Assembly: GCA_030683705.1 (NCBI GenBank)
Contig: JAUXPP010000090.1
Span: 1-64,000, forward strand
Direction of reading: 5' to 3'
From: Polaromonas sp.
GTDB lineage: Bacteria; Pseudomonadota; Gammaproteobacteria; Burkholderiales; Burkholderiaceae_C
Length of the DNA: 64,000 nt
This document shows positions 1-64,000 of this stretch, in pieces. The translations under genes were made by a program, and so were the position numbers. A model generated the notes under the pieces. The model was not told where the DNA came from. It did not search any database and saw only the letters and a list, made by a program, of their open reading frames with translations. Position 1 is the first letter of the stretch, and the number at the start of each line of letters is the position of its first letter.

Positions 1-925
1 AACTCATCTGGTCGGCGTTGCGCAGGATGGGCACGACCAGGCCGCGCGGCGAACCGACGGCGATGCCGATGTCGAAGTAGCCGTGGTAGACGATGTCATT
101 GCCGTCCACCGAGGCATTGAGCACCGGGTACTTTTTCAGCGCATGCACCGCCGCCTTGACGAAAAAACTCATGAAACCGATCTTGGTGCCGTGCTCTTTC
201 TCGAACTTTTCCTGGAAGCGTTTGCGCATCTCCATCACCGGCGCCATGTTGACCTCGTTGAAGGTGGTCAGGATGGCGTTGGTCGATTGCGATTGCAGCA
301 AACGCTCGGCAATGCGCGCGCGCAGGCGGCTCATGGGCACGCGCTGCTCGGGGCGGTCGCCCAGGTCGCTGGCCTTCGCGGGCGCCGCCACTTGAGGCAA
401 AGAAGTGGTTGGAGCGCCCGTCGGTATTGCGCTGGCAGCTACTGATTTGGGAGCAGAACCGCTAGCGACGGCGCCCAGCACGTCGCCCTTGGTGACACGG
501 CCGTCCTTGCCGGTGCCGGCCACCGAGCCGGAAGCCAGCTGGTTGTCGGCCATGAGTTTGGCCGCGGCAGGCATCGCCACGCCGGCCATGCTGCCGCCGC
601 TGGCTGCGGGGGCGGGAGCTGGCGTCGCCGCGGCTGCCGGCGCAGGCGCTGCGGCCGCCGCGGGTGCAGCCGCCGCCACCTTGCCTTCGGTATCGATGCG
701 GGCAATCAGCTGCTCGGCAGTCACGGTGCCGCCGTCGGCCACCAGGATTTCGGACAACACGCCGGCGGCCGGGGCCGGCACTTCCAGCACGACCTTGTCG
801 GTCTCGATCTCGATCAGGATTTCGTCGATGGCGATGGCATCGCCGACTTTTTTCTTCCACTGCAGCATGGTCGCTTCAGCGACGGACTCGGACAGCTGGG
901 GGACTTTGACTTCTACGGTAGCCAT
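1..925 (-). CDS. odhB: Dihydrolipoyllysine succinyltransferase (E2 of 2-oxoglutarate dehydrogenase), 3' part outside the window
   Basis: E2 core of the 2-oxoglutarate dehydrogenase complex, which moves the succinyl group from lipoamide to CoA in the TCA cycle. Translation from the ATG at 925 begins MATVEVKVPQL and shows a lipoyl domain with the attachment motif ETDKVVLEV (residues ~41-49), an Ala/Pro-rich linker, a peripheral-subunit-binding segment (around LMADNQL...GKDGRVTKGDV) and the start of the acyltransferase domain. The C-terminus lies beyond base 1. It follows sucA by 63 bp on the same strand, the usual odh order. Residues ~159-175 of the second linker are encoded by a dispersed repeat also found between genes elsewhere in the window. 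Family assignment is firm; sucB is the equivalent symbol. Confidence 0.95.
   Translation of the reverse strand, partial: MATVEVKVPQLSESVAEATMLQWKKKVGDAIAIDEILIEIETDKVVLEVPAPAAGVLSEILVADGGTVTAEQLIARIDTEGKVAAAAPAAAAAPAPAAAATPAPAPAASGGSMAGVAMPAAAKLMADNQLASGSVAGTGKDGRVTKGDVLGAVASGSAPKSVAASAIPTGAPTTSLPQVAAPAKASDLGDRPEQRVPMSRLRARIAERLLQSQSTNAILTTFNEVNMAPVMEMRKRFQEKFEKEHGTKIGFMSFFVKAAVHALKKYPVLNASVDGNDIVYHGYFDIGIAVGSPRGLVVPILRNADQMS
403..450 (-). repeat. Dispersed TTTGATAGCTG-type repeat inside odhB
   Basis: On the minus strand this reads AAATCAGTAGCTGCCAGCGC followed about 10 bases later by ACGGGCGCT, the layout of the intergenic repeats at 30822, 39961 and elsewhere in this window. It stays in frame and encodes part of the Ala/Pro linker of OdhB. 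Confidence 0.55.
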
Positions 926-988
926 GTAAATTCTTTCGGTATGGGGGGATGGACCAGGCACGCGCCACGGGGCGCGTGCGGCCGGTTC

Positions 989-3868
989 TTATTTGGTCAG
1001 GATGAAGCCCTTGAGCTTGCCGAACGCGCCGTCCACCAGCGCCTTCTGCTGCTCCTGGTGCAGGTGCGAATAGCCGACGGCCGGCGAAGCAGACGCCGCG
1101 CGTCCCGAGTAACCCAGTTTCTGGCCTTCGGACATGTTCTCGTGGATGTAGTGCTGCACGAAGAACCAGGCGCCCTGGTTTTGCGGCTCGTCCTGGCACC
1201 ACACCACCTCGCTGAGGTTGGGGTACTTCCTGAGCTCGGTGGCAAACGCCTTGTGCGGGAAGGGATACAGCTGCTCGACGCGCACAATCGCCACATCGTC
1301 AGCGCCCTTTTCCTCGCGCTTCTTGGCGAGGTCGTAATACACCTTGCCGGAACAGGCGATCACGCGCTTGACCTTGTCGGCCTTGAGTTCGTGGTTATCC
1401 GGAATCACCGTCTGGAAACTGCCCTTGGTGAACTCGCTCAGCGGCGAGGTGGCGTCCTTGTTGCGCAGCAGCGACTTGGGCGTCATGATGATCAGCGGCT
1501 TGCGCAGGTTGCGCACCATCTGGCGGCGCAGCACGTGGAAGATCTGCGCGGCGGTCGTCGGCTGCACCACCTGCATGTTGGTGTCGGCCGACAGCTGCAT
1601 GAAACGCTCGAGGCGGGCCGAGCTGTGCTCCGGGCCCTGGCCTTCGTAACCGTGCGGCAGCATCAGCGTGATGCCGTTGACCCGGCCCCACTTCACTTCA
1701 CCGGAGGCAATGAACTGGTCGATCACGACCTGCGCGCCATTGACGAAGTCGCCGAACTGGGCTTCCCAGATGACCAGCGTGTTCGGGTCGTTGGAGGCAT
1801 AGCCGTATTCGAAGGCCAGCACGGCTTCCTCGGACAGGATGGAGTCGATCACCACAAACGGAGCCTGGTTGTCGGCCACGTTTTGCAGGGGCACATAGGT
1901 GCCGGTGTCGAACTTTTCGCGGTTCTGGTCGTGAATCACGGCATGACGGTGGGTGAAGGTGCCGCGCCCGCAATCCTCACCCGACAGCCGCACCGGGTAG
2001 CCGCTGGCGACCAGCGAGGCGAACGCCATATGTTCACCCATGCCCCAGTCCACCGGGATGTCGCCGCGTCCCATGGCCGCGCGGTCGTCGTACACCTTCT
2101 TGACCAGCTGGTGCGCTGTCACGGTCGTGGGGATGACGCTGATTTTTTCGGCCAGGCGTTTCCACTCGGCCATCGGGATGGCGGTGTCTCCGGCATCGGT
2201 CCACTTCTTGCCGAGGTAGGGCCGCCAGTCCACCGCGTAATTGCTCTTGAAGTTGGTCACCACCGGGTCGAAGGTGCTCTTGCCGGCGTCCAGCGCAGCG
2301 CGCACCGCCTTGACCATGTCATCGCCCAGTGTCTCGCCCATGCCCTGGGCCGACAGCTTGTCCGCGTAGAGCTTGCGTGTGCCAGGGTGCTGGGCAATCT
2401 TCTTGTACATCAGCGGCTGGGTCAGCGCAGGCGTGTCCTGCTCGTTGTGGCCGAGCTTGCGGAAGCAGATGATGTCGACCACCACATCCTTCTGGAACTC
2501 CATGCGGAACTCCAGCGCGAGTTGCGTGGCCAGCACCACGGCTTCCGGATCATCGCCGTTGACGTGCAGCACCGGCGCCTCGATCATCTTGACGACGTCG
2601 GTGCAATACAACGTCGAGCGGCTGTCGCGCGGGTCGCTGGTGGTGAAACCGATCTGGTTGTTGATCACGATATGCACCGTGCCGCCGGTGGAATAACCCC
2701 GGGTTTCGGCCAGCGCCAGCGTTTCCATCACGACGCCCTGCCCGGCAAAAGCCGCATCGCCATGCACCAGCACCGGCAGCACCTGCAGACCCTTGGGGTC
2801 GGCGCGGCGGTCCATGCGGGCGCGCACCGAGCCTTCGACGACCGGGTTGACGATCTCGAGGTGAGAAGGATTGAAGGCCAGGCTCAGGTGCACCGGGCCG
2901 CCGGGGGTGGTCACGTCCGAGCTGAAGCCCTGGTGGTACTTCACGTCGCCGCTGGGCAGGTCTTCCGGCGCGGTGTGGTCAAACTCGGCAAACAGGTCGG
3001 CCGGCACCTTGCCCAGCGAGTTGACCAGCACGTTCAGGCGGCCACGGTGGGCCATGCCGATCACGATTTCCTTGATGCCGATGCTGCCGCTGCGCTGGAT
3101 CAGTTCGTCCATGCTGGCAATGAAACTTTCGCCGCCCTCCAGCGAAAAGCGTTTCTGTCCGACGTATTTGGTATGCAGGAAACGCTCCAGGCCTTCGGCC
3201 GCGCTCAGGCGGTCCAGGATGTGGAGCTTCTTTTCCTTGCTGAAGTTGGGCTTGCTGCGGATGCTCTCGAGCTTTTGCTGCCACCAGCGCTTTTGCGCCT
3301 GGTCGGTCATGTACATGTACTCGGCGCCTATGGTGCCGCAGTAGGTTTCGCGCAGCGCATTGAGCAGCTCGCGCAGGCTCATGGTGTCCTTGCCGAAGAA
3401 GGTGTTGCTGGTGTTGAACACCGTTTCCTGGTCGGCATCGCTGAATCCGTAGAAGGACGGATCGAGCTCGGGAATGTTGTCGCGTTCGGCGCGCTTGAGC
3501 GGGTCGAGGTCGGCCCAGCGGGCGCCGACGTTGCGGTAGGCGGCGATCAGTTGCTGGACGGCGGTGCGCTTGCGGCCCATCTCGGAGTCGGCGCCACTGG
3601 CGACAACCACCCGGGTCTGGCCCTGTTTGGCGCGCTCGGCAAAGGCATTGACGACCGGCAGGTGCGGCACGTCCTTGGCATTGCTGCCGTCGACCGCGGG
3701 AACGTTTTGCAGGGCGTCGAAATACTCGCGCCAGTTGTCAGGCACGCTGCCGGGGTTGGCGAGGTAGTTTTCGTACATCTCTTCGACATAGGGCGCATTG
3801 CCGCCGAAGAGATAGGTGTTGCCTTGATAGGCCGAATAGACGGACGATGCCGCCGGGATTGAACTCAT
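989..3868 (-). CDS. sucA: 2-oxoglutarate dehydrogenase E1 component
   Basis: Thiamine-diphosphate-dependent decarboxylase that opens the 2-oxoglutarate dehydrogenase reaction: it decarboxylates 2-oxoglutarate and succinylates the lipoyl group of E2. The protein is 959 residues, close to the usual ~930-960. Visible family signatures are GMAHRGRLNVL, the TPP/Mg region VNGDDPEAVV, the E1 stretch FRKLGHNEQDTPALTQP and the C-terminal transketolase-like part with SGEDCGRGTFTHRHAV. The N-terminus carries the E2-contact type segment YEEMYENYLANP. The start at 3868 follows a GAGGTCAGCGTA leader sequence. It heads the sucA-odhB operon; a hairpin at 4034-4067 separates it from soxB upstream. Confidence 0.97.
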   Translation of the reverse strand: MSSIPAASSVYSAYQGNTYLFGGNAPYVEEMYENYLANPGSVPDNWREYFDALQNVPAVDGSNAKDVPHLPVVNAFAERAKQGQTRVVVASGADSEMGRKRTAVQQLIAAYRNVGARWADLDPLKRAERDNIPELDPSFYGFSDADQETVFNTSNTFFGKDTMSLRELLNALRETYCGTIGAEYMYMTDQAQKRWWQQKLESIRSKPNFSKEKKLHILDRLSAAEGLERFLHTKYVGQKRFSLEGGESFIASMDELIQRSGSIGIKEIVIGMAHRGRLNVLVNSLGKVPADLFAEFDHTAPEDLPSGDVKYHQGFSSDVTTPGGPVHLSLAFNPSHLEIVNPVVEGSVRARMDRRADPKGLQVLPVLVHGDAAFAGQGVVMETLALAETRGYSTGGTVHIVINNQIGFTTSDPRDSRSTLYCTDVVKMIEAPVLHVNGDDPEAVVLATQLALEFRMEFQKDVVVDIICFRKLGHNEQDTPALTQPLMYKKIAQHPGTRKLYADKLSAQGMGETLGDDMVKAVRAALDAGKSTFDPVVTNFKSNYAVDWRPYLGKKWTDAGDTAIPMAEWKRLAEKISVIPTTVTAHQLVKKVYDDRAAMGRGDIPVDWGMGEHMAFASLVASGYPVRLSGEDCGRGTFTHRHAVIHDQNREKFDTGTYVPLQNVADNQAPFVVIDSILSEEAVLAFEYGYASNDPNTLVIWEAQFGDFVNGAQVVIDQFIASGEVKWGRVNGITLMLPHGYEGQGPEHSSARLERFMQLSADTNMQVVQPTTAAQIFHVLRRQMVRNLRKPLIIMTPKSLLRNKDATSPLSEFTKGSFQTVIPDNHELKADKVKRVIACSGKVYYDLAKKREEKGADDVAIVRVEQLYPFPHKAFATELRKYPNLSEVVWCQDEPQNQGAWFFVQHYIHENMSEGQKLGYSGRAASASPAVGYSHLHQEQQKALVDGAFGKLKGFILTK

Positions 3869-4033
3869 TACGCTGACCTCCGTTTCCCTTGAGGAAACAT
3901 TAGCTGGCCACAGCAGGATGTGGCTGGTTGATTAACCTTCCGCAACACGGCTTGACCGATTAGCGGATGCGACTGTGGCAAGGAAGGGCCTTCAGAAACA
4001 CCTCCGATTGTGCCACCGAATGCCCAAACGGCG

Positions 4034-4067
4034 AAACCCGGGCCGCCACACCGGCGCCCGGGTTTTG
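4034..4067 (-). terminator. Hairpin between soxB and sucA
   Basis: AAACCCGGG pairs with CCCGGGTTT (9 bp stem, ~15-base loop) just after the soxB stop codon. The T run is only three to four bases on either strand, so termination is likely but may be weak. It would separate sox transcription from the sucA promoter region (3869-4033). Confidence 0.55.
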
Positions 4068-4103
4068 TCATGAAGCCGTCAACCGGCTCGGGTCAGGATC
4101 GTC

Positions 4104-5819
4104 TCAGGCCAGGCCGGGATTGCCAGCAACGCCGACCAGGGCTGGTACGTTGAGTTTCGGCGGTTTGATGACTTTTTTGGCCTGCAGCCAGGTCTCGACC
4201 ACTTCCCAGGCCGGTGGGCCGGCGTTTTTGCTGGCCTCGGCCACCGGCGCCCAGCCTGCGACCTTGTAGGTCTTGTCGGCCTCGATCAGCTGGCCCTTCA
4301 GGCGCATGTTCTGGATGCGCGAACCCATCTTCGCGCCGGGCTCGCAGGTGTAGCTCAGGCCGCCGACCCGCACCATGTCGCCACCCTGCTGGTAGTAGGG
4401 GTCGGGGTTGAACAGGTTGTCGCCGACGTCTTCCAGGATGGTCTTGATCATATCGCCGCGAATGTCGGTCAGCGTGGTCCACGGGTAGGTGATGGCGGTC
4501 TGGTCCATGAGGTGTTCGCGCGTGATGGCCTGGCCCGGCAGCAGCGAGGTGCCCCAGCGGAAGCCGGGCGAAAACGCAATTTCGGCGCCACGCACTTCCA
4601 TCAGCGCATCGAGGATCAGCTGGTCAAAGCTGCCGTTGAAGTTGCCGCGGCGGAACAGCGTTCCCTCGGTCACCGCGAGTTTTTCAGCCAGTTTCGCCTC
4701 ATAGGGCGCGCGAATGCCGGCGATCAGCCGGCTCATGGCCGGATCGGCCGGCAACAGTTTTGAAAAAACCGGCAGCAGGCGGTACTTGAAGCCGGCCACC
4801 TTTTTGTCCCTGACGTCGAGGTCCAGCACGCCCAGGAACTTGCCATTGCTGCCGGCGTTGGTGACGATGGTCTGGCCGCCGGGGTTCTTGACGATCACCG
4901 GCACCGGCACGCCGTCGTGCGTGTGACCACCCAGGATGGCGTCGATGCCGGTGACGCGCGAAGCCATCTTGAGGTCCACATCCATGCCGTTGTGGCTCAG
5001 CAGCACGACGGCCTGCGCACCCTTGGCGCGCGCTTCATTGACGGTCTCCTGCATCTCGCTTTCGCGGATGCCGAAGCTCCAATTCGGCGTCAGCCAGGCC
5101 GGGTTGGCGATCGGGGTGTAGGGAAAGGCCTGGCCAATGATGGCCACGGCCACGCCGTTCATCTCCTTGATGACGTAGGGCTTGAACACCGGGTCGCCGA
5201 AGTCGCTGGTCTTGACGTTTTGCGCGACGAAATCAACCTTGCCGGCGAAATCCTTCTCGACGATGGTCTTGATGCGCTCCTCGCCATAGGTGAAGTCCCA
5301 GTGGCCGGTCATCACGTCCACGCCCAGCAGCTTGGCTGCATCCACCATGTCCTGGCCCTGGGTCCACAGTGCCGTGGCGCTGCCCTGCCAGGTATCCCCG
5401 CCGTCGAGCAGCAAGGCGCCAGGACGGCCGGCCTTGAGCTGCTTGACCAGGGTGGCGAGGTGCGCAAAACCGCCGACCTTGCCGTATTGCTGCGCCGCCC
5501 GCTCGAAATTCAGGTAAGTGAAGGCGTGCGCTTCGGGCGTGTTGGCCTTGAGATGCGCGGCCTTGAGCAGGTGCTCGCCGACCAGGTGCGGCAGTTTGCC
5601 CTGCATCGCGCCCACGCCGAGATTGACCGAGGGCTCGCGGAAGTACACCGGCATCAACTGCGCGTGGCAGTCGGTCATGTGCAGCAGGTGCACATTGCCC
5701 GAGCGCGGCAGGTTGTAGGAAGCGCCGGCCTGGGCAGCGCCGGCTTCACGGTGCAGCGGGAAACCGGCGGCCAGTGCGGCAGCCATGACACTTGCAAACT
5801 CGCGGCGGGACAGATTCAT
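4104..5819 (-). CDS. soxB: SoxB, sulfur-oxidation thiosulfohydrolase
   Basis: Periplasmic dinuclear-manganese hydrolase that releases sulfate from the thiosulfonate group carried by the SoxY cysteine. The 571-residue protein starts with a twin-arginine signal (NLSRREF, then a hydrophobic stretch ending near REAGAAQA). The 5'-nucleotidase/metallophosphatase motifs HMTDCHAQL, LLLDGGDTWQGS and GGHTHDG are present and the length is normal for SoxB. I chose the ATG at 5819 (MNLSRREF), the family's usual start; an in-frame ATG at 5831 is the alternative. It is the last gene of the sox operon, separated from soxX by a 120 bp gap that contains a dispersed repeat, so it may depend on read-through. Confidence 0.96.
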   Translation of the reverse strand: MNLSRREFASVMAAALAAGFPLHREAGAAQAGASYNLPRSGNVHLLHMTDCHAQLMPVYFREPSVNLGVGAMQGKLPHLVGEHLLKAAHLKANTPEAHAFTYLNFERAAQQYGKVGGFAHLATLVKQLKAGRPGALLLDGGDTWQGSATALWTQGQDMVDAAKLLGVDVMTGHWDFTYGEERIKTIVEKDFAGKVDFVAQNVKTSDFGDPVFKPYVIKEMNGVAVAIIGQAFPYTPIANPAWLTPNWSFGIRESEMQETVNEARAKGAQAVVLLSHNGMDVDLKMASRVTGIDAILGGHTHDGVPVPVIVKNPGGQTIVTNAGSNGKFLGVLDLDVRDKKVAGFKYRLLPVFSKLLPADPAMSRLIAGIRAPYEAKLAEKLAVTEGTLFRRGNFNGSFDQLILDALMEVRGAEIAFSPGFRWGTSLLPGQAITREHLMDQTAITYPWTTLTDIRGDMIKTILEDVGDNLFNPDPYYQQGGDMVRVGGLSYTCEPGAKMGSRIQNMRLKGQLIEADKTYKVAGWAPVAEASKNAGPPAWEVVETWLQAKKVIKPPKLNVPALVGVAGNPGLA

Positions 5820-5864
5820 GGCGTTGTTCATCCTGCCCGGCTAGCCAGGCATGTGGGAAAGTTA

Positions 5865-5913
5865 CTATAAATTCAATAGCTGCCTGCGCCCGCCGAACAA
5901 GGGCTACAGGCAG
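5865..5913. repeat. Dispersed repeat between soxX and soxB
   Basis: ATTCAATAGCTGCCTGCGCC then AAGGGCTACAGGCAG; same architecture as the copy at 62231-62286 (TTCAATAGCTTCCCACGC...AAAGGGTTTCAGG). Confidence 0.6.
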
Positions 5914-5940
5914 ACATGAGCACCCAAACTCAGCGTGACA

Positions 5941-6585
5941 TCACTTGTTCACGGGAGATTGCGGGTCCAGCAGCAGCGCCATCACATGGCGCATCTGGGC
6001 TTCGTTCAGGATGCCCGCATGGCCGAAGCGCGGCATGCCGGAGCAGGCGTTGTAGGCTTTGGCATTCCAGAGCTTGCCCCAGGTGTAGTCGACGATGGGC
6101 TTGCTCTCCGCGGCAGCTGGATTGCTGACGCCGCGCAGCTTGCCGTAGTTGTAGAGGCTGGGGCCGATGGAGCCGAAGGACAGTTCCTCCTTGCTGATCT
6201 GGTGGCAGTTGTAGCAGCTGCCGCCGTTGGCCGAGCCGGGCTGGTCGCTCCAGGTCATGCCGCGGCCGTTCTGCGCGATTTTTTCGCCCTCCTTCCAGTC
6301 GCCGATGAATTTGCCGTCCGAGGGCATCTTCACGGTTTTCAGGTTGGCTTCCTCGATCGCTTTGGCCAGCTTTTCGTCGAGGGCCGCACCCTGGGAGTCA
6401 GAGCAGGCCTTGTTGGACGCGTCCTGGTCCAGCCAGCTGGTTTTGGCGATGCCCTGGTCACGGAACGAGGACTTGATCACTTTCTGCGTGGCCTCGGCCA
6501 CGTCCTGCTGGGAAGGAGCGGTGGCACAGCTGGCCAGCAGCACGGTCGCGGCAGCCAGGACGACGTGTGTATGGATTTTTTTCAT
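5941..6585 (-). CDS. soxX: SoxX, c-type cytochrome subunit of SoxAX (predicted lipoprotein form)
   Basis: Monohaem electron acceptor subunit of SoxAX, which couples thiosulfate oxidatively to SoxYZ. The haem-binding motif CYNCH is at residues 124-128 and a probable axial Met lies in GMPRFG (Met184). The protein is 214 residues, longer than short SoxX forms (the second-cluster SoxX here has 153), with an N-terminal extension before the haem domain. The N-terminus contains a lipobox-like LLASC (Cys20), so it is probably membrane-anchored rather than soluble. ATG at 6585 chosen because AGGAAG sits upstream; 6588 and 6606 are alternatives. It overlaps the end of the soxA coding region by none and lies 17 bp after it. 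Confidence 0.93.
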   Translation of the reverse strand: MKKIHTHVVLAAATVLLASCATAPSQQDVAEATQKVIKSSFRDQGIAKTSWLDQDASNKACSDSQGAALDEKLAKAIEEANLKTVKMPSDGKFIGDWKEGEKIAQNGRGMTWSDQPGSANGGSCYNCHQISKEELSFGSIGPSLYNYGKLRGVSNPAAAESKPIVDYTWGKLWNAKAYNACSGMPRFGHAGILNEAQMRHVMALLLDPQSPVNK

Positions 6586-6602
6586 CATGCTTCCTGTTCT
6601 GT

Positions 6603-7400
6603 TCAACGCTTGAGGGCCGGCGCGGTCGAAACACCACCCTTGCCGTTCACACCCATGTAAACGCCCAGCGCGATGGTCACGTCGGACGCATAACCCGGGA
6701 AGGGGAAGCGCTGCTGGCGGTAACAGTCATTCAGGCGGCGCTGCATGCTCCAGAGGTCGCCGCTGGACACCCGGTAGGCCGGCCAGGCACCGAAACCGTC
6801 ACCGGCACCCGGATTTTTGGTCAGGTTGGGCAGGTCCTGCAAGCGCACACGCTTGTTGTCTTCTCCATGGCAGGAGGCACAGGAAAAGTCATACGGCCCG
6901 CCGCGCTGGTAGAACACCTGCTTGCCCACCGCATACATCAGCTTTTCCTGGGTATGCGCCTGCGGCAGGTTGAACTTCATGCCGCGCGACTCGCCGGAGA
7001 TATAGGCCACCAGCGATTCGATGTTTTTCTGCTCATCGCGGCCAAACGGCGTTTTGGCGATGGTCGCGGCGCTGAAGCCCTGCAGCGTTTCCATGCAGGT
7101 CAGCAGGCGCGACTCGAGGTCCTGCACCCGGGCGGTGTCGGCGAAGTAGCGTGGCAGTTCGACAAAAGCGCCTTTGACGACGCCCGGGCCCTTGCCGAGG
7201 TCGCACTGCGCCAGGCTGGCGTTTTTGGGTCCGCGCGCCTGCTTCCACAGGGCTTCGCCCCTGGCCTCGTAGAGCTCGGCCGGGTTGCCGTCGGCCAGCA
7301 TGGCACGGTATTCGGCAATGCCTTCCGCCGTGGTTTTTTGTGCTGCCGCCAGCATGGGCAGCAGGCCCAGCGAAGCCAGACCCAACAGTTTCCAATTCAT
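6603..7400 (-). CDS. soxA: SoxA, L-cysteine S-thiosulfotransferase cytochrome subunit
   Basis: Catalytic subunit of SoxAX, forming the cysteine S-thiosulfonate bond on SoxY. 265 residues with a signal peptide (MNWKLLGLAS..., cleavage near LAAAQ). One complete haem motif CASCH is at residues 174-178. Cys226 in RLNDCYRQQ matches the persulfide-modified cysteine haem ligand of the active site. The N-terminal domain lacks a CXXCH and keeps only isolated cysteines (Cys66, Cys102), so this is the monohaem SoxA type. The second sox cluster of this window has the dihaem type. It lies between soxZ and soxX on the same strand. Confidence 0.95.
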   Translation of the reverse strand: MNWKLLGLASLGLLPMLAAAQKTTAEGIAEYRAMLADGNPAELYEARGEALWKQARGPKNASLAQCDLGKGPGVVKGAFVELPRYFADTARVQDLESRLLTCMETLQGFSAATIAKTPFGRDEQKNIESLVAYISGESRGMKFNLPQAHTQEKLMYAVGKQVFYQRGGPYDFSCASCHGEDNKRVRLQDLPNLTKNPGAGDGFGAWPAYRVSSGDLWSMQRRLNDCYRQQRFPFPGYASDVTIALGVYMGVNGKGGVSTAPALKR

Positions 7401-7440
7401 CGCTTGCTCCTCGTGTTGTTATGAACCCGCTGCCGCCAGC

Positions 7441-7752
7441 TCAGGAAATGACCGCCTCGTCGGTGCGTTTGTCGCCCTTGTTGTCGGTCCAGCTGACGAT
7501 GACTTTCTCACCGGCCTTGGCGCCCTTGAAGGCAAATTGCATGTACGGGTTTTTCGACACGGCCGGGCCCCACTGGGCATTCATGACGGTCTTGCCATTG
7601 TGGGTGGCGGTGATGGTCTGGATAAACCAGGCTGGCACGGTTTTACCCGACGCATCCTTGCGCTGGCCGCTTTCCATTTCGTGGCTGACCAGCACGCGGA
7701 CGGTGGTCTTGTCGCCCTGGGCCTGGGCCCGGATTCTCATTGGATCTGACAT
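7441..7752 (-). CDS. soxZ: SoxZ, partner of the sulfur carrier SoxY
   Basis: Small immunoglobulin-like protein that forms the SoxYZ carrier complex in the periplasm. At 103 residues it matches the family; typical stretches are MRIRAQ..., HEMESGQRKD and a core ending VIVSWTDNKGDKR. It has no signal peptide of its own, as expected, because SoxZ is co-exported with SoxY. The start at 7752 has AAGGAAAAG about 8 bases upstream. It lies 40 bp after soxY. Confidence 0.96.
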   Translation of the reverse strand: MSDPMRIRAQAQGDKTTVRVLVSHEMESGQRKDASGKTVPAWFIQTITATHNGKTVMNAQWGPAVSKNPYMQFAFKGAKAGEKVIVSWTDNKGDKRTDEAVIS

Positions 7753-7792
7753 GATTCTTTTCCTTCAAATTTTGTAAATAGCTTGTCGGGCG

Positions 7793-8260
7793 TCAGCCGC
7801 CGCAGCCGCCCAAAGTGACTTTCACTTCCTTGACTGCATAGAAAAATTTGTCGCCGGCCTTGGCCAGCGCATAAACATTGGACGACTGCCCCATCTTGAG
7901 GTTGGTCGACACATTGGGATCGGTGCCCGCAGGAATGTCGAACAGGGCGGCCAGTGCATTGGGGTTCTTTTCGACCACCAGCGCCAGCTGTGTGGTGCCG
8001 GCGATATTGCTCTGCGCGCCGACGCGCACCACGCTGCCGTTTTCAGCGATTTCAGGCGCCTGCAGGACCAGGTCCTTGCTTTCGACTGGGGCCGCCGTCG
8101 CGCCCAGCGCCTTGGCGGCTTCGGCCAGCGTCTTGCTCTCGAAAGCAAGCTTGTTCCAGGCAGCAGCGGTTTGCGCCTGGGCGGGCGACAGCCCGGCCGA
8201 GGCGGCCAGGGCCAGCGCGGTGGCGCCTGTACCGGTGGCTAGAAAATGACGACGTTCCAT
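7793..8260 (-). CDS. soxY: SoxY, thiosulfate-oxidation sulfur carrier
   Basis: Covalent carrier of sulfur intermediates. The 155-residue protein ends in the canonical GGCGG arm, with the carrier cysteine at residue 153. The N-terminus is a twin-arginine signal (ERRHFLATGTGATAL, cleavage near PAQAQ) for folded export with SoxZ. The start at 8260 is preceded by AAGGAG at 8-base spacing; an open frame continues upstream to 8407 but lacks support and overlaps soxD. The context is a standard sox operon. Confidence 0.96.
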   Translation of the reverse strand: MERRHFLATGTGATALALAASAGLSPAQAQTAAAWNKLAFESKTLAEAAKALGATAAPVESKDLVLQAPEIAENGSVVRVGAQSNIAGTTQLALVVEKNPNALAALFDIPAGTDPNVSTNLKMGQSSNVYALAKAGDKFFYAVKEVKVTLGGCGG

Positions 8261-8385
8261 GGTCTGAACTCCTTTGGATATAACTTCAGCTTGTTTAAAA
8301 CTTGAACACGATTGGACACAAAAACCCGGGCTCCGAACAGGGTGTTTATCCCGAGCCGCACACCTCGAAAGACAGCAGTTCCACC

Positions 8386-9504
8386 TCAGAACTCCTTGGC
8401 CAGCCACTGCGCCAGCCGCGCGGATTCCGTCTCGCTCAGGGCCTGCGGCGGCATCGGGATGTTGCCCCAGACGCCCTGCCCGCCAGCCTTGATTTTGCCC
8501 GACAGGTAATTCACCGCATCGGCACGGTCTTTATATTTGCTGGCGATATCCCTGAAGGAAGGCCCGACGATCTTGTTGTCCATGCCATGGCAGGCGATGC
8601 AGGCGTTTTTTTGCAGCACCGGCATCACGGCAGAGCTTGCTGCGGCTGCATCCGGCGTTTTGGCTGCTATCTTTTCAGGAGCTGCCTTCGCTTGTGCAGA
8701 AAGAGCTACAGCCTGATTTGGCATCAATTTGTCGGCCGGTGGCCGGCTCGTGTCGGCACCCCGGCTGGCACCGATCAGGCGCGATTGTTCGCTCAACAGG
8801 CCATGTGCGTTGCGCGCATAGTCGGGCAGGAAGCTCTGGACCCCCACGTCTTTTTTGCAGTCGCGCACGCAGTTCGACCCCTGCACATCCGGCCTGGTCT
8901 GACCGCCCAGTTCCTTGCCCGGCCACATGGCATGTGCGGTGGTCATGCCCTTGCGGTTGGGCAGGCGCTGCTGTACCTCGCGGATATTGCCATCGGACAG
9001 CGTGAAGTCGGCCGGGACGATGTTGCCCAGGTTCAGGATGTAGGCCGTGACGGCGTAGACCTCGTCTGCGCTCAGCGACTTGGGTGCGTTCCAGGGCATG
9101 GCGCGGTTGATGTAGTCCCACAGCGTGGACAGGGTGGAGACCTTCATCAGGGTGGTGCGCTGCGGCTGGTTGGCCCCCGGCAGCAGGCTGTCGACGCGGC
9201 CGGTGCGTATGTCTGCGGCCGAGGTGCCGCCGGCAATCGGCGTGAAGATCTCCGACGATTCGCCGAAGCTGCCGTGGCAGGACGCGCATTGGGCCTCCCA
9301 GACGACTTCGCCCTGGCGCACCGAGCCCTGGCCCCTGGGCAGACCCTTGAAATCGGGGCGCACGTCGATGTCCCAGGCCCGGACCTCATTGCTGGTCGCT
9401 GCACGGCCGATGCCCGGGAATTTGTCGGATGGACCGGCCGCAGAGGCCGACGCCACCCACACAGCCAGTGCAAGTGCAAGCGCGGGTTTAAGACAGCTGG
9501 ACAT
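8386..9504 (-). CDS. soxD: SoxD, dihaem cytochrome of sulfane dehydrogenase SoxCD
   Basis: Electron-accepting subunit of SoxCD, which oxidises the SoxY-bound sulfane sulfur. The 372-residue protein has a signal peptide (start at 9504, cleavage near ASASA) and two haem motifs: CASCH (residues 73-77) and CIACH (residues 302-306), plus a Cys pair at 212/216 in the middle region. Its first 17 bases overlap the end of soxC. Residues ~262-281, a linker before the second cytochrome domain rich in Ala/Lys, are encoded by a copy of the dispersed repeat found elsewhere between genes, suggesting the element inserted into an unstructured linker. Confidence 0.93.
   Translation of the reverse strand: MSSCLKPALALALAVWVASASAAGPSDKFPGIGRAATSNEVRAWDIDVRPDFKGLPRGQGSVRQGEVVWEAQCASCHGSFGESSEIFTPIAGGTSAADIRTGRVDSLLPGANQPQRTTLMKVSTLSTLWDYINRAMPWNAPKSLSADEVYAVTAYILNLGNIVPADFTLSDGNIREVQQRLPNRKGMTTAHAMWPGKELGGQTRPDVQGSNCVRDCKKDVGVQSFLPDYARNAHGLLSEQSRLIGASRGADTSRPPADKLMPNQAVALSAQAKAAPEKIAAKTPDAAAASSAVMPVLQKNACIACHGMDNKIVGPSFRDIASKYKDRADAVNYLSGKIKAGGQGVWGNIPMPPQALSETESARLAQWLAKEF
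8664..8719. repeat. Dispersed repeat inside soxD
   Basis: GCTATC then GGAGCTGCCTTCGCTTGTG then AAGAGCTACAGCCTGATTT, the same order of blocks as the intergenic copies at 17371, 39961 and 62231. It encodes the linker between the two SoxD cytochrome regions. Confidence 0.55.
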
Positions 9505-10819
9505 TGCCGACCTCGCCGTTTTCCGCGAGTGCCCAGGACTGGATCGCGTTGTTGTGATAAATACTGCGCGACGCGCGCACCTTGCGCAATTCGCCATAAC
9601 TCGGCTGGACGTGACCGGTTTCATCGACCGCACGGCTCTGGAAAAACGCCGGCTTGCCGTCCCAGACAAAGTCGGCGTTGAAACGCGTCAGGCATTTGGA
9701 CAACACCGGGCCCTCGAGCCGCGCCGGTTTCCAGTTCCTGCCGCCGTCCACCGACACGTCCACGCGCTTGACCTTGCCGCGGCCACTCCAGGCCAGGCCG
9801 GTGATGGTGTGAAAGCCCTTCTGGAGCAAGACCTGGCCGCCGCTCGGCGAGGTGATGACACTCTTGACCTCCTGGATGCTGGTGTACTGGCGGTGCGTGC
9901 CGTCGGGCAGCAGGTCCACGTAATGAATGGTTTCGTCCTTGGTGGCATACGGCATGTCGCCCAGCTCGATGCGCCGCAGGTACTTGACCCAGCTGACGCC
10001 CTGCACGCCCGGCACCACCAGCCGCAACGGGTAGCCGTTCTCGGGGCGCAGCATTTCGCCGTTTTGGCCATAGGCCACCAGCACCTGGCCGTCCATCACC
10101 ATGCTCATGGGAATGGTGCGGGTCATGCCGGAGCCGTCAGCGCCTTCGGCCAGCACAAATTTGGCGCGCTTGAAATCGGCGCCGCACATTTCCAGCAGGG
10201 TGCGCAGCGGCACACCGGTGAACTCGCTGCAACTGAGCATGCCGTGGGTGTACTGCACGGTCGGCACCGCCACGTTGCCCCACTCCATGCCGGTATTGGC
10301 GCCGCATTCGATAAAGTGCATGCGGCTGGTGCTGGGCAGGCGCATCAGCTCGTCCATGCTGAACACCGTGGGGCGCTTGAGCATGCTGTCGTCCGAGCCA
10401 TTGACCATCAGCCGGTGCTGCGACGGATCGATGTCCCACCAGCCCTGGTGGTGGCGCTCAAAATGCAGGCCGCTGGGCGTGATGATGCCGAACAGGCCCT
10501 GCAGCGGCGCAAAACTCACGCTGGACTGCGGCACGCGGGTCAGGCCCGGACTTTGCCGCCGCTGCAGGTTTTTCTCCCACTCGCTGGGCAGGCCGTAGGC
10601 CCGCGCCGCCACCGGCTGGCCAAGCCCTTTGCTGTGCGCAGGCAGGTTCACGATGGCCGGGTCATCCCCCGCTTGCGCCAGTGCCCGCTGCGTCGCCATC
10701 GCGCCGGCAGCTGCGGCCACCGCGCCTGCCAGGAAACCGCGGCGCCCGGCGCGAACGTCCTGGATCTGCTCCCGGCTGAGGAAGTTTTCCGGCGCGCGCC
10801 GGATGAAACGGCTCAGCAT
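9488..10819 (-). CDS. soxC: SoxC, molybdenum subunit of sulfane dehydrogenase SoxCD
   Basis: Sulfite-oxidase-family molybdopterin protein that removes six electrons from SoxY-bound sulfane sulfur. It has 443 residues with a twin-arginine signal (RAGRRGFLAGA, Arg26-Arg27). The Mo-ligand cysteine is probably Cys172 in FIECGANTG. The C-terminal dimerisation domain shows the family pattern DVSVDGGRNWKPARLEGP. The start overlaps the end of soxR by seven bases (ATGCTGA), implying translational coupling. Presence of soxCD predicts complete oxidation of thiosulfate to sulfate without sulfur globules. Confidence 0.96.
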   Translation of the reverse strand: MLSRFIRRAPENFLSREQIQDVRAGRRGFLAGAVAAAAGAMATQRALAQAGDDPAIVNLPAHSKGLGQPVAARAYGLPSEWEKNLQRRQSPGLTRVPQSSVSFAPLQGLFGIITPSGLHFERHHQGWWDIDPSQHRLMVNGSDDSMLKRPTVFSMDELMRLPSTSRMHFIECGANTGMEWGNVAVPTVQYTHGMLSCSEFTGVPLRTLLEMCGADFKRAKFVLAEGADGSGMTRTIPMSMVMDGQVLVAYGQNGEMLRPENGYPLRLVVPGVQGVSWVKYLRRIELGDMPYATKDETIHYVDLLPDGTHRQYTSIQEVKSVITSPSGGQVLLQKGFHTITGLAWSGRGKVKRVDVSVDGGRNWKPARLEGPVLSKCLTRFNADFVWDGKPAFFQSRAVDETGHVQPSYGELRKVRASRSIYHNNAIQSWALAENGEVGNVQLS

Positions 10820-11196
10820 GGCCGCTCCGCCTGCACCGGCGACAAGGCCTGGCCCGGCGCCAGCGCCTCGGGTTCATCGAGTTCGATCGCGATCTGGGTG
10901 CACACGCCGCGGCACAGGGCCACCGCCTTTTCACTGTGCACGCGGTAAATCACCTGCGTGCCTTCCTTGCGTTTGGCCAGCACACCGGTGCGGTACAGCA
11001 CGGCAAGATGCTGCGACAGGTTGGGCTGCGTGGTGTCGATCTCGGCCAGCAACTCGGTCACCGACTTCTCGCGCTCGCACAAGGCGCTCAACACCCGCAA
11101 GCGCATGGGTGTCGCCAGCACGGCAAACAACTCGGCGGCCAGTTCGAAAACCCGGCCCTGTTCGGACTTCGCGCCTGCCTGAATCATGGTGTCCAT
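10813..11196 (-). CDS. soxR: SoxR-type ArsR-family transcriptional repressor
   Basis: Winged-helix repressor expected to control the sox operon in response to reduced sulfur. With the ATG at 11196 (GAGG 8 bases upstream) it is 127 residues; a TTG at 11220 would extend it. The ArsR fold shows MRLRVLSALC, a recognition helix around QPNLSQHLAVL and the wing KEGTQVIYRV. Cys40 and the pair Cys95/Cys99 (CRGVC) resemble thiol sensor positions of sulfur-responsive ArsR proteins such as SoxR/BigR; that sensing role is inferred from the family. It is the first gene of the operon and overlaps soxC. Confidence 0.88.
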   Translation of the reverse strand: MDTMIQAGAKSEQGRVFELAAELFAVLATPMRLRVLSALCEREKSVTELLAEIDTTQPNLSQHLAVLYRTGVLAKRKEGTQVIYRVHSEKAVALCRGVCTQIAIELDEPEALAPGQALSPVQAERPC

Positions 11197-11209
11197 CAAT
11201 GCAACCTCA

Positions 11210-11231
11210 AATATAAGCAATGACTGATATT
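11210..11231. promoter_or_regulatory. Possible SoxR operator
   Basis: AATAT at 11210-11214 is mirrored by ATATT at 11227-11231, within an AT-rich patch immediately upstream of soxR. ArsR-family sulfur repressors bind AT-rich inverted repeats, so autoregulation from here is plausible. The remaining 11232-11465 region is the intergenic space between the divergent sox and Slam-like genes; no clear promoter hexamers were assigned. Confidence 0.35.
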
Positions 11232-11465
11232 AAGACTGCGCTGTGGTGCCCGCCTACCGTGAATACCCTTGGTTGCCCTGACTGCACCAAAAGCACCCGA
11301 TGCACCAGCGAAGGGCCATCGGCCGTGCGGCTGGTGTACCCGCACAACAGCCAGGGCGAGGAGCGGACTTTGTGGGCAAAAGTCACCGGAAATAGTCCGT
11401 GCCCTGCAAGCGCCCGTGCTATAAAACCTTGGTTGGCCCGTGGTTGTTACTAATTCATACGTACT

Positions 11466-12797
11466 ATGTTTTTTCTCAAGCGGTCGATCCCCTGGGTCCT
11501 GATTGCATGCACATCGCTGTTGCTTGCCGGACCTGCCCGGGCAGAATCCGATGCACTGGTCCGCGAGTCGCTGCTTCTGGTGGAGCAGGGAAAAGCCCAA
11601 CAGGCGTTTGACCGGCTGGCCGCTGTCGAAGCGGAGCGCGCCGGTGATCCTGACTTTGACACCGTGCTGGGCATCGCCGCCAACGAAACCGGCCAATTCA
11701 CCCGTGCAGTCTTTGCGCTGGAGCGGGTGCTGACGGTCCAGCCGGCCAACTCCCGCGCCCGCGCCGAACTGGGCCGCGCGCTGTTTTCCCTGGGCGACAA
11801 CCAGGCGGCGCGCCAGGTACTGCAGGAAACCAAACGCGACGGCATCCCCCCGGAAGCCGCGCGCAAGATCGACGAGTTCTTGCAGGCGATCGACCGCAAC
11901 GAGGAAGCTGCGCGCTCCTCGGTCCGCGGCTATGTGGAAGCCGGCATCGGCATGGACAGCAACATCAACAGCGGACCCAGCAATGCCAATGTCGCCGTGC
12001 CCTCGCTGGGCGGACTGGTGCTCACGCTGGGGCGCACCAGCGTCAAACTCAAGGACAGCTTTTACAGCGTGGGCGCAGGCATCTCCGGCCGGTATGTCAT
12101 CGATCCGCGCCTGTCGCTGATCGCCAATGCATCGGGCGGCTACCGCTTCAACAACGACTACAACGATTTCGACACCAACCAGGTCGATGTCAGCGCCGGG
12201 GCCAGCTACAAGGTCGACAAGGACGAATTCACGGCAGCGGTCCAGGTCGGCACATTCGCAGCCGACAACCGCACTGTGCGCGACCAGCGCGGCCTGGTCG
12301 CGGAATGGACCCACCGGCCCGACGCTGCCAGCCAGTGGACCAGCTATCTCCAGGCTTCGACGCTGCGTTACCCCGGGCAGAACCTGCGCGATGCCAACCG
12401 GTATGTGATTGGCACGTCCTACGCCACCGCCTTCCGCGGCGGCCTGGTGGCCTTCGGCGGCGCGTATGCCGGCATCGAAGCCGAACGCGCCGGCGGCGTC
12501 GGCCACCTCGGCCACCGCCTGGCCGGGCTGCGTGCCGGCCTGCAGCAGTCCGTCAACGCCGACGTGGACCTGTTCGCCAACATGGGTTACGAAGAACGCC
12601 GCTATGGCGGCGCCGACCCGCTGTTTCTGCGGACCCGCCGTGACCGGCAGACCAGCCTGAACCTCGGGCTGACCTGGGTGCCGGTGGTGAACTGGCGCAT
12701 CACGCCGCAGTTGTCGCTGCTCAGGACGAATTCCAACATCGCCATTTCCGATTTCAGCAAGCGCGTGTTGTCCGTGACAGTGCGCAGGGACTTTTGA
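11466..12797 (+). CDS. Slam-like (DUF560) outer-membrane protein with N-terminal TPR
   Basis: Predicted outer-membrane translocator of the surface lipoprotein assembly modulator type (type XI secretion). The 443-residue protein has a signal peptide (cleavage near GPARAES), a TPR-like helical region (~30-150, e.g. FTRAVFALERVLTVQP) and a beta-barrel (~160-443) of alternating strands that ends in a terminal Phe, the outer-membrane insertion signature. The segment GIGMDSNINSGPSN at the start of the barrel is typical of DUF560 proteins. No strong Shine-Dalgarno precedes the ATG. The gene is followed 38 bp later by a FecR-domain protein with a beta-rich C-terminus, its likely client. Alternative: a generic TPR-barrel porin. 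Confidence 0.7.
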   Translation: MFFLKRSIPWVLIACTSLLLAGPARAESDALVRESLLLVEQGKAQQAFDRLAAVEAERAGDPDFDTVLGIAANETGQFTRAVFALERVLTVQPANSRARAELGRALFSLGDNQAARQVLQETKRDGIPPEAARKIDEFLQAIDRNEEAARSSVRGYVEAGIGMDSNINSGPSNANVAVPSLGGLVLTLGRTSVKLKDSFYSVGAGISGRYVIDPRLSLIANASGGYRFNNDYNDFDTNQVDVSAGASYKVDKDEFTAAVQVGTFAADNRTVRDQRGLVAEWTHRPDAASQWTSYLQASTLRYPGQNLRDANRYVIGTSYATAFRGGLVAFGGAYAGIEAERAGGVGHLGHRLAGLRAGLQQSVNADVDLFANMGYEERRYGGADPLFLRTRRDRQTSLNLGLTWVPVVNWRITPQLSLLRTNSNIAISDFSKRVLSVTVRRDF

Positions 12798-12835
12798 GCG
12801 CTCCGGTTTCCGCAAAGACTTTCGAGGATCCCACC

Positions 12836-14209
12836 ATGGAACAAGGCTTCAGACTCAAGAACACCGTCCTGCTGATGGCGCTGGCGGCCGCCTACCCGCT
12901 GCAGGCCCACGCACTGGCCGGCGTTGCGCAGTTCACGGCGGGCGAGGTGAATCTTCGCCAGGCCGACGGCCGAACCATCGCACTGGCCAAGGGCGGCGAC
13001 ATCAACAGCGGCAATGCCATCGTCACCGGCAGCAACGGGCGCGCGCAGGTCAAGTTCACCGACGGCGGGCTGATCTCGCTGCAACCCAATACCGAATTCA
13101 AGATCGCCAACTACGTGGACCGGAGCGATCCGAAGGAAGACCGCTTCCTGGTGGACCTGCTGCGCGGCAGCATGCGCGCCATCACCGGGCTGATCGGCAA
13201 GCGCAACCGCGACAACTACAAACTCACCACCACCACCGCCACCATCGGCATCCGCGGCTCGGGCTTCAAGGTCGGTTACAACCCTGACGGCACGCTGGGC
13301 ATCACCAGCGAGCTCGACAAGATCGAGGTGTGCAACCAGAGCGGCTGCATCGGCCTGGTGGCCGGCGAGTCGGTCCGCGTGATCGACAGCACCACACCGC
13401 CAGTGCGGACCAGCGAGCAGCCCAAGGTGGACACGCCGCCGGCCGAAAAGGATCCGGTCGTGGTGGGCGACAAGGTGAACAACTCCGGCAAGGCCGACAT
13501 TGTCGAGGCGGTGAAACCTGCCACAACCACCGTCAAAGCCGACCCGGTCCAGCGCACCTTCACCAACATTGCTGTTGCAGCCGTTGGCACCAATACCAGT
13601 GGTGGTGGCCTCTTCACGCTGACGACAGCGACCGGAGCCACCTCGGTTTTCAGTGACAACAAGCTGCTCAGCGTGGACAACAATGTTTCGGGCGGTTTTA
13701 GTAAGTGGTCCGAAACCGGCACACCGGGCCCGGCGTCCAATTTCAAGTCCCTCGGCAATGTCAGCGATGCCAACTTCATCGGCTGGGGCACCTGGGTCTC
13801 GGGCCAGCGGGAATACACGGGCACGACGATGCTCGATCATGTGCAATATATCGCCGGGCGGCCCACATCAGCCACGGAGATGACCGCGCTGATGGCCACG
13901 ACTGCAACGGTCAACTACACCCTGATCGGGAGTACTGCGCCCATCAAGGGTGGAGTTGCCGGCACGCTAAACAGCGCCAGCTTTTCTGTCACCTTCGGCG
14001 GCTCAACGCAATACAGCTTCTCTGCAACGCTGAACACATCCTTCGGCACGATATCGGACAGCGCCACAATCTCCACGGCCACCTTCACCGGCACAAATAG
14101 CTATATCAGAGGCGCCCTGATCGGCACCAACGGCGGCTTGGCGGGCCTGACTTATGCCAAAGACCTGGGTGCCGGCATGATTACAGGCGCGGCCGCTTTC
14201 CAGAAATAG
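12836..14209 (+). CDS. FecR-domain secreted protein with beta-rich C-terminal domain
   Basis: 457 residues from the ATG at 12836 (GAGG 8 bases upstream). A signal peptide (MEQGFRLKNT..., cleavage near LQAHA) without lipobox cysteine is followed by a FecR-like domain (~30-150: AGEVNLRQADGRTIAL, STNGRAQVKF-like turn, TATIGIRGSGFKV). A Cys pair sits in EVCNQSGCIG. A Pro/Lys-rich linker (~185-215) leads to a Gly/Ser/Thr-rich beta domain ending with GALIGTNGGLAGLTYA...ITGAAAF, which resembles the C-terminal barrel of TbpB-like Slam clients. There is no sigma factor or TonB receptor nearby, so a FecI/FecR signalling role is unlikely. Surface display or release by the adjacent Slam-like protein is inferred. 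Confidence 0.7.
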   Translation: MEQGFRLKNTVLLMALAAAYPLQAHALAGVAQFTAGEVNLRQADGRTIALAKGGDINSGNAIVTGSNGRAQVKFTDGGLISLQPNTEFKIANYVDRSDPKEDRFLVDLLRGSMRAITGLIGKRNRDNYKLTTTTATIGIRGSGFKVGYNPDGTLGITSELDKIEVCNQSGCIGLVAGESVRVIDSTTPPVRTSEQPKVDTPPAEKDPVVVGDKVNNSGKADIVEAVKPATTTVKADPVQRTFTNIAVAAVGTNTSGGGLFTLTTATGATSVFSDNKLLSVDNNVSGGFSKWSETGTPGPASNFKSLGNVSDANFIGWGTWVSGQREYTGTTMLDHVQYIAGRPTSATEMTALMATTATVNYTLIGSTAPIKGGVAGTLNSASFSVTFGGSTQYSFSATLNTSFGTISDSATISTATFTGTNSYIRGALIGTNGGLAGLTYAKDLGAGMITGAAAFQK

Positions 14210-14227
14210 GCCCGCCGACGCGCACGG

Positions 14228-15223
14228 TCAGGCCAGGTAGGCCACCAGCGCGGTCTGCGTGGCAACTGCGCCATGCACCTGTTCCGCCTGGCGCATTCCC
14301 GCCCTGCCCATCGCAGTTCTCAAGGGCGCATTGCCGCCCAGGTTCATCAGCGCATCCCACGCCTCTTCCTGTGACTCCACCAGGAACCCGGTCTCGCCGG
14401 GAAGCATGATTTCCGCATACCCCCCCTGGCTTGCCGCCACCACCGGCAGGCCGGACGCCATAGCCTCGACAATCACCCGGCCATAGGCCTCGACCGTGCT
14501 GCCGGTGCGGTAGAAAAAAATGTCCAGGCTCTGGTAAAAATCCACCGTTTCTTCGGCCCCGGCCGGCAGCAACTCGACACCTGCCACCCCGCGCAGGTCC
14601 GCCGCCAGGCAGGTGCCGCCCAGGATGCGCACGCGCCAGCCGCGCGCCGCCAGCATGCGGTACAGCAAGGGGTCCTGCGGGTGGTGTTTGTCGGGTGAAT
14701 CCCGGCTGACACGGCCCACCGTCAGCGGCCCGCTGCGCTCCCCGCGGCTGCGCCCCACCTGCAAAAATGGCTGGATGTCCATGGGGCTCGGCACCACCCG
14801 GCCAGGCAGGCCCGCCGTCAACTGCAGCGAGCTGGAAACAAACACCAGTTCCGGCTCCTGTTTGACGGTGTCGCGGAACACCTCGATCAGCGTGAACAGG
14901 CGCTCCCAGGCCGCCAGGTTGCACTGGATGATGACGCGATCAAAACGTGCGTACCGTAGCCAAAGGCCAGGCGCCACATGCGCGCCGCCCCAGACCAGCA
15001 CGCCACCCTGCGGAAACTGCCCTGAAAACGCCTGCACCGGCCGCACGCCGCGCTGCGCATACCAGGGATGCGGCGGCAGCACCGACCAGAGGCTTACCCG
15101 GCACAGGGGCGCCAGCGCGGCCGCGAGATCCAGCAGTTCGCGCTCCGCGCCCGCATGGGGATCGTCAAAACAGCCCACCAGATGCAGGGCGGAAGCAGGC
15201 GTGGAAGCAGCAGGCAGGTCCAT
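14228..15223 (-). CDS. Glycosyltransferase family 4-like protein
   Basis: 331-residue GT-B type glycosyltransferase. The C-terminal donor-binding half shows VGRVSRDSPDKHHPQDPLL, the structural stretch GSTVEAYGRVIVEAMASGLP and PVVAASQGGYAEIM, in which EAMASGLPVV is the GT4 EX7E-like region. The N-terminal acceptor half begins LHLVGCFDDPHAGAERELLDL. The length is slightly below the usual 350-400. Its sugar substrate cannot be read from sequence. It is transcribed divergently from the TPR/GT41 gene 65 bp away and converges with the FecR-domain gene. A role in surface glycan or protein glycosylation is possible. Confidence 0.82.
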   Translation of the reverse strand: MDLPAASTPASALHLVGCFDDPHAGAERELLDLAAALAPLCRVSLWSVLPPHPWYAQRGVRPVQAFSGQFPQGGVLVWGGAHVAPGLWLRYARFDRVIIQCNLAAWERLFTLIEVFRDTVKQEPELVFVSSSLQLTAGLPGRVVPSPMDIQPFLQVGRSRGERSGPLTVGRVSRDSPDKHHPQDPLLYRMLAARGWRVRILGGTCLAADLRGVAGVELLPAGAEETVDFYQSLDIFFYRTGSTVEAYGRVIVEAMASGLPVVAASQGGYAEIMLPGETGFLVESQEEAWDALMNLGGNAPLRTAMGRAGMRQAEQVHGAVATQTALVAYLA

Positions 15224-15288
15224 GGGTCAAGGCGCGAACGGAAGCCGGATGGGAAGGCCGATGCCGGAGTCTGTCACATAATCAAATC

Positions 15289-17364
15289 ATGATGCCGCCT
15301 GCCTCTGCTGCACACACCTTCCACGGGCAGATGGCCGAGGGCATGGCGGCGCACGAGGCCGGCGATCGGGTGCGGGCCCTGTCGGCCTTTGAAGCCGCGC
15401 TGCAGATGGCGCCCGGCCACGTGCAGGCCACGTCGGCCTGCGCCACGCTGCTGTTCGAACTGGCGCGGCCACGGGCGGCGCTGGCCTGCCTCAAAACCGT
15501 GGAAGCGCAACTGCTGGCCGACGCGGACGGCGCCGCCAACCTGGGCATCACCCATGCCGCCTGCGGTGAGCGCGAAGCGGCCAGGGACTGTTTTGTGCGG
15601 GCCATCGAACACGATGCCGGCCACACCCGCGCGTTGCAGCACCTGGCAGCGCTGCATGCGCAGGACCAGCAGTGGGACGCCGCCCTCGCCTGCGCCAGGC
15701 GCTGGCTGGCCGTCGCCGCCGACCAGGACTCAGCCTGGCTCGCCGTCGCCGATGTACTGATGGAGGCGCACCGCCTCGAGGAAGCGCAGATCCATCTGGC
15801 GCAGGCGCTGCAACGCTTTCCCGGTCATCCGGCGCTGGGGCTGCGGCAGGCAGTGGTCCTTGCACGTTGCGGCCAGCTCGACACATCCGATGCCCTGCTG
15901 GCGGCACTGGCCGGCACCGCCGTCATGGGCCAACAGCCCGCCGGCGATGCCCGCTCGATTTTTTACCGCCACGCGCTTGAAGCCTTGCAGCACTGCGACT
16001 GGCGTGACCAGGACCGCTGGCGGGCCGTGGTGCAGCAGGACCTGGCCGCGCAACCAGTGGCCGCGGCAAAAGGCTGGGGCGTCAACATGCGTGCAGCCCT
16101 GCCCTGCGGACCCGTCCTGCCCCTGAGCGAGCGCGAGATGCAACTCGCCGCCCAGGCGATGTGGCAGGCCCTGCGGGCCGGGCCCGCGAAACCCGGCCGC
16201 CCCTTTTCAGCCGCGGATGTGCTGAACCGGCAGGGGCCGGTACGCATTGGCATCGCAGCCCGTAGTTTGCGCGATGAAGCTGCCACGGCAGAGTTGGCGG
16301 CGCTGCTGGCCCTGCATGACACCACAGGTTTTGACTTTTACGTGTACTCGCCCACGCCGCAGCCGCAGGCTGCACTGGCGCAGGCGCTGGCACCACACCG
16401 GGTGATAGAGATCGCGCATTTCAGCGACGACGAAGCCGTCGCGCGCATCCGGCTGGACCGACTGGACATCTGGCTGGACCTGACGTTCGGCACGCCCGCG
16501 TGGCGGCCCGCGCTGGCCGCGCGCCGCGTGGCGCCGGTGCAGCTCCAGCACCCGGGCTGGCCGGCGCCATCTGCGGACGCACCGTTGGACTACACGCTGA
16601 CAGATCCCTTCAGTCATCCACAGCCGGACGCGGGCGGCGCGGATCATGCGGCGCTGCTCCGGCTGCCGCATACCTGCTGGCCCGCCATGCCGGTCTCGAC
16701 GGGCGATGCCGCGGCCGCCATCACGCGCGAGCAGGCAGGCCTGCCCGCGCAGGCGCTGGTGTTGTGCGGCTTCGCGCCGGCGCTGCACATCGACAGCCAC
16801 AGTTTCAGCGTCTGGATGCAGGTGTTGGGCCAGTTGCCCGAAGCGGTGCTGTGGCTGCCGCCGTTCCATGCCAGCACACAGGCCAATCTGCGGCGTGAAG
16901 CCGACGCTGCCGGCATCGCCGCCAGCCGCCTGTGTTTTGCGGTTGCCACCACCCGCCAACACAGGCTGGCCTGCCTGGCGCTGGCCGACCTGTTCCTCGA
17001 TACCCTGCGCATCAGCGCGCGCCAGGACCTGGGCGATGCGCTGGCGCTGGGGGTGCCGGCGCTCAGTTGCGCGGGCCGCAGCAGCCCATCGCGCGTCGGC
17101 GGCAGCATGCTCCACGCCGCCGGGCTCGCTGATTGCGTGTTCGATGACGAAGCCGCCTACGTCGCGACGGCGTTGCGGCTGGGGCGGGACCGCCCGGCCT
17201 TGCAGCAGTTGCGCACCCGCCTGCGAGCCAGCTTCGGCACTGCGCCGCTGTTCGACCTGCCGGCGCGCGTGCACGAACTCGAAGCCGCCTGGACCTTCAT
17301 GGCCGAACGTGCGCGCGCAGGAAGAGCTCCCGAAAGCCGGGACCTGCCCGCCGTACACTTCTGA
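15289..17364 (+). CDS. TPR protein with degenerate O-GlcNAc-transferase (SPINDLY/GT41) domain
   Basis: 691 residues with N-terminal TPR-like repeats (~10-230, e.g. GDRVRALSAFEAALQMAPGH) followed by a GT41-type catalytic region. Matching segments include AARRVAPVQLQHPGW...APLDYTLTDPFSHP, VLCGFAPALHIDSHSFSVWMQVL, LADLFLDTLRI and SRVGGSMLHAAGL. Two conserved nucleotide-sugar sites look altered: the usual Lys in the K-I-x-P block is His (LHIDS), and the HTT triplet after LDT..N.. is replaced (ISARQDLGDALALG). Family membership is clear but activity is uncertain. The ATG at 15289 is used; an open frame reaches 14947 but covers the divergent glycosyltransferase gene. Gene is extremely GC-rich. Confidence 0.75.
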   Translation: MMPPASAAHTFHGQMAEGMAAHEAGDRVRALSAFEAALQMAPGHVQATSACATLLFELARPRAALACLKTVEAQLLADADGAANLGITHAACGEREAARDCFVRAIEHDAGHTRALQHLAALHAQDQQWDAALACARRWLAVAADQDSAWLAVADVLMEAHRLEEAQIHLAQALQRFPGHPALGLRQAVVLARCGQLDTSDALLAALAGTAVMGQQPAGDARSIFYRHALEALQHCDWRDQDRWRAVVQQDLAAQPVAAAKGWGVNMRAALPCGPVLPLSEREMQLAAQAMWQALRAGPAKPGRPFSAADVLNRQGPVRIGIAARSLRDEAATAELAALLALHDTTGFDFYVYSPTPQPQAALAQALAPHRVIEIAHFSDDEAVARIRLDRLDIWLDLTFGTPAWRPALAARRVAPVQLQHPGWPAPSADAPLDYTLTDPFSHPQPDAGGADHAALLRLPHTCWPAMPVSTGDAAAAITREQAGLPAQALVLCGFAPALHIDSHSFSVWMQVLGQLPEAVLWLPPFHASTQANLRREADAAGIAASRLCFAVATTRQHRLACLALADLFLDTLRISARQDLGDALALGVPALSCAGRSSPSRVGGSMLHAAGLADCVFDDEAAYVATALRLGRDRPALQQLRTRLRASFGTAPLFDLPARVHELEAAWTFMAERARAGRAPESRDLPAVHF

Positions 17365-17370
17365 ATTGCT

Positions 17371-17428
17371 CCTGTTTTGATAGCTTCTTACGCAAGCCCA
17401 GCGGCGCCTGGAGGCTGATTTGGCTTTT
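17371..17428. repeat. Dispersed repeat downstream of the GT41-like gene
   Basis: CCTGTTTTGATAGCTTCTTA...CCTGGAGGCTGATTTGGCTTTT, a typical intergenic copy between two convergent genes. Confidence 0.65.
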
Positions 17429-17445
17429 AACCCGGGCCCCTGACG

Positions 17446-19359
17446 TCAACCGGCCAGAACCCGGTCGCGGATCTGCTGCAGCGCCGCCGGGTCGTCCATG
17501 GTGGTCAGGTCGCCGGCGTCGCGGCCCTCACACACCGCCTGGATCGCGCGGCGCAGCAGCTTGCCGCTGCGCGTTTTCGGCAGCAGCGAGACAAAACGCA
17601 CGCGTGAGGGCCGGGCCAGCGCGCCGAGGTCGCCGTCCACCCGTTTCATGATCTCGCCTTCGAGCTTGAGCGCGGCCGCGTTGTCGCCGAGCACCGTGCC
17701 GTCTTTCGGCACCACAAAAGCCATGGCGACCTGCCCTTTGAGGCTGTCGGCCACACCGACCACCGCCACCTCGGCCACGCCGGCATGGCCGGAGATGCTT
17801 TCCTCGATCTCGCGGGTGCCGAGGCGGTGGCCGGCGACATTGATCACGTCGTCGGTGCGGCCCAGGATGAAGTAATAACCGTCCTCGTCGCGTATGCCCC
17901 AGTCGAAGGTGCTGTACACCATCTTGCCGGGGACACTTTTCCAGTAAGTATTGACGAAGCGCGCATCGTCCTTCCACACCGTCTGCATGAAGCCAGGCGG
18001 CGTCGGGCCTTCCAGCACCACCACGCCTTTTTCATTCGCTTGCGTGAGTTCTTCGCCGGTGGATTCGTGCAGCAGCTTGACGCGGTAGCCATACATCGGG
18101 ACGCCCGGGCTGCCGAACTTGCTGGGGGTTTTCTCCACACCGTTGGCCACCGTCAGCAACGGCCAGCCGGTTTCGGTCTGCCAGTAGTTGTCGATGATGG
18201 GCACCCTCAGGCCCTCGCTGATCCAGCGCGCGGTCGGCTCGTCCAGCGGCTCGCCCGCCAGGAACAGCGCGCGCAGGCTGGACAGGTCGTACTTCTTGAG
18301 CAGCGCCGGGTCCTGTTTTTTCAGCACGCGCACCGCGGTCGGCGCGCTGAACATCGCCGTCACCTTGTATTTTTCGACCAGCCGCCACCAGATGCCGCCG
18401 TCGGGCTGCTTGTCCAGGCCCTGGGTCGGCAGGCCTTCGTACATCAGCGTCGCCATGCCGGCAATCAGCGGGCCGTAGATGATGTAGCTGTGGCCCACCA
18501 CCCAGCCGATGTCGCTGGTCGAGAAGTAGGTCTCGCCGGCGCGGCCGTCGAAGACGTGTTTCATGCTGGCGGCCAGCGCCACCGCATAACCGCCGGTGTC
18601 GCGCTGCACACCCTTGGGTTTGCCGGTGGTGCCGCTGGTGTAGATGGTGTAGCTGATGTCGGTAGCATCCAGCCATTCGCACGGCACCTGCGCGTCAATG
18701 TGGGCGGCCCGCAGATCCGTCCACAGGTGGTCGCGCCCCGCCACCATGGCCATGGGCGACAGCTGGCGGTCGGTCAGCAGCACCGCCTCGGGCTTGTGGC
18801 TGGACAGGCGGATGGCTTCGTCGAGCAGCGGCTTGTAGGGCACGATCTTGCCGCCGCGCGAACCGGCGTCGGCGCTGACGATGACCTTGGGCGTGGCGTC
18901 GTCGATGCGCGAGGCCAGCGAGCCACTGGCAAAACCGCCAAACACCACGCAGTGGATGGCCCCCAGCCGCGCGCAGGCCAGCATCGCAAACGCGGCTTCG
19001 GCCACCATGGGCATGTAGATCAGCACGCGGTCGCCTTTTTGCACGCCCAGCGCCTGCAGGCTGGCCGCCATGCGCTGCACCTCGCGGTGCAGCTCGGTGA
19101 AGCTATAGGTTTTCTCGGTGCCGGTTTCGGTCGAGACGTAAATCAGCGCCGCCTGGTCCGGCCGGTCTTTCAGGTGCCGGTCCACCGCGTTGTGGCAGAG
19201 GTTGGTCTTGCCGCCCTCGAACCAGTGCACAAACGGCGGATTGTCGTAGTTGCAGACCCGGGTGAAAGGCTGCTGCCAGTCGATCAGTTGAGCCTGCTCG
19301 GTCCAGAAGGCATCGGGCTCGTTGATCGAGCGGCGGTAGAAATCGGCGTAACTTGTCAT
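17446..19359 (-). CDS. prpE: Propionyl-CoA synthetase
   Basis: AMP-forming acyl-CoA synthetase that activates propionate for the 2-methylcitrate cycle. The 637-residue protein has the adenylation motif YTSGTTGKPKG, the family core TGWPLLTVANG and the C-terminal catalytic-lysine region TRSGKLLRR. The N-terminus (SYADFYRRSINEPDAFW) is typical of PrpE rather than acetyl-CoA synthetase. The ATG at 19359 follows GGAGACCGCCCC. It lies 31 bp after acuI on the same strand, so both are probably cotranscribed. Confidence 0.93.
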   Translation of the reverse strand: MTSYADFYRRSINEPDAFWTEQAQLIDWQQPFTRVCNYDNPPFVHWFEGGKTNLCHNAVDRHLKDRPDQAALIYVSTETGTEKTYSFTELHREVQRMAASLQALGVQKGDRVLIYMPMVAEAAFAMLACARLGAIHCVVFGGFASGSLASRIDDATPKVIVSADAGSRGGKIVPYKPLLDEAIRLSSHKPEAVLLTDRQLSPMAMVAGRDHLWTDLRAAHIDAQVPCEWLDATDISYTIYTSGTTGKPKGVQRDTGGYAVALAASMKHVFDGRAGETYFSTSDIGWVVGHSYIIYGPLIAGMATLMYEGLPTQGLDKQPDGGIWWRLVEKYKVTAMFSAPTAVRVLKKQDPALLKKYDLSSLRALFLAGEPLDEPTARWISEGLRVPIIDNYWQTETGWPLLTVANGVEKTPSKFGSPGVPMYGYRVKLLHESTGEELTQANEKGVVVLEGPTPPGFMQTVWKDDARFVNTYWKSVPGKMVYSTFDWGIRDEDGYYFILGRTDDVINVAGHRLGTREIEESISGHAGVAEVAVVGVADSLKGQVAMAFVVPKDGTVLGDNAAALKLEGEIMKRVDGDLGALARPSRVRFVSLLPKTRSGKLLRRAIQAVCEGRDAGDLTTMDDPAALQQIRDRVLAG

Positions 19360-19390
19360 GGGGCGGTCTCCGGGATTGTTTTGCTGCAAC

Positions 19391-20368
19391 TCAGATTTTG
19401 ACGACGATGCGGCCACGCACCTTGCCCGCCATCAAGTCGGCGGCTTTTTCTGCCGCCCGGCTCAATGGCACTTCCTCGACGATGGCGTCGAGCCTGGCTG
19501 GGTCCAGGTCGGTGGCGAGGCGGTCCCAGGCCTGCTGCCGGCGCGCCAGCGGCGCCATCACGCTGTCGATGCCGGCCAGGGTCACGCCGCGCAGGATAAA
19601 AGGCATGACGGTCGCCGGAAAATCCGCACCCTGCGCCAGTCCGCAGGCCGCCACCACACCGCCGTAACGCGTTTGCGCGCAGGCATTGGCCAGGGTGTGG
19701 GAGCCGACAGCGTCGATCACACCGGCCCAGCGTTCCTTTTGCAGCGGTTTGCCGGGGGCAGAGAGTTCCTGGCGGTCGATGATGGATGCCGCGCCCAGTT
19801 GTTTCAAATACGCTTCCTCGCTGGCCTTGCCGGTCGCCGCCACTACGCGGTAGCCCAGCTTGCCCAGCAGCGCAACGGCGACGCTGCCCACGCCGCCGGT
19901 GGCGCCGGTGACCAGCACCTCGCCGTCGCCCGGCTTGATGCCATGTTTTTCCAGCGCCAGCACACACAGCATGGCGGTGTAACCCGCCGTGCCAATCGCC
20001 ATGGCCTGGCGGGTGCTGAAAGCCGCCGGCAGCTTCACCAGCCAGTCGCCCTGCAGCCGCGCACGTTCGGCCATCAGGCCCCAGCGTGTCTCACCGAGTC
20101 CCCAGCCGTTGTGAATGAATTTGTCCCCCGCCTTCCAGCCGGCGTGGCTGGATTCCAGCACCGTGCCGGCGCCGTCGATGCCCGCGACCATGGGCCAGCT
20201 CCGCACCACCGGGCCTGTGTTGGTGATCGCCATGCCGTCCTTGTAGTTCAGCGTCGAGTAGTCGACCTGCGCCAGCACATCGCCTGGCGGCAATTGCGCC
20301 TCGGCTATATCGACCACCGCCGCCGAAAAGCCGGCCTCTGACTTGGTAAGTTGCAGGGCTTTAAACAT
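19391..20368 (-). CDS. acuI: Acryloyl-CoA reductase (AcuI/YhdH-type MDR oxidoreductase)
   Basis: Zinc-independent medium-chain dehydrogenase of the AcuI/YhdH family, which reduces acryloyl-CoA to propionyl-CoA with NADPH. The 325-residue protein starts [20 protein letters not shown] and has the family hallmarks [32 protein letters not shown] and the NADP-binding [14 protein letters not shown]. The ATG at 20368 has CCGGAGACAAACC upstream. Pairing with prpE fits feeding C3 units from propionate, 3-hydroxypropionate or acrylate (also the route used for DMSP-derived acrylate) into propionyl-CoA; the substrate is inferred. Confidence 0.88.
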
Positions 20369-20458
20369 GGTTTGTCTCCGGTTGACAGTCAAACTGAATT
20401 CATAATTATTGATAACAGACTTGCACAGGGCTGACAAGCATCACGGGCTTGCTGCCGG

Positions 20459-20827
20459 TCACGACAGCCACAACCCCAGGAAGGCCAGCACATTCGCCCA
20501 CCAACCCGCGGTCCTGGATTTTCTGGCGCTGTCGGCCGTGATGGGAAACAGCTCGACCTGCTTCCACGCCCAGCGGTTGTAGGCCACGGTCAGGCCAGCA
20601 CCCGCCAGCGTCCACCATGGCGAAACCAGCGCCCCGGCCAGCGAGACCAAGGCAAAGACAAAAGTCAGGACGCGGATGCCGCTGGAACTGCTGGACGCCA
20701 CATGCGAGAGCCCTTCGCAGGCGCTGCAGGTGGCCGGCGACTCCCGGCTCGACCAGCGCGCGGCCCGGCCCGGCACAGCCTGCGCCTTGCAATGCGGGCA
20801 GACAACCATGCCGTTCAGCGTGGGCAT
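20459..20827 (-). CDS. Small membrane protein with N-terminal zinc ribbon
   Basis: 122 residues. Two CXXC pairs near the N-terminus (CPHCK and CSACE) suggest a zinc ribbon. Two hydrophobic segments follow (about VLTFVFALVSLAGALV and WWTLAGAGLTVAY) and a third near the end (GWWANVLAFLGLWL). Function unknown. The ATG at 20827 lies one base after the stop of the DUF2277 gene, so the two are probably translationally coupled. Confidence 0.65.
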   Translation of the reverse strand: MPTLNGMVVCPHCKAQAVPGRAARWSSRESPATCSACEGLSHVASSSSSGIRVLTFVFALVSLAGALVSPWWTLAGAGLTVAYNRWAWKQVELFPITADSARKSRTAGWWANVLAFLGLWLS

Positions 20828-20828
20828 C

Positions 20829-21110
20829 TCATGCCTGATGGCCGGCGCCCAACCGGGCAGCCGCTCGCTGCCGCGCCTTGTTCGCTTCCACCTCCCGGTT
20901 ACGCGGCTCGGCATGGGTGACCAGCGAAGCTATCAGGCGACGCGCGGTGGCAGCCACTTCCTCCACCGCCAGCTCGAAGGCCGCTTCATTGGCTTTGGAC
21001 GGCACGCTGAAACCGCTGAGCTTGCGCACAAACTGCAGCGAAGCGTCGCGGACTTCCAGCTCGGTGGCCGGAGGCTCGAAATTGAACAGGGTCTTGATGT
21101 TGCGGCACAT
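20829..21110 (-). CDS. DUF2277 family protein
   Basis: 93 residues beginning MCRNIKTLFNFEPPATE, the invariant opening of DUF2277 proteins, continuing with ASLQFVRKLSGFSVPSKANE and a basic tail. Biochemical function is unknown. Starting at the Met of MCRN (21110) matches the family; an open frame continues to 21140. It is followed directly by the zinc-ribbon gene. Confidence 0.85.
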   Translation of the reverse strand: MCRNIKTLFNFEPPATELEVRDASLQFVRKLSGFSVPSKANEAAFELAVEEVAATARRLIASLVTHAEPRNREVEANKARQRAAARLGAGHQA

Positions 21111-21235
21111 GGCGGCTCCTGGACGGACAACGCTTTGCATTTCAGCACAAAGGTCCTTGGGACTTGCGCAAAGGCCCCTGCCCTGCGGTCGATCACCGGC
21201 GCAGGCTTTGCGCCCGGACGCAAGCCCCAGGGGCG

Positions 21236-21730
21236 TCAGAACTCCACCGCGTCGGCGATCGCCTTGATGCCGGCCCGGGCGCAGACCTCATCCAGCTCGC
21301 CGCCAGGTGCACCGGAGACACCGATGGCGCCATAAATCGAGCCACCCCCCTCGATCAGCAGTCCACCACCCACCGCGAGCATGCGCGGCACGCCGCGAAT
21401 CCCGCTCATGGGCCGGCCCGACTGGGTTTCCGCCGCCAGCGCCAGCGTCGAGGTGCGGAAACTCACGGCCGTCCACGCCTTGTTGGTGGCGACCTCCACC
21501 GTGTGGGGGCCCGCGAAACGGTCGCGCAGAAAGACCTGGGTCAGGCCAGCCCGGTCAACCACCGCGACGCCCACCTGGTAGCCCTGCTGGCGGCAGGCCT
21601 CCATCGCCGCCCTGGCCGCGGTCAGCGCGGTTTCGGGCGTGAGTGATTTGGTCTGAAAGGTGGCCTGTTGGGCAAAGGCAAGTCCGGCCAGCCCGAAAAG
21701 CACAGGCGCCAGAAAGATGGAAGTACGCAT
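21236..21730 (-). CDS. Secreted GlcG/HbpS-family heme-binding-like protein
   Basis: 164 residues with a signal peptide (RTSIFLAPVLFGLAGLAFA|QQ). The GlcG/HbpS fold is visible in LTAARAAMEACRQQGYQVGVAVVDRAG, FRTSTLALAAETQSGRPM and GGGLLIEGGGSIYGAIGVSGAP. Members are found as periplasmic or extracellular haem- or cofactor-binding proteins; the ligand here is unknown. It stands alone, 205 bp from the distal end of the integron array; that gap (21731-21934) shows no gene. Confidence 0.8.
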   Translation of the reverse strand: MRTSIFLAPVLFGLAGLAFAQQATFQTKSLTPETALTAARAAMEACRQQGYQVGVAVVDRAGLTQVFLRDRFAGPHTVEVATNKAWTAVSFRTSTLALAAETQSGRPMSGIRGVPRMLAVGGGLLIEGGGSIYGAIGVSGAPGGELDEVCARAGIKAIADAVEF

Positions 21731-21934
21731 GGTGTCTCCTGCAGATCGCTGGGTTCAAAAAAGAAACGGGACGGCCATTGTCCAGGCGGGCGGCGCCTGC
21801 ACGGATGGGGGCAGACAGGACAGCCCGCCTCACCGGCGGCTCACACGGTTCATCCCCGACGGACGTGCAAGTGCAGCACCATCGTAGCGACTGGCGGCGA
21901 TTTGGCAACGCCCTTCACCAGAGCGCGACCTGCT

Positions 21935-22207
21935 TTACGGGTCAGACGGCGACCCATGGCGGGACGAGCGATCCGTCGGCGGCAAGCAGGCCGTTGGATC
22001 TGCGACGAACAGCCAGGCAACAAGCACGAGGGCGGGAATAGCAAGAAACCAAAGGGAACTGCCGGTGAGGTGTTGACCCCCGACGCCAATCGCAGTGCCG
22101 GCCACGATGCAAATCAAGAGCAGGGCAACTCGGCGCCGGAGATTGGGGACAGGCCTGACGCGCGGCGATCCAGCTGCGGGGTTGCTTGGAGGTGCGCGGT
22201 TCGGCAT
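21935..22207 (-). CDS. Cassette 11 (most distal): small predicted membrane protein, possibly truncated
   Basis: 90 residues with two hydrophobic segments (VALLLICIVAGTAIGVGG and LWFLAIPALVLVAWLFV). Function unknown. The start at 22207 is just beside attC1, as expected for the next cassette. No attC could be found to its left, so the cassette probably lost its 3' end when fused to flanking chromosomal DNA. Confidence 0.5.
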   Translation of the reverse strand: MPNRAPPSNPAAGSPRVRPVPNLRRRVALLLICIVAGTAIGVGGQHLTGSSLWFLAIPALVLVAWLFVADPTACLPPTDRSSRHGSPSDP

Positions 22208-22212
22208 GAGAG

Positions 22213-22278
22213 GTGTAACGTGCAGTTAAGCGGGCGGCGCGGCTCTTTGCGCAGCTCCGCTTGAACGTAGGGTTAGAC
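22213..22278 (-). other. attC site 1 (of cassette 10)
   Basis: Bounded by GTGTAAC and GTTAGAC, with inner boxes CAGTTAAGCGG and CCGCTTGAAC forming the stem and a GC-rich centre. A textbook attC. Confidence 0.88.
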
Positions 22279-22281
22279 GAC

Positions 22282-22749
22282 TCATTCCGAACGCCTGAGT
22301 GTTCTCAACTCGATAAGAGCTTGATTTTCTGGCACCTGCTCTAAGCCGAAGCCGACCGGAATAAATATGAGGTTTGGAAGAACTACAGGACTGCCAGACA
22401 CAGAGGGCTCAAATCGAAAGAACAAACGGACACCAGCCTTTGCTTCTGCGAGAACCTTCATTGGCTTGAAGCTTTGCATAGCCGAAGCTCGTATTTCAAG
22501 TGCATGGGTTCCGGGTGAAGTTGGGATTGATGTGAAACCGGCATTCTTCAACCTTGCTACCTCCGTATCATCTAGGTGGACAAAGTATGTAGCTCCGCCA
22601 CGCGCGAATTTGTCTGGCCTATATACGACGATTTCTGATGAGGTCGGGTCCAATGGCGTTGGTTCGCTGAATAGCGGGCCATTCGCAGCGCATCCAAACA
22701 TGCAGAAGGCGACAAACGTAAGCAAGCCTAGGGTTGAAGGTCGTAACAC
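22282..22749 (-). CDS. Cassette 10: lipoprotein resembling DUF2846
   Basis: 155 residues from a GTG start at 22749 with AGGAGA seven bases upstream. Lipobox FGCAA predicts an outer- or inner-membrane lipoprotein. The domain pattern EIVVYRPDKFARGG...FVHLDDTEVARLKNAGF...SPGTHALEI resembles DUF2846 proteins. Function unknown. It ends four bases from attC1. Confidence 0.7.
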   Translation of the reverse strand: MLRPSTLGLLTFVAFCMFGCAANGPLFSEPTPLDPTSSEIVVYRPDKFARGGATYFVHLDDTEVARLKNAGFTSIPTSPGTHALEIRASAMQSFKPMKVLAEAKAGVRLFFRFEPSVSGSPVVLPNLIFIPVGFGLEQVPENQALIELRTLRRSE

Positions 22750-22774
22750 CGGCAGGTCTCCTGTAAGTCGGGTC

Positions 22775-22861
22775 GTCTAACGTTGAGCTAACCGGCGCTG
22801 CGCGGTTTTATTGCGCAGCGTCCAGCGACCGAAGGGAGCGAGGTTGAGCGCCATGTTAGGG
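22775..22861 (-). other. attC site 2 (of cassette 9)
   Basis: GTCTAAC ... GTTAGGG boundaries, 87 bp, with the inner pair GAGCTAACCGGCGC / GCGAGGTTGAGCGCC-type arms. Confidence 0.82.
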
Positions 22862-23362
22862 CTGGTGTGGCTCAACTTTATCATCACGAAATTTGATGAG
22901 GCGGATTCCATGCGCATTTAGTGCACTGGAAATTTGAGGTTCGTAAGTTCCCCACAAGTCGGGTAATGGCCACTCTCTCGTTTGGCCATCAGTGAGCTTC
23001 ATCTTCAGTATTACGCTATCCCTTCTTCGTGATGGGTAATACATCCGCTCAATAGAAGAGATTGTTTTGTACTCAACCCGACGGGTTGCTGCTGATGTTT
23101 GAATGCACAACTCGTTAGCACCGATTACGATTACCGGGCTATCTGTACTTGGCCCTAACAAGAGAAAGGCAAGAGAAAACAACGTCAGTACTGGGAATAG
23201 TACTTCTAACCTCGCCATGGAAAGGGGAAGCTTATTCCATAGCTTCCACGACAAGAATGCAAAAACAACGAATGCTACGGCCGACCAGAGAGTGAACGAA
23301 GTAATAAAGTCTTCCGCGTAGCGGAAGGCAATTTCATTTAGATCACCGGTGGCGCAGTTCAC
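22856..23362 (-). CDS. Cassette 9: predicted two-helix membrane protein with PH-like C-terminus
   Basis: 168 residues from a GTG at 23362. Two hydrophobic helices (around LWSAVAFVVFAFLSW and LFPVLTLFSLAFLLLG) precede a soluble part with beta-strand pattern (VIVIGANELCIQTS...VEYKTISSIERMYYP), similar in style to bacterial PH-domain proteins. Function unknown. Its stop codon lies inside attC2, as is common for cassettes. Confidence 0.65.
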   Translation of the reverse strand: MNCATGDLNEIAFRYAEDFITSFTLWSAVAFVVFAFLSWKLWNKLPLSMARLEVLFPVLTLFSLAFLLLGPSTDSPVIVIGANELCIQTSAATRRVEYKTISSIERMYYPSRRRDSVILKMKLTDGQTREWPLPDLWGTYEPQISSALNAHGIRLIKFRDDKVEPHQP

Positions 23363-23368
23363 TGACAG

Positions 23369-23458
23369 CCCTAACGTCTGAGATCACCAGCGCACAACCA
23401 CCGAGCGCGCGCAGCGCGCGGACCATGTTGTGCCTCCGCGTGGATCGAAATGTTATCC
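23369..23458 (-). other. attC site 3 (of cassette 8)
   Basis: CCCTAAC ... GTTATCC boundaries; arms GATCACCAGCGCACAAC and GTTGTGCCTCCGCGTGGATC form a long imperfect stem. Confidence 0.82.
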
Positions 23459-23968
23459 ATCGCGTCCTGCGCGAAACCCAATACAACCACCCACGCCAAA
23501 TCTGGCGGCGGTGGTTCCTGAGAAACACTTTTTGCAGACCAACAACGCCCCCGAAACCAGCAAACCGTCAATAGCGCCAATAAGCGGGACAGCCCAGGGG
23601 TCGCGGTTGCCGGCGAAGATGAAATGCGCAGCTACTCCCACCACGAAGCCGGAAATCAAGCCAAGAGCCAGGATGAAAAATAGCGAGGCTCTGAGATGGA
23701 TCAACACCCTAGAGCCTGCGTAAAAGACTCCTGCCGCAAGTAAAAAAAATGGGGCGGACACGACACCGCCACCAACGAAAAGCATGACCGGCCCTACGAA
23801 AAGAAGCGGAAGGGTTATCCACAATGGAAACCCGCCAGCCGCTGAAAGACTGCCGTGAACCGCGAAGACTGCGGTCGCGAGCCCGATCAACGCAAAAAAC
23901 AGCGGGACCGGAATTATGAAGAGCAGACCAAATGCTTTGGCCGCGCGCAATGGATCGACTCCATTCAT
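23453..23968 (-). CDS. Cassette 8: polytopic membrane protein
   Basis: 171 residues with four predicted membrane helices (e.g. FGLLFIIPVPLFFALIGL, LWITLPLLFVGPVMLFVG, FFILALGLISGFVVGV). A CKKC pair lies near the C-terminus, after the last helix. No recognised family. ATG at 23968; the stop lies within attC3. Confidence 0.65.
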   Translation of the reverse strand: MNGVDPLRAAKAFGLLFIIPVPLFFALIGLATAVFAVHGSLSAAGGFPLWITLPLLFVGPVMLFVGGGVVSAPFFLLAAGVFYAGSRVLIHLRASLFFILALGLISGFVVGVAAHFIFAGNRDPWAVPLIGAIDGLLVSGALLVCKKCFSGTTAARFGVGGCIGFRAGRDG

Positions 23969-23974
23969 AGCGAG

Positions 23975-24061
23975 GGATAACGCCCGAGGCTACCGGCAGG
24001 CAATACCCGCCGCGAAGCGGCATCCTGATGTTGCCTGTCCGCCTGGGCCGACCAGTTAAAG
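23975..24061 (-). other. attC site 4 (of cassette 7)
   Basis: GGATAAC ... GTTAAAG boundaries; arms CCGGCAGGCAA and TTGCCTGTCCG. The centre GCCGCGAAGCGGCATCCTG is shared with attC5. Confidence 0.82.
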
Positions 24062-24460
24062 AACATGCTGCCGTAACTCGTCGGCAAAGCTATCGACGCA
24101 CTTGCGCCATTCAGGAATGTAGCTTTGATCAATGTTGAAACTCCCCAACAAGGAGCCCGAAGTACGTTCATCGAAGAACTCAAATTGTCCGTTGATGCCG
24201 CCCATTGTTTCCATGGAAAGAGAAAGTTCGATACCTCGCTCGGCACATGACAACCTAGCTTTGCCAGCTTGCCCAACATTTTCATAGAGGGCGCCGAGCT
24301 GGTTTGAAAAGTTTTCAAGGTCCCCGGACTGGAGCCAAGCCTCAAAGTCTCCCGTGAACCCGCCGGATTGAACATTTACACGAACCCGAGCCCAGTCTTC
24401 ATCGTCAGCACGGCGCAGTGCTTCAAGTTCGAGACAAAATGTTGGCGTGCTGAGTTGCAT
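24056..24460 (-). CDS. Cassette 7: unknown soluble protein, possibly immunity-protein-like
   Basis: 134 residues, acidic, no membrane segment or signal. Pattern FCLELEALRRADDEDWARVRVNVQSGGFTG...WLQSGDLENFSNQLGALYE followed by strands (ARLSCAERGIELSLSM, INGQFEFF) resembles the WapI/DUF6228 group of small immunity-like proteins; this similarity is from memory and weak. ATG at 24460. Confidence 0.6.
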   Translation of the reverse strand: MQLSTPTFCLELEALRRADDEDWARVRVNVQSGGFTGDFEAWLQSGDLENFSNQLGALYENVGQAGKARLSCAERGIELSLSMETMGGINGQFEFFDERTSGSLLGSFNIDQSYIPEWRKCVDSFADELRQHVL

Positions 24461-24463
24461 GCG

Positions 24464-24550
24464 CTTTAACGTCGAAGCTGCCCGGCACGCAGCAAGAGCC
24501 GCGAAGCGGCATCCTGCAGTTGCGTGTCCGTGCCGAGCGACCAGTTAGGC
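24464..24550 (-). other. attC site 5 (of cassette 6)
   Basis: CTTTAAC ... GTTAGGC boundaries; arms CCCGGCACGCAGCAA and GTTGCGTGTCCGTGCC. Centre shared with attC4. Confidence 0.82.
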
Positions 24551-24583
24551 CGCTTGAGATAGAGCGCCGCACACGGATACATG

Positions 24584-24973
24584 CTATTTCCCAGCCTTTG
24601 AGCAAATGACGAAATGAACCGTTGCAGGGTGTGTGGCAGGAATAAGAGGAGCAAAGACAATGGCGGGCATTCGCCGATCATAGAGCGTAGCGCCTGCCTC
24701 GTTGAGCAGCAGCACGTGAGCGTTTGCACGCGTGTTGTTGCTGCAATCCGTGTAAATCAATGACTGGGAAGTTCGGTATGTCACGCCTTGGAATACTTGG
24801 TCTTGCTCATAAGTCCAACGCTGCCAACCATAGACAACTTGGTCAAGCTTTCGCACTGAATCCTTGTCGATAGTGATTTTCAAACCAGGTAGCGTTACCA
24901 GCTCTTCCCAAGCCTCGGCAAGCGCAAGATTGCTGAGCGAACTCAAGAAGAACAGGACGGAAAGGAGTTTCAT
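24584..24973 (-). CDS. Cassette 6: secreted surface-adhesin-E-like protein
   Basis: 129 residues with a clear signal peptide (KLLSVLFFLSSLSNLALA|EA). The mature part, with ITIDKDSVRKLDQVVYGWQRW, TYRTSQSLIYTDCSNN and a final VICSKAGK, resembles the surface-adhesin protein E family (small periplasmic or surface domain with a Cys pair). ATG at 24973, GGAG six to eight bases upstream. Binding activity is not predictable. Confidence 0.65.
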   Translation of the reverse strand: MKLLSVLFFLSSLSNLALAEAWEELVTLPGLKITIDKDSVRKLDQVVYGWQRWTYEQDQVFQGVTYRTSQSLIYTDCSNNTRANAHVLLLNEAGATLYDRRMPAIVFAPLIPATHPATVHFVICSKAGK

Positions 24974-24983
24974 GTGGTAGCAG

Positions 24984-25073
24984 CCTTAACGTAGAAATGA
25001 TCGGCGCCCAACCCAAAGTGCGAACTCAGCGAGCGGACGCTTTTGGGCGTCCGAGTCGATTGCCATGTTATCC
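24984..25073 (-). other. attC site 6 (of cassette 5)
   Basis: CCTTAAC ... GTTATCC boundaries, 90 bp; central pair GCGGACGC / GGGCGTCCG. Confidence 0.8.
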
Positions 25074-25361
25074 ATGGCTCCCTCCCGAGTACTTGGACTC
25101 CAACTCTCGCAACTCCCGGTACTCCTTAAGCCGGAAGAAAGCACCTACCGCTAGGGCAACCACTGCCGCTACGACGAAGACGAGGAAACCTATCCAATTG
25201 TCCTCAACCATCCAGAACGTTCGATAAGTGTCGAGGCCGCGCCCCGCGCGGACTTCGTTCACGGCAATGAAGATCATTGCAGCGAGGCCGCCAAACGACG
25301 CGACGCCCCCAACCCAAAGGCCGATGCGTATAAGACGCGACGGTTGCCTGTGATCTGTCAT
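25068..25361 (-). CDS. Cassette 5: small two-helix membrane protein
   Basis: 97 residues from the ATG at 25361. Two hydrophobic helices (IGLWVGGVASFGGLAAMIFIAV and WIGFLVFVVAAVVALAVGAFF) and a basic/acidic tail (RLKEYRELRELESKY). No recognised family. Confidence 0.6.
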   Translation of the reverse strand: MTDHRQPSRLIRIGLWVGGVASFGGLAAMIFIAVNEVRAGRGLDTYRTFWMVEDNWIGFLVFVVAAVVALAVGAFFRLKEYRELRELESKYSGGSHG

Positions 25362-25451
25362 GGATAACGTTGACGGTAACCGGCGCACACGAAGCGCGAG
25401 AGCAACGCGCACGGACGCAACAGTGCGTCCGCGTTGACCAACCTGTTAGAC
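25362..25451 (-). other. attC site 7 (of cassette 4)
   Basis: GGATAAC ... GTTAGAC boundaries; arms GGTAACCGGCGC and GCGTTGACC, with central GCGCACGGACGC / GTGCGTCCGCGT. Confidence 0.82.
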
Positions 25452-25454
25452 CGC

Positions 25455-25823
25455 TTAGACGACGATCGGGTCATTGGCGCGCCCACGAAGATGGATTTGC
25501 ATGGATTCAAACTGATCAGAGTCGTCGTGCAATTGCAGCACCAATCCCCCTGCAAAGTGAATTTCGAGGAGTCGGTCGTGCGGCACCGCGTAACTAAGGA
25601 CCTCGATCATGAGCAGGCGTTGAAAGTCCAAGCTTGTCCAATTCTCTTCTTCGTCCCACTCAGCTATTGTGTTACCCCGATCGACGAGCGTGACACGGCT
25701 TTGAACACATATTGTCGTTCCCGACCCGAAGACAAATTGAACGTCCGAGCGCCCAAGGCGAATCTGTTGTACCTCACTGCCAACAATATCTCGCAGGTCT
25801 AGATCCGAAGAGACACGGTACAT
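25455..25823 (-). CDS. Cassette 4: unknown soluble protein (DUF6188-like)
   Basis: 122 residues without signal or membrane segment. The opening DLRDIVGSEVQQIRLGRSDVQFVFGSGTTI resembles small DUF6188-type proteins (conserved 'G..V..I..G...' start), often encoded near polymorphic-toxin immunity genes; the similarity is judged by eye. ATG at 25823. Confidence 0.6.
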   Translation of the reverse strand: MYRVSSDLDLRDIVGSEVQQIRLGRSDVQFVFGSGTTICVQSRVTLVDRGNTIAEWDEEENWTSLDFQRLLMIEVLSYAVPHDRLLEIHFAGGLVLQLHDDSDQFESMQIHLRGRANDPIVV

Positions 25824-25827
25824 AGCG

Positions 25828-25917
25828 GTCTAACGTTGGAGGTAACCGGCGCCCAGCGACGACGAGCCGCGCAGCGGCACACCACGCAGGGCGACCGTGT
25901 TGACTGACCTGTTAGGG
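25828..25917 (-). other. attC site 8 (of cassette 3)
   Basis: GTCTAAC ... GTTAGGG boundaries; arms GGAGGTAACCGGCGCCC and GGGCGACCGTGTTGACTGACC. Confidence 0.82.
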
Positions 25918-25921
25918 CGCA

Positions 25922-26152
25922 TTAGCCGCATACACACCTCACGTCACGCACATTCCGGCGTTGCGTAGAGTCCAAAAACGGGTTCAGAAGACTGGTCTCG
26001 ACACGAAAACCCCTGGTGCCGCATCGGCTACGGCACTGCTCTTCGAAGGACTGCTGTTCGCGACCGTTCGACATAAGGAACAGGAAGGCAGCTCCACCAC
26101 CAGCAAAGGCCAGCGTTGCAACTACTAGCCTGAGGGAGACTCTCGAACTCAT
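25922..26152 (-). CDS. Cassette 3, second ORF: small single-helix secreted or anchored protein
   Basis: 76 residues with an N-terminal hydrophobic helix (LVVATLAFAGGGAAFLFLM) and four cysteines in the exposed part (CRSRC, CVC). Start ATG overlaps the stop of the upstream cassette ORF (ATGA), so the two are probably cotranslated. Function unknown. Confidence 0.55.
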   Translation of the reverse strand: MSSRVSLRLVVATLAFAGGGAAFLFLMSNGREQQSFEEQCRSRCGTRGFRVETSLLNPFLDSTQRRNVRDVRCVCG

Positions 26153-26343
26153 TTGCTGCCTTTACGAAAAATGAGCTCCCAAGCGAGCCCCGCCGCCGCA
26201 GAAACAACGATAAGTAAGGCACCTACCGTGGTCGTATCCGTCCCCACCGGCGCGAGCCAATGAAACGCTGCAGCCAGCGCGATGCCTCCAAGGGCTCCAA
26301 TGAGGATGCCCGGCGACGCTAAGAGAGAAAAGAGCGTTTCCAC
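26149..26343 (-). CDS. Cassette 3, first ORF: small membrane protein
   Basis: 64 residues from a GTG at 26343. Two hydrophobic stretches (LLASPGILIGALGGIALAAA and VGALLIVVSAAAGLAWELI) and a basic end (FRKGSK). No recognised family. Overlaps the next ORF by four bases. Confidence 0.5.
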   Translation of the reverse strand: METLFSLLASPGILIGALGGIALAAAFHWLAPVGTDTTTVGALLIVVSAAAGLAWELIFRKGSK

Positions 26344-26349
26344 GGTGCA

Positions 26350-26427
26350 CCCTAACTTTGGAGATGAGCGGAGGCTTTCGGCAAACGAAGTGTGCCGAAA
26401 GCCGTCCGCTCGATTGACTGGTTAGGC
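26350..26427 (-). other. attC site 9 (of cassette 2)
   Basis: CCCTAAC ... GTTAGGC boundaries; arms GAGCGGAGGCTTTCGGC and GCCGAAAGCCGTCCGCTC form a long, nearly perfect stem. Confidence 0.88.
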
Positions 26428-26895
26428 CGCACGTTGTGCATGGCGTGGAGGAAGCTGGTTGTTCTGAAGCACACGTTTTGATTTCGGACCGAAGTAGTTG
26501 TACAGGAGAAGTCCAGTTTCCTCTCGCTCCGTGCCACCATCCGTTACGTACGAGAGCACCCAGCGGTGTGGCCTACTGCCAGCGTAGAAGACCTCCAACG
26601 AACTGTCCGCGCACAACAATGAGCGAACAAACCCAAGACAGTTCTCCGCGGTCGCCTCGGGCGTTTCAGTAACTGGGCCGTATTCGAAAGGTGAGCCGTG
26701 CCAGCCGCCCGCGTACACGTAGAGACCGTAGGTTTCGCATTCAACGCGAACCGAGAAACCTGATTCGCCACACGACGGTACTTCTAAAACGCGCTTGCCA
26801 TCCGCCTCCGGGCCAGACCAGTGATGCGGCACCTGCGGGAACTCACGGAGCCGGGCGCTTGTTAGAGCGAAGAACGCTTCGGGGAGGGGTGGCAT
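26422..26895 (-). CDS. Cassette 2: unknown soluble protein
   Basis: 157 residues, no signal or membrane helix. Begins PPLPEAFFALTSARLREFPQ; contains EYGPVTETPEATAENCLGFVRSLL and RPHRWVLSYVTDGG. I do not recognise the family. ATG at 26895; the stop falls in attC9. Confidence 0.6.
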   Translation of the reverse strand: MPPLPEAFFALTSARLREFPQVPHHWSGPEADGKRVLEVPSCGESGFSVRVECETYGLYVYAGGWHGSPFEYGPVTETPEATAENCLGFVRSLLCADSSLEVFYAGSRPHRWVLSYVTDGGTEREETGLLLYNYFGPKSKRVLQNNQLPPRHAQRAA

Positions 26896-26903
26896 TCCGT
26901 GCG

Positions 26904-26960
26904 GCCTAACGTTTGACTTAAGCGGCGCCGCCTGGCGTCCGCTTGAAGGAAGTGTTAGCT
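26904..26960 (-). other. attC site 10 (of cassette 1)
   Basis: 57 bp: GCCTAAC ... GTTAGCT with inner boxes GACTTAAGCGGCGCC and GCGTCCGCTTGAAG. Close to the classical 59-base element. Confidence 0.9.
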
Positions 26961-26995
26961 CTCAGCGCCCTGCTATTGCTTGTGCGAAACATGAC

Positions 26996-27274
26996 CTATG
27001 ACCTCCCGCGACGAGAACCTGGCTTCCGCTTTGGGCGCTTCGTGCTCCAGAACAGCCACGCAAGGAAAAAGAATGTAGTCCCGATGAGGCCACGAGCCAG
27101 TGGCTCTCCCACGACGGCGGCTAACCCGACGAACACATCGCCGCCACCTCTGTTGCGCAGCCCATTATTGGACGAGAGCTGCTCGAACGACGCTGAAAAC
27201 ATGACCGCGATGCCTGCGAGCACACACAGAGCGACAATAATCCAGCGAAACAGACGGAGAGCAAGTTCGACCAT
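26996..27274 (-). CDS. Cassette 1 (next to attI): small membrane protein
   Basis: 92 residues with two predicted helices (LFRWIIVALCVLAGIAVMF and GLIGTTFFFLAWLFW) and a strongly basic tail (KRPKRKPGSRRGRS). Function unknown. Being first after attI it would be the cassette best placed for expression from a Pc-type promoter, if one exists. Confidence 0.6.
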   Translation of the reverse strand: MVELALRLFRWIIVALCVLAGIAVMFSASFEQLSSNNGLRNRGGGDVFVGLAAVVGEPLARGLIGTTFFFLAWLFWSTKRPKRKPGSRRGRS

Positions 27275-27277
27275 GAG

Positions 27278-27339
27278 AGCTAACGTAATTTAGACCGAAA
27301 AACCTGAGGTTTAACTTGGCGTCTGAGGTTTAACTTGGC
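27278..27339 (-). other. attI-like recombination region
   Basis: A simple core AGCTAAC (27278-27284) marks the junction to cassette 1. Two 17-bp direct repeats, CTGAGGTTTAACTTGGC, lie at 27304-27320 and 27323-27339; on the minus strand each contains GTTAAAC, a perfect GTTRRRY integrase-binding core. Core plus two direct repeats next to intI mirrors the organisation of attI sites. Confidence 0.75.
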
Positions 27340-27419
27340 CATACAAATCTCCCACAACCCTCTTGTTTATTGGGTATGCGGCAAATATTTTGTATTTTCA
27401 TACCGCTACAAATACTTCC

Positions 27420-27705
27420 ATGAAACCCGGCAACCCTCTGCTGCAATCGATCCGCTTGCTCGACCAACTCAGGGGCGGATTCGTTACTTGCACTATAGCG
27501 TCCGCATCGAAAAGCTTGATGTGGACTGGGTGCGTTTTTTCATCCGCTGGCATGGCATGAAGCATCCGCGCGACATGCGGCCAGGGGCTTGAGCACTTTC
27601 TAACTACGTTGGCTGCGAAACGCCGGCACACATGTGATCCAGGTCACCGCTGGCGGCACGGCCAGCCCGCTGGATGTGCTGCCCGCCCGAAGGACCTGCA
27701 TCTGA
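27420..27705 (+). pseudogene. intI: Integron integrase remnant
   Basis: Three pieces of an integron tyrosine recombinase in different frames. From ATG 27420: [18 protein letters not shown]; then, after a one-base frameshift, [20 protein letters not shown] and [14 protein letters not shown]; then after a second shift [13 protein letters not shown]; then directly the C-terminus THVIQVTAGGTASPLDVLP. IntI1 has the equivalent blocks [27 protein letters not shown] and [20 protein letters not shown]. About 230 codons between them, including the catalytic Arg/His residues and the active-site Tyr, are gone. The gene cannot make an active integrase. Confidence 0.88.
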
Positions 27706-27722
27706 AGCTTTTTCGGACGCTC

Positions 27723-27774
27723 TTTTTTTGATAGCTGCCTGCGCTCGTCACATAAGGGCTGGCGGCGTTTTTTG
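27723..27774. repeat. Dispersed repeat next to the integron boundary
   Basis: TTTTTTTGATAGCTGCCTGC...CATAAGGGCTGGCGGCGTTTTTTGC. It marks the return to ordinary chromosomal sequence to the right of the intI remnant. Confidence 0.65.
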
Positions 27775-27810
27775 CTTGAATTTCTGGAGCCAACGGGCGC
27801 TCTCTGGGCC

Positions 27811-28434
27811 CTAGTTCACCAACCCCAGCACCTCCTTGAAGGCCGGGTGGTCGGCCGTGCCCAGCCACTCGAAGGCGACCATCTCGGTGGTCACCAGTTC
27901 GGCGCCGGCGCCGGCCAGGCGGTCGAAGGCGGCGTCGCGGTTGCGTTCGCTGCGGGAGCTGCAGGCGTCGGTGACGACCCAGACTTCGAAGTCTTCTTCC
28001 AGCAGGCCCAGCGCGGTCTGCATCAGGCAGACATGGGCTTCGCAGCCGGCGATGACGATGCTGGCCCTGCCCTCTTCCTGTTCCGGCGCGGCGCGCTGCA
28101 GGTGTTTGGGCAGGCTGCGCGCATTGCCGCCCTGGGGCGGTTTGCGCACCGGCGGGCGCAGCCAGTCGCCCAGGCCGTCAGCCACGGCGTTGAAAAACAT
28201 CTTGGCCAGCGTCTTGCCGCCAGCGGCCTCGATGGCCGCCTGCAATTCGGGCAGCAGCGGGCCCAGGCCGTCGGGGTTTTGTGCCGTGCCCCAGGTGGGC
28301 ACCTGCAGCAATTTGGCCATACGCGCGAGCCGCAGCGCGTTGGCGGCAACCTGCTCGCCTTCAAAAATCGCGGGCATCAGGCGGGCCTGGTAGTCCACCA
28401 GCACCAGTTGGGAGTCATCGGCATCGAGCAACAT
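27811..28434 (-). CDS. Isochorismatase-like cysteine hydrolase
   Basis: 207 residues of the isochorismatase superfamily (YcaC-like). The catalytic triad candidates are Asp14 (LVLVDYQ), a Lys in GGKTLAKMFF and Cys136 in AGCEAHVCLMQT; the loop DACSSRSERNRDAA is typical. A Pro/Gln-rich insertion at residues ~93-122 (KPPQGGNARSLPKHLQRAAP) is unusual. Substrate unknown. It is separated from the DUF2721 gene by a dispersed repeat. Confidence 0.85.
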   Translation of the reverse strand: MLLDADDSQLVLVDYQARLMPAIFEGEQVAANALRLARMAKLLQVPTWGTAQNPDGLGPLLPELQAAIEAAGGKTLAKMFFNAVADGLGDWLRPPVRKPPQGGNARSLPKHLQRAAPEQEEGRASIVIAGCEAHVCLMQTALGLLEEDFEVWVVTDACSSRSERNRDAAFDRLAGAGAELVTTEMVAFEWLGTADHPAFKEVLGLVN

Positions 28435-28484
28435 GGGAACGTCCTGAAAGAGGTAAAGGGATGGGCGGGGCGCCGAAGCGCTCC

Positions 28485-28535
28485 GTTTTTGATAGCTGCT
28501 TACGCCCGTCCGTGATGGGCGGGAGCCACTTTTGA
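28485..28535. repeat. Dispersed repeat overlapping the 3' end of the DUF2721 gene
   Basis: GTTTTTGATAGCTGCTTACG...GATGGGCGGGAGCCACTTTT. Its left half is intergenic; its right half encodes the last residues (KVAPAHHGRA) of the DUF2721 protein. Confidence 0.6.
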
Positions 28536-29009
28536 TGCATCATCGGCAGGCGCCGGCTGCACCGGCAACTCGGCAAACTTCAGCAGACGGGTCGCCAGCA
28601 GGGTTTCGGCCAGGAAACACAGCAGCGCCAGCAGAAAACACGCCACGCCGGCCAGAAAACTCACGGTGGCAATTTTCAGGATGGGCAGGTCGCTGGTTTC
28701 GCCCAGGAACAGCAGCACGATGGTCAGGCCGATCAGGATGGCGCAAAAGGTCAGCAAAGCCAGGCAGCCGTTGACCAGCCAGCCGCGGTGCCGCAACTCA
28801 CCGAGTTCGGCATACATCTTCCTGGCGCGGGCTTCCTCGACGCCGCCGGTCTCCAGCCGGTTCTCCAGGAAACGCGCCCGGTCGATAATGCGCGCCAGCC
28901 GGCCGGCCACCGCGGCGATCATGCCGGACACGGCAGTCAGCAAAAACACCGGCGCGACGGCCAGCTGGATGCCGTGGGTGACCGTGGCCAGGTCGGACGC
29001 AAAGTTCAT
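28500..29009 (-). CDS. DUF2721 family membrane protein
   Basis: 169 residues from the ATG at 29009. N-terminal helix (IQLAVAPVFLLTAVSGMIAAVAG), the conserved DUF2721 stretch RLARIIDRARFLENRL, then two further helices (WLVNGCLALLTFCAILIGLTIVLLF and LAGVACFLLALLCFLAETLLA). Function unknown. The C-terminus is supplied by a dispersed repeat. Confidence 0.82.
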   Translation of the reverse strand: MNFASDLATVTHGIQLAVAPVFLLTAVSGMIAAVAGRLARIIDRARFLENRLETGGVEEARARKMYAELGELRHRGWLVNGCLALLTFCAILIGLTIVLLFLGETSDLPILKIATVSFLAGVACFLLALLCFLAETLLATRLLKFAELPVQPAPADDASKVAPAHHGRA

Positions 29010-29229
29010 GGACACACTTTCCAGCGCTGGGCTGAGTTGGAACACGCACCATTTTGTCACGCGGCCTGCGCAGAAGGCTGCCCCGTCGCAGCCGGGTGCC
29101 AGCGCGGACGGCAGCTCACGGCGCTTCCTACGCAAGTGTCGCTCCTGTCTGACAGCACAACGCTGCCGGCTGCCGCACACTGGGCGCTGGAAAGCCAATG
29201 CCCTCTTTGCCCCTCCACCAAGGAATCCC

Positions 29230-29970
29230 ATGCTCCCCAATCACGAAGGCCAGCGCGTGCCGGACACCACCTTCCGCACGCGCGACCATGACCAGTGGAA
29301 ACCGGTGTCCAGCAAGGACCTATTCGACGGCCGGACCGTGGTGCTGTTCGCGCTCCCCGGCGCCTACACGCCGACCTGCTCCACCAGCCATTTGCCGCGT
29401 TTCAACGAGCTGGCGCCGCTATTTCGCGCGCACGGCGTGGACGAGGTGGTGTGCCTGTCGGTCAACGATGCCTTTGTGATGGACGAATGGGCCAAATCGC
29501 AGGATGCCGGCAACCTGCGGCTGCTGCCCGACGGCAACGGCCAGTTCACCGAGGCCATGGGCATGCTGGTCGACAAAAGCGACCTGGGCTTCGGCAAGCG
29601 CTCCTGGCGCTACGCCATGCTGGTGCGCGACGGCGTGATCGAGAAGATGTTCATCGAGCCCGAGAAGGACGGCGACCCGTTCGAGGTGTCCGACGCCGAC
29701 ACCATGCTGGCCTATGTGGCGCCGGGTGTCCGGCCGCCGCAAACCTTCACCCTGTTCACCAAACCCGGCTGCTCGTACTGCACGCGGGCCAAGGCCCTGC
29801 TGGAGCAGCACCAACTGCCCTATGAGGAGATCGTTCTCGGCAAGGGCATCAGCACCCGCAGCCTGGAGGCCGTCTCCGGCGCGCGCGCATCGCCGCAGGT
29901 GTTTGTCGGCGGCCGCAAGGTCGGCGGGCTGGACGAGCTCCAGGCCTGGCTGGCGGAGCCCGCGCACTGA
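29230..29970 (+). CDS. Peroxiredoxin-glutaredoxin hybrid (Prx5 type)
   Basis: Glutathione-dependent peroxidase in which a Prx5-like domain is fused to its own glutaredoxin. 246 residues: peroxidatic Cys50 in PGAYTPTCSTSHLP, and the glutaredoxin active site CSYC (Cys181/Cys184) followed by SPQVFVGGRKVGG. Such hybrids reduce peroxides with glutathione. The ATG at 29230 has AAGGAA just upstream; the frame is open further 5' but overlaps DUF2721 antisense. The 29010-29229 gap holds its promoter region; no hexamers assigned. Confidence 0.93.
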   Translation: MLPNHEGQRVPDTTFRTRDHDQWKPVSSKDLFDGRTVVLFALPGAYTPTCSTSHLPRFNELAPLFRAHGVDEVVCLSVNDAFVMDEWAKSQDAGNLRLLPDGNGQFTEAMGMLVDKSDLGFGKRSWRYAMLVRDGVIEKMFIEPEKDGDPFEVSDADTMLAYVAPGVRPPQTFTLFTKPGCSYCTRAKALLEQHQLPYEEIVLGKGISTRSLEAVSGARASPQVFVGGRKVGGLDELQAWLAEPAH

Positions 29971-30089
29971 CCCCTTTTTCCACTGGCGGCCCTGTCCGGC
30001 GGACACGGGGGGCGGTGATAGGATCACCGCGGCACCCTTGTCCAGCCCCGGGCTGCCGTTCCCCTGCCTGAAACCTGATCGACAAAGTT

Positions 30090-30794
30090 ATGACAGCCAC
30101 TACTGCCCCAGAAACCAGCGCGCCCGCAACGCCCGAGGATCTGCTCAAAGAAGAATCGGCGCGTTACGCCCTGCTGCGCCGCATCGCGCCCACGCTGCGC
30201 CACCACCTGGCTGGCGCCATGCAGCCCATCGGCATGGTGTCGGCCATCATGGAAAGGCGGCTGCAGGCCGCGCAACCCGACCTCGCCGTGCTGCGCGACA
30301 ACAGCAAATCCATCAGCACGCTGTCGCGCTCGGCCGCCAGCGCCAGCATGAACCTGATCACCTGGGTGGCCCCCAAGGACAACGGCGCGGTCAGCATCCA
30401 TGAGGGCGTGGAGGAATGTGTGGGCATGTTGTCCACCGACCTGGCGTTTCGCGGTTTCACCGTGACCAACCACATCACGCCGTCGGACATGGCCACCTCG
30501 GTATTTGCGCTGCGCAGCGTGTTTACCGGCGCCCTGATTGCCCTGACCGATGCCGCACCGGTCCCGGCCGCCATCACGATCAGCTGCGAGGCGGTGGACG
30601 GGCGCAGCCGCGTGCTGATCAGCGTCAGCAGCGAGCCCGGCGCCGCCGCTGCCGAAGACCCGCGGGCTTACCGCAAGCTCGAATGGAACGACGTGTTGGC
30701 ACTGGCCCGCGCCGAACAGGTCGGCCTGGTGCATGCCGCGGACCGTGCGGAAATGGTGTTCACCGCCGCGCTGAACGCCGACGTCACCGTCTGA
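30090..30794 (+). CDS. Conserved hypothetical protein, distantly histidine-kinase-like
   Basis: 234 residues, no signal or membrane helix. The region RRIAPTLRHHLAGAMQPIGMVSAIMERRLQ looks like a dimerisation/phosphoacceptor helical hairpin (His38 or His39), and the C-terminal half is alpha/beta as in GHKL folds. However, the N, G1 and G2 ATP-binding boxes are not evident. It could be a phosphotransfer or regulatory protein; this is inference. It starts 119 bp after the peroxiredoxin gene. Confidence 0.6.
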   Translation: MTATTAPETSAPATPEDLLKEESARYALLRRIAPTLRHHLAGAMQPIGMVSAIMERRLQAAQPDLAVLRDNSKSISTLSRSAASASMNLITWVAPKDNGAVSIHEGVEECVGMLSTDLAFRGFTVTNHITPSDMATSVFALRSVFTGALIALTDAAPVPAAITISCEAVDGRSRVLISVSSEPGAAAAEDPRAYRKLEWNDVLALARAEQVGLVHAADRAEMVFTAALNADVTV

Positions 30795-30821
30795 GTGCCG
30801 TCCGCCGGCTGCTGATGCGCT

Positions 30822-30874
30822 ACTGATTTGATAGCTTGACACGCTTGCCAGACATGGGCTGGAGGGCTTTTTGA
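30822..30874. repeat. Dispersed repeat between the HK-like gene and the DMT transporter
   Basis: ACTGATTTGATAGCTTGACACGCTTGCCAG...GGGCTGGAGGGCTTTTTGAC, a well-preserved copy. Confidence 0.7.
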
Positions 30875-30924
30875 CGTAAACTTCCGGCGGTCCGACCGGC
30901 CTTTCCCGGCACCGGCCAGCACCC

Positions 30925-31809
30925 ATGACCAAAAGCGGAATCCTCCTTCACATCGCCGGCCTGTGGCTGCTGTCCACCCTCGACGCCTCCGGCAAATGGC
31001 TGGTGCTGGCCGGCGTGCCGGTGCTGATGGTGTCCTGGATGCGTTATGCGGTGCACACGGCGCTGATGACTGCCGTGGTGCTGCCGCGGCGCGGCAAGGC
31101 GATTTTCCAGACGAAGTCGCTGAGCCGGCAACTGGTGCGCGGCTTCCTGATGATTGCCACCACCGTGCTGTTTTTTTCAGTGCTGGCACGCCTGCCGCTG
31201 GCCGAGGCCACCGCCATCAACTTCATGGCCCCGCTGTTTGTTATGGCGATGGCGCCCTGGCTGCTCAAGGAGCCGCACCGGCTACATCGCTGGCTGGGCG
31301 TGCTGCTCGGTTTTGCCGGCATGCTGGTGGTGGTGCGGCCCGGCGCGCAGCTCGACCCGGTCGGTGTGGCGCTGGGCCTGCTGACCGCCTTCACCTTTGC
31401 GCTGTTCCAGATCTCCACGCGGCGCGTGGCGCATGACGACCCGCTGACCACCAACTACTACGGCGGCCTGTTCGGCACGGCCGCGCTGACGCTGGCGCTG
31501 CCCTGGTTCTGGGTCGCGCCCGAGCTGTCTGCCTGGGAGTGGGCGCTGCTGGTGTCGACCGGTTTCACCGGCTTTTTCGGCCACTGGCTGCAGGCGGCGG
31601 CCTACCGCAAAAGCCCGGCCAGCCTGCTGGCGCCTTTCAGCTACATGCAGATCATCAGCGCCGCCATCCTCGGCTGGCTGGTGTTCGGCCAGGTGCCGGG
31701 CCAGACCACCGCGCTGGGGATCGCGCTGATCTGCCTGGCCGGCGTCGGCGTGGCGCTGACCGAGGCGCGTATGGCCTGGCTCAGGACGCGCGCGCTGAAC
31801 GGGCGCTGA
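30925..31809 (+). CDS. EamA/DMT-family transporter
   Basis: 294 residues with about ten hydrophobic helices arranged as two EamA halves (e.g. LLHIAGLWLLSTLDASGK, ATAINFMAPLFVMAMAPWLLKE, AFTFALFQISTRRVAHDD, SPASLLAPFSYMQIISAAILGWLVFGQ). Likely an inner-membrane metabolite exporter; substrate unknown. It converges with an Lrp/AsnC regulator six bases beyond its stop. Confidence 0.9.
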   Translation: MTKSGILLHIAGLWLLSTLDASGKWLVLAGVPVLMVSWMRYAVHTALMTAVVLPRRGKAIFQTKSLSRQLVRGFLMIATTVLFFSVLARLPLAEATAINFMAPLFVMAMAPWLLKEPHRLHRWLGVLLGFAGMLVVVRPGAQLDPVGVALGLLTAFTFALFQISTRRVAHDDPLTTNYYGGLFGTAALTLALPWFWVAPELSAWEWALLVSTGFTGFFGHWLQAAAYRKSPASLLAPFSYMQIISAAILGWLVFGQVPGQTTALGIALICLAGVGVALTEARMAWLRTRALNGR

Positions 31810-31815
31810 GACACA

Positions 31816-32274
31816 TCAGGCCGGCAGCAGCGGCAGGTCGGCCTTTTTCAGGGTGCGCAGCACAAAGCTGGACTTGCTGTGGCGTATGCCCTTGATCTTG
31901 TAGAGCCGCTCGCGCAGCAGGCGCTCATAGTCGCGCGTGCCGCTGACCGCGATGCGCAGCAGGTAGTCGTAGTCGCCGGAGACCAGGTAGGCCTCGATCA
32001 CTTCGGGGATCTTCGCCAGCGTTTCGCCGAATTTCTCCAGCGTGTTGTCGGAGTGGCTGTCCAGCGTGACCTGCACCAGCACGGTGTCGGCCAGGTCCAG
32101 CGCCGCCGCATTGAGGCGCACGGTGTAGCCCTCGATCACACCCGACTCTTCCATCTTCTTGATGCGGCTCCAGCACGGCGTGTGGCTCAGGCCGACCGCC
32201 TGGCCGATCTCCTGCAGGCTGGCGCGCGCATTGGCCTGCAGCACCTGAAGGATTTTCCGGTCGGTTTTGTCCAT
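31816..32274 (-). CDS. Lrp/AsnC-family transcriptional regulator
   Basis: 152 residues: N-terminal helix-turn-helix (DKTDRKILQVLQANARASLQEIGQAVGLSHTPCWSRIKKME) and C-terminal RAM ligand domain (LVSGDYDYLLRIAVSGTRDYE). Lrp-like proteins usually sense amino acids. The divergent side carries no nearby gene, so its targets are not obvious from context. Confidence 0.93.
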   Translation of the reverse strand: MDKTDRKILQVLQANARASLQEIGQAVGLSHTPCWSRIKKMEESGVIEGYTVRLNAAALDLADTVLVQVTLDSHSDNTLEKFGETLAKIPEVIEAYLVSGDYDYLLRIAVSGTRDYERLLRERLYKIKGIRHSKSSFVLRTLKKADLPLLPA

Positions 32275-32421
32275 AAAGAAATATTTCCCGCACTAAGTCA
32301 ATAATCTGGAAATTATTACTTATATACCGGGAAATCACCAGAAATACAGAAGCACTTTCTCCGCCCTGGCGACCATACTTGATGCTGGCAAACGGACTTA
32401 CCGGTTCGTGGTGCAAGGCAA

Positions 32422-32453
32422 ACGCCCCCGCAGGTTACCGCCGGCGGGGGCGT
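32422..32453. terminator. Strong GC hairpin without T tract
   Basis: ACGCCCCCGC pairs with GCGGGGGCGT (10 bp) around a 12-base loop in the 333-bp gap between the Lrp gene and the Hsp70 gene. No T run follows, so its role as a terminator is uncertain. Confidence 0.4.
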
Positions 32454-32473
32454 CTGGGCAGCAACTGATGGCT

Positions 32474-32563
32474 TGTCATCCCGGACCTGATCCGGGCTCC
32501 ATGCCGCAAAAGCTGGCGACGCGTGTGATCCGCCATGGATTGCGGGTCAAGCCCGCAATGACA
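32474..32563. repeat. REP/BIME-like palindromic element
   Basis: Outer TGTCAT (32474-32479) and ATGACA (32558-32563) enclose two inverted repeats, CCCGGACCTGATCCGGG (32480-32496) and TTGCGGGTCAAGCCCGCAA (32540-32558). Similar elements are common in proteobacterial intergenic DNA. It lies just downstream of the Hsp70 gene; together with the hairpin it accounts for most of 32275-32607. Confidence 0.7.
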
Positions 32564-32607
32564 AAACCGGCAACAAGCGCGGGGCAGGCCCACCATGACC
32601 AGGCCGT

Positions 32608-33876
32608 TCAGCCGAACTGGCGCAGCGCATCGAGCGCCAGGCCGCTGCCAATGCTGCCGAACAGGTCGCCCTCGACGCGGCGCGCCTGCGGCAACAGCGC
32701 CGCAATCCGCTCACGCAACAAGGGCACGCTGCTGGAGCCGCCGGTGAAAAACACCGTGTCCACCGCATTCGCCGGCACACCGGCATCACGCAGCAGGCCA
32801 TTGACGCTGGCGGCAATGTCGTCCACCAGCGTGGAGATGGCACCATCAAAATCGGCACGTCGCAGCAGCAGCGTTTCGCCGGCGCTGAGGCGGCCCAGGT
32901 CCATGCGTGTCTCATCCGCACCCGACAAGGCCATCTTGGCTTGCTCCACCTGCATCGCCAGCCAGTGACCGGCGCGTTGCGCCACCAGCGCCTGCAGGCG
33001 GTCCAGCTTGTCGGGCTCGGCGGCCTCGCGCCGCAGTTCGGCAAGCTGCGCCGACGCCTTTCGGGTGTACGCAAAATTGATGGTGTGCCAGGTCGCCAGA
33101 TTGAAGTACGGCGCCGACGGCATCAGCAGCCCGCTTTTCAGCAGGCTGCCCAGGCCCAGCGTGGGCATCACGCTGGCCAGGCTCAGGTATTTGTCGAAGT
33201 CGGTCCCGCCAATGTGAACGCCGCCGCTGGCCAGGATGTCGCTGCGGCGGTCGGCCCGGCCCGCGCGTTCCGGCGCCAGCCGCACCAGCGCAAAGTCGGA
33301 GGTGCCGCCGCCGATGTCGACCACCAGCACCAGTTCCTCTCGCGTGACCTGTGATTCGTAATCGAAGGCTGCGGCAATCGGCTCGTATTGAAAGGCGATC
33401 TCCCGGAAACCCGCGGCATGGGCGATGCCGGCCAGGGTGTCCTCTGCGCGGCGGTCCGCCGCTGCATCGCCATCGACAAAAAACACAGGGCGGCCCAGCA
33501 CGGCGCGGCTGAACGAGCGCCCGGCCGCCTGTTCGGCCCGGCGCTTGAGTTCGCCAATGAACTGGCCCAGGAGTTCACGGAAGGGCAGCGCGCGGCCGGC
33601 GACCTCGGTCTGCTCGTCGATCAGGGCGGTGCCGAGCAGGCTTTTGAGCGAACGCATCAAGCGTCCCTCGTCGCCGGCCAGGTAATCGGCCAGGGCGGCG
33701 CGGCCGTAGCTGATGTGGCCATCCTCGGCATGGAAAAATACCACCGACGGCAAGGTGGGCTTGTCATCCTCCAGCGTCAGCAGCCGGACCAGGCCGGGGG
33801 CATCGCCGCGGGCGCAGGCCGCCGTCGAGTTGGAGGTGCCGAAGTCGATGCCGCAGGCGTCTGGCAGCGCCTTCAA
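32608..33876 (-). CDS. Short Hsp70-family protein (YegD-like)
   Basis: 422 residues, essentially only the actin-like ATPase domain of Hsp70. Phosphate-1 loop IDFGTSNSTAA, phosphate-2 VDIGGGTSDFALV and adenosine motif FTGGSSSVPLLRE are intact. The substrate-binding domain of DnaK is missing, as in YegD. The start is a TTG at 33876 that overlaps the stop of the upstream gene (TTGA), implying coupled translation. Clients unknown. Confidence 0.85.
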   Translation of the reverse strand: MKALPDACGIDFGTSNSTAACARGDAPGLVRLLTLEDDKPTLPSVVFFHAEDGHISYGRAALADYLAGDEGRLMRSLKSLLGTALIDEQTEVAGRALPFRELLGQFIGELKRRAEQAAGRSFSRAVLGRPVFFVDGDAAADRRAEDTLAGIAHAAGFREIAFQYEPIAAAFDYESQVTREELVLVVDIGGGTSDFALVRLAPERAGRADRRSDILASGGVHIGGTDFDKYLSLASVMPTLGLGSLLKSGLLMPSAPYFNLATWHTINFAYTRKASAQLAELRREAAEPDKLDRLQALVAQRAGHWLAMQVEQAKMALSGADETRMDLGRLSAGETLLLRRADFDGAISTLVDDIAASVNGLLRDAGVPANAVDTVFFTGGSSSVPLLRERIAALLPQARRVEGDLFGSIGSGLALDALRQFG

Positions 33877-34403
33877 GGCCTGGCGAAGCCGCTGTCGGCC
33901 CAGGCGGTCGCGCTGGCCCGGCTCAACCTGAAGGCCGGCGAGACCTTGTGCTGCGCCAGTTGTTCGCCGGCCTCGTCGTGCGCGCTCAAGAGCGCCGATG
34001 GGTTGTCCTCGTCGGGCTCGATGTCCAGCGACACCGTGATGCGCGCGCCGCGGCAGTCCACCTCCAGGCTCTGGTGCAGCGTGGCATGTAATTGCTGCTC
34101 ATGCCGGCGCACGAACTCCGAGGCGGTCTTGACCAGGGTGCTGAAGGCCGGCCCGTCGAGCGGCTTGGGATTTTTCTTGTCGCGCCCCATGGTCCAGGGC
34201 CCAACCAGCGCCGGCTCGGGCTCGCCGTCCCTGATCATGGCCACGGCCCAGCCGTCGTCGTCCTCGTTCTTGATCACGCGCGCGGTCCAGCCGTCGCCGC
34301 ACCACAAGCGCGGCTGTTGCACCGGGCGGTCGTCATCGGGAAGATCGGGGGATTCGGAAAAATCGGGGGAAGGCGCGGGGGAAGCAGTGTCAGTCACAGG
34401 CAA
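33873..34403 (-). CDS. Conserved hypothetical protein coupled to Hsp70
   Basis: 176 residues from a TTG at 34403 (a GTG at 34397 is possible). Acidic N-terminus, then a globular part (WCGDGWTARVIKNEDDDGWAVAMIRDGEPEPALVGPWTMGR) and a helical/beta C-terminus. No recognised domain. Overlap with the Hsp70 start suggests a functional pair, perhaps a cofactor or client. Confidence 0.65.
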   Translation of the reverse strand: MPVTDTASPAPSPDFSESPDLPDDDRPVQQPRLWCGDGWTARVIKNEDDDGWAVAMIRDGEPEPALVGPWTMGRDKKNPKPLDGPAFSTLVKTASEFVRRHEQQLHATLHQSLEVDCRGARITVSLDIEPDEDNPSALLSAHDEAGEQLAQHKVSPAFRLSRASATAWADSGFARP

Positions 34404-34575
34404 TCAATTCAGTGGCGCGAGAGCACGGATGGGTGAGCCTGATTTTACCGTGCGGCCAGCAGCGGGATGCCGGGTTCCACCGTGCAGAATTCGCGCCCCG
34501 CGTAAACCTTGATGACAGTGGGTCCTCCTCTGGATACGCTTGCAGATTGAGTTCTGCAACATTTCCGGAGACACC

Positions 34576-35553
34576 ATGACCCAACGCCGCGACTTCCTCA
34601 CCACTGCCGCCGCTGCCGCCGCCGGCCTCGCCCTGCCCTCGCTGGGCCTGGCCCAGGCCCCGGCCTTCCCGACGCGCCCGATTCGTTACATCTGCCCCTG
34701 GCCGGCCGGTGGTTCCACCGATGCGGTGATCCGCGCGCTGGCCGAAAGCGCCGGCAAGACCCTGGGCCAGCCCATCATCGTCGACAACAAGCCGGGCGCC
34801 GGCGGCCTGCTGGGCGCCAACGAAATGATGAACGCCAAGCCCGACGGCTACACCCTCACGCAGTTGCCACACGGCATCTTTCGCATTCCGCACATGCAGA
34901 AAGTGCAGTACGACCCGTTGAAAGACTTCACCTGGATCGCCTGCCTGACCGGCTACACCTTCGGCCTGGTCGTGCCCGCCGATTCGCCGATCAAAAGCAT
35001 CAAGGACCTGGTGGCTTTTGCCAAGGCCAACCCCGAGAAGTTCACCTATGGGTCTACCGGCACCGGCACCAGCCCGCACCTGGCGGTCGAGGAGTTTGCA
35101 CAACGCGCCGGCATCAAGCTCACCCATGTGCCCTTCAAGGGCAATGCCGACAACATGCAGGCCATCCTGGGCGGCCACGTGATGGGCGCCAGCGACGCCA
35201 CCGGCTGGGGCCCGCACGTCGAGTCCGGCAAGCTGCGCCTGCTGGCGACCTACGGCAGCAAACGCACCAAGCGCTGGCCCAACGTGCCCACGCTGGACGA
35301 ACTGGGCTACAAAACCGTTTCCGACTCGCCGTTCGGCGTCTGCGGCCCCAAGGGCATGGACCCGGCCGTGGTGGCCACCCTGCACGAGGCTTTCCGCCGC
35401 ACCCTCAACGATCCGGCCGTGCTCGCCACCTTCGACAAATACGACCAGTCGGTGATCTACATGAACACCTCGCAGTACACGCGTTTTGCGCGCGAGACCT
35501 TTGAGGCCGAAAAAGCCACCATCGAGCGCCTGGGCATGGCCAACAAGGGCTGA
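34576..35553 (+). CDS. Bug-family (TctC-type) periplasmic solute-binding protein
   Basis: 325 residues with a signal of twin-arginine character (QRRDFLTTAAAAAAGLALPSLGLA). Typical Bug features: FPTRPIRYICPWPAGGSTDAVIRALAE and IIVDNKPGAGGLLGANEMM. These proteins bind carboxylates and are very numerous in Burkholderiales. No TctAB membrane genes are adjacent. The ATG at 34576 has GGAGACACC upstream. Confidence 0.92.
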   Translation: MTQRRDFLTTAAAAAAGLALPSLGLAQAPAFPTRPIRYICPWPAGGSTDAVIRALAESAGKTLGQPIIVDNKPGAGGLLGANEMMNAKPDGYTLTQLPHGIFRIPHMQKVQYDPLKDFTWIACLTGYTFGLVVPADSPIKSIKDLVAFAKANPEKFTYGSTGTGTSPHLAVEEFAQRAGIKLTHVPFKGNADNMQAILGGHVMGASDATGWGPHVESGKLRLLATYGSKRTKRWPNVPTLDELGYKTVSDSPFGVCGPKGMDPAVVATLHEAFRRTLNDPAVLATFDKYDQSVIYMNTSQYTRFARETFEAEKATIERLGMANKG

Positions 35554-35603
35554 TCCCGACCCGCCCGCAGCAGGCGGCGCTTATTTGGCAGGCAATCTGC
35601 CGC

Positions 35604-35636
35604 AAGCCACGACAGGCCAGCCTCTCGTGGCTTTTT
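35604..35636 (+). terminator. Rho-independent terminator of the Bug gene
   Basis: AAGCCACGA and TCGTGGCTT form a 9-bp stem followed by TTTT, 50 bp after the stop codon. Confidence 0.8.
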
Positions 35637-35835
35637 CACATGTTTATCCACAGGGTGGCCCACAGACGGCGGGGGTAAGTCAATGCCGGCCCGTGATTTG
35701 CCGAGGCCCCCAGTGCAAAAGAAAACCCGCGCGGCGGGCGACAGCACACCCGCAGCGCACGTACACTGGGGCGTCGGTTGCATTTTGTTTCAATACTGTC
35801 ACCGACATCTTAAAACTTCAAATAACAGGGATCCC

Positions 35836-36153
35836 ATGACCAAATTGTTCGCTTCGCTGGCTGCGGCCTGCATGATTGTTTCCACCGCCCCGGTCTTCGC
35901 CCAGACCGAATACAACAAGGTGCCCGCCGGCGACAAGCAGTACGCCCAGTGCCTGGTGACCTCCAACAAGAAGTGGGAAGGCGGCAACGAAGCGAGCAAG
36001 GTCAAGGGCCAGACCAACGCCCAGGCCTTCTGCACCTGCCTGTGGAACGAAACCCCGGAGGACTTCAAGGGCGGCCTGGCCACCTTCTCGGAAAGCGCCA
36101 AGGGCAAGACCATCAACAAGATCTGCGAGAAGCACTCCGGCTGGGCTGACTAA
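35836..36153 (+). CDS. Small secreted cysteine-containing protein
   Basis: 105 residues with a signal peptide (TKLFASLAAACMIVSTAPVFA|QT). The mature part has four cysteines (39, 66, 68, 97), consistent with two disulfides or a metal/haem-free fold, in FCTCLWNETPEDFKGG and ICEKHSGW. Unknown function. A strong terminator follows at 36185. Confidence 0.75.
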   Translation: MTKLFASLAAACMIVSTAPVFAQTEYNKVPAGDKQYAQCLVTSNKKWEGGNEASKVKGQTNAQAFCTCLWNETPEDFKGGLATFSESAKGKTINKICEKHSGWAD

Positions 36154-36184
36154 GCCGCCCCGCGCAGACCGCGCCATCCACCAG

Positions 36185-36212
36185 GCCGCCGGACCCCCGG
36201 CGGCTTTTTTTT
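36185..36212 (+). terminator. Rho-independent terminator
   Basis: GCCGCCGG / CCGGCGGC stem with a four-base loop followed by eight T residues, 32 bp after the 105-residue secreted protein. Confidence 0.92.
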
Positions 36213-36286
36213 GTCCTGCAGAAAAGCCATGCTCAGTGGCGGAGGTAGCGCTGCGCTATCCTTGACCCTTTGCTTGCGGTCCCTCC

Positions 36287-36874
36287 ATGACACGTCCACT
36301 GCCCCGAATCCTTGCCGCCACCCTGATCGCCGCCAGCCTGCTGCTGGCCGCCTGCAAGGACGCGCCCGATGCGGCCAAGCCGGCCGCCGCCACACCGGTA
36401 TCGGTGGCCGCCGTGGCTGCAGAGGCCAAGGGTTTCAGCGTCGGTTCGGCCATGAGCACGCGCACGGTTTACGTGTTTTTCGACGCCCAGTGCCCGCATT
36501 GCACGGCGCTCTGGGAAGCCGCCAAGCCGCTGAAGTCGCAGGCGCGTTTTGTCTGGATCCCGGTCGGCATCCTCAACCCGTCCAGCACGGCGCAGGGCGC
36601 GACCCTGCTGGCGGCAAAGGACCCGGTCGCCGCCATGGATGAACATGAAGCCTCGATGACGGCCAAGGGCGGCGGCATCAGCGCCGCCAGCGGCATCGAT
36701 GCACAAAAGGCCGACGTCGCGAAAAACACCGAGCTGCTGACACGTTTCGGCTTCGGCTCGATCCCGACCATCATCGGCAACCATGCCGAGACCGGCGCCC
36801 TGGTCACCCAGGAAGGCGCCATGCAGACCGCCGCGCTGGCCGGGCTGCTGGGGCTGAAGGTTCCAACACCCTGA
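36287..36874 (+). CDS. DsbG/DsbC-like thioredoxin-fold lipoprotein
   Basis: 195 residues with lipobox LLAAC (Cys23) and a thioredoxin-type active site CPHC (Cys69-Cys72) in YVFFDAQCPHCTALW. A cis-Pro segment appears in GFGSIPTIIG. Likely a membrane-anchored periplasmic disulfide isomerase or reductase; the dimerisation domain of DsbC/DsbG is missing. Confidence 0.87.
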   Translation: MTRPLPRILAATLIAASLLLAACKDAPDAAKPAAATPVSVAAVAAEAKGFSVGSAMSTRTVYVFFDAQCPHCTALWEAAKPLKSQARFVWIPVGILNPSSTAQGATLLAAKDPVAAMDEHEASMTAKGGGISAASGIDAQKADVAKNTELLTRFGFGSIPTIIGNHAETGALVTQEGAMQTAALAGLLGLKVPTP

Positions 36875-36901
36875 TCAAATCAAGGTCTAGCCCTTTGACA
36901 G

Positions 36902-36939
36902 CAAGCGCCAGCAGCTCCTGATTTGATAGCAGCCAGCGG

Positions 36940-36942
<3 letters not shown>
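36902..36942. repeat. Partial dispersed repeat, two opposed half-copies
   Basis: AAGCGCCAGCAGCTCCTGATTTGATAGC then AGCCAGCGGCTAG: an inverted arm and a direct arm of the repeat abut between two convergent genes. Confidence 0.45.
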
Positions 36943-38169
<1,227 letters not shown>

Positions 38170-38249
38170 GGAAAGCAGTCGGCCGGGCAGGCCCGCAGGT
38201 GGTCGGGCATCAAGTATGGATGAATCGCTTTGACCTGCCCGCGGCAAGG

Positions 38250-39200
38250 TCAGTCGACGGGCGCGGGCGCGGCGCGCGCCAGCGCCTGGCGCCGGCCGGT
38301 GAACTGCGCCAGTGCCACGCCGACCAGGGTCAGCGCCGCACCGGCCAGCTTGATGCCGGTGTACTGCTCGCCGGCAAACAGCCAGGCCACCAGGCCGGCC
38401 ACCGGCGGCATCAGGTACATCAGCGGCGCGGTGCGCGCCACACCCCGCACCACATTGACCCAGCCCCACAGCAGCCAGCCGAGAAAAGCCGCCACCGTGA
38501 CCGACCAGACCAGGGCCAGCCAGACCAGCCACGACGCCTCACCCCAGGGCGCGGCCAGGCCCGCGGGCGCGGCGAACAGCAGCACCGGGACGCTGCCCAG
38601 CAGCGTGGCATAGGCCATGGTCAGCACGCCGCCGTGGCGCTCGATCAGCGGCTTGGCAGCCACCGTGTAGTACGAGAAAAAACTCGCCGCGACCAGCAAA
38701 AACAGGTCGCCGCCGGTGGCCAGCCACTGGCCGCCCAGCAGTTTGTCGGACAGGAAAATCAGCACACCGGCAAACGCCACGGCCACGCCGGCAAGTTGGG
38801 CCCGGTGCAGCCTCTCCAGCCTCATGAGGCGCAGGATCAGCAGCGTGAAGATCGGGCCGCAGGCCAGGATCAGCGAGCTGGAAAACGCGGTGGACCAGTG
38901 GATGCCGTAAGTCACCATGCCCACATGCAGAAAGTGCCCGGCGACGCCCAGGCGGGCCAGCTCCCAGAACTCACGCCGCGACAGCGCTGGAAAGTGGCGG
39001 CCATAACGCCAGAACAGCAGGACCAGCGCACAGGCCGGCATGATCAGGTAACGCGCAAACAGAAAGCCGCCCGGCCCGACCACGCCGAAGATGAACTTCT
39101 GCAGCGAGAAATTGACGCCCCAGATCACCACCAGCCCCAGCGCGAGCACCAGCGCCAGCGTGGCACGCTGGCGCGCAGCGCCTTCCAGCTCGATACTCAT
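38250..39200 (-). CDS. EamA/DMT-family transporter
   Basis: 316 residues with ten predicted helices in two EamA repeats (ALVLALGLVVIWGVNFSLQKF, STAFSSSLILACGPIFTLLIL, SWLVWLALVWSVTVAAFLGWLLW, LMYLMPPVAGLVAWLFAGEQ). Inner-membrane exporter of unknown substrate. ATG at 39200 preceded by GGGGGAGG at short spacing. Confidence 0.88.
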   Translation of the reverse strand: MSIELEGAARQRATLALVLALGLVVIWGVNFSLQKFIFGVVGPGGFLFARYLIMPACALVLLFWRYGRHFPALSRREFWELARLGVAGHFLHVGMVTYGIHWSTAFSSSLILACGPIFTLLILRLMRLERLHRAQLAGVAVAFAGVLIFLSDKLLGGQWLATGGDLFLLVAASFFSYYTVAAKPLIERHGGVLTMAYATLLGSVPVLLFAAPAGLAAPWGEASWLVWLALVWSVTVAAFLGWLLWGWVNVVRGVARTAPLMYLMPPVAGLVAWLFAGEQYTGIKLAGAALTLVGVALAQFTGRRQALARAAPAPVD

Positions 39201-39251
39201 CACCTCCCCCACCCCTGCAAATCTGAACAAAAAAGGGCTGCGCGCCAATAA

Positions 39252-39282
39252 AAACAAGCGCAAGCAGCTATCATTTTTGAAG
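39252..39282. repeat. Dispersed repeat, half-copy in inverse orientation
   Basis: AAGCGCAAGCAGCTATCATTTTTGA, the reverse complement of the TTTGATAGCTGCTTGCGC core. Confidence 0.55.
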
Positions 39283-39366
39283 CATACCAGCTTGCCGCGC
39301 GGGTTGCCGGCGGGCCCGCTGCGGGGCGTGATACAAACGGCGCTGCTTTTTCAGAAAAGGAATCCC

Positions 39367-39963
39367 TTGAAATTCAAAATGGCCGAAAAGTCGCTGTTCG
39401 CGATCCTGCTGCGCTCGTCGTGGTGGATCAGCCTGTCGATTGCCGCCGTGATCGCGCTGGCCTCCAAGGCCCTGCTGCCGCCCGAGTACTTTCCTTTCGG
39501 TGCCATGGGCGGCTTCCCGTTTGTGGTGATTGCCATGATCACGCTGTGGCGCCAGCTGCGCGCACCCAGCACCGCCCATGTGGAGGCCACGCTGGCGCAG
39601 ATCAACGCCATGCCCTGGCGCGAATTTTCGGCGGCGCTGGAGCAGGCCCTGGTGCGCGACGGTTTCGAGGTGCGCCGGGTGGAACTGGCCGGCGCCGACT
39701 TCGAGCTGACCAAAAGCGGGCGCAGCGTGTTGCTCAGCAGCCAGCGCTGGAAGGCCGCGCGCCTGGGCCTGGAGGTGTTGCAGGGCCTGGAAACGGCGCG
39801 CGCCACACGTGACGCCGCCAGTTGCATCTGCGTGACGACTGGCGAGGTCACCGACAAGGCCCGCAGTTTCGCTGCCGAACACCAGATCCGCGTGATCCAG
39901 GGCGTGGAGCTGGCGCAACTGCTCAGGCCGGTGCTGATGACCCCGCCCGCCGGCCGCTCCTGA
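39367..39963 (+). CDS. Membrane-anchored Mrr-type (PD-D/E-XK) nuclease-like protein
   Basis: 198 residues. Two N-terminal membrane helices (WWISLSIAAVIALASKALL and GGFPFVVIAMITLW) are followed by a restriction-endonuclease-like domain with WREFSAALEQALVRDGFEV, ADFELTKSGRSVLL and SSQRWKAARLG, matching the Mrr core D...Q-x-K pattern. I use the TTG at 39367 because AAGGAA sits five bases upstream; the ATG at 39379 is the alternative. Function unknown; not part of a visible restriction system. Confidence 0.75.
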   Translation: MKFKMAEKSLFAILLRSSWWISLSIAAVIALASKALLPPEYFPFGAMGGFPFVVIAMITLWRQLRAPSTAHVEATLAQINAMPWREFSAALEQALVRDGFEVRRVELAGADFELTKSGRSVLLSSQRWKAARLGLEVLQGLETARATRDAASCICVTTGEVTDKARSFAAEHQIRVIQGVELAQLLRPVLMTPPAGRS

Positions 39964-40014
39964 TTTGATAGCTGTCCACGCTTGCCAGCCGTGGTCTGGA
40001 AGCTGATTTTGTTT
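39961..40014. repeat. Dispersed repeat between convergent genes
   Basis: TGATTTGATAGCTGTCCACGCTTGCCAGCC...GGTCTGGAAGCTGATTTTGTTTT, a near-consensus copy. Confidence 0.7.
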
Positions 40015-41276
40015 TAGCTTCGGGAGGAAGCCGGCCGGCTTGCCCGGCCCGCCACCGGGTAGGCGCTGACCATCCACAGGTACATCAGCGCGCCGGCGAC
40101 CAGGCTGGCGGCGGCGATCTCCAGCGACAGCGTGAAACCCTCACCGACGCTGCGGCTGTGCCGCAGCAGCAGCGCCGCCATGGGCGGGCCGGCGATCTGC
40201 CCGATGCCGTACATCGCCGTCAGCAGGCCCATATAACTGGCTACCGCGGCCGGCCGCAGGCGCCGCACTTCCTGCATCGCAAAAAAGGTGATGGCCGTGA
40301 ACGGGATGCCCAGCAACAGGCTGCCGATGGCAAACCCCGCCAGCGTCGGGCTGACGATGCTGGCAGCTATGCCCAGCGCCTGCACAACATAACAGCCGGC
40401 CAGCAGGTGGCGGTAATCGCCGCTGGCGGGGATGCGTGTGGCCAGCAGCGCGCCGGTGATCACGCCGACACCAAAAATCGGCCAGAAAAAATCTATCCAG
40501 ACCGAACCCGGCATGGCCGCGCGTGCAATCACCGGCAGAAAAGTCGCGGTGATGATGTAGCCGAAACCGGCCAGGCCGTAGGCCCCGGCTAGCCACAGCA
40601 TCTGCTTGCGTCCGGCCGGCGCGTCCATACGCTGCGGCGTGGACGGCGCGCCCGCAGCGGGCGCGCCCTGCCCGTCGCGCTGCTGGAAGGTGCGCCAGAC
40701 AACCGCCGTGAGCAGCGCCGCCAGCCCACCGAAAATCAGCCAGCCCGCCGCGGCGCGCCACTGCAGCGCCACCATGCCGCTGGCAAACAGCCCGCTCAGC
40801 GCAATGCCGGCGCCGGGTCCGGCGTAAATCACGCCGCCCATCATGGGCGCGTTGCGCCGCGCCAGCTGGGCCAGGCACCAGCCCGAGGTGTAGACAAACA
40901 CCAGCGCGCTGGCCACGCCTGCGGCAAACCGCAGCACGGGCCAGGCCGCCGGCAGCTGCAGCGCCATGCCCAGTGTCAGCAAGGTGGTGGCGACCAGGCC
41001 GGTGCGCACCCAGGTCGGGCCCGCGACCTGCGGCAAAAAGGCAAAACGTTTCCAGATCCAGGGCTGGAAGGTGCAGAGCAAGGCGCCGACCAGGTAACCG
41101 AAATAATTGGCGCTGGCCAGCCAGCTCGCCGCCGGCAGGTCGATCACGCCGTCGCTGAGCATCATGGGCAGCAGCGGCGTGAAGGCGAAACGGCCTATGC
41201 CCATGGCGGTCGCCAGTGACAGCAGGCCGGCGATGGCAATGGTCCAGCGCCCGGGCTCCCGGGTCAATGCGCTCAA
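40014..41276 (-). CDS. MFS transporter, YbfB/YjiJ family
   Basis: 420 residues, twelve predicted helices. The family signature GIGRFAFTPLLPMML is near the N-terminus, with PGAGIALSGLFASGM and SYMGLLTAMYGIGQIAGPPMAA later. Substrate unknown. Start is a TTG at 41276 overlapping the stop of the preceding lipoprotein gene (TTGA), so it belongs to the Mla-like operon. Confidence 0.88.
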   Translation of the reverse strand: MSALTREPGRWTIAIAGLLSLATAMGIGRFAFTPLLPMMLSDGVIDLPAASWLASANYFGYLVGALLCTFQPWIWKRFAFLPQVAGPTWVRTGLVATTLLTLGMALQLPAAWPVLRFAAGVASALVFVYTSGWCLAQLARRNAPMMGGVIYAGPGAGIALSGLFASGMVALQWRAAAGWLIFGGLAALLTAVVWRTFQQRDGQGAPAAGAPSTPQRMDAPAGRKQMLWLAGAYGLAGFGYIITATFLPVIARAAMPGSVWIDFFWPIFGVGVITGALLATRIPASGDYRHLLAGCYVVQALGIAASIVSPTLAGFAIGSLLLGIPFTAITFFAMQEVRRLRPAAVASYMGLLTAMYGIGQIAGPPMAALLLRHSRSVGEGFTLSLEIAAASLVAGALMYLWMVSAYPVAGRASRPASSRS

Positions 41277-41944
41277 GGACGCGATCCTGCGGCCGGCTTG
41301 GGCGGCTCCACCAGCGCCATGCGGCGGCGCAGGCGCGCGGCCTGCTCCGCATCACCGGCCTTGTCGGCCAGTTGCGCCTGCACACCCAGCCAGGCCAGCA
41401 GCGGACGGCGCCAGCCCTGGGCCGAGGATGTGTCCACCGCCAGTTGCAGCACGGCCGGGCTGGCCTGCCCGCGCTGCAACAACACGGCGGCCGCCACCAG
41501 TTGCGACAGCGGATCGGTCATCGCCTTCAGCGCGCCCGCATCACCGCCGGCAGCCGCACGCTGGCTGGCAGGTAGCAGGGCCAGCTCCTGCGGCTGCAGG
41601 CGCCCGGCCAGGTAGTCGGCGTAGGCGCGTTCGGCGGGCGGCGCGTCGGCGCGCAGGCGCTCGAAGCCGGCACAGGGCTCCAGCACCAGGCTGGCGGTGC
41701 GGCTGGCGCAGCGCAACAGTTCCACGCGCGCCACCAGGTCCACCCGGCCGGTGCTGGCCACTTCGCTGAGCGCACGGCCGAACTCCACGGCTTCGACCCG
41801 GGTGTTGCCTTCCATCCAGGCGGTGATGGCGCGCTCGCTGGCGGTTTTGGCTTCCAGCTCCCAGTCCGCAGGTTTCGGGCCGCTGCTGCAGGCGGCCAGT
41901 ACCAGCACAGCCGTACCGACCAGTGGTTTGATCAACATGTTCAT
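41273..41944 (-). CDS. Lipoprotein linked to an Mla-type operon
   Basis: 223 residues with lipobox VLAACSSG and a mostly helical mature part (ASERAITAWMEGNTRVEAVEFGRALSEVAS, LLAWLGVQAQLADKAGDAEQAARLRRRM). The ATG at 41944 overlaps the mlaD-like stop (ATGA). The position suggests an outer-membrane-facing partner of the MCE protein, but it does not look like the usual PqiC/LptE-type auxiliary lipoprotein. Confidence 0.75.
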   Translation of the reverse strand: MNMLIKPLVGTAVLVLAACSSGPKPADWELEAKTASERAITAWMEGNTRVEAVEFGRALSEVASTGRVDLVARVELLRCASRTASLVLEPCAGFERLRADAPPAERAYADYLAGRLQPQELALLPASQRAAAGGDAGALKAMTDPLSQLVAAAVLLQRGQASPAVLQLAVDTSSAQGWRRPLLAWLGVQAQLADKAGDAEQAARLRRRMALVEPPKPAAGSRP

Positions 41945-42933
41945 GGCAGCTTGATCTCCGTGTCGCGGGCGAACGGCCACTTGCGGTTGACCTCGTTGAT
42001 CAGGCTGTCGATCTTGCGCAGGCTGGATTCGACCTCGCCGCGCAGGCTGCCGAGGTCGTCCGTCGCGGCGCGGGCATTGGCGCCCACGGCCTGGGCTTCG
42101 ACCAGCACCGCGTCGACTTTTTTCAGGCTGCCTCTGGCCTCGCCAAGCAGCGCATTGAGCTGGACCACGGTGGCACGCGCCTCCGGCATGACCCCCTGCG
42201 GGCCGAAGACCTGGGTATCGGTCTTGGCGGCCAGCCCGTCGAGCTTGGTCAGCAAGGCATTGGTGCGGTCCAGCGTGGCGATCAGCTTTTTGGCTTCGGC
42301 CTCGTTGCCCAGCAACACGCCGAGCACGCCACCGGGACCGTTGAGCCGCTCGGTCAGCTTCTGCACACTGCCCAGGCTGGCGGACACCGCGCCCTCACTG
42401 CCCGTGAGGCCGTTGAGGTTCTCGATCAACTCCTTGGCGGCGGCAATCAGCTTGGGAATCTCGGCGCCGGTGTCGCCGCGCAGCACCTCGCGCACCGCGC
42501 CGTCGGGCAGCGGCGGGTCCTTGAGCAGGCCGCTGTAGGCGCGGATGTTGGTGGAGCCGACCAGGCCGCGCACCAGCGTGAACACGCTGGAGGTGCGCAG
42601 CCAGTGCGCATCGCGGGTCGGCACATCGATGATGATGCGGGCCTTGCCGTCCTCGGCCAGCTCGATGCGGCGCACGCGGCCGATCGGGAAGCCGGAAAAC
42701 GTCAGGTCCATGCCGACCACCACGCCTTCGGAGTCCTCCGAGACCAGCACCAGTTTTTGCGTGCGCTCGAACAGGCCGCGCGCGTACAGCACATACAGCG
42801 CCGAGCCGATCACCAGCGTGGCCATGAAGACCAGCAGCAGCAGCGCCTTGAACTCGAGATTCGCCACCGGCGGCAGTTGCACCACCGCGTCGGCGCTTGG
42901 CGGCGGCTTGGCGTTGTCCTGGGGATCGCTCAT
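41941..42933 (-). CDS. MlaD/MCE-domain periplasmic protein
   Basis: 330 residues: an N-terminal membrane anchor (LLLVFMATLVIGSALYVLYA), one MCE domain (~50-130, KLVLVSEDSEGVVVGMDLTFSGFPIGRVRRIEL) and a long C-terminal helical region (FGPQGVMPEARATVVQLNALLG...). Such proteins form hexameric conduits for phospholipids between membranes. It follows the MlaE-like permease gene and precedes a lipoprotein. Confidence 0.92.
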   Translation of the reverse strand: MSDPQDNAKPPPSADAVVQLPPVANLEFKALLLLVFMATLVIGSALYVLYARGLFERTQKLVLVSEDSEGVVVGMDLTFSGFPIGRVRRIELAEDGKARIIIDVPTRDAHWLRTSSVFTLVRGLVGSTNIRAYSGLLKDPPLPDGAVREVLRGDTGAEIPKLIAAAKELIENLNGLTGSEGAVSASLGSVQKLTERLNGPGGVLGVLLGNEAEAKKLIATLDRTNALLTKLDGLAAKTDTQVFGPQGVMPEARATVVQLNALLGEARGSLKKVDAVLVEAQAVGANARAATDDLGSLRGEVESSLRKIDSLINEVNRKWPFARDTEIKLP

Positions 42934-42966
42934 GGTGCGGTTTTTTTCATGACGGGTTCAGCGATG

Positions 42967-43770
42967 TCAATAATAGTTGCCGACCAGGGACAAGACCTCG
43001 ATCAGCAGGATGACCGCGAACATGCGCACCAGCATGCGCAGCTCGGCGCTGGCGCGCAGGCGCAGTTCGGTGGAGTCGTACAGGGCCGAGGCCATGGGGA
43101 TCAGCGAGACGGCCAGGCTGAAAAACAGCGTCTTGAGCAGGAAAATCAGCGTGACTTCCGGGTTGAACACCTGGCCAAACAAACGCGTGTAGACCGACAC
43201 CCCCGCCAGCGTGAAGCCGTACACGGCGAGGTAGGCCATCACCAGCGCCACCACACAACTGAGCGCGGCCAGGGTGATGGTCGAGAAAATGCCCGCCGTC
43301 ACACGCGGCAGCACCTCGTGGCGCACCGGGTCCATGCCGCGCTGCTGCATCGCCTCCAGCGCGCCGCTGCTGCGCAACTGCGAGAGTTCCACACCGCTGG
43401 CAATCGCCGAACGCAGGGCCACGAACATGGCCGCGGTCAGCGGGATCAGCTCCAGCACCAGCACCCGGATCACCACCTGCAGCGCGTACTGCGACAGCCC
43501 GTAGCTGATGGCAGTGACAATCACGATGCGCGTGATGACCACCGTGATCAGCGCGCACATCAGCGTGAAGCCGAGCAGGTTGGGCGCCGTGTTGCGGTAA
43601 ATGTGTTCGGCCAACACACGCCGGTTCGGGCGGCCGTAACTCGAGGGGGAAAGCGCCAGCACCAGGATCATCGCGCCCAGGTAAATCAGGCGCCACCAGC
43701 CCACCAGCCATTCCCGCGCCCTCAGGTTGAGCAAGGCAAGCGCGGAGGACCGGCGATCAGCGGGTGTCAT
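42967..43770 (-). CDS. MlaE-family ABC transporter permease
   Basis: 267 residues with the MlaE pattern: SLxE-type coupling region (GALEAMQQRGMDPVRHEVLPRVTAG), helices IVIVTAISYGLSQYALQVVI and SCVVALVMAYLAVYGFTLAG. Start ATG 43770. It pairs with the MCE protein downstream. The ATPase (MlaF type) normally encoded beside it is not found in this window. Confidence 0.9.
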   Translation of the reverse strand: MTPADRRSSALALLNLRAREWLVGWWRLIYLGAMILVLALSPSSYGRPNRRVLAEHIYRNTAPNLLGFTLMCALITVVITRIVIVTAISYGLSQYALQVVIRVLVLELIPLTAAMFVALRSAIASGVELSQLRSSGALEAMQQRGMDPVRHEVLPRVTAGIFSTITLAALSCVVALVMAYLAVYGFTLAGVSVYTRLFGQVFNPEVTLIFLLKTLFFSLAVSLIPMASALYDSTELRLRASAELRMLVRMFAVILLIEVLSLVGNYY

Positions 43771-43804
43771 GAATCCATGATAGCCGTGCGCCGCCAGCCC
43801 GCCC

Positions 43805-44233
43805 TCAGGCGAGGGGTCCCTGGTCCAGCGGCAGGGAGCCGTTCGGGATGCCGGCGGCCAGCTGGAGCCGCGCGGCGCCGCTGGCGATGGCGCCGCGATC
43901 GCCCTGCCACAGCGCAAGCACATAGGCGCGGTAGTCCGGATGCCAGTCGGCAGCCTCGTCCAGGGCGTCCAGGGCGCCGCCCGCCTCGGCCAGCGCCTGC
44001 ACGTGCGCGGCGACCTCCACGGCCAGGGTGCAGGTGGTGTTGACCACCCGGTCGAAATCCTCGTCATCGGGGCTCAGCCCGGTGACACCGAACAGTTCGA
44101 ACACCCGCATGATGGACGCGGACGCGGCCGGGTCCAGCGACTCCAGGCCGGTCTGCGGGTCCAGGGTTTTTTCGGCGGGAAAAGCGGCCTGCTCCGCCGC
44201 GGCGAGCAACTCCTCGCGAAATAACACATTCAT
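43805..44233 (-). CDS. Conserved hypothetical protein
   Basis: 142 residues, acidic, no signal or membrane helix. Contains SASIMRVFELFGVTGLSPDDEDFDRVVNTTC and DWHPDYRAYVLALWQGDRGAIASGAARL. Family not recognised. GGAG is eight bases before the ATG at 44233. Lies upstream of the mlaE-like gene by 34 bp. Confidence 0.65.
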   Translation of the reverse strand: MNVLFREELLAAAEQAAFPAEKTLDPQTGLESLDPAASASIMRVFELFGVTGLSPDDEDFDRVVNTTCTLAVEVAAHVQALAEAGGALDALDEAADWHPDYRAYVLALWQGDRGAIASGAARLQLAAGIPNGSLPLDQGPLA

Positions 44234-44288
44234 GCTCCGGTCTCCATGTGGGTCTGGCGCCGCTGTCGCCGCGGCGCATGCCGGAAGT

Positions 44289-44723
44289 TTAGGCGATGCC
44301 GCGTTCCGGGGAAGCGCTCAGTGCCTTGCAGTAGCCGAGAAAAAGGCCCATCTCGGTGCCCTTGTCGAACACCGCGTCGGCGCGCAGCGCCAGGCATTTC
44401 CGGCGCATCTCCTCATCGAGCTCACCGCTGAGCACCACCACCCGCTGGTTGGGCCGGCGCGTGGTGCACCAGTTCAAGGCGCCCACGCCGCTGCCCTGCC
44501 GCAGGTGCAGGTCCACCACCGCCAGGTCCCAGGCGCCGTCATTGGAGGACAGCCAGTTGGTTGCCGACACTTCGTTGTCCGCATAAAACAGGACATCCAC
44601 CGACGGGATGTCGCGCAGGGCGTCCACGATGATGTTGCGCAGGACCGCGTTGTCTTCGACGATGAAGACTTTCAGCGGGCGCTGCCCGCCTGGTTCCGAG
44701 CCATTTTTGGCTGATGCCGGCAT
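44289..44723 (-). CDS. Receiver-only response regulator
   Basis: 144 residues consisting of a CheY-like receiver domain. Acidic pocket Glu23-Asp24, phosphoacceptor Asp71 (AVVDLHL), Ser99 (VVLSG) and Lys121 (VFDKG) are all present. There is no output domain, so it acts through protein contacts or a phosphorelay. No histidine kinase is adjacent. Confidence 0.9.
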   Translation of the reverse strand: MPASAKNGSEPGGQRPLKVFIVEDNAVLRNIIVDALRDIPSVDVLFYADNEVSATNWLSSNDGAWDLAVVDLHLRQGSGVGALNWCTTRRPNQRVVVLSGELDEEMRRKCLALRADAVFDKGTEMGLFLGYCKALSASPERGIA

Positions 44724-44803
44724 AAAAACTTTCTGTGGCCGTCAGTGTAGATGCAACCAGAACGCCCGGCCGCAGCAAACGTGGATGAACCGGCATGCAG
44801 GCC

Positions 44804-44992
44804 TCAGCGCTGGTTGAAGCGGTAAGACGGTTTGGGCGTCCAGGGCCTGGCGACCTGCTTGCCCAGTTGTGAGCCGGGCGCAAACGGCCAGGCCTGGATG
44901 CCGGAGGTGGGCGCGGGCTTGGCTTGTGGACCGGCTTCACCGGACTGGCAGGTGGTTTTGACTTCCTTGCGGGAATCCGATGACTTGTGCAT
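44804..44992 (-). CDS. Small hypothetical protein
   Basis: 62 residues, basic, Pro-rich (TPKPSYRFNQR at the end), single Cys. AAGGAG sits four bases before the ATG at 44992, which favours a real gene. It lies directly downstream of the methyltransferase gene. Function unknown. Confidence 0.5.
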   Translation of the reverse strand: MHKSSDSRKEVKTTCQSGEAGPQAKPAPTSGIQAWPFAPGSQLGKQVARPWTPKPSYRFNQR

Positions 44993-45022
44993 AAGGCTCC
45001 TTGGGTGTTGGTTCAGGGTGTG

Positions 45023-45973
45023 TCAGGCCTTCACGGCAATCAGTCCGACCGCCGCAATGCGGTCGGCATGCCGGTAGACCGGGCGTTCGAGTTCTTCCCC
45101 GAACACGTCGGGGTCGATTTCGGCGTAGGTGTAGGTGCAGCCCGCCTGTCCGAGGAAGGGCTCCATCTCGCGGATGAAAAAATCGACGCCGTCCACGATG
45201 GCGACGCCGGTGTACAGGATGAGCCGGCCGCCCGGCGACAGGCGCTGCACGGCCTGGGCGCCAATCCTGACGCTCAGCGCCCGCCCCAGGTCGCCGCCAC
45301 CGTGACGGTAGGCGCGTGCGGCATCATCCTCGAGGTAGGGCGGATTGGACAGGACGACGTCGAAGTCGCCGGAGATGGCCGACAGTGCATCGCCGGGCGC
45401 GAGCTCAACCGCCACCCCCGCGGCCGCTGCATTGATGCCGGCATAACTAAGGGCCAGCGGGTTGATGTCATTGAGGACGACCTGCGCGCCCACGCGCAGG
45501 CGCGCCGCCATGATGCCGCCGGCGCCGCTGCCGCAGCCCACATCGGCAACCCGCAAGGGCGCGTCCGCAGAGGCTGCCGGCATGTGGTCGCGGATCAGGT
45601 TCAGGAAGCGGTAGGTATCGGGGCCGAAAAACACGGCGTCCCGGGCCGTCGTGGGAAACGCGGAATGTGCGAACAGGTCGCCGTCGAAGCTGGAGACACG
45701 CACCTGGCTGCGGTACAGCTCACCCTCGCGAAGGATGACGCCGGTGTGCAGCAACAAGGCCAGCAGCTCGGCAGGCAGCGCCGGCGCGGGAAACGGGAGG
45801 GACCAGCCAAACGCATCGCGCAGGCTGTTGCCGGGTTTGCTGCCGCGGTTGGCCAGCACCCGCGCATGGCTCAGGGGCGTGACCGTGATGAACTCGTAGG
45901 CCTGTTCGCGCAGATGCTGCAGCAGGGTCTTGAGTGCCGCGTCGAACGCCGGCCCCCTGTCAGCCACAGGCAT
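45023..45973 (-). CDS. SAM-dependent methyltransferase with NPPY motif
   Basis: 316 residues. Class I fold with motif I VADVGCGSGAGG, acidic LNDINP and the NPPY motif at residues 210-213 (VLSNPPYLEDD), as in PrmC/TrmN6-type enzymes that methylate amide or exocyclic nitrogens. An N-terminal extension of about 135 residues precedes the catalytic domain. Substrate not determinable. The region 45974-46253 downstream of psd shows no gene. Confidence 0.88.
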   Translation of the reverse strand: MPVADRGPAFDAALKTLLQHLREQAYEFITVTPLSHARVLANRGSKPGNSLRDAFGWSLPFPAPALPAELLALLLHTGVILREGELYRSQVRVSSFDGDLFAHSAFPTTARDAVFFGPDTYRFLNLIRDHMPAASADAPLRVADVGCGSGAGGIMAARLRVGAQVVLNDINPLALSYAGINAAAAGVAVELAPGDALSAISGDFDVVLSNPPYLEDDAARAYRHGGGDLGRALSVRIGAQAVQRLSPGGRLILYTGVAIVDGVDFFIREMEPFLGQAGCTYTYAEIDPDVFGEELERPVYRHADRIAAVGLIAVKA

Positions 45974-46253
45974 GGTGGGCCGGGCTGCTGCGGTCAGCCA
46001 CGGCGGCAGGGTAAAAAAACGTCTTGATCACAGGCTCTCCGTTGGCCAGCGTGAACCGCCACATGCGGTGCAACCACTGTTCAGGGGATCACCTTAGGAC
46101 GCGGTTTGCACCCCCCATGTAGGAAATGGATGAAGATCAGGTAGGTCGGGTCACGGCCCGAAGCGCGGCCAGGCCGCGCAGAAAAAACGGCTGCACGCCT
46201 GATGCGGCGAGCGTGGGCAGCTATGCAATCCATAGCATGCCGGCAAGCTGGCT

Positions 46254-47102
46254 TCAGCTTGAGAGGCTGGCCATGGCTTCGCCCAGGCGAACCGCCGCGC
46301 CGGGTGCCCAGTCCGGGTTGAAGCGGCAAGGGCCCTGGGGGAACAGCAACACGACCGTGGAGCCGAGCAGGAAGCGCCCCATCTCCTCGCCCTGCCGCAA
46401 CACCACCTGCTGCGCGTCATAAGACCAGTCGCGCACCTCGCGTGTCCGGGGCGGGTTCACCAGTCCGTGCCAGACCGTGGCCATGCTGCCGACGATGGTG
46501 GCGCCCACCAGCACCAGCACAAACGGTCCGCGCGCCGACTCGAACACACACACCACGCGCTCGTTGCGTGCAAACAGCCCGGGCACGCCGCGCGCTGTCG
46601 CCGGGTTGACCGAGAACAGCTCACCCGGCACATAAATCATGCGCACCAGCCGGCCGTCTGCCGGCATGTGGATGCGGTGGTAGTCCCTGGGGCTGAGGTA
46701 AATCGTCGCGAAGCTGCCGCCGGCAAAACGCGCCGCCAGGTCGCGGTCGCCGCCGACCAGTGCCGTCGTGGAGTAGTGGTGGCCCTTGGCCTGGAAAATC
46801 TGGTCGCCCTCGATGGCGCCGAACTGGCTGATCGCGCCGTCCACCGGGCAGATCAGGTCGGCCGCAGCCAGCGGCCTGGCGCCGGGCTGGAGGGCCCGCG
46901 TGAAAAAGTCATTGAAGCTGGCGTAGCTGCCGATGTCCGGGTTGTCCGCCTCGGCCATGTTGACGCCGTATTTGCCGACAAACCAGCGGATGATGGCGGT
47001 GGTGATGGCGCCGCCGCGCATGGATGCGATATGCCGGCCGAATTCGGTGATTGCCCGTTTGGGCAGCAGGTATTGCAGCAGGACTTCAGATCGTTCGGAC
47101 AC
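46254..47102 (-). CDS. psd: Phosphatidylserine decarboxylase proenzyme
   Basis: Makes phosphatidylethanolamine from phosphatidylserine at the inner membrane. 282 residues; the LGST self-cleavage site (Ser248) that generates the pyruvoyl group is present, as are YLSPRDYHRIHMPADG and YVPGELFSVN. Start is a GTG at 47102. Confidence 0.96.
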   Translation of the reverse strand: MSERSEVLLQYLLPKRAITEFGRHIASMRGGAITTAIIRWFVGKYGVNMAEADNPDIGSYASFNDFFTRALQPGARPLAAADLICPVDGAISQFGAIEGDQIFQAKGHHYSTTALVGGDRDLAARFAGGSFATIYLSPRDYHRIHMPADGRLVRMIYVPGELFSVNPATARGVPGLFARNERVVCVFESARGPFVLVLVGATIVGSMATVWHGLVNPPRTREVRDWSYDAQQVVLRQGEEMGRFLLGSTVVLLFPQGPCRFNPDWAPGAAVRLGEAMASLSS

Positions 47103-47160
47103 GCAGGCTCACTTGGTCGGGGAAAGCAGTGATTCTATCGACGCAGGCCTTCACGCCCGT

Positions 47161-48312
47161 TTACTGCGGTTGCAGGCGCAGCAAGCGTCCCTGCGGGCTG
47201 TCGGTCAGCACATAAAGCAGCCCGTCCGGCCCCTGGCGCACGTCACGGATGCGGCCGGCGCCCTCCAGCAGCTTGTGTTCGCGCACGACCTTGCCCTTGA
47301 AGGGTTGTTCGAGTTCGATGCGGTTGAGGTAGCCGAACTTCAGCGAGCCGACAAACAGGTTGCCCTGCCAGGCCTTGCCATAACGCTCGCTGCGCAGGAA
47401 GGCCATGCCGGACGGCGCAATCGACGGCACCCAGTAATGCAGCGGCTGCTCCATGCCGGTTTTGGCGGTGATGCCCTCACCCATCTTGCCGCCGCCGTAG
47501 TTTTCACCATAGGTGATCACCGGCCAGCCGTAGTTGCGGCCCGGCAGCGGCAGGTTGATCTCGTCGCCGCCCTGGGGCCCGTGTTCATGCGTCCAGTAGC
47601 TGCCATCGGGCGCCAGTGCCGCACCCTGCATGTTGCGGTGGCCGTAACTCCAGATCTCGGGCAGCGCGCCGGCCCGGCCCACGAAGGGGTTGTCTTTCGG
47701 AACGCTGCCGTCCTTGTAAATGCGCACCACCTTGCCGTGGTGGTTGTCGAGCTTTTGCGCATCCTGCATGCGCGAATAACGGTCGCCCAGGGTCAGGAAC
47801 AGCGTGCCGTCGGCTTTGCCATCCTTCTGCCCTTCGACAATGCGGCAGCCGAAGTGGGCGCTGCTGGAGAATTTGGGCTTCTGGCTGAAAATCACCTTGA
47901 CGCTGTCCAGCCGGCTGTTGTCGGCAGCCAGCGTGGCACTGGCCAGCGCCGTGCTGTTGCCGCCCGAAGGCGCAGCTTCGGAATAACAAAAATAAAGGCG
48001 CCGGTTGGCGGCAAAGTCGCTGTCGGTCACCACGTCGAGCAGGCCGCCCTGCCCGCCCGCGTCAATCGCCGGCAAGCCAGCCAGGGCCGGCCCCAGTTTT
48101 CCGTCAGCTTCCACCACCCGCATCCGGCCCGGCCGCTCGGTCACCAGAAACCGGCCCTGGGGCAGGAAAGCCAGGCCCCAGGGGTTTTGCAAACCGCTGG
48201 CCACGGGCTCAGCGCGCACACCCTCGGCCTGCACCTGCGTGACCGCGGCCAGCCCCGAAAACGCTATCAAAAACATAGCTGCTCGCGCTTGTCTAGTATG
48301 GGCTGAAGGCAT
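47161..48312 (-). CDS. PQQ-dependent aldose sugar dehydrogenase (YliI type)
   Basis: 383 residues with a signal peptide and a six-bladed soluble glucose-dehydrogenase-like propeller: LQNPWGLAFLPQGRFLVTERPGRMRV, GYGHRNMQGAALAPDG, HEHGPQGGDEINLP and VGSLKFGYLNRIEL. Members oxidise aldoses using PQQ and Ca. The first ~17 codons are formed by a dispersed repeat; Met13 (48276) is an alternative start. Confidence 0.9.
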   Translation of the reverse strand: MPSAHTRQARAAMFLIAFSGLAAVTQVQAEGVRAEPVASGLQNPWGLAFLPQGRFLVTERPGRMRVVEADGKLGPALAGLPAIDAGGQGGLLDVVTDSDFAANRRLYFCYSEAAPSGGNSTALASATLAADNSRLDSVKVIFSQKPKFSSSAHFGCRIVEGQKDGKADGTLFLTLGDRYSRMQDAQKLDNHHGKVVRIYKDGSVPKDNPFVGRAGALPEIWSYGHRNMQGAALAPDGSYWTHEHGPQGGDEINLPLPGRNYGWPVITYGENYGGGKMGEGITAKTGMEQPLHYWVPSIAPSGMAFLRSERYGKAWQGNLFVGSLKFGYLNRIELEQPFKGKVVREHKLLEGAGRIRDVRQGPDGLLYVLTDSPQGRLLRLQPQ

Positions 48313-48316
48313 ATTT
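48262..48316. repeat. Dispersed repeat overlapping the start of the sugar dehydrogenase gene
   Basis: CGCTATCAAAAACATAGCTG...GCGCTTGTCTAGTATGGGCTGAAGGC. It supplies the start codon and the beginning of the signal peptide on the minus strand. Confidence 0.55.
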
Positions 48317-48512
48317 GAGTCTCACTTTCATAGGGAGGACGGAGCTGGGCGATGGCGACGGAAAAGACAGGCAATATGCCATCAAGCCTTTGCCCTGCCG
48401 GCCTGGCGGTCTTTGTCACCGGCGGCACCCCGCCGAAACAGAAAACGGATGGCCTCGTTTTATATCGTTACAAATCAAGGGCTTAACATCGCAATCTAGA
48501 AAAAACTTTAGC

Positions 48513-48542
48513 TTGACGTAGGACATGTCCTTCAATTACTCT
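48513..48542 (+). promoter_or_regulatory. Probable promoter with palindromic operator upstream of the NlpC/P60 gene
   Basis: TTGACG (48513-48518) and TACTCT (48537-48542) are spaced by 18 bp. The spacer contains the perfect 12-bp palindrome AGGACATGTCCT (48520-48531), well placed to block RNA polymerase if bound by a regulator. Confidence 0.4.
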
Positions 48543-48549
48543 AGCGACC

Positions 48550-49098
48550 ATGCGATTTACCCTCCTCGTCACCAGCCTCCTGCTTGCCGCCAGCGCGCAC
48601 GCCAGCCCGGGCCATTCCGGTGACGACATGGACAAATTCCTCGCCGACAAGGGTTTGCTGAACCGGATCGACCAGGTGCGCCAGTCGGTCGGCAACAAGG
48701 CGTCCGAGCTGGTTGTCAACGCCATGGGCTTTCTGGGCGTGCCTTACCGGCGCGGCGGCAACTCAGCCGAAACCGGCGTGGATTGCAGCGGCTTTGTCAA
48801 AGCCATCTATGAGCAGACGGTCGGCCTGATCCTGCCGCGCCGCGCCGAGCAGCAAGCCGCCGCCACCCAGAACATCGACCGGGCCGAACTGCAGCCTGGC
48901 GACCTGGTGTTTTTCAACACCATGCGGCGGGCCTTCAGCCATGTCGGCATTTATGTCGGCGACGGCAAATTCATCCACGCGCCCAAGCCAGGCGCCCAGG
49001 TCCGTGTCGAAAGCATGGGCGTGGCCTACTGGGCGCACCGCTTCGACGGCGCCCGCCGTGTGCAGGACACCCGTCCTGCCAATCTGTCGGGCGAATAA
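48550..49098 (+). CDS. NlpC/P60 family cell-wall peptidase
   Basis: 182 residues with a signal peptide (RFTLLVTSLLLAASAHA). Catalytic residues Cys79 (TGVDCSGFV), His131 (FSHVGIYVG) and His143 (FIHAPK) are intact. Such enzymes cleave the peptide stem of peptidoglycan (Spr/MepS-like) in the periplasm. Confidence 0.94.
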   Translation: MRFTLLVTSLLLAASAHASPGHSGDDMDKFLADKGLLNRIDQVRQSVGNKASELVVNAMGFLGVPYRRGGNSAETGVDCSGFVKAIYEQTVGLILPRRAEQQAAATQNIDRAELQPGDLVFFNTMRRAFSHVGIYVGDGKFIHAPKPGAQVRVESMGVAYWAHRFDGARRVQDTRPANLSGE

Positions 49099-49131
49099 GG
49101 CAGCAGCTCCCGCGGGCTCCCGCAACAGGCT

Positions 49132-50130
49132 TCAATCGGCCTTGACGCCGGCCTGGCGGATCACCTGGGCCCACTTGCTGGTTTCAGCAGCAATAAACGC
49201 ATCAAACTCTTCCGGCGTGCCACCAGCGCCAAAGGTCCCCATGGCGTCCAGCCGCGCGCGCGTGTCGTCGCTGCGGATGATGCGCCCGACCTCGTCCGAC
49301 ATGCGTTTGACAATATCTTTCGGTGTGGCGGCAGGCGCCAGCATGCCGGCCCAGGTGCTGCCCGTAAAGCCCGCGAAACCCTGCTCGATGAAGGTCGGCA
49401 CATCCGGCACGGCCGGCAGGCGCCGGTCGCTGGCCACGCCGATCAGCCGGACCTTGCCGGCCTTGCCCTGGTTGATCAGCCCGGTCGGCGCGTCGAAAAA
49501 CAGCTGGATCTGTCCGCCGATCAAATCGGTCAACGCCGGCACCGCACCGCGGTAGGGGATGTGCACCATATAGGTTTTGGTGATGGCCTTGAGCAGTTCG
49601 CTGGTCAGGTGGGCGGCAGACCCATTGCCGGAGGATCCGAAGCTGAGCTTGCCCGGATTGGCGCGGGCGTAGGCAATCATCTCCCTGGCGGTTTTGAACG
49701 GTGCGTCATTGTTGACGGCCGCCAGCAGCGGGGACACGCCCATCAGCGACACACCGGTCAGGTCCTTGCGCGGGTCGTAGGGGAGCCGGGGATACAGCGT
49801 GGTGTTGGCTGCATAGGCAGCAATCACCACCGCGAAGGTGCTGCCATCGGCCGGTGACTTGGCCAGCAGGTCGACGCCAATGATGCTGTTGGCGCCGGGC
49901 TTGTTGTCGATGGTGACGGTTTGCTGCAGCCGGTTCTGCAGGCCCGCCTGCACCAGCCGCGCCATCTGGTCGGTGAAACCGCCGGGGGTATAAGGCACGA
50001 TGATGCGGATCGGCTTGTTCGGCCAGGCCGGCTGCGCCAGCAACGGCGCACACACGGTGGCGGCGCCGGCCGTGACGGCGAGGGTGAAACGGCGGCGCGA
50101 CAAGGTGCGCGCGGAAAGGGTGTCAGGCAT
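49132..50130 (-). CDS. Bug-family (TctC-type) periplasmic solute-binding protein
   Basis: 332 residues with a twin-arginine-like signal (LSRRRFTLAVTAGAATVCAPLLA). Bug features: WPNKPIRIIVPYTPGGFTDQMARLV and VTIDNKPGANSIIGVDLLAKS. ATG at 50130 with GGAGACAACC upstream. Ligand unknown; no transporter genes adjacent. Confidence 0.92.
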   Translation of the reverse strand: MPDTLSARTLSRRRFTLAVTAGAATVCAPLLAQPAWPNKPIRIIVPYTPGGFTDQMARLVQAGLQNRLQQTVTIDNKPGANSIIGVDLLAKSPADGSTFAVVIAAYAANTTLYPRLPYDPRKDLTGVSLMGVSPLLAAVNNDAPFKTAREMIAYARANPGKLSFGSSGNGSAAHLTSELLKAITKTYMVHIPYRGAVPALTDLIGGQIQLFFDAPTGLINQGKAGKVRLIGVASDRRLPAVPDVPTFIEQGFAGFTGSTWAGMLAPAATPKDIVKRMSDEVGRIIRSDDTRARLDAMGTFGAGGTPEEFDAFIAAETSKWAQVIRQAGVKAD

Positions 50131-50262
50131 GGTTGTCTCCAGAGTTGACAACCATTCTGGGCCGCCGCAGCGTCGCACCACCAGCGGGTTTGCCCCTGAA
50201 AAACACCGCCAGGCGCCTCCACGGGCACTTGCGCGCCGCCCGCGGTTCTGCAAGGCGGAACC

Positions 50263-50281
50263 GGGCGGCGTTCAGCCGCCC
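50263..50281 (-). terminator. GC hairpin after tpsA
   Basis: GGGCGGC / GCCGCCC with a five-base loop, ten bases past the tpsA stop on the minus strand. No T tract, so only a possible terminator. Confidence 0.4.
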
Positions 50282-50290
50282 CGCAGCCGC

Positions 50291-53200
50291 TTATTCGCCC
50301 CGCTCTTTCTCGTCGCTGTCCTTTTTGTTGTTCTGCTTGCCCGGCTTGCGCGGTGACATGTCCAGTTCCACCGAACGGCCGCTCTCCAGTGCGGAACCCG
50401 CCGCCTCCGGTGCGCTCAGGCTGATGTCGGAGCCGCCCTGGCGCGCGAGGTCTGCCCCTGGAACCACCGGCACCGAGCCGCCTTCCACGCCGCTTTCCTG
50501 CACGCCGCCGACGGGAACGACACGGTTGTTCTCGGCGTTGCTGGACACGGTCTGGTTGGTCTGGGGCTTGCCGTTCACGTTGACCAGCCCGCCGCCGGTG
50601 TTGCTGACCTGGCCGAAGCTGCCGCTGACGCTGCCCTTGGGCGCATCCAGCGTGATTTGCCCGGCACTGCCCGATACCTGGGCGTCGTTGACGGCAGCCA
50701 CGGCCACCACGGGCGCCGTCACCTCGGCAACCACGTTGCCGCCCCCCAGCGTCGCGGAACCGGAGGCCGCCACCACCACGTTCATGTCGCCCTGCGAAGT
50801 CGCCACCACGTCCGCGGCCGTGATGGTGGCGACGATGGTCTCGGCCGTTAACGTGGCAGTCTGGGATGCCGTCACCACCACATCCATGGCGCCCTGGGCC
50901 TGGGCCACCACATCGGTGCCGGCGATATTGGCCTGGATGTCGCCGGCGCTGACGACCGCCACGCTGCCCTGGCTGATGGTGGAACCCGTGACGTCGCCGC
51001 CGGCGTTCAGGCTGCTGGCAGCGTTGCTGTCCTGCGCGCGCAGGGTGCGGCTGCTCAGGGTCACATTGCCGAGCGCATCGATTTTGTAGGCACCGACCCA
51101 CAGCGTGCTGGCCAGGCTGAAGGCGTTTGCGCTGACGTCGAAATAACCGAGCGGGCCGGCCGCCGAGCCGCCCGTCGTCATGCGCACGTTGCCGCGCGTG
51201 CCGCCCGTGCCTGCGAGCAGCCGCAGGCCCCGCGCCACACTGCCGGCGTTCTGGACGTCGCCGTTGAGCGCGATGTCGGCGCCGGCGGTGGCCAGCGTGG
51301 TGTCGGCCAGCAGCTTCACCGGCGCATTGAACAGGAAGCCGCCGCTGCCCTCGGCTGTCACCGTGCCGCCTATGCCCGATCCTGCCGCGCCGCTGCCCAG
51401 CGTCAGGCTCTGCAGCCGCGTGTTGTTGAAGGCCAGGTCGCGGCGGGTATTGACGGCGACGTTTTCGGCGAAGCTGGCGTTGGCGACATTCACGGTGTCG
51501 CCGGTGCCTGCCGCATCGACGCCGCGCTGGACGCTGCCGCTGTTCTGGGTGACGTAGACATTGCCGGTGGTCCAGGTGACCAGTCCGCGTCCGCCGGCAT
51601 CAAGCGCGTGTGTCACGCGGTCCTCGATGGCGAAGCCGTCGGCCGCCCCCACAAAGACGGCGCCGCGGGCGTCGACCGAGGTGTTGTCGACCACGATGTC
51701 CTTGCCGGCGTTGTTCCTGAACTGGGTGCCGCTGATGGTGACGGCAGGCTGGCCGCCACTGCCGTTGTTCAGGGTCTCAAAACGGATGCCGGTCTGGCCG
51801 GCACCCTCGATGCTGCCGCCGGTGATCGTGACGCTTTGCAGGCTGGCCGGCAGGCGGGCGTAGTCGCTGCTGTCGCCGGCGATGCCGCGTGTCTTGATCA
51901 CCACTGCCGCGGCTGTAGCGCTGCCTGAACTCGCGCCCGAGTTCCTGACCACCACGTTGTCGAAGTTCAGCGAACCATAGGCGCCATACTTCAGGTTGAC
52001 ATCGATCCCCGCGCCGTACTGGAGCGAGTCGTTGCCGATGTTGCCGGCATTGGTGACGGTGACATTCCTCATCGTGAGGTTGTCGGCTGCTTCAAAGTAG
52101 AAACCCTTGAAGGTCGAATCGTCCACCGTGACGTTTTCGAAAAGCGCGTTTTTGAAGGAAGCCTGGCCGGCGCCTGCGTCGTAGCCGTTGTAAGTCTGGA
52201 ATCCAATCACCCCGCCCATGATGCTGCTGTTGAGCATGCGGAAGTTGTCTGCCTTGACCGTCGTGCCATTGCGCACGCCGTATTTGTTGTTGTTGAAGGC
52301 CACCCGGTCTATCGTCACGTTATGGGATGTGCCCTGCATCTGCACCCCATACAGGGAGTCGTTGATCGACAGGTCCGACAGCGTGACGTCCGACGCATTG
52401 ATGGATACCGCATTGCCGGTGGCGGCCGATGGCGCCTTGATGATGGTCTGCGTGCTGCCCGCGCCGTCCAGTGTCAGCGCCTTGCCGATACTGACATTTT
52501 CGGCGAAGGTGCCTGCGCCGACATTCACCGTGCCGCCCGTGACCACCGCATTGATGCCGCCCTGGACGGTGTTCAGGGGTGTCAATGCGCTGCCCTGTGC
52601 GCTCGACGAGCCGCCGGTGGCCACGTTGACATGGGTGCGGTTGGACGAGGTATAGGCCTGGTCCTGCACCGACCAGCCGGCGTTGGCCGTGCTCAGGTCG
52701 AGCAGGGCCTGCTGCCACGTGAGGGTTGGGGCGGCAGAGATCGGCGTGCTGTTGGCCACAATGGTCGATCCGGCCATGTGCCCGTTCAGGTGCAGGTTCA
52801 GCCCCCACTCATTGCCACGGGTGCCCTGCGTATTGCCGGAGATGGCGATGCCGCTGCCGCCCGTGTACTGGACCGAAATCCCGCTCTTGGTGTTGTCGAT
52901 GCGGTTACCTGTGACGCTGCCGGTATTGCGGCCGTCGATCAGAATGCCGTTGCGCACGTCATGGATGTGGTTGTTGCTGATGGTGAAGCCGGTGATGCCA
53001 TTGCCCACGGCAATACCGCGGCTGATGTTGCTGCCCCAGGCGTAGTTGAGGTAGGCGCTGGTCGCAGGTCCGGCGATCTCCATGCCGGTGACGGTCACGT
53101 TGTTCGCGGTGATGGCAATGCCGTTGACCTCGGTTGCGTCCGGCACCACCAGTTTGGCGCCTTCATGGCCGGTCAGCGTGAGCCCGGCCTTGTTGAGCAC

Positions 53201-55078
53201 CAGTTGCTCCGCATAGCTGCCCGCATGTACATCCACTGCCGCGCCCGCAGAGGCCGCACCGACCGCCGCGCCTATGGACATGGCCTGCGAGCCGCCGCCC
53301 AGCAGGTTGCCGGTGCCGACCTGGAAACCTTGCGTGGCCTGAGCACCGTTCCAGCCCTGGACATAACTCGAGGCCGGGGCGCCGAGGTTCACCGCAAAGT
53401 CAAACGCATTCTGCCGCGAGGCCTGCAGCCAGGTGTACTGGTGGTTGCTGTTGGTGGAGGAGCTGTTGCGCACCGCATGGTCGAAGCCGGCGATATTCAG
53501 CGTGCCGAAGTCGCGGCTGGCCGACTCGTCCTGCAGGTAAACCGGGTTGCGCTCGCCGAAGCTGTTGCTGGCCGCAACCGTGATGTTGCTGACCTGCTGG
53601 TCGTAATACCGGTTGGCCTGGTACAGGGCGAGACCGCCCCATTGGTTGTTGCGGGTGGTGGAATTGCTGATCGTGACATTCGCACTGTCCGTGAGCTGAA
53701 TCCCGGCGCCCGCCGTCGTTCCGGTGTTGTTGCCCACCGGGGCGCCGTCAGCCGTCACCTGGTCAATCAGCGCGCCGTCCACGCCATTGAGGTCCAGTTC
53801 GGCCCGGCCGGAGCCGCGGATGGTGACATTGCGGATCGAAAAATCCTGCAGGCGTGCCGACGGGGCGCCGGAAGGCGGCGCCACCTTGATGCCATAGGAG
53901 CCCGCCACGTTGGCGCTCGGGCCGTACAGCGTGAAATCCTTCAGGGTCACATCATCGGCCGTGACGTGGATACCGTAGTTGGTGACACCCTGCGCGTCGA
54001 TGGTCGTCGCACCCTGCCCCGCGCCGCTCAGGGTCAGGCTCTTGTCGATCTTCAAGGTCGCGGGCTGAACGTAGGTGCCGGCTGCGACCTTGACGGCGCC
54101 TCCTGATCTTGCAATGTTCACGCCATCCTGGATACGCGCTGCACCGGACACGTTCACCGTGTTCGAATGGCCGCTGACCGTCGGTGCCTGCAAGGCTGAC
54201 TTGAGCACCACGGTGTCACCGTTGACCACCATGGCGCTGCTGGCCTGCTGGATGCCCTCGAGGTTGATCACGCCGGACAACAGGTTGGCGGCATCACCCA
54301 CGCCCAGATGCAGGGTTTTGCCGGTCAGGCTGGCGCCTGCGGCATTCGTGACTTCGCTGCCGGTCGCAGCGCCGGGGATCGCAAACTCGTACAGCCCGCT
54401 GTTCAGGGAGAGGGTCGCTGCGGTAGACCCCAGCAGCGCAATGGTGCCGCCGGTGGCGGTGATCACGCCGTGATTGATCACCGACGGGGCCACCAGGGCC
54501 ACCAGGCCGCTGGCACCCGCGGTCGCGGCAATGTTCCCATGGTTGGTGATGACGCCGCCCGCCGCGCCCGTGATCTGCGCGCTGGTGTGGGTGAAGGTGT
54601 TGGCATCGATGGTTCCGGTGGTGGCGATCAGGGCTCCGACGTTCACGCTGGAGCCCTGGTTGAACAACACCCCGTGCGGGTTCATCAGCATCACCATGCC
54701 GTCTGCCGACAGCGCACCGGATATTTGCGAGGCGTTGGTGGCGGCGCTGACGCGGTTCAGCACCGCCCCGTTTGCCGGCTGCGCGAAATGAACCGCCTTG
54801 CCGGCGTCGATATGGAACGAGGACCAGTCGATCACGGCCCGCTCGGTGGTCTGGGTGATGGTGAGCTGGTCGCCGCTGACCGAGCCGCTGGCCGAACCCG
54901 CTGCCACCGCCCCGTTCAGCGGCAAGCCGGCCGCGCCGCCGGCATTGATCGGGTTGGCCCAGCCGGCCGGCACAAACGCCAGTGCGAGCGCCGCCGGCAA
55001 GGCCTTCATCACGAAGAAGCGGGGGCGGCTGTGTAGTCGGCAGGATCGGGGACCGGGGATGTGAAGCTCAGTTCTCAT
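50291..55078 (-). CDS. TpsA-type two-partner secretion exoprotein (filamentous haemagglutinin family)
   Basis: 1,595 residues from the ATG at 55078 (GAGGTG seven bases upstream). An extended N-terminus precedes a signal sequence (MKALPAALALAFVPAGWA). The haemagglutination-activity (TPS) domain follows at ~45-160, with MVMLMNPHGVLFNQGSSVNVGALIATT. The rest is mainly right-handed parallel beta-helix repeats, several with IDG/N-x-I-type turns like those of pectate-lyase folds (ITGFTISNNHIHDVRNGILIDG). The C-terminus is Lys/Asp/Glu rich (SPRKPGKQNNKKDSDEKERGE) with no anchor. Secreted by the TpsB encoded 36 bp upstream; likely an adhesin or surface fibre. Confidence 0.9.
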   Translation of the reverse strand: MRTELHIPGPRSCRLHSRPRFFVMKALPAALALAFVPAGWANPINAGGAAGLPLNGAVAAGSASGSVSGDQLTITQTTERAVIDWSSFHIDAGKAVHFAQPANGAVLNRVSAATNASQISGALSADGMVMLMNPHGVLFNQGSSVNVGALIATTGTIDANTFTHTSAQITGAAGGVITNHGNIAATAGASGLVALVAPSVINHGVITATGGTIALLGSTAATLSLNSGLYEFAIPGAATGSEVTNAAGASLTGKTLHLGVGDAANLLSGVINLEGIQQASSAMVVNGDTVVLKSALQAPTVSGHSNTVNVSGAARIQDGVNIARSGGAVKVAAGTYVQPATLKIDKSLTLSGAGQGATTIDAQGVTNYGIHVTADDVTLKDFTLYGPSANVAGSYGIKVAPPSGAPSARLQDFSIRNVTIRGSGRAELDLNGVDGALIDQVTADGAPVGNNTGTTAGAGIQLTDSANVTISNSTTRNNQWGGLALYQANRYYDQQVSNITVAASNSFGERNPVYLQDESASRDFGTLNIAGFDHAVRNSSSTNSNHQYTWLQASRQNAFDFAVNLGAPASSYVQGWNGAQATQGFQVGTGNLLGGGSQAMSIGAAVGAASAGAAVDVHAGSYAEQLVLNKAGLTLTGHEGAKLVVPDATEVNGIAITANNVTVTGMEIAGPATSAYLNYAWGSNISRGIAVGNGITGFTISNNHIHDVRNGILIDGRNTGSVTGNRIDNTKSGISVQYTGGSGIAISGNTQGTRGNEWGLNLHLNGHMAGSTIVANSTPISAAPTLTWQQALLDLSTANAGWSVQDQAYTSSNRTHVNVATGGSSSAQGSALTPLNTVQGGINAVVTGGTVNVGAGTFAENVSIGKALTLDGAGSTQTIIKAPSAATGNAVSINASDVTLSDLSINDSLYGVQMQGTSHNVTIDRVAFNNNKYGVRNGTTVKADNFRMLNSSIMGGVIGFQTYNGYDAGAGQASFKNALFENVTVDDSTFKGFYFEAADNLTMRNVTVTNAGNIGNDSLQYGAGIDVNLKYGAYGSLNFDNVVVRNSGASSGSATAAAVVIKTRGIAGDSSDYARLPASLQSVTITGGSIEGAGQTGIRFETLNNGSGGQPAVTISGTQFRNNAGKDIVVDNTSVDARGAVFVGAADGFAIEDRVTHALDAGGRGLVTWTTGNVYVTQNSGSVQRGVDAAGTGDTVNVANASFAENVAVNTRRDLAFNNTRLQSLTLGSGAAGSGIGGTVTAEGSGGFLFNAPVKLLADTTLATAGADIALNGDVQNAGSVARGLRLLAGTGGTRGNVRMTTGGSAAGPLGYFDVSANAFSLASTLWVGAYKIDALGNVTLSSRTLRAQDSNAASSLNAGGDVTGSTISQGSVAVVSAGDIQANIAGTDVVAQAQGAMDVVVTASQTATLTAETIVATITAADVVATSQGDMNVVVAASGSATLGGGNVVAEVTAPVVAVAAVNDAQVSGSAGQITLDAPKGSVSGSFGQVSNTGGGLVNVNGKPQTNQTVSSNAENNRVVPVGGVQESGVEGGSVPVVPGADLARQGGSDISLSAPEAAGSALESGRSVELDMSPRKPGKQNNKKDSDEKERGE

Positions 55079-55114
55079 GGGGCACCTCAATTCGTGGCGG
55101 CTGACAAGGGAGGC

Positions 55115-56833
55115 TCAGAAACGCAGCATCAGGGACCCGGACAAGCGGACGTCCTTGTGGCTGCTGCGTTCGCTGGCGACAGTTTTGGTCAGCGGCAACG
55201 CGGCTTCCACGCTGGCTGACACGTTGTTCTGCAGGAACAGGCGGACACCGACGCCCGCCGATGCCAGGCTCTGGCTGGCCGGAGTACCGGCAGCGAGTGA
55301 ACCCACCCGCCGCACCTTGCCGAGGTCATAAAAGCCAAAGGTCTGGTAAGAACGCAAGCCCGGCACGTCGAGCACGCCGGCATAACGCGGCTCGATACGC
55401 ACCGCCAGCGCGCGTTCACCCACCAGCTCTGCGGGCTCGTAAGCGCGGCCATACCGCCGGCCGCCGAGCGCGTACTGTTCCGATGACAGCAGCGGGGTGT
55501 TGGCCCACTGGCCGGCGATGCCGAAAGCCAGGCTGGTACTGGCGCTGAAAAACTGGACCCGTTCATAGTCGAAGCCCAGCTTGCTGAACACGCCCTTGGC
55601 GCCGGCCCGGCTTTTCAACAGGTCGCCTTCGTCGGTGCCACCCAGGCCCTGGCTGAAGTCCAGCTCCAGCACGTTTTGCCCGTCCAGGCGGTCCAGCACG
55701 CGCCAGCTCAGTCCCAGCCGCAGCGCGCGAATCCGGTCGTCGATCACCCGGGAACCCAGAATGTCGGTACGGATATCCGCATGGTCATACGTGACACGCG
55801 CAACCAGGCTTTCATTGCGCGAGCGCAGCAGCGGGTAACTCGCCGAGATGGACGTGGTGTCGGCCGCGCCCCTGACATCGAAAGGCCTGAGCACATCGCC
55901 GGGCTGCGTCCGGGCGCGCGAGACCGCCACCGACAGCTTGAGGCCTTCGGTATTGACCACCTGGCTGTAGGCCAGCTGCCCATAGGCCATCTCCCGGTCG
56001 CCGGTCCCCACGGCAATCGCCCGCCACTGGTCGTTCACGCCGAGCAACTGGTTGCCCGTCACCCCGGCAAGGATTTGACCGGGCCCCAGGTACTTCGAAC
56101 CGTAGTTGTCGACAGACGCGAAGCCCTCCACGCTTTTGATGCTGGCCACCAGCGTGAGGTCGGCCGCGCCCTGGGCCCGGGATGGCGAAAGAATGCTGCG
56201 CAGTTCAAGGCCCGGGAAGTCATTGGCGATCAGCAGGTAACGCTCCAGCACAAGCGCATCCAGCGGACGCGATGCCTTGATCTGTTCTCCGATGCGGGCC
56301 AGCGACTCACGGACCGTCGCACTGACGCCCTCACCGGCCTGCACCGTCACGGCGTTGATGTAGCCCTCCACCACCTGCAGCGTCAGGGTGCCTTCCGCCA
56401 GCGACTGCGGCGGCACCAGCACCAGCGACAGGATGTAACCCGCATTGCGGTACATCGCCGTGAGTTCCGACGCCAGCTGAAGAATATCGTTGCCGCCGAT
56501 TTCGCGTCCGGTGTAGGCCTCGGTGCGCGACTGCAGCACGGCCGCAGGCAGCACGCTGGAGCCTTCAACCCGGATGCGCTGCAGCGTCACACGGACGGTC
56601 CTGAACGAGTCGGGCAAGCCCGGGGGCCGCTGCGTGTCAAGCGCCGGCGGGGCCGCGTCCGTATCGGGCGCGGTCTGAATGTCGAAACGTTCGCGCAATC
56701 GGCCCGGGTCGGTGGCGGGCGGTACGGCCTGCGCCAGCGCCATCAGGCCCAGACTCCAGCCCGCCAGGCCGATCAGCCCGGCCCGCACCGCGCTCAGCGT
56801 CCGCGAACCCCTTCTTCCACCCATCTGCGTCAT
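55115..56833 (-). CDS. TpsB-type transporter (ShlB/FhaC/HecB family)
   Basis: 572-residue outer-membrane pore for the downstream TpsA. After a signal region (LIGLAGWSLGLMALAQA), two POTRA-like domains (TVRVTLQRIRVEGSSVLP..., LTLQVVEGYINAVTVQAG) precede a 16-stranded barrel. The L6 'VRGY'-type segment is in the barrel region (QYALGGRRYGRAYEPAELVGERA). The protein ends with ...GSLMLRF, a C-terminal Phe. ATG at 56833; ATG 56824 is an alternative. Confidence 0.93.
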   Translation of the reverse strand: MTQMGGRRGSRTLSAVRAGLIGLAGWSLGLMALAQAVPPATDPGRLRERFDIQTAPDTDAAPPALDTQRPPGLPDSFRTVRVTLQRIRVEGSSVLPAAVLQSRTEAYTGREIGGNDILQLASELTAMYRNAGYILSLVLVPPQSLAEGTLTLQVVEGYINAVTVQAGEGVSATVRESLARIGEQIKASRPLDALVLERYLLIANDFPGLELRSILSPSRAQGAADLTLVASIKSVEGFASVDNYGSKYLGPGQILAGVTGNQLLGVNDQWRAIAVGTGDREMAYGQLAYSQVVNTEGLKLSVAVSRARTQPGDVLRPFDVRGAADTTSISASYPLLRSRNESLVARVTYDHADIRTDILGSRVIDDRIRALRLGLSWRVLDRLDGQNVLELDFSQGLGGTDEGDLLKSRAGAKGVFSKLGFDYERVQFFSASTSLAFGIAGQWANTPLLSSEQYALGGRRYGRAYEPAELVGERALAVRIEPRYAGVLDVPGLRSYQTFGFYDLGKVRRVGSLAAGTPASQSLASAGVGVRLFLQNNVSASVEAALPLTKTVASERSSHKDVRLSGSLMLRF

Positions 56834-57429
56834 GCCGACCCCACATCATCCTGAACCATTCGACAACGAGGTTTTCCAGAAAAATCACCCCGAAAGCCGC
56901 GACTAATTTGTGAACTAATACACGGTAATCAATTGTGAAACTTGCTACAAGATGGTCAATGCGAACGATTTAACTCATGGAAAAAATGGGGCCATGGGTG
57001 AGCCTGTCACACATACACACTTACGGTTTAAGTGCTTGGGCCTTCTGCATTACTGAAACCGCACGATCAGCCGTGCTTGTGTTACCTCTGATCTATCGCT
57101 GCAAGATGGGCCTGCGGACTTGCCGCAACCCGGCACCCCGAAAATAGTTTTTTTTGACACGATTTTTTTTGCCCTGGCCACATGAACGCAGGGCGAGCTG
57201 CCAGCATCGGAGGATCGGGGCAAGCCATGGCGGCCCTGCACGCCGGCAGGTCGGAGCGACGGGTGGATGGCTTCCGACCAAGGGTTTACCCAGGCGCATC
57301 ACGCCGGCCTCTTCCCCAAGCTCATGACTTTACTCAGGTATGCAGCGGGCCGGCGCATTCGCGCGGGGTGGGCGCTACGATCAGCGTGCTTACCGGTTCA
57401 GCCACCTTGAAAAAATCAGGAGCACAAGC
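56834..57429. promoter_or_regulatory. 600-bp intergenic region between tpsB and the second sox operon
   Basis: No convincing gene. 56880-57010 is AT-rich and probably carries divergent promoters. 57222-57291 has several possible RNA stems on the plus strand: AAGCCAT/ATGGCTT (57222-57228 with 57267-57273), CCTGC/GCAGG (57235-57239 with 57246-57250), GGTCGGA/TCCGACC (57249-57255 with 57273-57279) and GGGT/ACCC (57282-57291). The first and third are mutually exclusive or pseudoknotted, as in a switching leader. Confidence 0.45.
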
Positions 57430-57933
57430 ATGGCAAAACTCAACGTGAATGGCAGCGTGAGGGAGTTCGAGGCGGAGGGGGACACCCCGCTGCTCTGGGT
57501 GATCCGGGAGCAGCTCGGGCTGACCGGCACCAAATACGGTTGCGGCATCGCCCAATGCGGCGCCTGTGCCGTGCATATCGACGGCGTGGTCACACGCAGT
57601 TGCGTGCGGCCGGTTTCCACCGTCAACGCCAACCAGAAAATCGTGACCATCGAGGGCCTGTCGCGCGACGGGTCCCACCCGGTGCAGAAAGCCTGGGCCG
57701 CGCTGGATGTACCGCAGTGCGGCTACTGCCAGTGCGGCATGGTGATGACGGCAGTGGCGCTGCTCAGGACCACACCGAATCCCAGCGATGCCGACATCGA
57801 CCAGGCCATGACCAACATCTGCCGCTGCGGCACCTACAACCGCGTCCGTGCCGCCATCAAGGTGGTGGCGGCCGGTGGCAACACCAAAAGTGCCGCGCTG
57901 GCGATCCAGCACACCGACGGGAGCACGACATGA
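57430..57933 (+). CDS. 2Fe-2S subunit of a xanthine-oxidase-family molybdenum hydroxylase
   Basis: 167 residues. N-terminal plant-type 2Fe-2S cluster (Cys38, Cys43, Cys46, Cys58) and C-terminal four-helix cluster (Cys97, Cys100, Cys131, Cys133, in CGYCQCGM and CRCGTY), the small subunit layout of IorA/CoxS-type enzymes. Its stop overlaps the start of the large subunit (ATGA). It carries no export signal and would ride with the Tat-exported large subunit. Confidence 0.93.
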   Translation: MAKLNVNGSVREFEAEGDTPLLWVIREQLGLTGTKYGCGIAQCGACAVHIDGVVTRSCVRPVSTVNANQKIVTIEGLSRDGSHPVQKAWAALDVPQCGYCQCGMVMTAVALLRTTPNPSDADIDQAMTNICRCGTYNRVRAAIKVVAAGGNTKSAALAIQHTDGSTT

Positions 57934-60149
57934 GCCAGCACACGATTGCCTCTTCGGACACGTCTGCTTCCGGCACGGGCACACTGAGCCGCCGGGGTTT
58001 CCTCGGTGCCTCTGCCGCCTCCGGCCTGGTCGTGGCCTTCCACATTCCCCTGGCCAGCTACGCGCAGGCGCAAGCCAGTAACGCGCCAGAAGTCAACGCA
58101 TGGGTGGTGGTCAAGCCCGATGACACGGTGATCATCCGCATCGCGCGCTCCGAGATGGGCCAGGGCAGCCTGACCGGGCTGGCGCAGCTGGTCGCGGAGG
58201 AGCTCGAATGCAACTGGGCCCGGGTCACGACCGAGTACCCGACACCCGGCCAGAACCTCGCGCGTAATCGCGCCTGGGGCAATTTCTCGACCGGTGGCAG
58301 CCGCGGCATCCGCGAATCGCACGACTATGTGCGCAAGGGGGGTGCCACGGCACGCATGATGCTGGTGCAGGCAGCGGCCGACGAATGGAAGGTGCCGGTT
58401 TCCGAATGCCGTGCGGCCAACAGCGTGATCACCCACACGCCCAGCGGCCGCAGCACGACCTACGGCAAAGTCGCCATCGCGGCCGGCAAACTCACAGCGC
58501 CGGCCCAGGTCACGCTGAAGGACCCCAAAGACTGGAAAATTGTCGGCAAGCGGCTGGCCCGGCTGGACACCATCGACAAGGTCACCGGCCGCCAGATTTA
58601 TGGGGCCGACCTGACCATGCCGGGCATGCTGAATGCAGCGATCAGGGACTGCCCGGTGTTTGGCGGCAAGCTCAAAAGCTTCAATGCCGCAGCGATTGAA
58701 AAACGTCCCGGCGTCAAGAAAGTCGTGCGTGTCGGTGACAGCGCCGTGGCGGTGGTGGCAGATACCTGGTGGCGCGCCAAGACCGCCCTCGATGCCCTGC
58801 CCATTGAATGGGACTACGGGCCGAACGTCGCCAACTCGAGCGCCAGCGTGGCGCAGATGCTCAAGGCCGGACTGGATGCGCCCGATGCCGTGGTCGGCAA
58901 CCAGAACGGCGATGCCAAAGCGGCGCTGGCCTCGGCCGTGCGCCGCATCGAGGCCGTTTACGCCTACCCGCACCAGAACCACGCCACCATGGAACCCATG
59001 AACGCCACCGCGCGCTGGACGCCCGAGCGTTGCGAGGTCTGGACGCCCACACAGAATGGCGAAGCCGCGCTGGCCGCCACCTCGGAAGCCGCCGGCCTGC
59101 CCGCCGCCAGGTGCGAGGTCTACAAGATCCACCTGGGCGGCGGTTTCGGCCGGCGCGGCGCGGTGCACGACTGGGTACGCCAGGCGGTGGACATCGCCAA
59201 ACAGATGCCGGGCGTGCCGGTCAAGCTGCTGTGGTCGCGCGAGGAAGACATGCTGCATGGCCTTTATCACCCTGTCACGCAGTGCAAGCTGCAGGCCGGG
59301 CTGGACGCGCAGGGCAACATCACGGCGCTGCACATGCGCATCTCCGGCCAGTCCATCCTCGCCGGCGTGTTTCCGCAAAACATCCGCAACGGGCTGGACC
59401 CGGTGGTGTTCCAGGGCCTGAATGCCCCCGGACCGGAAGCCTCCATCGGCTACAGCTTCCCCAACCTGCTGATCGACCACGCGATGCGCAACCCGAGCGT
59501 GCCACCCGGGTTCTGGCGCGGCGTGAACCTGAACCAGAACGCGATTTACCTCGAGTGTTTTCTCGACGAAATCGCCGCCGCGACGAAGCAGGACCCGCTG
59601 GCGCTGCGGCGCAAGCTGATGGCCAGCCATCCCAAACACCTGGCGGTGTTGAACGCGGTGGCCGAACGCGTGCGCTGGGAGGTGCCGCCGCCGGACGTTC
59701 GCGGCCAGAAGGTCTACCGCGGCCTGGCGCAGACCATGGGTTTCGGCAGTTATGTCGCCGCCTGCGCCGAGGTGTCTGTCGACAAGGACGGTGCACTGAA
59801 GATCCACCGCATCGTTGCGGCCACCGATCCCGGTTATGCCGTGAACCCGCAACAGATCGAGGCGCAGGTCGAGGGCTCTTTCGCCTACGGCCTGTCGGCC
59901 GCGCTGTTCGGCGAATGCACGCAAAAGGACGGCCGCATGGAGCAGGACAACTTCAGCACCTACGCGGTGGTGCAGATGCAGCACATGCCGGCTGTGGAAA
60001 CCATCATCGTGCCTTCGGGCGGCTTCTGGGGCGGCGTGGGCGAACCGACGATTGCGGTGGCCGCGCCGGCCGTGCTCAACGCCGTCTTCGCGGCGACCGG
60101 CAAACGCATCCGCGAACTGCCGCTGAAGAACCACAGCCTCAAGGCATGA
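57930..60149 (+). CDS. Molybdopterin-binding large subunit (isoquinoline-oxidoreductase/aldehyde-dehydrogenase family)
   Basis: 739 residues with a twin-arginine signal (LSRRGFLGASAASGLVVAFH, cleavage near SYAQA). The family hallmarks HLGGGFGRRGAVHD and SGGFWGGVGEPTIAV are intact; Glu705 is the likely catalytic Glu. IorB-type proteins hydroxylate aromatic or aldehyde carbons, with electrons passing through the 2Fe-2S subunit to a cytochrome. Here the next gene, overlapping by four bases, is a SoxX cytochrome, suggesting that this enzyme feeds or replaces a step of sulfur oxidation. Substrate unknown. Confidence 0.9.
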   Translation: MSQHTIASSDTSASGTGTLSRRGFLGASAASGLVVAFHIPLASYAQAQASNAPEVNAWVVVKPDDTVIIRIARSEMGQGSLTGLAQLVAEELECNWARVTTEYPTPGQNLARNRAWGNFSTGGSRGIRESHDYVRKGGATARMMLVQAAADEWKVPVSECRAANSVITHTPSGRSTTYGKVAIAAGKLTAPAQVTLKDPKDWKIVGKRLARLDTIDKVTGRQIYGADLTMPGMLNAAIRDCPVFGGKLKSFNAAAIEKRPGVKKVVRVGDSAVAVVADTWWRAKTALDALPIEWDYGPNVANSSASVAQMLKAGLDAPDAVVGNQNGDAKAALASAVRRIEAVYAYPHQNHATMEPMNATARWTPERCEVWTPTQNGEAALAATSEAAGLPAARCEVYKIHLGGGFGRRGAVHDWVRQAVDIAKQMPGVPVKLLWSREEDMLHGLYHPVTQCKLQAGLDAQGNITALHMRISGQSILAGVFPQNIRNGLDPVVFQGLNAPGPEASIGYSFPNLLIDHAMRNPSVPPGFWRGVNLNQNAIYLECFLDEIAAATKQDPLALRRKLMASHPKHLAVLNAVAERVRWEVPPPDVRGQKVYRGLAQTMGFGSYVAACAEVSVDKDGALKIHRIVAATDPGYAVNPQQIEAQVEGSFAYGLSAALFGECTQKDGRMEQDNFSTYAVVQMQHMPAVETIIVPSGGFWGGVGEPTIAVAAPAVLNAVFAATGKRIRELPLKNHSLKA

Positions 60150-60607
60150 CGATACGGGCAGGCGCGTCGGCACTGGCGCTGGCTGCTGCGATGCTGCCCG
60201 CCATATCCCCGGCCCAGCAAGCGGCCGGCCAGCAGGCTTTCCGTGTCGCGGGCGACGCCATCCCCGACTCGCTGACCGGCGTACCCGGTGACGCCGTACG
60301 CGGCCGCGCGATAGTCGCAAGCCGGCAAACCGGCCTGTGCCTCTTGTGCCATGCCGGGCCGCTCCCCGAAGAACGTTTCCAGGGCAACCTGGCGCCGGAT
60401 CTGGCCGGTGCCGGCTCGCGCTGGAGCGAAGGCCAGTTGCGTCTGCGCGTGGTCGATGCGAGGCGCCTGAATCCGCAAACCCTCATGCCGGCTTATTACC
60501 AGGTCGGGGGCCTGGAGCGCGTGGGCGCCGCCTGGCAAGGCCAGCCGGTGCTGGCAGCGCAGCAGATCGAAGACGTGGTCGCCTTTCTGCGCACGCTGCG
60601 TGATTGA
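60146..60607 (+). CDS. soxX: SoxX, c-type cytochrome (second sox cluster)
   Basis: 153 residues with a signal peptide (cleavage near ISPAQQ). Haem motif CLLCH at residues 65-69, axial Met candidate Met114 in NPQTLMPAYY, and the SoxX-typical RFQGNLAPDLAGAGSRW. This is the short soluble SoxX type, unlike the lipoprotein form in the first cluster. Start overlaps the molybdoenzyme stop (ATGA). Confidence 0.9.
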   Translation: MTIRAGASALALAAAMLPAISPAQQAAGQQAFRVAGDAIPDSLTGVPGDAVRGRAIVASRQTGLCLLCHAGPLPEERFQGNLAPDLAGAGSRWSEGQLRLRVVDARRLNPQTLMPAYYQVGGLERVGAAWQGQPVLAAQQIEDVVAFLRTLRD

Positions 60608-60616
60608 GCACAGACC

Positions 60617-61102
60617 ATGCGCCGTCTCCCACCCTCCCCCGTGACTTCGCCCGACCTCAGCCGGCGCCGTGTGCTGCAGGGGGCTGCGGCGCTGGGCGCC
60701 TGGGTACAGATCGCACCGGCAAGCGCAAGCAGCGATGAACTGACGGCGGCGGTGGCCGGCTACACCGGCGGCGCGCCGGTGCAGCGCGGCAAGGTCAGGC
60801 TGGACATCGCCGAACTGGTGGACAACGGCAATGTGGTCCCGCTGAGCGTGACGGTGGACAGCCCGATGACGGCCAGCGACCACGTCAGGGCGATTGCCAT
60901 CTTCAACGAAAAGAATCCGCAGCGCGAGGTGGTCAAGTTCACCCTCGGCCCGCGCGCCGGCAAGGCCAGCGTCAGCACACGAATTCGCCTCGCGACCTCG
61001 CAGCAACTGGTGGCGGTCGCGCATTTGAGCGATGGCAGTTATTGGTCGCACACGGTTAACGTGATCGTCACACTGGCCGCCTGCATCGAAGGTGACACCT
61101 GA
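60617..61102 (+). CDS. soxY: SoxY-like sulfur carrier with atypical C-terminus (second cluster)
   Basis: 161 residues with a twin-arginine signal (LSRRRVLQGAAALGAWV). The Ig-like SoxY core is recognisable (DIAELVDNGNVVPLSVTVDSPM, DHVRAIAIFNEKNP). Instead of the canonical GGCGG the protein ends AACIEGDT: the carrier-type cysteine (Cys156) is there but the flexible Gly arm is not. Its stop overlaps the soxZ start by one base. Confidence 0.85.
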   Translation: MRRLPPSPVTSPDLSRRRVLQGAAALGAWVQIAPASASSDELTAAVAGYTGGAPVQRGKVRLDIAELVDNGNVVPLSVTVDSPMTASDHVRAIAIFNEKNPQREVVKFTLGPRAGKASVSTRIRLATSQQLVAVAHLSDGSYWSHTVNVIVTLAACIEGDT

Positions 61103-61425
61103 TGGCTCGCACCCTCATCAATGCGCCATCTACCGCCAGACGCGGCGAGGTGATAGCGATCCGCACCACCATTGCCCATCCGATGGAAACCGGCTTCCGG
61201 CCCGGCTCGGATGGCAAAATTTTGCCGCGCGACATCATCCAGCGTGTCAGCTGCCGCTACAACGGCGAACTGGTGTTCAGCGCCGAATTATTTTCCGCCG
61301 TCGCGGCCAACCCCTATCTGGCTTTCCACACCGTAGCCACCGAAAGCGGCACGCTGGTACTGACCTGGGAAGGCGACAAGGGGTTTACGCACAGCGAAAC
61401 CATCACCCTCCGCGTCACCGGATGA
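61102..61425 (+). CDS. soxZ: SoxZ (second cluster)
   Basis: 107 residues, no signal peptide. Matches SoxZ: TLINAPSTARRGEVIAIRTTIAHPMETGFRPGS, then VFSAELFSAVAANPYLAFHTVATESGTLVLTWEGDKG. Start overlaps the soxY-like stop by one base; stop overlaps soxA by four bases (ATGA). Confidence 0.93.
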   Translation: MARTLINAPSTARRGEVIAIRTTIAHPMETGFRPGSDGKILPRDIIQRVSCRYNGELVFSAELFSAVAANPYLAFHTVATESGTLVLTWEGDKGFTHSETITLRVTG

Positions 61426-62210
61426 ACATGCCGGGACGCGCCCTGCTGCTCGCGCTGGCGGTTCTGGTGAGCGCAGCCGGGGCTTGGGCGCAAACCCCGG
61501 CCGGCGCTGATCCGCGCCGCTCAGGCTTTGAGTTCATGGGCCGCTCGACCCAGACCATGCAGAAGGACGACACCCTCAATCCCGCGATGTTGTGGGTCAA
61601 GGAAGGGGAAAGCCTGTGGAGCCAACCCGCCAGCCAGGGCGGCAAGGCCTGCGTGACCTGCCATGCGGCAGCGGCAAGCAGCATGCGCGGTGTCGCGGCG
61701 CGTTACCCGGCCTTCGACGAGCGGCTGTCGCGCCCCCTGACGCTGGGACAACGCATCAACCAGTGCCGCCAGCACCACCAGCAGGCAACGCCGTTTCGCG
61801 CCGAAAGCCAGGAACTGCTCAGCCTGGAGGCATATGTCGCCCTGCAGTCGCGCGGCCTGCCGCTGGCGCCGCCGGCCGATGAACGGCTCGCGCCTTTCCG
61901 GCAACGCGGTGAGCAGCGCTTCATGCAGCGCCTGGGCCAGCTCAACCTGTCGTGTGCGCAATGCCACGACAACCATGCCGGCGGCCGTCTCGGCAGCAGC
62001 CTGATCCCGCAGGCCCACCCACCCGGCTACCCGGTCTACCGCCTGGAGTGGCAGGCACTCGGTTCGCTGCAGCGGCGCTTGCGCGGCTGCATGAGCGGGG
62101 TGCGCGCCGAACCCTTTGCCTACGACGCGCAGGAACTGGTGGAGCTGGAGCTGTATCTGGCGGCGCGCGCCAGGGGCATGCCCCTTGAAGCGCCGGGGGT
62201 CCGACCCTGA
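61422..62210 (+). CDS. soxA: SoxA, dihaem form (second cluster)
   Basis: 262 residues with a signal peptide (cleavage near GAWAQ). Two haem motifs CVTCH (77-81) and CAQCH (178-182), with ligand cysteine candidates Cys115 (INQCRQHH) and Cys223 (RLRGCMSG). This is the dihaem SoxA type, differing from the monohaem SoxA of the first cluster. Last gene of the second cluster; a dispersed repeat follows. Confidence 0.92.
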   Translation: MNMPGRALLLALAVLVSAAGAWAQTPAGADPRRSGFEFMGRSTQTMQKDDTLNPAMLWVKEGESLWSQPASQGGKACVTCHAAAASSMRGVAARYPAFDERLSRPLTLGQRINQCRQHHQQATPFRAESQELLSLEAYVALQSRGLPLAPPADERLAPFRQRGEQRFMQRLGQLNLSCAQCHDNHAGGRLGSSLIPQAHPPGYPVYRLEWQALGSLQRRLRGCMSGVRAEPFAYDAQELVELELYLAARARGMPLEAPGVRP

Positions 62211-62230
62211 GCGCATCGGCCGCCTGAGGC

Positions 62231-62286
62231 GCTATCAATTCAATAGCTTCCCACGCTTGTCAGAAAAGGGTTTCAGGTCGTTTTTA
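62231..62286. repeat. Dispersed repeat after the second sox operon
   Basis: CTATCAATTCAATAGCTTCC...AAAAGGGTTTCAGGTCGTTTTT, between two convergent genes. Confidence 0.65.
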
Positions 62287-62312
62287 TGGTGAACTGATGG
62301 CGGGCCCCGGCC

Positions 62313-64000
62313 CTATCCGCCGGCGTTGCGCGCCTGGGTCCAGTAGGCCTCGGTGCGCGCGACCACCAGGTCCTTGTCGCTGGAACGCCCCTCGTCCTTG
62401 CGCCCGCCCTTGAGGTGATCCATGTAACGGCCAAGCGGTCCATTGACAAAGGGATGCATGGAATCCGGCACGCCTTCATTGATGTTGTAGAACTTCAGGT
62501 CTGCAGCCTTGCGGTGCGCAGCCACCATCGAATCAAAGGCATGGCAGTCGGTCCATCGCGCCAGGGTGAAAATCTTGTCGTGGGTGTAATAGTCCGTATG
62601 GTCCAGGATGAACTGGCGCACCACAGGATTCCTCAGGTTGTAGAGCACGAAGCTGCATTCCGAGTAGATGTTCTTGCGCGGCATGAAGCCGATGTCCGCA
62701 TCTTCGGGCATCAGCGTCGCAAGAAACTCCATCGGCATGTCCTGGAAGCAGACGATATCCGCATCGATGTTCACCAGGATGTCGGCATCGCTGCGCAAGG
62801 CCGCTTCGCGCAGCGCAAAAATCCGGTGGCTCCAGCGGACCGAGTCGAGCATGTACTGGTAGGTCTCGCCGAAATGCCCGCGCGCGCCGGGGTTGGCGGC
62901 GTGCCGCTGCTTGAATTCGACCAGGTCGCGTGCGTCCTCATGCAGGTCGCGCACGATCACCCGGTCACAGCCCTCGGGTTGGCACCCCTCGGCAAAAATC
63001 CACAGCTTGGTTTCCTTCGGCCAGTGGCGCCGGAAGGACTCGATGAACTCCTTGCCAAAGCGCTCATAACCTTCCGCATGGAAAGTCGCGGCAGCATGCA
63101 CAACCGGCATTTTGCGGGGAACCGGAATGCCGGAAGTGTTGCTGGCAACCGGCCGGGTCTCGACCGGAGCAGACTGGGCCAGCGTGAACACCTGCGGTCC
63201 GTCCGCCGGCGGCAGGTCGCAATCGGCGACGATGTCCTCGACGTTCTCCTCGGTGACGTCGACAAACACCAGGTCCGGCCGCGCCAGCAACTCGCGCTCG
63301 AGTTCTTCCCCTGGCACGCGAAACTTGTTGACGAAAATCTTCGTGTAAGCGAACTCCGGACCGGTGACATCGTCCAGGAAGCCCGGCGTGAACCGTTCCG
63401 GCAGGCAGAAAAAGACGTTCACCCCCGCCGTGTCCACGCCGCAGAATTTGTAGCCGTACTGGGCGAACAGGTGTTTCCATGCACCGACGGCAACGCCGAA
63501 GTAAAGGCCGCGCTGCGGATCCAGCCGCCTGCGCGAGAAGTCTTCCTCGTACATCACCGTCAGCGGCCCCTTGCCGAGGAAGGCGTTGTATTCGCAGCAC
63601 ACGACCGAGGGGCGAAAACCCAGCTGCAACATCCGGTAGGCCACGTAGTAGTCCACGCTGTCGATGTCGAGCGAAAAGAAATCCGGCGTCTTGTCGCCGT
63701 ATTCGTCAACAATCCACTGGCAGTTGTCCCAGCCGACCTTCATGCGCGCCAGGGTCAGGCGCTGCGCAAACGGCTTGTGCGTGATGCGGGCGATGTAGCG
63801 CTTGATGTTGTCCGGGTCGACGTCGACGCCGAGCCCGGTCCAGCCGAGCTTGAGCAGATAAAGGCTGTTGTTCTCGCCGCCGTCTGCGGTGCCGATCTCG
63901 ATAAAACGCTTGCGGTTTTCTTTCAGTCCACTGGTCAGGAAAGCAATGATGCCGTCCTCGCCGTTCTGGCTGAAAATGCTGTATTCATGGTCGTTGATGT
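62313..64000 (-). CDS. FkbM-like methyltransferase joined to a glycosyltransferase-like domain (5' end outside the window)
   Basis: The open frame runs off the right edge; 562 codons are visible. The upstream visible part reads IFSQNGEDGIIAFL, RFIEIGTADGGENNSLYLL and WTGLGVDVDPDNIKRY, a methyltransferase of the FkbM-like type (QNGEDG motif, EIGxxDG SAM site, acidic VD). The C-terminal ~250 residues contain ILVNIDADIVCFQDMPMEFL, a DxD-like metal site (NIDADI), as in GT-A glycosyltransferases. Such bifunctional proteins occur in surface-polysaccharide loci. ATG at 63743 (MKVGWDNCQW) is internal, not the start. Confidence 0.75.
   Translation of the reverse strand, partial: INDHEYSIFSQNGEDGIIAFLTSGLKENRKRFIEIGTADGGENNSLYLLKLGWTGLGVDVDPDNIKRYIARITHKPFAQRLTLARMKVGWDNCQWIVDEYGDKTPDFFSLDIDSVDYYVAYRMLQLGFRPSVVCCEYNAFLGKGPLTVMYEEDFSRRRLDPQRGLYFGVAVGAWKHLFAQYGYKFCGVDTAGVNVFFCLPERFTPGFLDDVTGPEFAYTKIFVNKFRVPGEELERELLARPDLVFVDVTEENVEDIVADCDLPPADGPQVFTLAQSAPVETRPVASNTSGIPVPRKMPVVHAAATFHAEGYERFGKEFIESFRRHWPKETKLWIFAEGCQPEGCDRVIVRDLHEDARDLVEFKQRHAANPGARGHFGETYQYMLDSVRWSHRIFALREAALRSDADILVNIDADIVCFQDMPMEFLATLMPEDADIGFMPRKNIYSECSFVLYNLRNPVVRQFILDHTDYYTHDKIFTLARWTDCHAFDSMVAAHRKAADLKFYNINEGVPDSMHPFVNGPLGRYMDHLKGGRKDEGRSSDKDLVVARTEAYWTQARNAGG

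Follow-up and report, generated by a model that had tools for sequence, protein, structure and literature searches.

A second sox operon in Polaromonas sp. pairs a SoxY variant with a xanthine-oxidase-family molybdoenzyme

The window, i.e., the whole 64,000-nucleotide stretch of Polaromonas sp. DNA that was analysed, carries six genes on the plus strand between positions 57430 and 62210, in the order FeS-Moco-soxX-soxY-soxZ-soxA, as read directly from the open reading frames. Gene identities are based on NCBIfam/Pfam profile scores compared with the family cut-offs. The first gene (57430..57933) encodes the 2Fe-2S small subunit of a xanthine oxidase (XO) family enzyme, a protein of 167 aa with Fer2 and Fer2_2 domains; an alternative in-frame start lies upstream, at 57340, and the subunit is also called at 167 aa in the relatives L034 and L036. 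It is followed by the molybdopterin-binding (Moco) large subunit (57930..60149, 739 aa), with MoCoBD_1/2 domains and a TAT signal, a SoxX-type monoheme cytochrome c (60146..60607, 153 aa; 81 bits against TIGR04485, cut-off 61), a SoxY paralogue (60617..61102, 161 aa), SoxZ (61102..61425, 107 aa; 82 bits against TIGR04490, cut-off 76) and the diheme cytochrome c SoxA (61422..62210, 262 aa; 221 bits, cut-off 110). The coordinates confirm the tight packing described in an earlier note on this DNA: the FeS and Moco genes overlap by 4 bases, as do Moco and soxX, and soxZ and soxA, soxY and soxZ overlap by 1 base, and the only gap is that of 9 bases between soxX and soxY. The two halves of the operon had also been called fused, which is a loose term: the genes overlap, but the proteins are separate.

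The same note found soxB and soxCD to be missing; indeed neither is among the six genes at 57430-62210, and SoxB and SoxC were found at 0/80 related loci. The Pfam/NCBIfam profiles give no FAD subunit gene in the operon, and no FCSD/soxF gene lies within 57430-62210, the FCSD domain of this genome being on another contig. The operon was rightly described as a second sox operon: a canonical sox cluster lies on the minus strand of the same window (4104..10819), about 46 kb away, and comprises soxC, a cytochrome at the soxD position, soxY, soxZ, soxA, soxX and soxB, so that the genome has SoxB outside the molybdoenzyme operon. The canonical soxY (7793-8260) ends in VTLGGCGG.

The SoxY of the operon scores 95 bits against the model of true SoxY (TIGR04488), below the cut-off of 125, and 212 bits against TIGR04487, "SoxY-related AACIE arm protein" (cut-off 172). 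Judged by these scores, it is a clear member of TIGR04487 and not a SoxY of the thiosulfate type, although the name of the family conveys no function. The gene had been labelled soxY, and the variant had gone unrecognised. The C-terminal carrier arm, AACIEGDT plus stop, is encoded at 61076..61102, with the cysteine codon at 61082-61084: relative to the GGCGG arm of true SoxY, the glycines are replaced and the carrier cysteine is retained. This cysteine is present in 88/88 variant SoxY rows, with alanine at position -1 in 86/88 and glutamate or aspartate at +2 in 86/88, which gives the pattern [AS]-A-C-x-[ED]. The alignment thus indicates that the arm is conserved, not decayed. One branch separates the variant (88 rows) from the GGC-type SoxY (35 rows), with a support of 98/80 and a recovery in 98% of 200 bootstrap trees, which suggests a single origin of the variant. 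The curated cut-off of TIGR04487 admits a close group only (7/61 genomes are above it), and the arm family is broader, with SAC, GAC and ASC forms; two Ancylobacter loci (L094 and L095) have a TLAACIEDLS arm. Public plasmid records also bear the TIGR04487 name. The SoxYZ-like carrier family TIGR04557 was considered and rejected: SoxY and SoxZ, which are separate genes, score 52 and 42 bits for a cut-off of 140.

Enzymes of the XO family usually act on the carbon atoms of aldehydes or heteroaromatic compounds. The nearest solved relative of the large subunit is 8gy3_C, the large subunit of an aldehyde dehydrogenase, and the glutamate of the GGVGEP motif is retained. With its TAT-bearing large subunit, its 2Fe-2S subunit and its GGGFG and GEP motifs, the enzyme resembles the two-subunit periplasmic XO-family dehydrogenases (8gy3), whose kin presumably include the isoquinoline 1-oxidoreductase type; it is probably a carbon-oxidising or hydroxylating enzyme. 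An assignment as Mo-Cu CO dehydrogenase was discarded: 0/85 linked enzymes match the YRCSF-type loop, the active-site cysteine loop of the aerobic CO-oxidising enzyme. The nearest solved chains for SoxA are 1h31_A and 2c1d_A. The cysteine of its RLRGCMSGVR loop, the active-site cysteine of SoxA, is conserved in 79/80 sequences (with one gap) and the two heme motifs in 80/80, but the loop around it consistently differs from the classical one.

The association between the variant SoxY and the molybdoenzyme was examined from both sides. Among 61 genomes, the survey of TIGR04487 matches of at least 115 bits returned 24 variant SoxY genes, 23 of which adjoin the molybdoenzyme; the locus of the last one (G017:C68) is cut by a contig end. 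From the enzyme side, SoxY is present at 67/80 loci, and of the 67 close homologues of the enzyme that are followed by 5 kb or more of sequence, 63 have a variant SoxY. In the enzyme tree, all 85 rows linked to variant SoxY fall inside one 99-row clade (SH-aLRT 100) and 0/23 sampled rows outside it are so linked; the window-type enzymes thus form a clade of their own tied to SoxYZ, which distinguishes them from the other two-subunit dehydrogenases. The two halves are therefore found together, the reverse of what the earlier note had named as evidence against its proposal, and the counts strongly favour its idea of one functional unit. The pairing is more than chance as judged from gene order and phylogeny, and the view that FeS-Moco, SoxXA and SoxYZ form one co-inherited unit is well supported. 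The operon is found across alpha- and betaproteobacteria.

The composition of the loci varies to some extent. SoxX and SoxA are present at 66/67 and 65/67 of the named SoxY-bearing loci, respectively; soxA is missing from L097, and no soxX lies between the enzyme and soxY at L040, L041, L048, L051 and L103. FeS-Moco-SoxYZ is the most reduced set observed: L040, L048 and L103, whose surroundings are complete, have neither SoxX nor SoxA at the site, and each of these genomes has a SoxA elsewhere. Conversely, FeS-Moco and SoxXA without SoxYZ occur at none of the 80 loci, except one that is cut by a contig end. Five in-clade enzyme homologues with more than 4 kb downstream (L098, L115, L133, L140 and L146) have no Sox genes, nor has L149, and L218 has a variant soxYZA set but not the enzyme. 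The transfer of electrons from the enzyme to SoxAX is probably not the sole link between the two halves, because L040, L048 and L103 keep FeS-Moco-SoxYZ without SoxX or SoxA. The unit is often joined by a SoxF-like flavocytochrome-c sulfide dehydrogenase (FCSD) flavoprotein, present at 38/67 SoxY-bearing loci, which is a link to sulfur beyond the Sox proteins; a SoxF match is absent at the other 29, and soxF is therefore treated as optional. Genes of this kind are annotated in Roseomonas marmotae as thiosulfate oxidation genes.

A cluster of the same kind has been described before. Kappler et al. (2013, PMC3797975) reported that Starkeya (Ancylobacter) novella has a second sox cluster, soxX2Y2Z2A2F2 (Snov_1977-1982), with an XO-family Mo enzyme (Snov_1975/1976). 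Going by the paper's description, it has the same gene kinds as the operon of the window, lacks SoxB and SoxCD, and coexists with a canonical sox cluster at another site of the genome; the operon of the window differs in having no soxF2. The earlier note had suggested a new route, in which the molybdoenzyme would hand electrons to SoxAX or release a sulfur compound onto SoxY; the operon type as such is not wholly new. According to the same source, the expression of the S. novella cluster measured by qRT-PCR was very low on glucose, methanol and thiosulfate. The proteome contained no detected SoxAX2 or SoxYZ2, whereas one subunit of the SoxF2-like protein appeared in it at a low level except on glucose. 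The parts of the operon therefore need not act together.

Other systems are more distant. The classical Sox system shares homologous SoxXA and SoxYZ, the carrier cysteine, the SoxA active-site cysteine and the heme motifs, but it has SoxB, SoxCD and the GGCGG arm, whereas the molybdoenzyme of the operon belongs to another family. The TIGR04557 carrier (e.g., PP_2677) is described as being consistently associated with quinoprotein dehydrogenases, with a proposed role in maturation or redox control (PMC12997753). As in the operon, a SoxYZ-type protein is thus found with a periplasmic dehydrogenase, but the system described there consists of a fused YZ, a PQQ enzyme, a SoxH-like hydrolase and a rhodanese, whereas Y and Z of the window are separate and accompany SoxXA and a molybdoenzyme. 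Bins of SAR324 contain SoxYZ beside flavocytochrome c and no further sox genes (PMC4782131); SoxYZ is there used with a sulfide dehydrogenase in a system devoid of the rest of the Sox complex, as in the operon type, but the consulted portion of that paper states no link to a molybdoenzyme and discusses an isoquinoline oxidoreductase apart, under carbon metabolism.

We tentatively propose, with somewhat less than even confidence, that the operon encodes a periplasmic pathway which processes an organosulfur compound on a thiol carrier and does not depend on SoxB; we infer its chemistry as follows. By analogy with thiosulfate in the classical system, SoxXA would oxidatively join a thiol-bearing substrate to the arm cysteine of SoxY. 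The molybdoenzyme would hydroxylate the carbon part of the substrate, on the carrier or just before or after, and in effect fill the place that the SoxCD molybdoenzyme has in the classical cycle. Electrons would exit via the 2Fe-2S clusters and the hemes to a periplasmic cytochrome c. At loci that have FCSD (SoxEF), this protein would remove the sulfur left on SoxY in the form of sulfide or sulfane; at the others the sulfur would be released in some other way, but not by SoxB hydrolysis. In a more specific version, possible but doubtful, SoxXA would attach an organic thiol to the A-C-x-E arm of SoxY, and the carbon of this tethered thiol would be the substrate of the hydroxylase. This would be a carbon-oxidising counterpart of the SoxCD step and a second, independent use of the Sox carrier cycle, which could operate in bacteria lacking SoxB. 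The proposal draws on the linkage, the conserved arm of single origin, the intact SoxA cysteine and heme motifs, the loci and host genomes with no SoxB match, the FCSD flavoproteins and the scant expression of the S. novella cluster on thiosulfate. Against it stand the aldehyde dehydrogenase as nearest solved relative and the loci that lack SoxXA, SoxF or all Sox genes; no recurrent catabolic neighbour points to a substrate, and to our knowledge there is no precedent for XO-family activity on a carrier-bound thiol.

It is also conceivable, though unlikely, that the two halves work in succession without contact: the hydroxylase would destabilise an organosulfur or heteroaromatic compound in the periplasm, and SoxXA, SoxYZ and FCSD would trap and oxidise the sulfide or thiol that is shed. 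The active-site motifs are an ordinary aldehyde/heterocycle-type set, a SoxF-like/FCSD flavoprotein, sulfide-oxidising, is found at 38/67 SoxY-bearing loci, and an SBP56 protein, below the methanethiol-oxidase cut-off, is encoded about 3 kb downstream in three Bradyrhizobium loci. However, simple sulfide trapping does not obviously need an arm and a SoxA loop that consistently differ from the classical ones, and neither transport nor catabolic families are found repeatedly around many of the loci. SoxYZ might instead serve the enzyme, as a sulfur donor or redox guard for the terminal sulfido ligand of the exported Mo centre (or a nearby cysteine). The FeS-Moco-SoxYZ unit, the absence of SoxB and SoxC from all 80 loci and the proposed role of the carrier found by PQQ alcohol dehydrogenases (PMC12997753) are consistent with this rather improbable function, but among the enzyme rows followed by 4 kb or more of sequence, 20 from outside the clade and 6 from within it are unlinked to SoxYZ, so that an adjacent SoxYZ is not a general requirement of the cofactor, and a SoxXA with an intact active-site cysteine would be an elaborate loader.

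That SoxX and SoxA are merely the cytochrome acceptor of the hydroxylase, with SoxYZ as a passenger, is quite improbable. A two-subunit enzyme without a FAD subunit must pass its electrons to periplasmic carriers, and SoxXA, made of cytochromes c, is nearly always at hand; but the carrier cysteine is invariant, SoxYZ persists without SoxXA and not the converse, and 26/30 unlinked enzyme loci have no same-strand heme-motif gene within 4 kb, so no acceptor obviously needs replacement. The discoverers of the S. novella cluster suggested a spare or modulating set, or no functional weight (PMC3797975). The low expression there agrees with such a role in thiosulfate oxidation, as does the presence of SoxB in 16/20 relatives with the operon (in two as fragments), but this explanation is improbable too, given a SoxY below the true-SoxY cut-off and an operon kept across two proteobacterial classes with a single-origin arm. 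Moreover, 23/50 host genomes gave no SoxB match, among them Duganella radicis, Roseateles depolymerans, Belnapia mucosa and Reyranella soli, and 11 of the 23 also gave no match to the sulfite-oxidase-family dimer domain. Many carriers therefore lack a classical thiosulfate system on which the variant set could act, and the latter is more than an accessory to thiosulfate oxidation.

The operon appears from its sequence to be a further example of the uncharacterised S. novella-type cluster, reported once in print (2013). What is added to that report is the arm variant and its spread, neither of which is described in the part of PMC3797975 that was consulted. In textbooks, SoxYZ is the carrier of sulfur during thiosulfate oxidation. 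A widespread variant of single origin, which is tied to a probably carbon-hydroxylating molybdoenzyme, retains the carrier cysteine but not the arm glycines and occurs in genomes that gave no SoxB match, would mean that SoxYZ has a second role, probably with organic sulfur, and would correct the annotation of genes labelled as thiosulfate oxidation genes in hosts that gave no SoxB match.

The six genes of the operon (window 57430-62210, + strand) are packed as the earlier note had claimed: the open reading frames overlap by four bases between the FeS subunit and the Moco large subunit of the molybdoenzyme (57930-57933), between Moco and SoxX (60146-60149) and between SoxZ and SoxA (61422-61425), and by one base between SoxY and SoxZ (61102), with a gap of 9 bases between SoxX and SoxY. 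soxB and soxCD are indeed missing from the operon, and SoxB and SoxC were found at 0 of the 80 related enzyme loci surveyed, the top-ranked 80 among 591 confirmed relatives. The six ORFs were assigned to families with NCBIfam and Pfam models, and their fold families are clear at the level of sequence. The enzyme is a two-subunit protein of the xanthine-oxidase (XO) family, and the operon has no FAD subunit. The large subunit has a TAT signal (20.4 bits for a cut-off of 16.7), and a search with a 13-sequence profile gives 8gy3_C (389 bits), an aldehyde dehydrogenase large subunit, as its closest solved relative. The closest solved relatives of SoxA are the diheme SoxA chains 1h31_A and 2c1d_A. 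The Glu of the GEP motif is present in 85/85 linked enzymes, that is, those encoded beside a variant SoxY. The enzyme is neither a CO dehydrogenase nor a xanthine dehydrogenase proper, since it scores far under the cut-offs of the NCBIfam equivalog models.

The SoxY of the operon is other than the thiosulfate type, a point which the earlier note overlooked. It scores 95 bits with the NCBIfam model of true SoxY, below the cut-off of 125, and 212 bits with TIGR04487 ('SoxY-related AACIE arm protein'), above the cut-off of 172. It ends in VTLAACIEGDT, and the canonical soxY of the window (7793-8260) in VTLGGCGG. Among 88 variant rows the arm reads [AS]-A-C-x-[ED], with the Cys in 88, the preceding Ala in 86 and Glu or Asp at +2 in 86, while the 35 GGC-type rows have Gly at -2, -1, +1 and +2 in 34, 34, 35 and 31 cases, respectively. 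The constancy of the flanking residues over the variant rows shows that the arm is conserved in a new form, rather than worn away. The active-site Cys of SoxA is kept in 79 of 80 rows, the remaining one having a gap, and the loop around it is distinctive: the third residue after the Cys is Gly in 74/80 rows, and Gln in 24/31 canonical rows.

That the six genes form one functional unit, as was first proposed from their packing, is well supported: linkage, counted from SoxY as well as from the enzyme, and the enzyme tree together rule out a chance neighbourhood. On the SoxY side, a TIGR04487 search of 61 genomes (that of the window and 60 relatives) gives two groups of matches, 24 of at least 115 bits in 20 genomes, and others of at most 65 bits. 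The enzyme adjoins 23 of the 24 high-scoring genes, including one divergent case (L052), so that the two halves do not mostly occur apart; the 24th gene (G017:C68) reaches the end of its contig. On the enzyme side, 591 relatives were confirmed and the survey covers the 80 best of them, with one genome per species. SoxY is found at 67 of these 80 loci, and at 63 of 67 where at least 5 kb of downstream sequence is available. Among the 13 loci without SoxY, eight have less than 2.4 kb of contig remaining; at L098, L115, L133, L140 and L146, where more than 4 kb is available, SoxY is truly missing. The 67 SoxY-bearing loci among the best 80 also have SoxZ (67), SoxX (66), SoxA (65) and the FeS gene (64), and all SoxX, SoxY, SoxZ and SoxA matches share the strand of the enzyme. 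The FeS gene is missing at three loci, two at contig starts and L111 elsewhere.

In a tree of 122 enzyme sequences, built by a quick method with SH-aLRT support only, all 85 linked enzymes fall within a single clade of 99 (support 100), whose other members are 8 contig-end and 6 unlinked sequences. The unlinked rows inside the clade are scattered and are therefore read as losses. Of the 23 rows outside the clade, 20 are unlinked, 2 are at contig ends and 1 adjoins a GGCGG SoxY, so that none pairs with a variant SoxY. Similarly, one branch of the SoxY tree (124 rows, 200 bootstrap trees) separates the 88 variant from the 35 GGC-type sequences (98/80; 98% of bootstraps), with one row in neither group; the inner forks are weak because the alignment has 135 columns. 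As the two trees split alike, both the change of the arm and the partnership seem, judging from these sequences, to have arisen once each, with later vertical and perhaps also lateral spread through the alpha- and betaproteobacteria. Plasmid-borne copies occur in Neorhizobium galegae (a record whose incomplete gene table has no entry for the large subunit), Methylobacterium sp. NMS14P and Roseomonas marmotae. L156 (G409) and L157 (G419), whose arms end in GGAGGCG and GGAGACG, branch in the SoxY tree as sisters of the variant-arm clade; the stretches around these SoxYZ genes contain neither SoxB nor the enzyme.

An operon of this type is already described in Starkeya novella. There the second cluster comprises soxX2Y2Z2A2F2 (Snov_1982-1977) and an XO-family Mo enzyme (Snov_1975/1976), and is missing SoxB and SoxCD (PMC3797975). 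Proteomes did not show SoxAX2 or SoxYZ2; the SoxF2-like protein was represented by one subunit, present at a low level except on glucose. Very low qRT-PCR signals were obtained with glucose, methanol and thiosulfate. The authors suggested that this second set perhaps has no functional significance, or serves under other conditions (PMC3797975). In SAR324 bins a flavocytochrome c is adjoined by SoxYZ, and the available text does not describe a pairing with a molybdoenzyme (PMC4782131). A survey of the SoxY family removed sequences without the GGC motif (PMC11237559), and by that filter the variant arm would be left out. In the open-licence literature searched, we found no paper that reports the linkage across the family, the A-C-x-[ED] motif or hosts without SoxB.

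In Bradyrhizobium japonicum, deletion of soxY2 in 'sox locus II' reportedly gives no thiosulfate phenotype. This mutant was not adopted as evidence on the present system, because a soxXYZAB locus of B. pachyrhizi with a VGGCGG arm (L187) fits that description equally. PMC5748708 also bears on 'sox locus II'.

Other sox neighbourhoods were also observed. At L147 (8132-11390, G012), a 40%-identical XO-family enzyme is followed immediately by a canonical soxYZ-A-B set with a GGCGG arm, and at L148 (G006) about 11.7 kb separates the same enzyme from soxY; the L147 arrangement would be a separate, weaker and unproven second pairing. On pSymA of Sinorhizobium meliloti (L225 9007-11448, CP140933.1), the annotation shows SoxY and SoxZ in a set of four genes whose other two products are a cytochrome c and an NAD(P)/FAD-dependent oxidoreductase, with SoxXA and the molybdoenzyme missing. 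Its SoxY tail ends in TNGCL, and this further reduced SoxYZ unit with a different arm perhaps resembles the pairing of SoxYZ with flavocytochrome c in SAR324. In the window itself, a two-partner secretion pair lies just upstream of the operon (50291-56833, - strand) and encodes a 1599-aa TPS-domain/beta-helix protein and a ShlB/FhaC-type POTRA transporter. About ten small ORFs in lower-GC DNA (22270-27330, - strand) alternate with imperfect repeats, each about 80 bases long, which start with TAACG and end near GTTA, and this region looks like an integron-type gene-cassette array from its sequence. It has no Rfam match and no tandem repeats, and the short core pattern of its repeats is not enriched on its own in the window.

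The commonest extra gene at the best 80 of the 591 related loci encodes the flavoprotein of flavocytochrome-c sulfide dehydrogenase (FCSD), identified in one example by Pfam FCSD_central and FCSD-flav_bind. It is present at 42/80 loci, a count that includes a 25-bit match (L137) and an opposite-strand gene (L081), and at 38/67 of those bearing SoxY; a small cytochrome c gene accompanies it at 14 loci. It mostly lies between the enzyme and soxX, or 3' of soxA (Duganella); in Roseomonas an oxidoreductase gene follows soxA. The window operon has no FCSD gene, and an FCSD domain is present on another contig of the genome. Other neighbours that recur, in varying positions, resemble ABC-transporter genes (16 loci) or SDR genes (12 loci), both assigned by eye, or are two-component genes (7-8 loci); none of the recurring clusters at the 80 loci points to a substrate. 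An SBP56 protein, at 3 of the 80 loci and in Bradyrhizobium only, scores below the methanethiol-oxidase (MtoX) cut-off and was not used as main evidence on the substrate. Reyranella-type loci (L124, L126, L128, L130) have further same-strand genes upstream of the operon: a TPP enzyme, a redoxin-like gene and others that by eye resemble MoxR and CoxE. These are possibly maturation factors of the enzyme. At L095, L117, L118, L119, L137 and L139 the linked genes have additional FeS/Moco genes of the XO family in their vicinity, with varying degrees of similarity; those of L117, L137 and L139 are close tandem copies.

The hosts were surveyed for SoxB in 50 operon-bearing genomes (50 of the 67 SoxY-bearing loci), whose completeness is not reported and several of which are metagenome bins. 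SoxB is matched in 27 and not in the other 23, which include the cultured Roseateles depolymerans DSM 11813 and Duganella radicis; in 11 of these 23, PF03404 (the sulfite-oxidase-family dimer domain) has no match either, so that neither SoxC nor a Sor enzyme is recognised there. Among the 20 carriers within the 61 genomes, SoxB is matched in 16 (two being fragments below cut-off), and not in G021, G041, G048 and G052. From these counts, the system can probably stand without SoxB and SoxCD. The 23 carriers without a SoxB match also rule out, as a general rule, that the operon is an adjunct to the canonical sox cluster, which lies 46 kb from it in the window. G052 also encodes two fused SoxY-SoxZ-like proteins near each other, and a third beside a single-CxxCH SoxA-like gene (L221 4904-8538, L217 6999-8587).

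The smallest unit bears on the role of SoxXA. No soxX lies between the enzyme and soxY at L040, L041, L048, L051 and L103; at L040, L048 and L103, whose surroundings are complete, soxA is likewise missing, and at L041 and L051 a contig edge is close to soxZ. All five host genomes have SoxA elsewhere, and SoxXA may therefore act in trans. L097 is without soxA, and G478 has an additional variant soxYZA set without the enzyme (L218). Among the best 80 of 591 loci, FeS-Moco with SoxXA and without SoxYZ is not found, except at L130, which is cut by a contig end. FeS-Moco-SoxYZ is thus the firmest core, with SoxXA almost as constant in the named set. This core counts against SoxAX being a mere electron sink of the enzyme, only mildly because SoxXA is almost as constant as SoxYZ, and we consider this reading quite improbable. 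That SoxXA substitutes for a missing cytochrome subunit explains little, since 26 of 30 unlinked homologue loci have no same-strand gene with a heme motif within 4 kb. Of the remaining four, L147 stands next to sox genes, the heme-motif gene of L181 and L182 is an additional member of the XO family with three such motifs, and at L186 the motif falls within the FeS subunit.

The most instructive rival gives SoxYZ a part in maintaining the cofactor of the enzyme, on the model of the SoxYZ-like carrier that accompanies PQQ dehydrogenases (PMC12997753); we regard it as unlikely. In the thiol-carrier pathway that we prefer, the substrate would sit on or near SoxYZ, because the constant partner of the enzyme is SoxYZ, with a Cys that never varies. 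SoxXA would join a thiol-bearing compound to the SoxY arm, and the hydroxylase would oxidise its carbon part. The usual substrates of this molybdoenzyme family are aldehydes or heterocycles, and oxidation on the carrier is therefore put forward as a hypothesis. Electrons would pass from 2Fe-2S to heme and on to cytochrome c, and the leftover sulfur would go to FCSD or be shed. The sequences provide the gene set, the export signal, the cofactor and SoxXA motifs, the rebuilt arm that keeps its Cys, and the missing SoxB and SoxCD; the chemistry is what we infer. A SoxB-independent thiol-carrier pathway, in which the carbon of an organosulfur compound would be oxidised by the hydroxylase, is the best explanation overall, and we hold it tentatively.
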